Below are positions 1 to 26,868 of a stretch of 26,868 bases of DNA, piece after piece. The notes under the pieces are model-generated. The model did no database searches and was not told where the DNA came from. It saw nothing but the letters and a program-made list of their open reading frames with translations. The DNA comes from a virus: IMG/VR virus record IMGVR_UViG_3300045922_000788, positions 1 to 26,868 of that record. One strand, written 5' to 3'. How positions within the stretch are numbered: the stretch's first letter is position 1; each line of letters opens with the position of its first letter. Made by a program: the position numbers and the translations under genes.

Positions 1-1
1 C

Positions 2-145
2 CTCGACCACTACGCGGCGGAGCTGTCCGTCACCGCTCCGGTGCGGAAGTGGTTCTACGAACCGGAGGAAGGCGTGCTGTATCGCCTGCGCTGCTCGCAG
101 TTTACCTCCGGCAGCGTCAACTACTGGCTCACGCAATGCCCGTGA
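2..145 (+). CDS. C-terminal end of a truncated protein, possibly tail fibre/spike
   Basis: The window opens inside a reading frame (codons from base 2) that gives 47 residues and stops with TGA at 143-145. It is not an ATG-initiated ORF here, so its start lies left of the window. The tail is rich in aromatic and small polar residues and ends SGSVNYWLTQCP. This resembles the beta-sandwich endings (TSGxVNYRxSQ-like) I associate with phage tail fibre or spike proteins, but that is only an impression from a short fragment. It is the first gene of a rightward unit whose next gene overlaps its stop codon, so it is probably translated in tandem with it. The virion module on the right contains no fibre gene, which makes a fibre here plausible. 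Function is otherwise undetermined. Confidence 0.55.
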   Translation, partial: LDHYAAELSVTAPVRKWFYEPEEGVLYRLRCSQFTSGSVNYWLTQCP

Positions 146-537
146 GCCGCCAAGCCCGGCCGCCTTCCGTGCTGCGGTCCGCGCCCACGGAGCCGTTCAG
201 GGACGTGAGCGAGGCGTGCATCTGGACGATGCAGACTCTCGTCGCGCGCCAGCAGGGCGCACGCATCCGTGCCGGCCAGGGAGTCGTCGCGCGGCCATGC
301 GAGCCGGACGACGTGGTGCGGGAGCTGGATCGGCTCTACCGCCAGCGCCGCATCGAGCTCGAACACGTCCGCATCCTGCGGGTCTACGGCGAGCGCGGAC
401 ACCCGCCCGATCCGAAGGTGCCCGCCGAGTCCTACGACGCAAGGCTGTGGCGGGAGGTCACGGAGCGCCTAAATGCCGCGCTGCGGCTGAAAGGCATCGT
501 CGCCGCGCATCTGTTGGAGGCCGCGCCTGGTGGGTGA
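136..537 (+). CDS. Unknown phage protein, 133 aa
   Basis: The start is ATG 136 or GTG 142. The latter makes the GTGA overlap with the preceding TGA that recurs throughout this genome; neither has a good Shine-Dalgarno. The 133-residue product has a basic, low-complexity first 25 residues, then helical-looking sequence with many Arg and Glu (LDRLYRQRRIELEHVRI around residues 85-100) and a C-terminal helix with LWREVTERLNAALRLKG. The composition suggests a soluble, charged, mostly alpha-helical protein, perhaps nucleic-acid binding. I do not recognise the family and assign no function. Its stop overlaps the start of the next gene by 8 bases. Upstream in-frame codons back to 49 lie inside the truncated gene in another frame and are not likely to be used. 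Confidence 0.6.
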   Translation: MPVSRQARPPSVLRSAPTEPFRDVSEACIWTMQTLVARQQGARIRAGQGVVARPCEPDDVVRELDRLYRQRRIELEHVRILRVYGERGHPPDPKVPAESYDARLWREVTERLNAALRLKGIVAAHLLEAAPGG

Positions 538-829
538 ACACGACGCGCCGCTGACCGTTCGGGTCGGCCGGTTGGAAGACGATCACCGCGAGCTGCGGAC
601 GGACCTGCGGGCGCTGACCGGAGCCGTCGCGGACTTGGCGAAGTCGGTGGCCGTGTTGTCGGAGCGGATCTCGCACATGCCGTCCATGCGCGGGGCGGAC
701 GTGGCTAGCGCGCCCGCCGCCGCCGCGCCGCCCGCGACTCCAGCGGCCACAGGGCTCGTGGCAGGCGGCGCGGCCCTGGGCGGCGCGATGGCCGCCAAGC
801 TTGCTATGTGGCTGGGCATCCCTGGCTGA
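530..829 (+). CDS. Small coiled-coil protein with C-terminal hydrophobic segment (XhlA/holin-accessory-like)
   Basis: GTG start at 530, preceded by GGAGG at 516-520, nine bases upstream. The 99-residue product has three parts. Residues ~8-48 form a charged heptad-like helix (VGRLEDDHRELRTDLRAL...LAKSVAVLSERI). Next is an Ala/Pro linker (~60-72). Last is a Gly/Ala-rich hydrophobic stretch (~73-99) ending LAMWLGIPG, able to span or sit on a membrane. That N-coil/C-membrane plan is the plan of XhlA-type lysis accessory proteins and of some small phage membrane-anchored proteins. No endolysin is visible in the window, so a lysis role is an inference. It is the last gene of the rightward unit and ends just before a strong hairpin. 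Confidence 0.6.
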   Translation: MGEHDAPLTVRVGRLEDDHRELRTDLRALTGAVADLAKSVAVLSERISHMPSMRGADVASAPAAAAPPATPAATGLVAGGAALGGAMAAKLAMWLGIPG

Positions 830-836
830 AGCGGCG

Positions 837-858
837 GGGCGGGGCGCACTCCCCGCCC
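837..858. terminator. Bidirectional GC hairpin between converging genes
   Basis: A perfect 8-bp stem, GGGCGGGG (837-844) pairing with CCCCGCCC (851-858) around a 6-base loop, fills the 33-base gap between the stop of the rightward 99-aa gene (829) and the stop of the leftward early operon (863). The stem works on both strands. There is no clear T-run, so termination may be Rho-assisted. Confidence 0.55.
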
Positions 859-862
859 GCGC

Positions 863-1111
863 CTATTCCACGCGCCAGCAGCGCGCTCCCGTCCGCCCCT
901 GCTCCGTCGTCTCGCGCACCACGTAGCGCGTGCCCAGCACGATGCTCGCGCGGCGCGCGGCCTGTTCCAGGGTGGACCGCTTGACGCCCGGCGCGAAGAA
1001 ACTGTGCCCCACCAGCATGGCGGAGAACGGGTACTTCGGCGGGCGGCCTGCGGACGCGCCGGCAGGCACCGGCACGTCCGTTTCGATCGCGTAGCTGGGG
1101 CTGCCGCTCAC
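863..1111 (-). CDS. Small DUF7303-like phage protein
   Basis: GTG start at 1111, overlapping the upstream stop in a GTGA tetranucleotide; stop TAG. The 82-residue product carries KYPFSAMLVGHSFFAPG in its middle, followed by basic residues and a short C-terminal segment ending CWRVE. The YPF-xx-M-xVGxSFF signature is the one I associate with the DUF7303 group of small phage proteins. They occur beside replication and recombination genes and have no established function. It is the last gene of the leftward early operon and directly follows the GapR-like gene. The family call is from memory of the motif. Confidence 0.6.
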   Translation of the reverse strand: MSGSPSYAIETDVPVPAGASAGRPPKYPFSAMLVGHSFFAPGVKRSTLEQAARRASIVLGTRYVVRETTEQGRTGARCWRVE

Positions 1112-1419
1112 AGCAGCTCCAACGCGCGCTCGTACAGGTCGCGCAACATGTCGCGCTCCTCCCGCTCCGCCGGGTCCATCCGACGCCGCCGCAGCACCTC
1201 GCGCACCGTCTTCGTGTCGAAGCCGGCGCTCTTGGCCTCTTGCATCACGTCCTTGATGTCGCTCGCCAGCTCGCGCTTCTCCTCTTCCAAGCGCTCGATG
1301 CGGTCCACGATGGACCGCAGCCGTTCGGCCGCGATGCCGCCGGCCTCGGTGTTGTCGCCCATCTTCGCCTCACGCGGGGGCGCGTCGTCGCGCGCCTCCT
1401 GCTTCCGTCGCTGCGGCAT
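1108..1419 (-). CDS. gapR: GapR/DUF2312-family nucleoid-associated protein
   Basis: ATG 1419 overlaps the upstream stop (TGATG) and has the strong ribosome site GGAGAAGGAGGGG at 1428-1440. The in-frame codons further upstream are shadow sequence. The product has 103 residues. The first ~28 form a charged, disordered-looking extension; residues 29-103 carry the family pattern RIERLEEEKRELASDIKDV, EAKSAGFDTKTVREVLRRRR and a final LYERAL helix. GapR of Caulobacter is a tetrameric DNA clamp that prefers overtwisted DNA ahead of replication and transcription and stimulates topoisomerases. Here it sits in the operon with the helicase, nuclease and SSB, so it probably acts on replicating phage DNA, or displaces host GapR. 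The N-terminal extension makes it longer than the roughly 90-residue host proteins. Confidence 0.88.
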   Translation of the reverse strand: MPQRRKQEARDDAPPREAKMGDNTEAGGIAAERLRSIVDRIERLEEEKRELASDIKDVMQEAKSAGFDTKTVREVLRRRRMDPAEREERDMLRDLYERALELL

Positions 1420-1622
1420 CAGATCAGCCCCTCCTTCTCCGCAAACCACTTCTCCACCCGCAGGTCGTCGTCGCCCTCTTCCAGGCTGTCGCCGTCCTCG
1501 CACACGGAGCGCGGAACCCACTTCTGGTCGGACCCGTCCTTCAGGTCCACCAGCACCGCGGCGTCGGTGGTCTTCACCACCTCGCCGCCGATGGCCTCGT
1601 ACTGCTTCGTCGCCCGCGCCAT
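1419..1622 (-). CDS. Small acidic conserved phage protein
   Basis: ATG 1622 overlaps the SSB-gene stop as TGATG. The 67-residue product is acidic and has a compact beta-like pattern: a variable-charge start, VVKTTDAAVLVDLKDGSDQK, WVPRSV, then an acidic loop and VEKWFAEKEGLI at the end. This W-x-P-x-S plus C-terminal W-x-A-E-K-x-G-L-I layout is seen in small proteins encoded beside phage single-strand-binding or recombination genes. I know no assigned function. The tight overlap on both sides (SSB upstream, GapR-like downstream) suggests it is translated coupled with them and may be an accessory of the DNA-handling module. Confidence 0.7.
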   Translation of the reverse strand: MARATKQYEAIGGEVVKTTDAAVLVDLKDGSDQKWVPRSVCEDGDSLEEGDDDLRVEKWFAEKEGLI

Positions 1623-2230
1623 CAGAACAGATCCCCCGGGCTGGTGGTGCCGCCGGACGCGCCGCCCTCGGGCGGCACCTCGACGTTGGCGAAGTCGTCC
1701 TCAGCGCGCACGCGGCTCCCCAGCGCCGTGCCATCGGCCACCTTCATCACGTTGTTCAGGCCGAAAGAGACGCCCTTGTTGCCCTTCTGGTCGTAGGCAT
1801 AGGGGTTCAGCGAGGCGATTACCCAGCAGCCTGGGTAGATGTCGTTCTCGTCGATGATCTGCTGGCGGTTCCGGTCCACGACGCCGGGCCGCTGCTTTGA
1901 CGAGACGTTGATGAAGATCCAACCGGGCTCGTAGCCTTCGCGGCCTTCCTTCTCCTCGGCCTTGCGGAACGGCGAGCGGAGCCCGGCCGGCGGCTTGCCG
2001 TTCCACTTCTCCATGACGCAATCATGCGCTGCCTTCTTCAGCGCCGCGAACTCCGGCGTTGCCTGCGCCTCCGGCGAGAACAGCAGCGTGCACGAGTAGA
2101 CGGGTTCCTTCCCCTGCTCGATGGCCTTGGGCCGGAACAGGGTGGGGAAGGAAAGGCGGGCCTTCGGCGTGATGAGCCGGGGCTTCTTCGGCTGGGTGGT
2201 GCCGCTTGCGGCGCCAAGCACGACGGTCAT
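1622..2230 (-). CDS. Single-stranded DNA-binding protein, DUF2815/Enc34 type
   Basis: ATG 2230 with AGGAGGG about eight bases upstream. The 202-residue product matches the Enc34/DUF2815 ssDNA-binding family (OB-fold, functionally like T7 gp2.5). Near the N-terminus it has ITPKARLSFPTLFRPKA, then YSCTLLFSPEA, a GYEPGWIFINVSSKQRP segment, and VIASLNPYAYDQKGNKGVSFGLNNVMKV around residues 137-165. It finishes with an acidic, glycine-rich tail ending GDLF. An acidic tail closing on an aromatic residue is the usual way such SSBs recruit partner proteins. It would coat single-stranded phage DNA during replication and recombination. It lies 17 bases downstream of the DUF2800 nuclease gene, a pairing common in phages. 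Confidence 0.88.
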   Translation of the reverse strand: MTVVLGAASGTTQPKKPRLITPKARLSFPTLFRPKAIEQGKEPVYSCTLLFSPEAQATPEFAALKKAAHDCVMEKWNGKPPAGLRSPFRKAEEKEGREGYEPGWIFINVSSKQRPGVVDRNRQQIIDENDIYPGCWVIASLNPYAYDQKGNKGVSFGLNNVMKVADGTALGSRVRAEDDFANVEVPPEGGASGGTTSPGDLF

Positions 2231-2247
2231 GGGGGTGCCCTCCTGGG

Positions 2248-3459
2248 CTACGTGTCTAAGATGGAGACGCCGCTGAAGTCCGCGATTGCGGACGGGGCCT
2301 GGGCGGGTCGGGCGTCGTCATCCCGCACCAGGTTGACGCCGCTGCTGATCTTCTCCACCAGCGGCTCCAACAGGTGCCGCCGCTCGCGCGGCAGCAGCTT
2401 CTCGATCTGCGCGGGGCTCTTAAGCTTCCGCACGTAGAGATCGTCATGCGGCACATGCAGCACCGCTTCGGCGGTCGGCACCTCTGCCTCGTCGCGCCAA
2501 CGGCGCGTCGCGCGCTTCGGCACCAACTTGTAGCCAGGCACTTCGGTGCCGCTCTCGGCCAGATGCAGCGCGTGGGCGCGCACGGCCGCCACCCATCCGT
2601 CGATCAGGTCGGCGGCGTTCAGCACCCGCACGATTTGGTCCATCGACAGCGTGGAGGGATCGGCGGGCACGCGGATGTCGGCGCCGTCGAAGTCGGCCGC
2701 CGCTTCCGTCAGCGCGCGCTTCTGAAGCGCCGGGCACACGGCGGAGGCCGGGCAGAACAGGCAATGATCGCCGGCCGCCAGCGGCGCGAAGGGGTCTTCG
2801 GTCGCAACGGCCGCGCGCTTCAGCTCGCCCGCCCAGTCCAGCAAGTCGAGGATGTCGATTTCCTCGCTGCGGATCGGGCCGTCGCGATGCGGCGCGCGGG
2901 GCTGCACGATGGTCAGCACCAGGCGCTCGATGCCGCCGCCCCCGGCGGCGTTCAGCAGCGCGCCAAGGCCGTAGTACCGGAGCTGCGGGTTGCCCCGCGC
3001 TTCGACGGCGTGGCCCTTGCCGTGCTTGTAGTCGAAGACGAAGAGCGTCCGGCGGGACGGCGAGATCACGCAGGCATCGTTGGTGCCGAACATGCCGGGG
3101 TGGACGCTCGACAGGTCAAAGCGCCGCTCGATCAGGAGGTGGTCGCCCTCCTGCATGGCCCCGTTCGGCCCCCGGATGCAGTCGATGAAGACCTGCACCG
3201 CCTCGGCCATCTCCTCGGTGATTTCCCAGGGCTGGCCGTTCACCGTTTCGGTCTGCCCGATGAAGCGCCATGGATTCTGGCGCTCCCGCAGGCATCGCTC
3301 CGCAAGCTGATGCGCGGCCGTGCCCTCGTCGGCGTAGACAGAGGAGCGGGACGGGATGCCCTCGCTCATGCGGATGGAGGCGGGGCACGCCATCCAGCGG
3401 TGGGCACTCGACGCGCCCAGCGTCGCGTGAGCGCGGGCGCTGTGCGCGTCGGCGGCCAC
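2248..3459 (-). CDS. DUF2800 PD-(D/E)XK nuclease with likely Fe-S cysteine set
   Basis: The preferred start is GTG 3459, two bases after the TGA of the preceding tiny ORF. It gives a 403-residue protein whose N-terminus (LGASSAHRWMACPASIRMSEG region, residues 14-34) is typical of DUF2800. Nuclease motifs follow: GTND at 125-128, FDYK at 142-145 and QLRYY at 159-163, the order of a PD-(D/E)XK/RecB-Cas4 fold. Cys25 together with Cys233, Cys236 and Cys242 reproduces the one-plus-three cysteine arrangement that holds a 4Fe-4S cluster in Cas4 and AddB. The protein would process DNA ends or branched intermediates beside the SSB and helicase of the same operon. The exact substrate is unknown. A longer reading back to 3657 is open but overlaps two small ORFs. 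Confidence 0.85.
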   Translation of the reverse strand: MAADAHSARAHATLGASSAHRWMACPASIRMSEGIPSRSSVYADEGTAAHQLAERCLRERQNPWRFIGQTETVNGQPWEITEEMAEAVQVFIDCIRGPNGAMQEGDHLLIERRFDLSSVHPGMFGTNDACVISPSRRTLFVFDYKHGKGHAVEARGNPQLRYYGLGALLNAAGGGGIERLVLTIVQPRAPHRDGPIRSEEIDILDLLDWAGELKRAAVATEDPFAPLAAGDHCLFCPASAVCPALQKRALTEAAADFDGADIRVPADPSTLSMDQIVRVLNAADLIDGWVAAVRAHALHLAESGTEVPGYKLVPKRATRRWRDEAEVPTAEAVLHVPHDDLYVRKLKSPAQIEKLLPRERRHLLEPLVEKISSGVNLVRDDDARPAQAPSAIADFSGVSILDT

Positions 3460-3461
3460 AG

Positions 3462-3554
3462 TCAGTACGCCTTCCCGCCGGCCGCCGCGCGCACCTCGAG
3501 GCGGTGGTCGGGGCGCTGGGCGTTTAACGCCAGCTTCTCGGCGGACGGGCTCAC
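3462..3554 (-). CDS. Tiny ORF, 30 aa, coupled to neighbours
   Basis: GTG 3554 overlaps the previous tiny ORF's TGA (GTGA), and its own TGA lies two bases before the DUF2800 GTG start. The 30-residue product is basic and polar (SAEKLALNAQRPDHRLEV in the middle) and shows no recognisable domain. Its only support is position: it fills the gap between genes exactly, with the same overlap style as the rest of the operon. It may be a real micro-protein or merely keep ribosomes moving into the nuclease gene. Confidence 0.35.
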   Translation of the reverse strand: MSPSAEKLALNAQRPDHRLEVRAAAGGKAY

Positions 3555-3646
3555 GCCAGGTCCTCGCCGTCCACAGCCAACGGCACTTCCACCACGGCGA
3601 TGTGCTCGCCGCAATCCGGGTGCCGCAGCACGATCTTCTCCTGCAT
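3551..3646 (-). CDS. Tiny ORF, 31 aa
   Basis: ATG 3646 with GGAG about eleven bases upstream; the stop overlaps the next tiny ORF. The 31-residue product reads MQEKIVLRHPDCGEHIAVVE and ends in an acidic GEDLA. The pattern of alternating hydrophobic residues and the strand-like HIAVVEVPL suggest a small beta hairpin, but no family is recognised. It lies three bases downstream of the 60-aa gene in the same operon. Confidence 0.42.
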   Translation of the reverse strand: MQEKIVLRHPDCGEHIAVVEVPLAVDGEDLA

Positions 3647-3649
3647 GGT

Positions 3650-3832
3650 CTACTCATCTCCTGGGTTGGTGGGGATCACGGAGACGCGCTCCCAGCCGTC
3701 TTCCTGGGTGCCGAAGTCCACGGCGGCTTCGCGCGCGGCGGCCTTCACCGCCTCCGCCTCCGACGCCGCCTGGACGTAGGTTTCGTGACTGCCGTGCTCG
3801 GCGTGCTCGACAGTCACGAGATATTCGCGCAT
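3650..3832 (-). CDS. Small acidic unknown protein, 60 aa
   Basis: ATG 3832, four bases after the stop of the AT-hook protein gene; stop TAG. The 60-residue product begins with a beta strand (REYLVTVEH). An alanine/glutamate helix follows (ASEAEAVKAAAREAAVDF), then a second strand (WERVSVIPTNP). A strand-helix-strand plan with an Ala-Glu helix is common in small phage proteins with a name but no function. The codon use matches its neighbours. I cannot assign a role; its place between DNA-binding and nuclease genes suggests an accessory of that module. Confidence 0.6.
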   Translation of the reverse strand: MREYLVTVEHAEHGSHETYVQAASEAEAVKAAAREAAVDFGTQEDGWERVSVIPTNPGDE

Positions 3833-3836
3833 GGCG

Positions 3837-4655
3837 TCAGGTCAGCGCGTCAGCGCCCGCCGGCTCGCTGACCGGCAGGCCCATCATCGCCGCGCCTTCG
3901 CGGGCGATCTTCGCCAGGCGCGGGTCCGCGTCGTCCGTGATGGCCGACACCTTCTCCGCGCCGCAGCGGTCCAGCAGCGCCTTCGCGACGTTGAATCCGA
4001 AGGTGGGCGCCGGGCCGCTGGCGATGGCCTTCACCACCGACAGCGCGCCGCGCCGGTCGGGCGTCACCGCCGCCATCGGGTTGCCGTCGATGTCCTTCCA
4101 GGCCATCGCGGGGGCGGCCGGCGTGGGCTGCGCGGCCGGCTGGGTCGCGGGGCCGGGCTGCGCGGCGGCTGCGGCCTGCGCCACGGCCGCGCGGGCACGG
4201 GCGATGGCGTCGTTCACCTCCTCGCGGCGCTCCGCCGGCAGCGCCGTCACGAGGTCCGCGTTGGCCTTCACCAGCGCGTCGATGGCCTCGATATCGGCGG
4301 CGTTGTGGACCAGCTCCACCAGCCGCTCCGTGGCCTGCCCGCTGTCGGTGAAGGCACCGCCATCCGGGTGCCCGTCAAAGCGGCGCACCTGCCACGTCAA
4401 GGCCGGCGCGGTCGCCTCGGCGGCCGGGCTGTTCCTGCGGGGGCGGCCGGGGCCGCGCTTGCCGGCCTCGCCGGAGTCGGCCGAAGTCGGCTGTGGCTGG
4501 CCGCTATTATCGACCGGCGGGCACGGCTCGGTGGTGGGGCGCGTCATTTCGCCCTCGGCCGGCGGCATCGGCATCTGCACGGCGAAGGGCCCGGTGCCGA
4601 TCTTACGGAACACTTCGTCCAGGGTGTTGCCCTGGATGGTCAGGGTGATGGTCAC
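3837..4655 (-). CDS. AT-hook-bearing protein of the replication module
   Basis: GTG 4655 with GGAG six bases upstream. The 272-residue product is modular. Residues 1-30 contain two strand-like stretches (TITLTIQGNTLDEVFRKI), followed by a Pro/Ser linker. A KRGPGRPRR motif at about residues 66-74 is a canonical AT-hook (core GRP flanked by basic residues), which binds the minor groove of AT-rich DNA. Then come a helical segment with many Ala and Glu (~105-165), a Pro/Ala/Gln linker (~165-185) and a C-terminal globular part (~185-272). It is encoded between the helicase and the nuclease, so it may tether recombination enzymes to DNA or act in origin recognition. No whole-protein family is recognised. 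Confidence 0.7.
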   Translation of the reverse strand: MTITLTIQGNTLDEVFRKIGTGPFAVQMPMPPAEGEMTRPTTEPCPPVDNSGQPQPTSADSGEAGKRGPGRPRRNSPAAEATAPALTWQVRRFDGHPDGGAFTDSGQATERLVELVHNAADIEAIDALVKANADLVTALPAERREEVNDAIARARAAVAQAAAAAQPGPATQPAAQPTPAAPAMAWKDIDGNPMAAVTPDRRGALSVVKAIASGPAPTFGFNVAKALLDRCGAEKVSAITDDADPRLAKIAREGAAMMGLPVSEPAGADALT

Positions 4656-4666
4656 GTGGATCTCCG

Positions 4667-4744
4667 TCAGAAGGTGGTGGGCTTGGCGATGCCGCGCACC
4701 AGCGGCATGAAGCCTTGCTGAAGCTGCGTGAACGTCTCGGTCAT
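4667..4744 (-). CDS. Tiny ORF, 25 aa
   Basis: ATG 4744 overlaps the helicase TGA as ATGA, and the ORF ends at 4667, twelve bases before the next gene. The product is MTETFTQLQQGFMPLVRGIA followed by five residues. It could be a translated micro-protein or a coupling ORF carrying ribosomes from the helicase gene to the AT-hook gene. The exact overlap is the main evidence; no homology is claimed. Confidence 0.4.
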   Translation of the reverse strand: MTETFTQLQQGFMPLVRGIAKPTTF

Positions 4745-6144
4745 GCGGGTACTGCCTCCTGCTGCTCGATGATCGAAGCGATGTCCCTGCTTTTTCGGAC
4801 CAGGGTGCGGACCACGGCCTCGTCGATGGTGCCGGCGAGGGTGGCGTAGCGGACCAGCACCGGACGGTGCTGATTGATGCGATGCACGCGCATGGCGGCC
4901 TGCGCGTTCTCGGCCGGAACCCAGGAGAGCTCCGCGAAGACGAGGTCGCTGGCGGCCGTGAGCGTCAGCCCCGTGCCCGCTGCCTGGATCTGCCCGATGA
5001 AGACGCGGCACGCGGGGTCGGCCTGGAAGCGGTCCACCGCCTCCTTGCGCTGCGCCTGCGGCGTCCGGCCGTCCACGACGACGGCGCCGAAGGGCCGCAG
5101 GTCTTCCAGCAGGATATTCGTCGTGAGCCGGTGCCAGCCGAAGACCACCAGCTTCTCCGACCCGCCCTCCATCTCGTCGCGCAGCAGCGCGCCCAGCGCC
5201 ATCGCCTTCAGCGCGGCCACGAGACGCCGGAGCCGCGACGTGCTCTCGTCGGATGCCGCTTCCAGCAGCTTCGCCGCCGCTTTGTCCGGGTCGCCGCCGG
5301 CCCGCTCCACCTCGCCCGCGAGATCCCGCAGCCGCGCCATGTCGCCCGGCTCCGCCACGGCCAGCGCCGCAGCCGCCTTCCCGTAGTCCCGCCAGCCCAG
5401 CGCGATTTCGGCCTCGCGGATGGGCGGCAGATCCTTCAGCACCTCCGCCTTCTTCCGCCGGAGCATCACGCGCCGGACGCGCTCGCGAAGCTCCTCCGCA
5501 TGGCGGACGCCGACGATCTTGGTCCGGTTCGTGTTGCCCAGCGGCACTTCGACGCAGTAGCGCCGCCGCCAGGTCCAGTAGGGCATGAGGCGCCCGTCCA
5601 ACATCAGCGCCTCGGGGCCAAAGGCCCGCAGCAGCGGCCACAGCTCGTCGGCGCTGTTCGGCATGGGCGTGCCCGTCAGGCCCCAGGCCCGGGTGCAGGC
5701 CGACAGCAGCCCGCCCGCCTCGTCGAGGTTCGGCCCCAAGACTGATCGAGCACGGGCGGACGTGCGGTTCTTCAGGAAGTGCGCCTCGTCGCAGATCAGC
5801 ACGTCCCAGCGGCACGCCAGCAGGGCGTTCCGCATGGCCGGCAGCTTCGCCCGGTCGTAGCTGACGACGCACGCAACTGGCCCGGTTACAGGCACCTCGC
5901 CCGGCGCCTGCGGCGCCACGATTCGCTGCCCCCCGCAACCCCAACGTGAAAATTCCGCGCGCCACACTTCGATCATTGATGCCGGGGTGAGCACAATTAT
6001 CCGTGAGCACGCGACGCTGGCGGCGGCGCGGATGGCCGTGGGGGTTTTCCCGAGGCCCATTTCGTCCCCCAGCACCGCGCGCTTGCGGGTCGCGAGCCAT
6101 GCGACGCCTTCTCGCTGGTACGGGAACAGCACGGGCGCGGTCAC
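4741..6144 (-). CDS. SNF2/SMARCAL1-type superfamily 2 helicase
   Basis: GTG 6144 overlaps the cro stop as GTGA. The 467-residue product has the complete helicase set: a Q-like YQREGVAWL at 9-17, Walker A GDEMGLGKT at 26-34, motif Ia VLTPASM at 51-57, DEAH at 119-122, motif III LTGTP at 156-160, motif V AAGTGLTLTAA at 388-398 and motif VI QAAMRVHRINQ at 415-425. This is the compact SMARCAL1-like form found in many phage replication modules. Such proteins use ATP to translocate on duplex DNA and anneal or remodel forks. The usual HRIGQ is HRINQ here. It is the second gene of the early operon, so it is expressed early, and probably works with the SSB and DUF2800 nuclease. Confidence 0.93.
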   Translation of the reverse strand: MTAPVLFPYQREGVAWLATRKRAVLGDEMGLGKTPTAIRAAASVACSRIIVLTPASMIEVWRAEFSRWGCGGQRIVAPQAPGEVPVTGPVACVVSYDRAKLPAMRNALLACRWDVLICDEAHFLKNRTSARARSVLGPNLDEAGGLLSACTRAWGLTGTPMPNSADELWPLLRAFGPEALMLDGRLMPYWTWRRRYCVEVPLGNTNRTKIVGVRHAEELRERVRRVMLRRKKAEVLKDLPPIREAEIALGWRDYGKAAAALAVAEPGDMARLRDLAGEVERAGGDPDKAAAKLLEAASDESTSRLRRLVAALKAMALGALLRDEMEGGSEKLVVFGWHRLTTNILLEDLRPFGAVVVDGRTPQAQRKEAVDRFQADPACRVFIGQIQAAGTGLTLTAASDLVFAELSWVPAENAQAAMRVHRINQHRPVLVRYATLAGTIDEAVVRTLVRKSRDIASIIEQQEAVPA

Positions 6145-6359
6145 AGCAGGGTGTCGGCGGAACGCCGGGGCGGCTCGATGAACGAGTCGGCCGTCACCTT
6201 GCCGGCCGTCAGCTCGCGGATTCGGTTCAGCGTGTCCGTCGTCGGCATCCTACGCAAACCGACACAATACCGACGCGCGGTCTCCGGCGTGACGCGGAGC
6301 GCGCGGGCCAAGTCGCTGTAGGTCCACCCCTGCTTCGTCCGCCACTCGTCGAGCGTCAC
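6141..6359 (-). CDS. Cro-like helix-turn-helix regulator
   Basis: I choose GTG 6359 because GGAGG lies six bases upstream of it; a TTG at 6365 abuts that site and is too close. The 72-residue product is one HTH domain: WRTKQGWTYSDLARALRVTP (about residues 6-25) followed by ETARRYCVGLRRMPTTDTLNRI, the turn and recognition helix of the lambda Cro/CI type. It has no other domain, as expected for a Cro. It is the first gene of the leftward replication operon, divergent from the rightward lysogeny genes, and a perfect palindrome covers its leader. It probably represses the opposing promoters and adjusts its own operon. Confidence 0.8.
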   Translation of the reverse strand: MTLDEWRTKQGWTYSDLARALRVTPETARRYCVGLRRMPTTDTLNRIRELTAGKVTADSFIEPPRRSADTLL

Positions 6360-6452
6360 GCCCAACCTCCACCGCTTTGGTGGAATCTGTATGGCGTTGT
6401 TTGTTGAAATCGTCTAGTGCTGATTCGCTGCCCAGGGAAATAGGGGGACCGA
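6360..6452. promoter_or_regulatory. Divergent early/lysogeny promoter region
   Basis: This gap separates the leftward replication operon from the rightward lysogeny genes and is visibly more AT-rich than its surroundings, with GTTGTTTGTTGAAATCGTC near 6396-6414. Divergent promoters are expected here. Matches to -35 and -10 consensus are weak on both strands, so I do not place them exactly. The palindrome at 6368-6384 lies inside. Confidence 0.5.
6368..6384. promoter_or_regulatory. Palindromic operator or leader hairpin over the cro ribosome site
   Basis: TCCACC (6368-6373) and GGTGGA (6379-6384) form a perfect 17-base inverted repeat around GCTTT. On the leftward transcript it abuts and overlaps GGTGGAGG, the ribosome site of the cro-like gene. 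It could be an operator bound by the Cro or CI proteins, or an RNA hairpin that masks the ribosome site, or both. Confidence 0.55.
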
Positions 6453-6683
6453 ATGAGCATCAGGGAGACGGAGGCGGCGTTGTTCTGGACCGCCGCTACC
6501 ACGCTGCGGGAGAGCCGCTGCGTCGCGACACGTGCTGAAGCCTATACGGGATTGGTGGAAGTGGCGCTGACCGGCTCGACGCCCGCCATCCGGGAGCGCG
6601 CCAAGGCGCTGCTCGCCCAGGCCGGGGTCGGCGTCAGGCCGGTTCCGGTGCTGTCCGAAGTGGGGGGAGAGTCGGTCGGGTGA
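6453..6683 (+). CDS. Unknown small protein divergent from cro
   Basis: ATG 6453 with AGGGGG a few bases upstream. The 76-residue product is mainly alpha-helical in appearance: TEAALFWTAATTLRESRC, then TRAEAYTGLVEVAL and a helix ending RAKALLAQAG, followed by a short tail. I do not recognise the family. It is the first rightward gene opposite the cro-like gene and 128 bases before the CI-like repressor. That position in other temperate phages holds small regulators or antirepressors, but nothing in the sequence proves that role here. Confidence 0.6.
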   Translation: MSIRETEAALFWTAATTLRESRCVATRAEAYTGLVEVALTGSTPAIRERAKALLAQAGVGVRPVPVLSEVGGESVG

Positions 6684-6745
6684 GCATCTGGCCAACACCT
6701 GACAACACATTCCCGTGACGAAATGGCTTGACACGCGGCCCGACA

Positions 6746-6774
6746 TTGCGTTCGACGCGCGAACCCTACATAAT
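6746..6774 (+). promoter_or_regulatory. Candidate promoter of the CI-like repressor
   Basis: TTGCGT (6746-6751), a 17-base spacer and CATAAT (6769-6774) form a sigma-70-like promoter 37 bases before the repressor ATG at 6812. The gap 6684-6811 holds no gene. A perfect TTGACA at 6728-6733 is nearby but has no good -10 at the right distance. Confidence 0.4.
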
Positions 6775-6811
6775 CGGCACCTGCCAGACACCGCAGGAAG
6801 TTCCAGCCGCA

Positions 6812-7249
6812 ATGGCCCGCAACAGCCGCTTCGCCAACCCGCCGGCCGCCGTGGCGCCCCCGACTTCGATGGCTCCTCGCGAGATCCGGAAGCAGGAGTT
6901 CGCCCGTGCCCTGCAAGGCTTCATGCTTCAGCGGAACATGAGCCAGGCGGACTTGGCGCGGGCCGCTGGCCTTGGGCGCGACAGCATCAGCAGCTACGTG
7001 AACGGGAGGAACCTGCCGAAGCCGAAGAGCGCGCAGGCCCTCGCGGACGCGCTGGGCGTGACGGTGCCGCAGATCTACCCGGGCGCGGTGGAGCGGGCGG
7101 TGGACGCCGAGATCCCGGCCGTCGAGCTTCGGCAGGTGGCGGGCCATCCAGGGAAGGCGTGGCTGCGGGTGAACCGGGCGGTCAGCTTCTCGACGGCGGC
7201 CAAGATCATCGCGCTGCTGGAAGCGGAGGATGCCTCGGCGGCGGCCTGA
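6812..7249 (+). CDS. CI-like HTH repressor without peptidase domain
   Basis: ATG 6812, preceded by AGGAAG; in-frame codons upstream would run across the promoter. The 145-residue product has a ~25-residue flexible start and a clear HTH_3 domain at ~28-90 (RNMSQADLARAAGLGRDSIS, then SSYVNGRNLPKPKSAQALAD and LGVTVPQIYP). A short C-terminal part includes AWLRVNRAVSFSTAAKIIAL. Lambda CI and LexA carry an S24 Ser-Lys peptidase after the HTH; there is no room for one here. It probably maintains lysogeny by repressing the early promoters. Its stop overlaps the excisionase-like ORF, so repressor, Xis-like protein and integrase form one rightward transcript. Confidence 0.78.
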   Translation: MARNSRFANPPAAVAPPTSMAPREIRKQEFARALQGFMLQRNMSQADLARAAGLGRDSISSYVNGRNLPKPKSAQALADALGVTVPQIYPGAVERAVDAEIPAVELRQVAGHPGKAWLRVNRAVSFSTAAKIIALLEAEDASAAA

Positions 7250-7539
7250 CGCTGCTGACGCAGGCCGAGGTCGCCGGCCTGCTGCGCGTGTCGGAAAAGA
7301 CGGTCCAACGCCTCCGACGCGACGGACAACTGCGCTACGTCCCCGGCCGCCCCGTGCGGATTCCGGCCCAGGAGGTTGAAGCATGGCTCGCCCGAACCGC
7401 GGTCCTCGGCTCCTCGCCAACGAAGCCGGCGTCTACGAAGTCCACTGGACGGAAGGTGGCCGGTCCAAGCGCGTCAGCACGCGCACGGCGGATGCTGCTG
7501 AAGCGGCAGATTTCTTCGCGACGTGGAAGCGGGGCCTAG
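7246..7539 (+). CDS. Excisionase-like MerR/HTH_17 protein overlapping integrase
   Basis: The frame encodes LLTQAEVAGLLRVSEKTVQR, continuing LRRDGQLRYVPGRP and EVEAWLA, a typical HTH_17 excisionase fold with its wing. No ATG starts it. Candidates are CTG 7246, which makes a CTGA overlap with the repressor stop and has GGAGGA 15 bases upstream, or GTG 7159 inside the repressor gene. From 7246 the protein has 97 residues. The HTH part ends where the integrase begins; the remaining ~50 Ser/Lys/Arg-rich residues overlap the integrase frame by 157 bases, so the basic tail may be incidental. Family members set recombination direction by binding attP arms. It may instead be a regulator, as MerR-like HTH proteins also are. 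Confidence 0.55.
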   Translation: MTLLTQAEVAGLLRVSEKTVQRLRRDGQLRYVPGRPVRIPAQEVEAWLARTAVLGSSPTKPASTKSTGRKVAGPSASARARRMLLKRQISSRRGSGA

Positions 7540-8420
7540 AGCGGGAGAAGGCGCAGGCGAGCGCCAGCACCGTGCGCGGGCTGCTCGACGCCTACTTCGC
7601 GGAGCATGTCCACAAGAAGGTCGTCGGCCAGGGCACGGCCGAGATCGCGAAAAAGCACCTTCTCGCCCATTTCGCGGACATGGACCCCGCCGAGATCCAC
7701 CCCTCCGACGTGCGGCGCTACGCGCGGCGCCGGGAGCTGGCGGAGATCGGGCGGCCAGCGAAAGGGCCGACCATCCGCCGCGAGCTGGGCGTGCTGGTGG
7801 CGGCGCTGAACCACGCGGTCGCGGAGAAGCGGCTGAAGCGGACGGACCTGCCCTCGATCCCGCTTCCCGAGCCCAGCCAGCCGCGCGAGGTCTGGCTGAC
7901 GGAGGCGGAGGTAGCGCGGCTGGCGGCGAAGGCGGCCGAGGTGCGCCCGGACGGGCGGCTCTCGCGCATCGAGCGGTTCGTGGCGCTCGCCTACTACACG
8001 GCCGCGCGGAAGCGCGCCCTGGAAGAGTTGGATTGGTCCCAGGTGGATTGGGACACGGGGATGATCCATCTCGAGAAGCCGGGCCGCAGGCGGACGAAGA
8101 AACGCCGCCCCAGCGTGCCGATGCACCCGAAGCTGCGCGAACTGATGGAGCGCGCCTTCGTCGAGCGCGAGAGCAAGTGGGTGCTGGACAACAGCGGGAA
8201 CGTCCGGAAGGCGTTCGCCTCGCTGGTGAAGGCGGCCGGGCTGCCGGCAGAGGTGACGCCGCACGTGATGCGCCACACGGCCGCGACCCACATGCTTCGC
8301 CGAAAGGTGCCGCTGTGGCAGGTCGCCGGGATCCTGGGCGACACCGAGGCGACGGTGCAGAAGACCTACGGGAAGCACGTGCCCGAGGCGCTGAAGGAAG
8401 CGGTGGAGGCGCTGCTGTGA
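7383..8420 (+). CDS. int: Tyrosine-recombinase phage integrase
   Basis: ATG 7383 with AGGAGG seven bases upstream. The 345-residue product has an N-terminal arm-binding part (~1-55, opening with GVYEVHWTEGGRSKRVSTRT), a core-binding SAM-like domain (~60-150) and a catalytic domain from ~170. Visible active-site residues are Arg209 (YTAARKRALEEL), a lysine cluster near 239-240 (RRTKKRRP), His294-x-x-Arg297 (TPHVMRHTAATHML) and nucleophile Tyr329 (QKTYGKHVPE). The second histidine box reads LGD rather than LGH. It joins phage attP to bacterial attB, here most likely a tRNA-Thr(GGT) gene. A tRNA-derived core lies about 375 bases downstream, the normal int-attP arrangement. The gene follows the repressor and Xis-like frames. 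Confidence 0.95.
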   Translation: MARPNRGPRLLANEAGVYEVHWTEGGRSKRVSTRTADAAEAADFFATWKRGLEREKAQASASTVRGLLDAYFAEHVHKKVVGQGTAEIAKKHLLAHFADMDPAEIHPSDVRRYARRRELAEIGRPAKGPTIRRELGVLVAALNHAVAEKRLKRTDLPSIPLPEPSQPREVWLTEAEVARLAAKAAEVRPDGRLSRIERFVALAYYTAARKRALEELDWSQVDWDTGMIHLEKPGRRRTKKRRPSVPMHPKLRELMERAFVERESKWVLDNSGNVRKAFASLVKAAGLPAEVTPHVMRHTAATHMLRRKVPLWQVAGILGDTEATVQKTYGKHVPEALKEAVEALL

Positions 8421-8459
8421 TGCGCGCTACGGTGCAGCCCCGCAACGACGGAGGCGCCC

Positions 8460-8672
8460 GTGCGCCCGCTCTTCCTGCTGCTGCTGGCCCTGGCGGGCTG
8501 CGCTGACCTGGCGCAGCGCGCCGACGCCCTGACCGACGCCCTCATGCCCGCAGCCGGCGGCGTCGCCGCCGCGTCGCAGATCGTCTACGGCGGGCGCCCC
8601 TATATCGCCACCGATCAGCCCCGGCCCGTGACCTGCATCCCTGTCGGGAACGGGGCGTATCGCTGCCAGTGA
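8460..8672 (+). CDS. Small lipoprotein downstream of integrase
   Basis: GTG 8460 with GGAGG five bases upstream. The 70-residue product starts with a charged residue and a hydrophobic stretch (MRPLFLLLLALAGCADLA). It holds a lipobox LAGC, so Cys14 would become the lipidated first residue after signal peptidase II cleavage. The next residue is Ala, so it is not marked for inner-membrane retention and may go to the outer membrane. The mature ~57 residues end with two further cysteines (VTCIPVGNGAYRCQ) able to form a disulphide. It follows the integrase by 39 bases in the lysogeny transcript, so it could be a superinfection-exclusion or lysogenic-conversion lipoprotein. An Rz1-like spanin is an alternative, though no partner Rz gene is seen. 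Confidence 0.72.
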   Translation: MRPLFLLLLALAGCADLAQRADALTDALMPAAGGVAAASQIVYGGRPYIATDQPRPVTCIPVGNGAYRCQ

Positions 8673-8676
8673 TTCC

Positions 8677-8708
8677 GCCCGCCGCCGGGCGTAACGCCCC
8701 GAACGGGC
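8677..8708 (+). terminator. Hairpin cluster ending the lysogeny transcript
   Basis: Immediately after the lipoprotein stop are three overlapping GC hairpins: GCCCG/CGGGC (8677-8681 with 8686-8690), GGGCG-TAA-CGCCC (8687-8699) and GCCC/GGGC (8696-8699 with 8705-8708). No T-run follows. The last segment is almost the same sequence, inverted, as the hairpin at 8904-8920. Confidence 0.45.
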
Positions 8709-8715
8709 TGTTGGC

Positions 8716-8734
8716 TGTCCAGCAATGTCCAGCA
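8716..8734. repeat. Tandem 9-mers in the attP arm
   Basis: TGTCCAGCA occurs twice, at 8716-8724 and 8726-8734, a ten-base period that places both copies on the same face of the helix. The related inverted form TGTTGGAC lies at 8771-8778. Sited between the integrase and the core, these are candidate arm-type integrase or excisionase binding sites. Confidence 0.5.
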
Positions 8735-8783
8735 CGGCCGCAAGTAACGCATTGATTTGACTGTCGGCCATGTTGGACGACAG

Positions 8784-8880
8784 CGGCCAACACTATCTTG
8801 GTAAGGGAGAGGTCGAGAGTTCAATCCTCTCCAGCAGCACCATTTTCCCTTTGAATTACTTGGTGTAGGGCGGCCGACAC
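8784..8880. repeat. Decamer direct repeat flanking the attP core
   Basis: CGGCCAACAC (8784-8793) lies just before the core and CGGCCGACAC (8871-8880) after it, matching at nine of ten positions in the same orientation. They sit 3 and 28 bases from the tRNA-derived core and may be further recombinase or accessory-protein sites. Confidence 0.4.
8797..8842 (+). other. attP core: 3' half of tRNA-Thr(GGT)
   Basis: The sequence folds as the last half of a tRNA. It has anticodon loop TTGGTAA (8798-8804, anticodon GGT), 3' anticodon strand GGGAG (8805-8809) and variable region AGGTC (8810-8814). The T arm is GAGAG-TTCAATC-CTCTC (8815-8831), followed by acceptor strand CAGCAGC, discriminator A and CCA (8840-8842). 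The 5' half (acceptor, D arm, 5' anticodon strand) is absent; upstream bases do not pair as a tRNA. A phage normally carries such a 3' segment so that the host tRNA is restored on integration. Phage genes on both sides make this attP rather than attL or attR. Confidence 0.85.
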
Positions 8881-8903
8881 AGCCAACGGAGGTTGTGCCT
8901 ATT

Positions 8904-8920
8904 ACGCCCCGTTCGGGCGT
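8904..8920 (-). terminator. Hairpin ending the late virion operon
   Basis: ACGCCC (8904-8909) pairs with GGGCGT (8915-8920) around a five-base loop; on the leftward transcript the stem begins at the last base of the TAA stop of the 2138-aa gene. No U-tract is evident. It resembles, in inverted orientation, the segment at 8692-8708. Confidence 0.5.
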
Positions 8921-11900
8921 TATCGCGCCGAGATCCCCCCGCCACCCGACCGGATGCCCCCCGAAGCGCGGATGCCGCCGCCGCCGGCCGCAATCCCGCC
9001 CGTGCCCTGGCTGCCCTGGCTGCCCTGGCTGCCCTGGCTGCCCGGGGTGCGCGGCCGGACGCTGCGCTCGCCCACCACCGCCGTCGCCAGCTCGTCGCCG
9101 GCTCCCCGCGAGGTCGCAAACATGACGCCGATGCCGTAGGCGGCCTGAAGCCCGGCACCGCCCGGCGCCATCGCCGCAACGGCGGAGACGGCTGGGGCGA
9201 GCACGGTCGCATGGAAGGCGCGAACGGCGGCGTGCTCGGCGTTGTTCGTGTTCGGGCTGTTCGGCCCGATCGGCTGCGGCACCAGCCCCAGCGTCATCTT
9301 CCCGATGTTCGTCATGTAGTGCGCGAGGTACGGGCCGGTCAGCACCGACGACGGATCGCGCTCGTACTTTGCCGCCGACACGAGGTTGACGATGGGCGAG
9401 AGGTTCCCGAAGACCCCGGTGCGGTCAAGGTTCAGGATGGTCTTCACCCAGGAATCGCGCTCGCTGTTCTGGTGCCAGTTGAACAGGGCTTCGCGCGCCT
9501 GGCTGACGCCGAATTGCGCCGAGGCCAGGGCGAAGTAGCCCATCAGCGGACCCAGCAGCCGCGCGCGGTCCTGAAGCGTGTAGCCGCTTCCCGTCAGGCC
9601 CTCGGCGCCTTCCTTTAGGCTCCGCAGCAGCACGTTGCGCGTGAACGCGAACATGAAGCTGGTGATGCCGTAGGCCATGCGGCCGACGTGGTGGCTGGCG
9701 AGGGCCGGCTTGTCCACCGCCTCGGGGTTCTGGATCGACTCGTTCACGAAGCGCCGGATGGCGGTGCGGTAGCTCGTCGCCTCGGGGCCTTCGTCCAGCA
9801 GGTCCGTAAGCCGGGGCGTGCCGCCGTTCCGCTTCAGCCAGGCCGACAGGGCTCGGGCCTCTCCTTCGTCCATGCCCAGCTCGGCCAGCAGGCGGCGCGC
9901 GCTCGCCTGGGTGGGGGAGCCCGCCGCGACTTCATCGGCAAGCTGCCGCACCCAGGTCTGCCCCACCTTCACTGCGGCGATGCGCTGCGCGTTGGTGATC
10001 TCGTGCATCCCGGTGACGCGGAACATGCCGCCGACGAGGGCGCGCTGCGCGCGGCTGTTCACCCCGGCGTCGAAGACCGCCGCCGCGCGCATGTCCGCGA
10101 AGCTGTCGCTGATCGAGCCCAGGATCTCGGCGGCCCGGCGCGCTTCCATCGTGTCGCTGGTCCGCATGATCGCCTTCCAGCTCTCGGCGAAGCCCTCGAC
10201 GCCCCGCCAGAGGTTGCCCGTCCGGCTGCCGATGGTCATGCCTTCAACGAGCGACGACAGCACGGCGCGCGGCAGCACGGCCAGCGGGCCGATGGTCTGG
10301 ATCCAGCCGGTGATGGCGTGGCCGGGGCTCGACGCGGAACCCGTCATCGTGCCCGTGCTGCTCTCGATCGCGCGGCGCAGGAAGCGGAGATCCTGGGCCG
10401 GCACACCCTGCTCAAAAGCGGCCGTCAGCATGTTTTCCAGCTTCTCGCCGTTCGGCCCAAAGCGGCGCACGAACTCCGCCGCCTTGGCGCCGCGCATGAA
10501 GTAGCCGTGTAGCGCCTCGCGCGGGTCCGTCACCATCCAGGCCCGCATGATGTCGTCGGCCTCGGGCGGCAGCACGCGGCCCTTCGTGAACTTCGTCCCG
10601 ACCGGCGTGTGGCCGAACTCCGCCGGTCCGCGCCCGACGCCTGCCAAGCGGTTGAGCCAGTCCTGCGCGGCTTCGCGGGCGTCGGCCGCGTTCAGGCCCA
10701 TGCGCCGGTACAGCTTCCCCGCGTCGGCCAGGAAGCCGTCGCTGTTCGCCAGCGCGCGCTCCGCGTCGTACATGCGCGGGAAGTAGCGGCCCCGCACGTA
10801 GCCGAGATCCAGCCCCGCCTTCTTCAGGTAGTCGTGGAATTCGTCGAGGAGCTTCCGCACCGGGGCGATGCGGGCGGCTTCGTCGGCGGTGCGGGCACGG
10901 GCGGTGCCCGCCAGCAGGTCGCGCAGCCGCGCGTCCGCCGTCGCGTTGGCGGTCCGGCCGATAATGTTGGAGAGGCGGTTGACGTAGGACAGCGCCGTGC
11001 TGTCGGCGGCGGTCTGGTACGTCTCGGTGACGCGGCGCCCGGTGCCCGGGTCCGTCGCCAGCATGTCCGCGATCTGGCCCAGTTCCTTCACGGCCGGGTA
11101 GCGGTCCGCGATGGTCCGCAGCACCGCGCGGTTGCTGGCGGCGAAGTACCGCGTGTAGTCGCCCACGGTGCGCGCGGCGGTGCTGTGCAGCAGCGTGTTC
11201 CGCAGGCTGCGGACGCCCGCCATCAGCGGGTCCAGCAGCAGCCGCTTCGCCAGGGCGGGATCGAAGGGCGTGGAGTAGAAGTACAGCGGGGGCAGGCGCT
11301 CTATACTCGCGGCCCGCGCCTCGGCCTGTTCGGAGGCGCGGATCATCGGGGGATCGGACTTCTTCAGCGGCACTTTGGTGCCGCGGTAGTCCGTCCGCGA
11401 GTTGGGCGCTTCCTCGAAGGTGTAGCGCGTCTCCCGGCCGCGGGCCGTGCGCGTCACCACTTCGCCGCGGATCGGCGGCGCTTCATCCCACGCCTTCGCC
11501 GCGGCCTCGGCCGCAGCGCGCGCCTTATTGCCCTCCTCCGTGGAAGCGTAGAAGCGCGTTTCCGGCCGCTCGCCGCGCGCTTTCTCCGCCGCGCGCAGCC
11601 GCTCGGCCTCGGCGCGCACGGCGGCGACGGATTCCGCCTGCGCCCTCTCCGCAGCGGCCTTCTGCTCGCGCGTCAGGCGCGTCGGCGGGGACGGGTCGCG
11701 CCACGGCACGCCTTTCCTCGCCGGCAGGCTCTTCACACTCTCCCGCGCCGCAATCTCGCCTTTGCTGCGAGCCATGCGCATCGCCGCTTCGCTCGGCTCC
11801 GGCTGTCCCGACTCCGCTCGCACCCGGGCGTCGTCCGCCTGTAGCGCGGCGCGGCGTGCGTCCTCCGCTTCGGTCAGCGCGCGGCGCGCCTCCGCCAGGC

Positions 11901-14900
11901 GCGGCTCGAAAGCGGCTTCCGCCTTCTGGCGCACCGTGCTGAGCATGTCGTCGTAGGACCGGCCGCGGTAGGCGCTGCTCACTTGGTCGGCGGCGATTCG
12001 CTCGTCCACCGCCTTCTGCCCAATGTCGGCCTGTTCGCGCGTCAGCCAGCTTATGGTGTCGCGCGCCTCCTGCATCCGGTACTCGGCTTCCGACACCGGA
12101 TCGCCGGGGCGCGACGGGCCGTCCTCGGCCGCGCGGGCACGGGGCGGTTCGGCTGGCGGCACCTCGCGCAGATCGGGGCGCGGCTCTCCGGCACGGCGAG
12201 CGCGCGGCGTACCCTCGCCGGGCCCGGGGGTGGGCGCCTGCCGCGCGGGCGGCTCCGGCGCACGGGCGGCGTCCTCGGCCGCGACGCGCGCGAAGGCTTC
12301 GTCCACCATATTCCGCGCGTCGTTCAGCAGATCGGCGTAACGGGCGCGGGCGGCCCCCTTCAGCCCGGCGCTCTCCCGCGCGATGTCGTTCACAAAATCG
12401 CGCGCGCCATCCAGATCGCCCTCGTCGAGCACCCTGCGGATGGCGGTCAGCGCCTCGGTCGGCGTCTGGTCGAAGAACACCGTGCGCGCATCGACGTAGG
12501 GGTAGTCGTCGATGAAGCTGTTCGTCTCATTGTCGAATCCGCCCAGCGACACCCGGCTGTAGTCCCGCGGCGGCGCGCTGTCGGCGGCATCCACCAGCGC
12601 TCGCGCCCGCTCCGCCAGCGCACGGTATCGAGCCCCGGCCAGACCGGGGGCGCGGGCACCTTCATCCGCCAGGGCGGCCACGGCATCACGCGCCTCGGCC
12701 GTGTCGCCCGCCTTCAGCATCGCGCGGATCTGGTCCAGCACCTCGGGCGGGGTCATGTCCTCGAAAGCCGCGTTGCGGTTGACCGCCGGGTGGCCCGGCA
12801 CATCCACCTCCTCGCCGGCCACTTCGTCGTAGCGGCGCCCGCCCAGCGTCGCGTCGTCGTAGCCCTCTGCGTCCATCGCGTCGCGCGACCGCCTCGGCCC
12901 GCCCAGCATATCCTCCTGGGCTTGCGCGTCGCGGTCCGCGAACCGCGGCGGCTCCCGGCTCGTCCCGCGCGGGGTCCGCCACCGCTCGCGCTCGCGGAAC
13001 GCGCGCACTTCCGCATCAAGCGTTGCCTGGTCCACTTGCTGTCCTCCGCTGCCGGGTGTGTCGCCCGCAATATCGGAGAACGGCGGAGGATTGTCCACCG
13101 AATTGGCGGAAGGCCGCTCCGGTTCGGTGGAACGCGGCCCCGTCAGGCGCCTCGGCTGGCCGCCTTCACCAAAGCGCGCAGCGCCCGAAGGCGCCCGCGC
13201 CGCAGCGCCGCGCTGTCCAGCACCCGCCGCGTCGGCGCGACCTTCGCCCCCGGGCGCCCCCGCACCCATGCCAGCAGACCCCGCATTGCGCCCCACCTCC
13301 CTGACCGTGAAGCCCTGCCCCGAAGGGTGGACTGCGATTTCAAAAAACTGGTCGGGGCTTTCCTTCTGCCCCTTCGTCAAAATCCAGCGCGCCGCCTGTT
13401 TCTGATCGCCAAAGCGGATGGGGCCGCCCTGATCGGACAGGACGTAGCCCTGCGCGTCCACGCGCCAGCGGCCATCGGCGTCCTGCCCGGCGGGCGTGTT
13501 GGAGGAGCGCGTGTTGCTGTTCCAGTCGCCGCGCTCGCGCGCTCGGCGGGCGGCCTCCTCGTACTGCGCGCGGCGCTGCTGGAAGGCGCGCTCCGCCTCT
13601 TCGGCGGTGGACCAGCGCCGGCCGGGGGCGGGGCCTTCGGGCTGCTTAGGGAGAGGAGAGCGCCCCAAGGCAGATCCGCCGCCCCCGGCCGGGCGGCCTC
13701 CCGGCGCCGCGCCGCCCGGAGGCTGGGTGCGGCTCGTGGCGCCAGGGAAGCGGTCGTTCGGATCGGGCGGCGTCGCGCGGTAGGTCTGGCGCGGCTCGCG
13801 CACCACGGTTTCTGCGGCGCCGCGCGGCTGCTCCGGCGGGCGCGGACCGCGCGACCGCTCCACAACATCCTGGGCGCGCCGCGGCTCGACGGCGTAGGCG
13901 CCCTGGCGCAAATCCCGCTCGCGGACGACGTAGGGCACGCTGCCGGGCTCGAGTTGGCCCGTGCGCGGGTCGTACCGCTGCACCTGCGCGTTGCCGGTCC
14001 CGTCCCGCGACAGCACGCGCACCGGAAAGCCCTGATCCGTCACAACAGGCTGCGGGTTCGGTCCCTCCGGTCGTCCGGCCGGCTGGGTGTCGCGCACGTC
14101 CTCTCCGGCGCGGGCGCGCTGTCGCGCAGCCAGGTCGAAAGCTCCGGCTGCCTGGCGCTGTTCCTGCACCCGGTCCGGGGTCTGCGGGAGGCGCCCTTCC
14201 GGCACCACCATGCGCGGCGGAGGCTCGGCAAGGTTGGGGTTGCCTCCCTCCATCTGCGCGCGGGCACGGGCGATCTCGCCCGGCGTCATGCGGTTGGGCT
14301 GCGGCTCGGTGGGGACCAGCGCGCCGTAGCCCTCGGGCCGCGCGCGGCCGGCGACGCCTTCCGCGACGCCCGGCACGTTGGGGTCGGGCGTGCCGCGCAT
14401 CGGCACGCCGGGGCCTTCGGGAAGCTGCATCACCTCCGGCAGCGGCGCGCGGGCGGGCGGCGCCACGGTGGACGGATCGGCCCCGCCTTCCACGGCCTCG
14501 CGGGCGACGCGCAGATCCTCCGCGGTGACAGAAGGCGCGACCGCAGCGCGCTCGCCCTCGGCGGCCCGGCGCTCGCCCAGCCGCGCGGCAAGCTGCGCGA
14601 GGCGCGGATCGTCCGGCGCGGTGATGCCGTTCGCGCGGGCGGCGGCCTGCACGTCGGGGTCGCCCCACACGGAGGCCACCTCCTCGGGCGTGATGGTGTC
14701 CAGGCGGATCGTGCTGGGGTGGACGCCGCGCCGGCCGGCGAGAGCGACGATCAGCGAGGCCAGCACCGCGCCCGCCACGTTGCCGCCGAGGTTCGCGGCG
14801 AAGCCGGCCGTCTCGCCCCCGCCCGCTTCCTGCACGGCGCCCTGCGCCGCGCCGCCCACGGCGCCCGCGAAGGCGTCGATGCCGGGGTTGTTCGCCAAGG

Positions 14901-15336
14901 CGCCCGCGACCGTTTGCCCCGGCGTGGCGATCGCGCCCGGCCGGACGGGGTTGAACCCCTGCGCGACGCGCGCGGCGCCGTAGGGCAGCGCCATGCCCAC
15001 CGCGCCCTGCGACGCCAAGCCGACGACGCGCTCGGTGGCGGTTTCCGGACGCGGCAGGCCGAGGCTGTCGGCCAAGGAGGAGCCGAGGCCATAGCGGAAC
15101 GGCTCGGGAATGACGGTGCGCCCGGCCACGTCGTTCACGACGGCCGAGGGCGCGTTGAGGATCGCCGCCACGGGATCGCGCAGCGAGTCCACGACGCCCT
15201 CGATCACATGGCGCCCCGTGAGCCCAAGCTGCCGGCGGAGGATCTGCTGCGGGGGACGGGCGCGCGGCGCGCCCGGCACGATCCAGTCGTCCTCCTCCTC
15301 CGGCACCGTCCAGTCGTCGTCCCGCGTGCCGCTCAC
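8920..15336 (-). CDS. Giant internal virion/ejection-type protein, 2138 aa
   Basis: GTG 15336 overlaps the upstream stop as GTGA; stop TAA. Its place, last in a podovirus late operon after smaller internal virion proteins, is that of T7 gp16. Acidic residues 1-20 precede QQILRRQLGLTGRHVIEGVV (30-49), a start I associate with large phage ejection proteins. Gly/Ala-rich hydrophobic stretches near 105-200 could insert in membranes. A long Pro/Arg-rich, low-complexity part (~200-600) follows, then a compact domain at 621-681 (WRVDAQGYVLSDQGGPIRF, HPSGQGFTVRE). Two copies of a 61-residue repeat lie at 858-918 and 954-1014, and coiled coil at ~1085-1285. A large conserved-looking helical region (~1345-2080) recalls the C-terminal regions of large polyvalent proteins. 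A Gly-rich tail carries GSQ repeats. No lytic transglycosylase motif was recognised. Probably ejected into the host with the DNA. Confidence 0.8.
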   Translation of the reverse strand: MSGTRDDDWTVPEEEDDWIVPGAPRARPPQQILRRQLGLTGRHVIEGVVDSLRDPVAAILNAPSAVVNDVAGRTVIPEPFRYGLGSSLADSLGLPRPETATERVVGLASQGAVGMALPYGAARVAQGFNPVRPGAIATPGQTVAGALANNPGIDAFAGAVGGAAQGAVQEAGGGETAGFAANLGGNVAGAVLASLIVALAGRRGVHPSTIRLDTITPEEVASVWGDPDVQAAARANGITAPDDPRLAQLAARLGERRAAEGERAAVAPSVTAEDLRVAREAVEGGADPSTVAPPARAPLPEVMQLPEGPGVPMRGTPDPNVPGVAEGVAGRARPEGYGALVPTEPQPNRMTPGEIARARAQMEGGNPNLAEPPPRMVVPEGRLPQTPDRVQEQRQAAGAFDLAARQRARAGEDVRDTQPAGRPEGPNPQPVVTDQGFPVRVLSRDGTGNAQVQRYDPRTGQLEPGSVPYVVRERDLRQGAYAVEPRRAQDVVERSRGPRPPEQPRGAAETVVREPRQTYRATPPDPNDRFPGATSRTQPPGGAAPGGRPAGGGGSALGRSPLPKQPEGPAPGRRWSTAEEAERAFQQRRAQYEEAARRARERGDWNSNTRSSNTPAGQDADGRWRVDAQGYVLSDQGGPIRFGDQKQAARWILTKGQKESPDQFFEIAVHPSGQGFTVREVGRNAGSAGMGAGAPGGEGRADAAGAGQRGAAARAPSGAARFGEGGQPRRLTGPRSTEPERPSANSVDNPPPFSDIAGDTPGSGGQQVDQATLDAEVRAFRERERWRTPRGTSREPPRFADRDAQAQEDMLGGPRRSRDAMDAEGYDDATLGGRRYDEVAGEEVDVPGHPAVNRNAAFEDMTPPEVLDQIRAMLKAGDTAEARDAVAALADEGARAPGLAGARYRALAERARALVDAADSAPPRDYSRVSLGGFDNETNSFIDDYPYVDARTVFFDQTPTEALTAIRRVLDEGDLDGARDFVNDIARESAGLKGAARARYADLLNDARNMVDEAFARVAAEDAARAPEPPARQAPTPGPGEGTPRARRAGEPRPDLREVPPAEPPRARAAEDGPSRPGDPVSEAEYRMQEARDTISWLTREQADIGQKAVDERIAADQVSSAYRGRSYDDMLSTVRQKAEAAFEPRLAEARRALTEAEDARRAALQADDARVRAESGQPEPSEAAMRMARSKGEIAARESVKSLPARKGVPWRDPSPPTRLTREQKAAAERAQAESVAAVRAEAERLRAAEKARGERPETRFYASTEEGNKARAAAEAAAKAWDEAPPIRGEVVTRTARGRETRYTFEEAPNSRTDYRGTKVPLKKSDPPMIRASEQAEARAASIERLPPLYFYSTPFDPALAKRLLLDPLMAGVRSLRNTLLHSTAARTVGDYTRYFAASNRAVLRTIADRYPAVKELGQIADMLATDPGTGRRVTETYQTAADSTALSYVNRLSNIIGRTANATADARLRDLLAGTARARTADEAARIAPVRKLLDEFHDYLKKAGLDLGYVRGRYFPRMYDAERALANSDGFLADAGKLYRRMGLNAADAREAAQDWLNRLAGVGRGPAEFGHTPVGTKFTKGRVLPPEADDIMRAWMVTDPREALHGYFMRGAKAAEFVRRFGPNGEKLENMLTAAFEQGVPAQDLRFLRRAIESSTGTMTGSASSPGHAITGWIQTIGPLAVLPRAVLSSLVEGMTIGSRTGNLWRGVEGFAESWKAIMRTSDTMEARRAAEILGSISDSFADMRAAAVFDAGVNSRAQRALVGGMFRVTGMHEITNAQRIAAVKVGQTWVRQLADEVAAGSPTQASARRLLAELGMDEGEARALSAWLKRNGGTPRLTDLLDEGPEATSYRTAIRRFVNESIQNPEAVDKPALASHHVGRMAYGITSFMFAFTRNVLLRSLKEGAEGLTGSGYTLQDRARLLGPLMGYFALASAQFGVSQAREALFNWHQNSERDSWVKTILNLDRTGVFGNLSPIVNLVSAAKYERDPSSVLTGPYLAHYMTNIGKMTLGLVPQPIGPNSPNTNNAEHAAVRAFHATVLAPAVSAVAAMAPGGAGLQAAYGIGVMFATSRGAGDELATAVVGERSVRPRTPGSQGSQGSQGSQGTGGIAAGGGGIRASGGIRSGGGGISAR
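9004..9042 (-). repeat. GSQ triplet repeat near the C-terminus of the giant protein
   Basis: A nine-base unit (CCCTGGCTG on the plus strand) is repeated four times and encodes four Gly-Ser-Gln triplets at residues 2099-2111. A Gly/Ile/Arg/Ser-rich tail follows. The perfect DNA repetition indicates recent slippage, so copy number may vary between isolates. Confidence 0.85.
12295..12765 (-). repeat. Duplicated 61-residue domain inside the giant protein
   Basis: Residues 858-918 (12583-12765) and 954-1014 (12295-12477) align without gaps. Shared positions include F-x-D-x-T-P, I-R-x-x-L, G-D-x-x-x-A-R-D, A-R-Y and V-D-x-A. Each copy looks like a pair or trio of helices. The 35 residues between them are aromatic and acidic. 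Confidence 0.8.
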
Positions 15337-16496
15337 GACACGGGCCGCCCGTCCGCCGTGAAGAGCGTGCCGTCAGGAGCGCGCCACATGCGGCGGCTGG
15401 GGCTCCACGCGGAGCCGGGCGGGACGTTGGCCGGGCGCGCGGGCACGGTCGGCGCGGTCGGAGCGTCCGGCGACGCGGCGCGCGCCCCGCCCCCTGTTCC
15501 GGGCGCGCCGTACTGGTTGCTGCTGAACGGGTTCCAGCGGTTGTCCGTGCGCGGCGGGTTTTGCGCGTAGAAATCGCGAAGCGCCTGCTGCACCGCGAGC
15601 GGGATGTTGTTGAACGACTCGCCCTGCTGCTGCATCAGCGCCGCGGCGCGGTTCCGCACCCACGCCGCACCCGCGCTGTCGAGCGCGTCGCCGCTGGGGA
15701 GTTGCGCCCCGATCTGCTCGTCAATCGCGCGGATGTCGGCACCATCGACGGCGGGCGGGCGCTGCTGCGCGCCAGGCCGCGCTTCGGCCGCCGCAACCTG
15801 CGGCGCGACGAGGGCGCGACGGCGGCCCTGCTCCTCCGGCGTGCCCTCGCCAGCCACGAAAGGCCCGACCTGCTCCGCCCGCGCCTGGTCGTAGGTCTGC
15901 GGTCGCATGTTGCCCTCGATGCGCCCCTGCCCGTTCGCGCGCGGCGCGAGTGGGCTGTTCGGCGGCACCACGACGACGTTGCCGGGCTGAATCTGCGGCG
16001 CCATACGCCGGTCCCGGCCTTCCTCTTCCAGGCGGGCGAGGTCGCGTGCCGTGCCGGCCTGGATGTCCTGACCCCGGCGGCGCGTCGCGTCCTGGGTGCC
16101 GATCTCATAGCGGCTGCCGCCTTCGGTGTTCCGCCAATTGCCGCCAGCCCCGACGACGATGCGGCCGAGATCGCTCTCGGGCACGCCCTGGGTCGCGGCG
16201 AACACGCCAGCACCGCGCGCGAGCGCGCCGAACGCCTGCGGGTCCGCCAGCACGCCCGCGAAAATCTCCCGCCAGGCGGCGGCCGGGTCCGCGCCGAGGC
16301 CCTGCCGCATCCGGTCCTGCGCCGCCGCGATATCGTCGGCGATCCGTCCCCGCAGCTTCATCTGCTGGTTCAAGTCCGCGACGCGCGCGGCAAGCAGATC
16401 CGCCTCGAGGCCCGGCGCGAAGATGCGGGCGAGGTTGGAGAAGCCCGCCCCGAGAGCGGGGTTCGTGAAGAAAGGGTTGGGTGCGGAGCCGGACAT
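15333..16496 (-). CDS. Virion-associated protein upstream of the ejection protein
   Basis: ATG 16496 shares a base with the upstream stop (TGATG); an open frame back to 16595 lies inside the preceding gene and is not used. The 387-residue product starts MSGSAPNPFFTNPALGAGFS, then has helices with many Ala, Arg and Gln (LEADLLAARVADLNQQMKLR near residues 28-47). Its middle is rich in Gly, Arg and Gln, and its C-terminal half is Pro/Ala-rich and disordered-looking. It resembles no enzyme I know. Its place between the gp14-like proteins and the giant protein corresponds to T7 gp15, so an internal core or ejection role is the natural inference. Its last bases overlap the next start as GTGA. Confidence 0.68.
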   Translation of the reverse strand: MSGSAPNPFFTNPALGAGFSNLARIFAPGLEADLLAARVADLNQQMKLRGRIADDIAAAQDRMRQGLGADPAAAWREIFAGVLADPQAFGALARGAGVFAATQGVPESDLGRIVVGAGGNWRNTEGGSRYEIGTQDATRRRGQDIQAGTARDLARLEEEGRDRRMAPQIQPGNVVVVPPNSPLAPRANGQGRIEGNMRPQTYDQARAEQVGPFVAGEGTPEEQGRRRALVAPQVAAAEARPGAQQRPPAVDGADIRAIDEQIGAQLPSGDALDSAGAAWVRNRAAALMQQQGESFNNIPLAVQQALRDFYAQNPPRTDNRWNPFSSNQYGAPGTGGGARAASPDAPTAPTVPARPANVPPGSAWSPSRRMWRAPDGTLFTADGRPVS

Positions 16497-17245
16497 CAGT
16501 AGATTCCCCGCCGCAGAAGATCCTCGCCCATCCGGTAGGCTGCCGTGCCGGCGGCCGTTTTTCCGGGCGCGGCGCTGCCGAAGACGCTGCCCCAAGTCGG
16601 ATATCTGGACGCGATGGCACCGGGCGCGACCATCGCGCCGAACATCGACAGGTCGCCCAGCGTGCGGAGGCCCTGGCCCCTCTTCCCTGCGGCGATCACG
16701 GACGCGGCGGTGCGCGCGTCGGTGGCGCGCTGCTCGATGGGCAGGACGGACGCGGAGCCGCGCGCGAAGCCGGCCTGCAACGCGGCTTCGTTGCCGGAGC
16801 GCATGGAGGCGATGCCGCCAGCCGCGTTCGCGTCACCCCAGGAGTCGAGGATCGCCTTCCAGGCGTTCTCGCCGCGCAGCGTGTCGGCGTTGGCCGCGCG
16901 GCGGTTGTCCACCTCGACGCGCGCCGCTTCGGACTGCCCCGGAAGGTAGTCGCGCGGCACGCCGGCCGCCGCCGCGTCGTAGGCCATCCGCCTGGCGTTT
17001 TCGGCCTGCGCCATTGTGGCAGGGCTCGCCGCCCACGTGGCCCGCGCGCCGTCCACCGCATCGCGGCCCGCCTGCGCGAAGCCCCGCTGGCGCTCCATCT
17101 CGGCCCGCGACAGCGCCGCGCCCTCGCGCGTTCCCGCGAGCTGCGCGTTGGCCTGCGCCCGCGCGGCCTGGCCCTGACCGGCCGACTGAAGCTGCGAGCC
17201 GATGGCGGCGAGCGCGACCGGCGCGACGATGGCGGGCGAGCACAT
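16496..17245 (-). CDS. Internal virion protein, gp14-like
   Basis: ATG 17245 overlaps the upstream stop as TGATG. The 249-residue product begins MCSPAIVAPVALAAIGSQLQ, a hydrophobic start of the kind seen in T7 gp14-type internal proteins, which form the outer-membrane part of the ejected DNA conduit. A long Ala/Gln/Arg helical region (~residues 20-110) contains ARAQANAQLAGTREGAALSR. Then a segment of Gly/Ala/Ser with scattered hydrophobics (~150-235) could be membrane-active. The end is basic (GEDLLRRGIY). It lies in a gene string adaptor, nozzle, GNAT-like, this pair, giant protein, as in T7-like phages. The gp14 label is by position and composition. Confidence 0.68.
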   Translation of the reverse strand: MCSPAIVAPVALAAIGSQLQSAGQGQAARAQANAQLAGTREGAALSRAEMERQRGFAQAGRDAVDGARATWAASPATMAQAENARRMAYDAAAAGVPRDYLPGQSEAARVEVDNRRAANADTLRGENAWKAILDSWGDANAAGGIASMRSGNEAALQAGFARGSASVLPIEQRATDARTAASVIAAGKRGQGLRTLGDLSMFGAMVAPGAIASRYPTWGSVFGSAAPGKTAAGTAAYRMGEDLLRRGIY

Positions 17246-17931
17246 CAGGTGACCACCCGGCCGGACCCGACGCCCCCTGCGCCAAACAGGCGCGGGGTGA
17301 CGGGCTGGCGCGCGGCCAGCGCGGCAACGCGCTGCTGCGCCTGCTGCCCGGCGCCGATGCCAGCGGTGACGTTCTGGAAGAGTTGCGCCAGCGGCGAGAA
17401 ATTGTTGGCGCCGAAGTTCGTGTTCAGGGCCGAGGCGCGTGACACCGCGGCATTGGCTGCCGCGTTCGCGTCGCCTACGCCCGCCATCTGCTGGATCAGG
17501 TCGGACCGCGCGCCTTCCACCTGGTTCCGCGTGTCGGCTGCGTAGCCCTGCGCGCTGGACGCAAGCTCGGTGCGTCGCCGCCCGTAGTCCCGTTCCAGAT
17601 CCCCCAGCCGCGTGGAAGCCACGGACGACGACAGCAGGCCAGCATCGGCCAGCGCGAAGGACAGGCCGCGCAGCGCGTCGTTGTACTGCTCGGTGAGCTG
17701 CGGCGTGTAGTAGTTAATGTAGGCGTTCTGGCGCCCCGTAAAAAAGTCGGGCGTGAAGGTGGAATCGAAAGTCGAGTTGATGCGGTCGCGCCCCTGCGCG
17801 ATTTGCCTCTGGCGCTCGGCCTCCGCATTGCGCTGCTCCTGCGCGATGGCGGTTTGCTCCTGGGCCGCCCGCGCTTGGGCCTGCGCCGCCTGCTTCTGCG
17901 CCCCTCCACCGCCGAGGTTCAGATTGCACAT
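17245..17931 (-). CDS. Internal virion protein, coiled-coil rich
   Basis: ATG 17931, three bases after the GNAT-like gene's TAG. The 228-residue product opens MCNLNLGGGGAQKQAAQAQA and runs into a long Gln/Ala/Arg coiled coil to ~residue 50. Next comes an aromatic, conserved-looking block (INSTFDSTFTPDFFTGRQNA, then YINYYTPQLTEQYNDALRGL, about 51-90). A second helical region (~95-165) and a Gly/Val tail complete it. Like the next protein it starts Met-Cys, which would expose Cys if Met is removed. By position it belongs to the internal core of a podovirus (gp14-like). The FDSTF...YYxPQL pattern is one I associate with phage virion proteins, but I assign no exact family. Confidence 0.7.
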   Translation of the reverse strand: MCNLNLGGGGAQKQAAQAQARAAQEQTAIAQEQRNAEAERQRQIAQGRDRINSTFDSTFTPDFFTGRQNAYINYYTPQLTEQYNDALRGLSFALADAGLLSSSVASTRLGDLERDYGRRRTELASSAQGYAADTRNQVEGARSDLIQQMAGVGDANAAANAAVSRASALNTNFGANNFSPLAQLFQNVTAGIGAGQQAQQRVAALAARQPVTPRLFGAGGVGSGRVVT

Positions 17932-17934
17932 GGG

Positions 17935-18405
17935 CTACGCCTCCCGGTGCCAGCGATAGAGCCTGAAGTCCTCGCCTTGACTGCCGTACCCCCGCAGGGT
18001 CGCCTCATGCACGGCCCCCAGCCGTTCCAGCCAGCGATGGGCCGTCTCGTGCCCCTCGATCGAGTACGCCTGGACGCGATGGGCGCCTGCCGCCTTGACG
18101 GCGGGCATGATAGACCTGCGGGCGAAACGTGTCAGCCGGATTCCGATCTCGTCAAATCTGTCGGTCGCGAACATCCACGCCTGCCAAACCCCCGGCCATA
18201 GGCGCTGGACCCCGATGCAGGCCACCGCCTTGCCGTCCGCCGCGCAAACTCCCCAAGCCAGAGGCGCGCAGGCAGCGCACGCCTCCGCGAAGCCCGCCCG
18301 GGTCACGCCATGCGGCACGGTGGCGCCAATCTCGCGAGCGTCCGCATCCCGCATTTCCAGGGCGACCGCATAAGCGGTTTCGGGCCGAAGCGGGTAGGCG
18401 ATCAC
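17935..18405 (-). CDS. GNAT-like internal virion protein
   Basis: GTG 18405 overlaps the nozzle stop as GTGA and gives 156 residues; a much longer open frame running back to 19293 is a shadow of the nozzle gene. Features fit the GNAT acyltransferase fold. A helix (AYAVALEMRDADAREIG) and the strand AWGVCAADGKAVACIGVQ lead to a WQAWMFATDRF turn. A central helix follows (TRFARRSIMPAVKAA), then VQAYSIEGHETAHRWLERLG and GYGSQGEDFRLYRW. Many podoviruses carry a GNAT-like protein at the site of T7 gene 13. The R/Q-x-x-G-x-G/A acetyl-CoA loop is not clear, so it may be structural rather than an active acetyltransferase. Confidence 0.78.
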   Translation of the reverse strand: MIAYPLRPETAYAVALEMRDADAREIGATVPHGVTRAGFAEACAACAPLAWGVCAADGKAVACIGVQRLWPGVWQAWMFATDRFDEIGIRLTRFARRSIMPAVKAAGAHRVQAYSIEGHETAHRWLERLGAVHEATLRGYGSQGEDFRLYRWHREA

Positions 18406-19796
18406 CGGCCGCCCACCGGCTCGTAGTGGGCCACCACGTTGCTGATGCGCGCGGGGCCGGTCCCGACCGACACGAAGCGCAGCTTCGCCAGCGGCGAGGT
18501 GCCCAGCATCGGAATGTCGAGCGCGGCGACGGTGGAGCCGGACACGCGGGCCACCGCGTCCTCGATGGCGGGCTGCTCCGGGTCGTAGGACACGAAGGCG
18601 TCCCAGGTGCCCTCGGCGATGATGTCGATGCCGCGCCACCGCTTCCACGTCGCGATCTGGCGCCCGTCGAGATACGCCAGCTCCGCCTCCGCCACCGTGT
18701 CGTCGTAGACGAGGCCGGACGCGCCGCCATAGACGTAAAGCGTGTTCCCGGCCCGCACGTAGACGCGCTGGCCCGCGACCACCATCGCCTCCGATGGGGC
18801 CGGCAGGTCGTAGGTGCTCCACGCGGCGATCTTCGCGGCGGGGAAGTACGAAAAGACGAAGAGCGCGCTGCCCAGCGCCAGCCAGAAGCGCCCGTCCACC
18901 GGCTCGATGACGGCGTGCGCCTCGGCAGCGGCGGCGCCGTTCTCGAGGATGGCCTGCACCACCTCCGGGTCGATGGGCGTGCCCACGTCGCTGACGGCGG
19001 CGCTGTTGGAGGCGTCGCGCGCCCGCAGGCTGCGGATGCCGCTGTCGTGCAGGAAGAACACATCGCTGTCCGCGAAGGACACCACGCTGTCGGGCGCCAT
19101 GGTGCCCAGGTTGCGAAGCACCTGCGTTTGCGCGGACTGTGCGGGATCGGCGGAGAGGGTCCATATCTGGATGGTGCGACGCGAGAACACCGCGACGCTG
19201 CCGAGGTAGTTGCCCAGCCCGGTGATGTCCCCGAAGCCGGCCGCCTCCGCCGCCATGTCGATGAACAGCGAGCCGGTGGCGCCGGCACTCCAATCGGTCG
19301 GGTCCGCGAGCTTGGAGCCGTAGAAGCCGCCCGCGAAGCCGGCGTACATCTTGCTCTTGAACGGCAGCAGGATGGACGACGAACGCGCAGGCGTGCGGTT
19401 CGTGAAGGCCGTCACCTCCACGCCGTCGTAGAAGTGCCGGATCGAGTTGTCGGCGTACCGCGCCACCGCGTAGAGCTTGCTGGCAAAGGCGTGCGCCGCC
19501 AGCACGGCGGTCATCTCAACGCCCAGCGGGTGCGGGAGCCGCTGGTAGGTGACGTTCGGCGGCACGGCGACGGCCAGCGCGGAGCCGAAAACGTAGACGC
19601 GATCCGCGAGCGCCGCGAGGCCGAAGGTGCCGGCCGGCAGGATGGCGGCCGGCGAGAACGCCTTCCGCTTCTCGATTTCACCGCCCCGGTTGATGTGCGC
19701 GTTGCGCAGCGTGCGGAGCGTGCCAGGCGCAGCCGTGGCCGCCATCCGGCGACGGTCGAGGCCGCCACGGAAGTCGGTGACGACGGCATAGGGCAC
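18402..19796 (-). CDS. Tail nozzle protein (P22 gp10 / T7 gp12 type)
   Basis: GTG 19796, three bases after the adaptor stop. The 464-residue product opens AVVTDFRGGLDRRRMAATAA and then GTLRTLRNAHINRGGEIEKR (residues ~4-43), the standard start of podovirus nozzle proteins, which fit the head-tail adaptor. The body is a run of beta-strand repeats such as DRVYVFGSAL, KLYAVARYADNSIRHFYDGV, GSVAVFSRRTIQIWTLS and SDVFFLHDSGIRSLRA, i.e. a beta-propeller. It ends in a strand-rich barrel-like region (~380-464). Length matches P22 gp10 (about 470) rather than T7 gp12 (about 790). It closes the tail tube end and gates DNA. Confidence 0.83.
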   Translation of the reverse strand: MPYAVVTDFRGGLDRRRMAATAAPGTLRTLRNAHINRGGEIEKRKAFSPAAILPAGTFGLAALADRVYVFGSALAVAVPPNVTYQRLPHPLGVEMTAVLAAHAFASKLYAVARYADNSIRHFYDGVEVTAFTNRTPARSSSILLPFKSKMYAGFAGGFYGSKLADPTDWSAGATGSLFIDMAAEAAGFGDITGLGNYLGSVAVFSRRTIQIWTLSADPAQSAQTQVLRNLGTMAPDSVVSFADSDVFFLHDSGIRSLRARDASNSAAVSDVGTPIDPEVVQAILENGAAAAEAHAVIEPVDGRFWLALGSALFVFSYFPAAKIAAWSTYDLPAPSEAMVVAGQRVYVRAGNTLYVYGGASGLVYDDTVAEAELAYLDGRQIATWKRWRGIDIIAEGTWDAFVSYDPEQPAIEDAVARVSGSTVAALDIPMLGTSPLAKLRFVSVGTGPARISNVVAHYEPVGGR

Positions 19797-19799
19797 GGG

Positions 19800-20504
19800 T
19801 CAGTTGCCCCGGTCCACGGCGACGAGGGGCGGCTGCTGGCGCCTGGCGCCGCCGGACGCCGCGCCCCCTCCCAGCCGGAAGCGGCGGTCGCCGCCATGTT
19901 CGCCGCCGAACCGCAGCTTGGCGTAGAGGGCTTGGGCGCGGCCGGCGATGGCCTGCGCGCGCGGGCTCTTCGACTCCGCCGCGATCTCGGTGGCAGCGAA
20001 CAGCACGATCAGGTCACGGTCGAGATCGCAGGTGTCGCTCGGGTCGACCAGCGGGCGCAGCGCCTTGATGCCGGTGAAGCGCACGATGCTCCCGTTGCTG
20101 GCGGGCACGGGCCACACCTCCCATTGCCCGCCCTCGGCGGGCGCCCAGCGCAGCGCCGGATCGGATCGCACGTCGGCGTCGCTGTCCTGAGCGTTCATCT
20201 CGTCGAGGCCGATGCCGCGCACGAGCGGCTGCCATTTCCCCGACCACTTCGCGGCGACGCGCTCCACCCGTTCGAGCGGAAGATCGGCCGGCAGGTCGTA
20301 GTACCGCTGGCCCGCCTGAAGCACCTTGTCGCGGTCCACCCGCAGGTGCGGCCACGCAAAGTCGGCCCATAGCTGCCGCTGCACCCGCGCCAGGATCTCG
20401 CGGTACACGGGCTCTGCGTTCTGCCCCTGAAGCGGGTTGAGGGACTGCATCACCTCGGCGCGCAGCCCCAGCAGAAGTGCCGTCAGAGTGGCGGTGGCGG
20501 CCAC
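19800..20504 (-). CDS. Head-tail adaptor protein (T7 gp11 / SU10-adaptor type)
   Basis: GTG 20504, nine bases after the 127-aa gene's stop. The 234-residue product has LRAEVMQSLNPLQGQNAEPV and YREILARVQRQLWADFAWPH (about residues 14-53), followed by GQRYYDLPADLPLERVERVA and a WQPLVRGIGLDEMN segment. This is the signature of podovirus adaptor proteins that connect the portal ring to the nozzle. A mixed beta region (WEVWPVP, IVRFTGIKALRPLVD) follows. A C-terminal helix pair contains LDRDLIVLFAATEIAAESKSPRAQ. The Gly/Arg-rich tail is disordered. The neighbouring nozzle gene and order support the call. Confidence 0.85.
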   Translation of the reverse strand: MAATATLTALLLGLRAEVMQSLNPLQGQNAEPVYREILARVQRQLWADFAWPHLRVDRDKVLQAGQRYYDLPADLPLERVERVAAKWSGKWQPLVRGIGLDEMNAQDSDADVRSDPALRWAPAEGGQWEVWPVPASNGSIVRFTGIKALRPLVDPSDTCDLDRDLIVLFAATEIAAESKSPRAQAIAGRAQALYAKLRFGGEHGGDRRFRLGGGAASGGARRQQPPLVAVDRGN

Positions 20505-20513
20505 GGCGTCGCG

Positions 20514-20897
20514 TCAGGTGAGGTCGGAGGCCGCGTCGCCGCGCAGGGCCTCGGCCGCCGCGACGAGAGCCGGATCGGTCTGCGCCACGATGCGCTGCAT
20601 CTCGGCCTCGGGATCCTTCTCCTCTGCCAGCCCGGCCTCGCGCAGCGTCTCGGGCAGGCGTGGCGACACGCCGGGCCACGCCTGCGCCACCAGCGTCGGG
20701 CCGTAGATCTCCGCGAGCCGGGCCATCTCTTCACGGGGGGTGATCTCCGATTTCTTCTTCATCACCTCGATGCCCAGCACCGCGTCATCGCCGTGGATCT
20801 GGCGCAGCAGCAGGATCTCGCCGGCCGTCACGCCCTCCTTGTGGATGGTCATGGTGAGGTCGCCGCGATGGCGGACAACGCAGCGGTGCAGGTTCAC
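20514..20897 (-). CDS. Small charged phage protein between capsid and adaptor
   Basis: GTG 20897 with AAAGGAGC about six bases upstream. The 127-residue product starts with basic residues, contains ITPREEMARLAEIYGPTLVA and an acidic helix (LAEEKDPEAEMQRIVAQTDP), and ends in ALRGDAASDLT. N-terminally, TAGEILLLRQIHGDDAVLGI resembles a small conserved podovirus protein placed beside the capsid and adaptor genes. I do not know its function; a virion chaperone or connector accessory is only a guess. It follows a strong hairpin at 20922-20957. Confidence 0.65.
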   Translation of the reverse strand: MNLHRCVVRHRGDLTMTIHKEGVTAGEILLLRQIHGDDAVLGIEVMKKKSEITPREEMARLAEIYGPTLVAQAWPGVSPRLPETLREAGLAEEKDPEAEMQRIVAQTDPALVAAAEALRGDAASDLT

Positions 20898-20921
20898 GGG
20901 ATGCTCCTTTCAAGGTGTGGC

Positions 20922-20957
20922 GCGGGCGGCGAGGCCGAGGATCACCCCGCCGCCCGC
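20922..20957 (-). terminator. Strong hairpin after the capsid genes
   Basis: GCGGGCGGCG (20922-20931) pairs perfectly with CGCCGCCCGC (20948-20957), a ten-base GC stem around a 16-base loop. It lies in the 71-base gap after the second head protein. No T-run follows, so it may act as a partial terminator or a processing or stability element that raises capsid output relative to tail genes. Confidence 0.6.
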
Positions 20958-20968
20958 TGTGCCCCGGA

Positions 20969-21886
20969 TCAGCCCGCGAACTGCGGGTTGCCGAGGTGGG
21001 CCGGGCTTTCCAGCCAGCACAGCAGCGCGTAGGCGCGGCTGCCATCGGGGTTGCTGCTCGGCGCGTAGGTTCCGCGCACGTCGGGGGTGGTGGCCGTCGA
21101 GAGGGTCGTCTTCGCCAAACCCGCGAGGATGACGCCGGCGGCGGGCACAGACAGATTTTCGATCTCGCGGACGATGTTGGCGTTGCCCGGCAAATAGACG
21201 GGCAGGCCCAGCACCTTGCTGGTGCCCACCGTCAGGCCCGTCACGTCGGCGCTCACCGTCACCCGGGTGATGCGCTTGAACGCCTTCACCCCGGTAAAGA
21301 CCACGCCCGACACGGACTGCTCGCGCATGGCTACGTCGTACTCGTCAAAGCCGTCCACCGTCAGCACTGCGGTGTTGGTCCACGCCGCGACCACGTTGCG
21401 CGGCACGTCGAGGATCATCTGACCGTTGGCCAGCAGGGAGCCGTTCAGCAGCGCGCCGGTCGGCGTGGCCGCAAGCACGGTTTGGGACGCGCAGATGCCA
21501 GCCGGCGCCGAGGCGACCGGGTTCCCCAGCTCCATCAGGTAGAGCCCGGGGCCAACGCCCTTGTACGTGATCGCCTTCACGCGCGTCGGCGCCACCACGT
21601 CCTGCCCGAAGGTCAACTGCCCGCCGTCCAGCATCACGAACAGCTTGGTGCCAGCGGGGATGATGGAGGCGCCGCGGTACGAGATGGTGACGTTCGTCGC
21701 GTTCAGCGCCACGCCGATGCCGGTGGGCGCGAGGTAGAGCCCGCCGCCGGTGCTCATCATCGCGTGATTGACGCCGCGCACGAAGTTGGTGCGCGAGGTG
21801 CCCTGCGGGTAGTTGACGGTGAAAGTGTCCCCGTTCGCCAGGTCCGCCGAAAGGACCACCTCAACGGTGTTCTGCTTGGTCGCCAT
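20969..21886 (-). CDS. Second head/decoration-like protein
   Basis: ATG 21886 with GAGGAGC upstream, 13 bases after the capsid stop. The 305-residue product is beta-rich and free of catalytic motifs. It starts VEVVLSADLANGDTFTVNYP, then has repeated hydrophobic strands (GIGVALNATNVTISYRG, AGTKLFVMLDGGQLTFG, GVVFTGVKAFKRITRVTVSA) and ends LAHLGNPQFAG-like, with short Gly turns. Directly following the major capsid gene, it is probably a capsid-surface (decoration) or head fibre protein. No named family is claimed. Confidence 0.68.
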   Translation of the reverse strand: MATKQNTVEVVLSADLANGDTFTVNYPQGTSRTNFVRGVNHAMMSTGGGLYLAPTGIGVALNATNVTISYRGASIIPAGTKLFVMLDGGQLTFGQDVVAPTRVKAITYKGVGPGLYLMELGNPVASAPAGICASQTVLAATPTGALLNGSLLANGQMILDVPRNVVAAWTNTAVLTVDGFDEYDVAMREQSVSGVVFTGVKAFKRITRVTVSADVTGLTVGTSKVLGLPVYLPGNANIVREIENLSVPAAGVILAGLAKTTLSTATTPDVRGTYAPSSNPDGSRAYALLCWLESPAHLGNPQFAG

Positions 21887-21899
21887 AGTCGTCTGCTCC

Positions 21900-22958
21900 T
21901 CAGCTCGCGTCGTAGACGCCGTGGCAGTTGAGCTTCCGCGCCGTCATCGCGCCGGTCCACGTGACCGCGCGGTACAGCACGTACTTCTCGGCGGGGCGGG
22001 CAGGGGCGTGCTGCTTCATGTCCTCGCCGTCCATGACCATCAGGCCGATGTGCCGGAGGTCAAGGAAGTAGGCGCGGTTCGTCAGCCCCTCGTCGTCCAG
22101 GGTCGGGTCGTACTGCACCCGGCCGACGCCGCGCATACGGATGTCCGCCATGCCGATGTCGGTCTTCCCCTCGTTGGCGAAGCCCTCCTGGGTGTAGATG
22201 CCCTTCTCGTGGATCTCGGCTTCCAGCTTCTCGATAAAGCCGGAGCCGGCGCCGATGAAGTTGGGCCGCCCACCGTAGCGGCGAAGCTGGCGCACTTCGG
22301 AACGCAGCGTCTTCGTGAGGGTCTGGTTGGTGGCGGACGACGCGATCACGCCGCCGCTCGCGGCGGTGCGCGCGCGGTTGCGCCACCACGGATTCACCGA
22401 AGCATCAATGCCGCCGACGATGCCGGTGGTCGGGTTGTCGCGCACGATGGCGCGCAGGCCCGGGAACACCTTGGCCGACTGCGACCCGTCGCGGTAGCAG
22501 ATCAGATTCATGGACCGGGCAGAGCCCTCGATCATGTCGTCGAGCTTGTCCTTCAGCCCGTCCGTGATCTGCATCACGCTGGCTTCGCTCTTCGTCGATG
22601 TGCGCTCGCCGGTCAGCGAGTCCACGACGGTGATGCCCATGGCCTTCAGTTCGGTGAAGGTCATGCTGATGCCGGCATGGAGCTCAAACCAGCGCCAGGC
22701 GAACTGCTTGATGTTCGTCGGGTTCCGGTACTCCACCGTGTCGTCGTACTGATAGCCCATGAACTGCGTGGTGTAGTCGCCCTTCACATTGCCGCGGATC
22801 ATCTCCTTCCCGCCCGGGAAGGTCTTCTGCGCGGAGCGGAGGGCCTGAAGCAGCGGCCGGTCCTGAAGGGTCTGCGCGAAGGCGTCGCCTTTCATGTAGT
22901 AGTCGAGCACGGCATTGGTGAGGTTGTTCAGCTCCCCCACCGTGTAGAAGTCGGGCAT
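21900..22958 (-). CDS. Major capsid protein
   Basis: ATG 22958 with AAGGAGGG a few bases upstream, 29 bases after the scaffold stop. The 352-residue product starts MPDFYTVGELNNLTNAVLDY and carries helical and loop segments expected of an HK97-like fold, e.g. QTLQDRPLLQALRSAQKTFP and GGKEMIRGNVKGDYTTQFMG (E-loop-like, ~45-70). The middle helix QITDGLKDKLDDMIEGSARS (about 131-150) and the P-domain-like region ending RKLNCHGVYDAS follow. Position after scaffold and portal makes this the shell protein. It should be the most abundant protein of the virion. The fold assignment is by context and pattern. Confidence 0.85.
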   Translation of the reverse strand: MPDFYTVGELNNLTNAVLDYYMKGDAFAQTLQDRPLLQALRSAQKTFPGGKEMIRGNVKGDYTTQFMGYQYDDTVEYRNPTNIKQFAWRWFELHAGISMTFTELKAMGITVVDSLTGERTSTKSEASVMQITDGLKDKLDDMIEGSARSMNLICYRDGSQSAKVFPGLRAIVRDNPTTGIVGGIDASVNPWWRNRARTAASGGVIASSATNQTLTKTLRSEVRQLRRYGGRPNFIGAGSGFIEKLEAEIHEKGIYTQEGFANEGKTDIGMADIRMRGVGRVQYDPTLDDEGLTNRAYFLDLRHIGLMVMDGEDMKQHAPARPAEKYVLYRAVTWTGAMTARKLNCHGVYDAS

Positions 22959-22987
22959 GGAGCCCTCCTTGCGTCAGGTCGTTGCGG

Positions 22988-23959
22988 TCATGCCCGCAGT
23001 GCCATCCGCGCAGCCTCGTAGATGTTCTTCGGCTGAACGGACGCTGCGGGCGCGGAAGCCGCCGACGCAGGGGAAGGCCGGGTCGCAGCCGGCTGTGGCG
23101 CGAAGCCCCGTAGCATCGCGTTGGTGTCCGCGTATGCCTGCTTCACAATGCCAACCGCCTCCGCCCCGTCGCGGACGGGACGGCCGAGAGACAGCACCGC
23201 AAGCCTCGCCTTCTCCTGCACGAACGGCAGTTTGCGGGCAAAGTCCGGATCGGTCTGGCGGATGGTGGATTCCCAGGCCGCCACGTCGCTCAGCATCGCG
23301 TGCTGGGCGGTCGCTTGGGTCGTGGCGCGCAGGCTCTGCTCCGCATGGACGCGGCCGGCACGCTCCTGGGACAGCTCCCGGGCGCGCTCCTCGGTGATGT
23401 ACCCGGCCTCAACGTCCTGTTGCAGGTCGTCGGGCAGGTCCACCCCGACGTACCGCCGCAACTCGGTCACACGCTCTTCCAGCTTCGCGAGCGCCGCACG
23501 GGGATCGCGCTTTATCAGCGCCATCACCTCCTGGCCCTCGCGGAACTCCTCGATCGTGAGCCCGGCCTGCTGAAGGTACGTCTCGACGGCCGCACCACGT
23601 TCCGCCTGCGGCGCCAGCGCGCGCACGCGCTGCCGCATCTGGTTTACGGCGGTGCGGACGCTCTTCGGAAGCGCCTTGAACTCCGCATCGGGGATGTGCG
23701 GGAGCCCGTCCTGACCTTCGGCCTGGCTGGCGCCTTCATCCACCCCGTCGTTCCGATCCGGCGGATCACCCGCCGTGGCGGCATCCGCCGCCGTCACCTC
23801 CGGCTTCGTGCTGCCCAGCGCCTTCAGCGCGGCATCCAGCAGCGAACTCGGTTCGGCCTGCGCTTCGGTGGACGCCGGACGCGCGGCCTCCGGGGAAGCG
23901 GCTTCTGCCGCTTCCGTCCCGGGGATCGCGTCCATCGTTTCGTCCTGCTCCGGTGCCAT
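22988..23959 (-). CDS. Scaffolding protein
   Basis: ATG 23959, downstream of the portal and directly upstream of the capsid gene. The 323-residue product is acidic and low-complexity for its first ~95 residues (many Ala, Glu, Asp, Pro). A charged helical core follows (PDAEFKALPKSVRTAVNQMR, AVETYLQQAGLTIEEFREGQ, KLEERVTELRRYVGVDLPDD). It finishes with an Ala/Pro/Ser linker and a basic C-terminal helix (NIYEAARMALRA). An acidic start, extended helical middle and short basic end is the standard scaffold plan, in which the basic helix binds the capsid protein. It would assemble inside the procapsid and leave on maturation. Confidence 0.82.
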   Translation of the reverse strand: MAPEQDETMDAIPGTEAAEAASPEAARPASTEAQAEPSSLLDAALKALGSTKPEVTAADAATAGDPPDRNDGVDEGASQAEGQDGLPHIPDAEFKALPKSVRTAVNQMRQRVRALAPQAERGAAVETYLQQAGLTIEEFREGQEVMALIKRDPRAALAKLEERVTELRRYVGVDLPDDLQQDVEAGYITEERARELSQERAGRVHAEQSLRATTQATAQHAMLSDVAAWESTIRQTDPDFARKLPFVQEKARLAVLSLGRPVRDGAEAVGIVKQAYADTNAMLRGFAPQPAATRPSPASAASAPAASVQPKNIYEAARMALRA

Positions 23960-23990
23960 CTGGCCCTTCGCCCTTCCGATTGCTGGTCAC

Positions 23991-24019
23991 ACCCTAAACT
24001 TGCAACCCGCGATATTCAA
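23991..24019 (-). promoter_or_regulatory. Weak candidate promoter before the scaffold gene
   Basis: In the 62-base gap after the portal gene, the minus strand reads TTGAAT (24019-24014), a 17-base spacer and TAGGGT (23996-23991). The gap is locally AT-richer than its neighbours. The -10 match is poor, so this is a suggestion of an internal late promoter feeding scaffold and capsid. Confidence 0.25.
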
Positions 24020-24021
24020 CA

Positions 24022-26139
24022 TCAACCGACACTATTCCCGCTTGGCCCGTAGGCCGGCTGGGGGCCGCCGGGCCGGACCTGGGCGGACGGGGCGTTCAGC
24101 GAGCCCTCTCCGCCCTGCTGCGCCGGATCGGTGGAGGCGTTGCCGGTGGACGGCCTGGACATGGCGTTCATGGCGACCACCGAGGGCGTCCCGGGCCGCA
24201 AAAACTCCGTCACGTCCAGCCGGTCGTCCAGCAGCTTCAGCCCATGCTTTGCCAGGGCGGCCGGGTCGATGCCGGGCAGTTGAAGGAGGTAGGGCATCGC
24301 CCGCTCGAAATTGGCGAGGTCGCGGTCCCGGTTCGGGCGCCCCGAAGATCCGGCCTCCACGGTCAGCTCCAACTCCGCCGCGATCTCCGCCCGCGAGAGG
24401 CTGGGCCAGACCGCGCCAGGGCCGACGATCTCCGTCACCTTCTCGGCCGACATCTCCGCGAGGCAAACCTGCCCGAAGTCCCGCGCCAGATCCGTCAGCA
24501 CCTCGTCGAGGTCGTCAATGTCGCTGGCGATAACGGAGAGACGGCTGGATTCCGCCACGCTCGTCTCCGTCGCCGTCGCGCCGCTCGTGCCGCCCAGATT
24601 CGCCTCCTGGCTCCCTGTCGAGTACAGGATGTCCGTGAGGAGGCTGCCCGTCTCGTAGGCGTTCGGGTCGATAGGCACCTTCTGGACGGGCTGAAGCAAT
24701 TCGGCCGCGTTCTGCCCCTCCTTCAGGTTGTTCAGCACGACAACATCGTGGGCGTCGTATTCCAGCAGATTCTTCTTGTCTTCCTTGTCAAAGGCTCCGA
24801 CCGACGAGACATAGAGCGGGCGGTTCGCGATGCGGTGCTGCCGCAGACTCTCGCGCACGCGGTTGTACTCTTCCTGCGGGGACCGCAGCATCTCCACGTC
24901 GGACGGCGGGAACACGCGCTTCTCGTGTTCCAGATCGTTGAATGTCAGCGCGTAGTAGGGGAAAAACCGTTCAAGGTTCACCTCCGGCGCGCGCGGCTCT
25001 TCAAGGTAGTCGGGCCACCCTTCCGAGACGGTGTACACGCGCCGCGTCGGGAAGTCGTAGAACTGCCAGAAGCGAACCGGCGCCTCGGCGTCCTCGACGC
25101 CCGGCTGCCCGAAGGTCAGCGTGCGCCACGCCTCGGTGGCCGCATTCGCGCCCAGCACCACCCCGTAGATTTCCTGCACCATGCGAGCCGGCAGCACGAA
25201 CTCCTCGGCCAGCCAGTTGGTCCCGACCCAGCCTCGCAGCGACCGCGTGGCGGGGTCGGGGATCAGCGCCGTGGCGCGCGGGAAGTCCAACAGCGGCCCC
25301 TCGCGCAGCACCACCTCCGGCTCCGACTGAAGCGCGATGAGGGCCTGCCGAAGTTCCTCCGACTCATGCTCGGCGGCGGCCCCGGCCTGATCCGACAGCA
25401 CGGCCCGCAGCCGCTCGATGGCCGCGAGCTGGCTGGTCAGGTCCGCGATGCGCGTGGCCTGGTCGGGACGCGGCGCCATCTGGCGCTGGAAGCCCAGCTT
25501 CACGTAGCCGACGCCGCAAACCAGCGAGCGGCGCACCCATTGCTTCATCTGGATCTTCACGTTGGGCACCGGCTCCGTGATGAAGCGGTCCCACAGCAAT
25601 TCCAGCGAGCGGCCGACGCGCTCGACGGTGCCGCGCTTGGCCATGCCCTCCTGATAGTCCGCCAGCAGGTCTACCGCCTGTTGCAGCGCGGCCGGCGGCA
25701 CCATCGGCATCGCCGTGGGCGGTCCGCCGTTGTGCCCCAGCATCGGCGGCTGCTGCGCCATCTGCACAAGGCCCATGGCCGCCTGAAGCGATTCCGGCCG
25801 TTCGTCCCACAGCCGAAAGTCGAGGCGCGGCTTCCGCTTGTAGACCGCCTTCGGATTCTTCGCGTAGAGCGCGGCCGTGCGCAGGCGGATGTGCCGGGCC
25901 ACGAGGTTCACGCGGAACCGTTCGTCGTCGTAGTCCGATTGGCCCACCCATTGCAGGCCGGCGGCGAAGTCCATGCACCAGCGCATCCGGTCGAAGTCGC
26001 GCTTCCAATGCTCCTTGCCCTTCTGGATGCAGGCGAGGATGCGCTTCACATGCGCGGCCCGGGACGGGTCCACATGCGGCGGCTCGCGGAGGAGGGCGAC
26101 GGGCGGGGCCTCCTCAGCGGAAATTAGCGTCTCGCCCAT
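24022..26139 (-). CDS. Portal protein (podovirus type)
   Basis: ATG 26139, one base after the terminase stop, with AGGAG eight bases upstream. The 705-residue product matches the long portal proteins of P22-like and related podoviruses. It has a helical N-terminal part (HVKRILACIQKGKEHWKRDF, residues ~30-49, then VGQSDYDDERFRVNLVARHI, LRTAALYAKNPKAVYKRKPR). The wing region contains VKIQMKQWVRRSLVCGVGYV and KLGFQRQMAP. The clip/stem area has FFPYYALTFNDLEHEKRVFP and REIRESLRQHRIANRP-like helices. A long, glutamine-rich coiled C-terminus forms the barrel. Twelve copies would form the vertex through which DNA enters and leaves. Terminase upstream and scaffold downstream confirm it. Confidence 0.88.
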   Translation of the reverse strand: MGETLISAEEAPPVALLREPPHVDPSRAAHVKRILACIQKGKEHWKRDFDRMRWCMDFAAGLQWVGQSDYDDERFRVNLVARHIRLRTAALYAKNPKAVYKRKPRLDFRLWDERPESLQAAMGLVQMAQQPPMLGHNGGPPTAMPMVPPAALQQAVDLLADYQEGMAKRGTVERVGRSLELLWDRFITEPVPNVKIQMKQWVRRSLVCGVGYVKLGFQRQMAPRPDQATRIADLTSQLAAIERLRAVLSDQAGAAAEHESEELRQALIALQSEPEVVLREGPLLDFPRATALIPDPATRSLRGWVGTNWLAEEFVLPARMVQEIYGVVLGANAATEAWRTLTFGQPGVEDAEAPVRFWQFYDFPTRRVYTVSEGWPDYLEEPRAPEVNLERFFPYYALTFNDLEHEKRVFPPSDVEMLRSPQEEYNRVRESLRQHRIANRPLYVSSVGAFDKEDKKNLLEYDAHDVVVLNNLKEGQNAAELLQPVQKVPIDPNAYETGSLLTDILYSTGSQEANLGGTSGATATETSVAESSRLSVIASDIDDLDEVLTDLARDFGQVCLAEMSAEKVTEIVGPGAVWPSLSRAEIAAELELTVEAGSSGRPNRDRDLANFERAMPYLLQLPGIDPAALAKHGLKLLDDRLDVTEFLRPGTPSVVAMNAMSRPSTGNASTDPAQQGGEGSLNAPSAQVRPGGPQPAYGPSGNSVG

Positions 26140-26140
26140 G

Positions 26141-26868
26141 TCAGAAACTCCTGATGCGCTTCGCCAGGTTCGCGACCCGGCGCTCGCGCTCGGCCGCGTG
26201 CTTCACCCACCCCAGAGTGCCCACCTTCGGCTGCGTGTCGTTGGCCGGCTGCCCGGGCACGCCCAAAGCCGCCGGGTTCGCGCCCCATGCGGCCCGCAAC
26301 CCGCGCCCGAGGTGCGAGAGAAAATCCACGAAGTCGTCGTGCTTGCCGTGCGGGAACTTCAGCAGTTCCGACCGGGCCTCCATGAACCACGGGGCGTAGG
26401 CGGGGAACCGCACCTTCTGCATCGCCATGCGCGCCTGGATGGCCTGCGCCTTCTTCAGCTTGTCCGCGCCGGCCTCGGAGCTCTCAACGACATTGCAGAA
26501 AACCCGGCGTTCCAGCATACGCTTCCGCAAGAACGGCCCGATGGCCTTGCTGATGTGGTCGGTGGCCGCCCGCCACCACAGCGGCTCCCAGCGCGCCATG
26601 AGATCAATCATGGCTTCCACCACCTTGTCGGTCTTCTCGCGCCGCCACCAGAGGTCCGGCAGGATCCAAATGTCGCCGGCCGCGTCCACGCCGGCCACGC
26701 CCATGCAGGTCGCGTCGTTGCGCTGCTTCTCCGTCACCGCATGGTCGGACGCGGCGTAGAAGCGCAGCTTGCTCCGCGGTGGAAGCTGGTCGGGCGTGTA
26801 GGTGACGATGTTCTCGGCCCGGAAGAAATCGCCGTCCTCGGGGCTGGGCCGTCCCTTGTACAGCGCTG
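26141..26868 (-). CDS. terL: Terminase large subunit, C-terminal nuclease part (truncated by window edge)
   Basis: The frame runs off the right end, so the ATPase domain is outside the window; about 241 residues are present. Going inward from the edge, ALYKGRPSPEDGDFFRAENI matches the linker between ATPase and nuclease. The RNase-H-like nuclease then follows with its acidic residues: FYAASDHAVTE (first Asp), GVAGVDAAGDIWILPDLWW (second region) and HDDFVDFLSHLGRGL (third region near the C-terminus). The nuclease cuts concatemeric phage DNA during packaging, and the missing ATPase drives it into the portal. The gene lies immediately upstream of the portal gene. The visible ATG-like start at 26737 is internal, a GTG in the middle of the nuclease domain. 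Confidence 0.92.
   Translation of the reverse strand, partial: ALYKGRPSPEDGDFFRAENIVTYTPDQLPPRSKLRFYAASDHAVTEKQRNDATCMGVAGVDAAGDIWILPDLWWRREKTDKVVEAMIDLMARWEPLWWRAATDHISKAIGPFLRKRMLERRVFCNVVESSEAGADKLKKAQAIQARMAMQKVRFPAYAPWFMEARSELLKFPHGKHDDFVDFLSHLGRGLRAAWGANPAALGVPGQPANDTQPKVGTLGWVKHAAERERRVANLAKRIRSF

Follow-up and report, generated by a model that had tools for sequence, protein, structure and literature searches.

When a piece of a tRNA gene lies between the integrase and the virion genes of a phage, the question arises whether it is the site at which the phage recombines with its host and, if so, in which state the sequenced molecule was. The DNA analysed here, called the window in what follows, is the whole of IMG/VR record IMGVR_UViG_3300045922_000788 (26,868 nucleotides), and it contains the 3' half of a tRNA-Thr(GGT) in such a position. 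We consider it very probable that this segment is the attP core of a temperate podovirus-like phage whose Int would recombine with a host tRNA-Thr(GGT), rebuilding the tRNA, and that the sequenced molecule was unintegrated. The features on which this reading is based are collected in Table 1.

Table 1. Features around the predicted attachment site (positions in the window)
Feature	Position	Strand	Evidence or remark
Cro/CI-type repressor	6728-7249	+	HTH_3 E 7.9e-13; phrog_8, phrog_4; kept beside int in relatives
Excisionase-like (HTH_17) frame, candidate directionality factor	7249-7539, start codon uncertain	+	TIGR01764 excise E 4.8e-10; PF12728 E 2.2e-13; overlaps int start
Tyrosine integrase, 345 aa, intact	7383-8420	+	Pfam PF00589 E 4e-19; phrog_1 E 1e-50
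Inverted pair GTTGGCTGT (8710-8718) / ACAGCCAAC (8879-8887) around the core	8710-8887	.	Candidate arm-type sites
Tandem direct repeat TGTCCAGCA, 2 copies, 10-nt spacing	8716-8734	+	Candidate integrase arm-type sites
Phage-side core half-site CAACACTATC (family consensus approximately GACAACTGTC), mostly not tRNA-derived	8788-8797	+	Comparison of family attPs
Predicted attP common core, tRNA-Thr(GGT) 3' half, 46 nt	8797-8842	+	46/46 against host tRNA-Thr(GGT) genes
Anticodon loop TTGGTAA, likely 7-bp overlap (strand-exchange) region	8798-8804	+	Start of the tRNA-derived part in family attPs; exchange predicted
Virion-type protein, 2138 aa, end of late operon, right of attP	8920-15336	-	Homologues of its C-terminal part in Mae-Yong1326-1 and further relatives
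Podovirus-type major capsid protein (MCP)	21900-22958	-	NF033394 capsid_maj_Podo E 4e-82; phrog_9953
Portal and C-terminal part of large terminase, off window edge	24022-26866	-	phrog_38 terminase E 1e-31; both with homologues in relatives

The tRNA-derived core

Read from 5' to 3', the core (CTTGGTAAGGGAGAGGTCGAGAGTTCAATCCTCTCCAGCAGCACCA) consists of the last base of the 5' anticodon stem (C), the anticodon loop (TTGGTAA, with the anticodon GGT at 8800-8802), the 3' anticodon stem (GGGAG), the variable loop (AGGTC), a T arm that pairs perfectly (GAGAG, TTCAATC, CTCTC), the 3' acceptor strand (CAGCAGC), the discriminator (A) and CCA. ARAGORN called no tRNA over the whole window, and therefore the 5' half is absent. 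Among 84,980 species genomes the 46-mer was matched exactly by 24 stretches; in 22 of them it ends at the last base of a complete tRNA-Thr(GGT) called by ARAGORN, and the remaining two are solitary 3' halves terminating islands. No IMG/VR contig besides the window holds the exact 46-mer. Immediately before CTTGG the host genes read GAGCACTCC, whereas the window reads AACACTAT, so that identity begins exactly at the first base of the core. The window thus has a fragment identical to a host tRNA and reaching the 3' end of the gene, as in the attP of phages that target tRNA 3' ends, and here, as in the other attPs of the family, phage/host identity starts at the anticodon loop, which is the mark of the anticodon-loop (A) subsite class. 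The preliminary description of this DNA had placed an attP core made of a tRNA-Thr(GGT) 3' half at these positions, with no 5' half, and it proved exact to the base; the identical segment that it expected in alphaproteobacterial tRNA-Thr(GGT) genes is also there.

An exact match of this length would be far beyond chance. Genes for tRNAs are frequent points at which assemblies break or merge, and this is what favours the view that the segment is a chimera formed at a tRNA gene or, more generally, a chance or contaminating tRNA fragment. We give this view hardly any weight, since the identity ends precisely at the tRNA boundaries and Microcystis phage Mae-Yong1326-1 (L028, OP028995), an independently assembled isolate genome, has the same tRNA-Thr(GGT) 3' half (22971-23020) beside a homologous giant gene.

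The integrase side and the proposed recombination

As the preliminary description had it, the annotation puts the integrase to the left of the core and the virion genes to the right. An intact tyrosine integrase lies beside the site, its end 376 nt from the core, and residues R209, K240, H294, R297 and Y329 are conserved in an alignment of six homologues. We also observed that residue 320 (in LGDT) is Asp or Asn in 6/6 aligned family members, a position after LG which is usually His or Trp in tyrosine recombinases. The repressor and the putative excisionase precede the integrase, and two sets of repeats near the core are candidates for arm-type binding of the integrase (Table 1).

Two other observations concern the surroundings of the core. 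Between int and attP there is a frame of 70 aa (8460-8672, plus strand) with a signal peptide and a lipobox-like LAGC (MRPLFLLLLALAGCADL...); it had no match in Pfam or NCBIfam, and it may encode a lipoprotein that the prophage expresses. Palindromic copies of the TAACGCCCCGAACGGGC type are found on both sides of the core (8689-8708 and 8900-8922), and they are possibly terminators for the converging late and int transcripts. In the related locus L049, AACGGGGCG repeats likewise surround the core.

In the mechanism that we propose, the tyrosine integrase, presumably active, would recombine the phage attP with the matching anticodon-loop region of the host tRNA-Thr(GGT) gene, with the exchange taking place in or beside the anticodon loop. 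The 5' half of the tRNA would stay with the host and the identical 3' half would come from the phage, so that the late-gene junction would hold a functional, rebuilt tRNA-Thr(GGT), and the 3' half that belonged to the host would be pushed to the int-side junction. When the 5' half of a Falsiroseomonas gene (L003) was joined in silico to the window core, ARAGORN called a complete tRNA-Thr(GGT); on the predicted attR and attP it called no tRNA. Restoration of a complete tRNA by integration is realised, with tRNA-Ala, in the prophage described below.

Late genes, an integrated relative and the state of the molecule

To the right of the core the late operon occupies the minus strand, with the 2138-aa virion-type protein, an adaptor, the MCP, the portal and the terminase. 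Among the scanned proteins no host-like gene was recognised over 8.8 kb on one side of the core and 18 kb on the other. Phage genes flank the core on both sides and a complete tRNA is absent, as in a free phage genome. Complete tRNA-Thr or host genes in the contig, or the lack of any host tRNA-Thr match, had been named beforehand as outcomes that would speak against this picture, and none of them came out.

When 385 alphaproteobacterial genomes were searched with a profile, one strong relative came out, G793 (E 4e-157), in a contig of 5.46 Mb, with an MCP 62% and an integrase 40% identical to those of the window. In this prophage the late genes and int are in the expected order, with 47.6 kb between the repeats. 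Its late-gene end (attL), where the homologue of the 2138-aa protein sits, carries a complete tRNA-Ala(GGC) at 2387789-2387864, and the 3' part of this tRNA is one copy of a 49-bp repeat, whose other copy stands alone after int, at 2435409. The outer genes belong to the host: cytidylate kinase on one side, and a phosphorylase-superfamily protein, cytochrome c1 and a SpoU methylase on the other. G793 shows the layout of an integrated member of the family. The side of its int-proximal core that faces away from int is host DNA, whereas in the window the phage late operon is found there; because late genes occupy this place, the attP (unintegrated) arrangement is supported for the window.

The layout excludes a single integrated prophage; an excised circle in a lysogen or a tandem prophage would look identical to what we see. 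The second case, in which the window would be the junction of two prophages in tandem at one tRNA-Thr gene, recreating the order int-core-late in a chromosome, is in our judgement unlikely. Islander does list arrays of this kind at tRNA genes, 125 of two or more among its 3919 islands (PMC4383910). However, they are a small minority of islands, the commoner state is the single prophage that the comparison with G793 rules out, and no host-like gene was recognised over the distances given above. We favour a free molecule, which the preliminary description had also proposed, as a non-integrated genome in circular or virion form. The layout upholds the first part of that proposal; the circular or virion form goes beyond the record, which is a linear fragment of 26,868 bases according to its IMG/VR class, in which no end repeats were found, and which amounts to about 55-60% of a relative's genome length.

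Attachment sites of relatives and the probable exchange point

Relatives were collected by scanning IMG/VR with an integrase alignment; the best 80 loci were taken, and tRNA 3' halves within 1 kb after int were searched for with a CCA-based scan. A clear tRNA 3' half was present downstream of int in 19 of these best 80 loci (G003 included), tRNA-Thr(GGT) being the commonest, and the other loci often end early or escape the CCA-based scan. Together with the window, Mae-Yong1326-1, Rhizobium phage RHph_N65 (MN988536) and G008, these loci give 23 attPs, with Thr-GGT, Thr-CGT, Val, Glu, Pro, Met and Arg as isotypes and nearly all placed directly after int. The half is Val-GAC in G003 and Pro-CGG in G008, both directly after int, and Thr-CGT in RHph_N65, on the int side of the late operon end. 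At L071, an integrase relative of 81% identity, an att site is not visible, the contig stopping 3 nt past the match. Single-protein scans with the C-terminus of the giant protein and with the integrase returned zero relatives, whereas the MCP and alignment queries did find them; a search of plasmids with the MCP gave matches of only 26-31%.

The tRNA-derived part of all 23 attPs starts with the anticodon loop or 1-5 bases ahead of it. On the phage side, in a count over 22 attPs (one near-duplicate was omitted, and the rows are related, so that the counts are not independent), A is found at -6 in 19, and T at -4, G at -3 and T at -2 in 16 each; the window follows this consensus save for A at -3. 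These bases are mostly unlike the tRNA's own 5' stem, although four attPs agree with the stem at all five positions. The simplest reading is that two integrase core half-sites, the left one phage-specific and the right one supplied by the tRNA, would surround a 7-bp overlap coinciding with the anticodon loop. The series would then represent one Int family in which the tRNA isotype varies, whereas the probable exchange point and the conserved phage half-site are common to it, and it should be useful for studying how an integrase changes its tRNA target and when a switch to supplying a whole tRNA takes place.

We also considered whether the tRNA 3' half might be a relic or a regulatory element, such as a terminator or a tRNA mimic, at the late/early junction rather than an active attP. 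Mae-Yong1326-1, which keeps the fragment at the late operon end with int 12 kb away, is the case that speaks for it, and it follows from this genome that adjacency to int is not universal. Nevertheless we judge such an origin very improbable: the 46/46 identity to host genes shows zero decay, the isotype varies among relatives whereas the start point, at the anticodon loop, does not, the family has kept the left half-site, and the G793 prophage has exactly such a structure as its attL and attR.

Host prediction and occupied sites

The preliminary description had held that the host target could be predicted from the sequence. This is right for the gene, tRNA-Thr(GGT), and does not extend to a single host, because the identical 46-mer is common to several alphaproteobacterial groups: Roseomonas-group Acetobacteraceae, which contribute most of the matches, Beijerinckiaceae and further Hyphomicrobiales, two sphingomonad MAGs, and Arenibaculum. 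The window has a G+C content of 70.8%, and tetranucleotide similarity to 8-kb host pieces, which are too short for a genus assignment, ranks those of Acetobacteraceae and Arenibaculum highest, above most Beijerinckiaceae and sphingomonad pieces. The predicted host is an alphaproteobacterium, with good confidence at the level of class, and Acetobacteraceae would be the favoured group, though not uniquely so.

No integrated copy of the window phage or of a close relative was found at a host tRNA-Thr(GGT), and none of 397 genomes of the Falsiroseomonas family matched in a search for MCP relatives, which had no positive control, is weak and is not counted against lysogeny. The tRNA-Thr(GGT) of Neoroseomonas nitratireducens and that of Falsiroseomonas bella are occupied by unrelated islands, lying between the complete gene and a lone 3' half, and therefore this gene is a used integration site in the Roseomonas group. 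The island of the former (G014:C11:78867-99128; L055, L056) measures 20 kb and has type I restriction genes, with GGCCAACAC repeats near both ends; that of the latter (G016:C7:271211-310880; L057-L059) measures 40 kb. We had suspected prophages of the window family at the solitary 3' halves of L008 and L014, but these bound unrelated islands with type I restriction genes and their own integrases. For temperate alphaproteobacterial podovirus-like phages, of which there are few isolates, this site defines the target of integration and leads to a host prediction that can be tested.

Comparison with known systems

The type of site described here, a tRNA 3'-half attP with exchange at the anticodon loop, is a standard and well-known class, to which the window adds one more case. 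Islander lists 2083 islands with anticodon-centred sites, and the anticodon-loop subsite is its class A attP (PMC4383910, citing Williams 2002). Phages and islands of this class with a tyrosine integrase share with the window the 3' tRNA half from the anticodon loop, the restored tRNA and the int beside the site, and there is no difference in principle, except that the host group and phage family of the window are little described. In actinobacteriophages, tRNA cores of 42-52 bp rebuild the tRNA, as in Omega, Ximenita and Hestia at tRNA-Thr-CGT, and relatives within one Int family switch tRNA isotypes (PMC10865867). Core length, the logic of reconstruction and the switching of isotypes in one Int family are thus alike, but the phages and hosts are unrelated, the window being podovirus-like and alphaproteobacterial. 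What is added beyond an ordinary site is the comparative series, with the side observations on G009 and on the host of Mae-Yong1326-1 given below.

Closer in gene content are Mae-Yong1326-1 and RHph_N65, which have homologous MCP, portal, terminase, integrase, repressor, SNF2, DUF2800 and ssDNA-binding proteins and a tRNA-Thr 3' half at the late operon end. Their proteins, however, are about 30-49% identical to those of the window; RHph_N65 differs by its Thr-CGT half and by an HNH gene that separates int from the core, Mae-Yong1326-1 by the inversion of its int-repressor-early block. A comparison of 9456-22971 of Mae-Yong1326-1 with 1625-8842 of the window shows that this block runs the other way round with respect to the late operon; one breakpoint falls at the att core, and int is thereby left 12 kb from it.

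Mae-Yong1326-1 was published as a cyanophage, although the genome matches of the exact 46-mer are all alphaproteobacterial, and its best matches were reported to include Magnetospirillum, Roseomonas and Devosia (PMC9503304). Its homologue of a podovirus-type capsid fits poorly with the flexible, 340-nm tail reported for it (PMC9503304). Such comparisons suggest that the phage as sequenced may infect a bacterium from the algal culture, which would make its cyanophage host doubtful.

In tRNA-dependent lysogeny a short core (8-17 bp), unable to rebuild the tRNA, is accompanied by a phage-borne cognate tRNA (Guerrero-Bustamante & Hatfull 2024, PMC10865867). Unlike such phages, the window carries a full 3' half as a 46-nt core and lacks a complete tRNA. 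G009 (L050, IMGVR_UViG_3300035703_000137) resembles them: at 1343-1547 the Int stop is followed by a short copy of the anticodon arm and, about 100 nt downstream, by a complete cognate tRNA-Thr(GGT), the two having CCTTGGTAAGGA in common, with a core of about 12 bp. The closest host tRNA found is 97% identical to that of G009, which, as far as its sequence goes, has the features of the system. The phiLM21-like prophages of Sinorhizobium were reported without tRNA-dependent lysogeny (PMC12429752), and another study of S. meliloti likens a tRNA substitution to it (PMC11476347). It is possible, though we would put it somewhat short of an even chance, that in one alphaproteobacterial phage family most members seen here, the window included, rebuild the tRNA while at least one, G009, is a tRNA-dependent-lysogeny phage, the conserved left half-site being the fixed element for moving between tRNA genes. 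If this were true, G009 would represent tRNA-dependent lysogeny outside the actinobacteriophages, where the system was shown.
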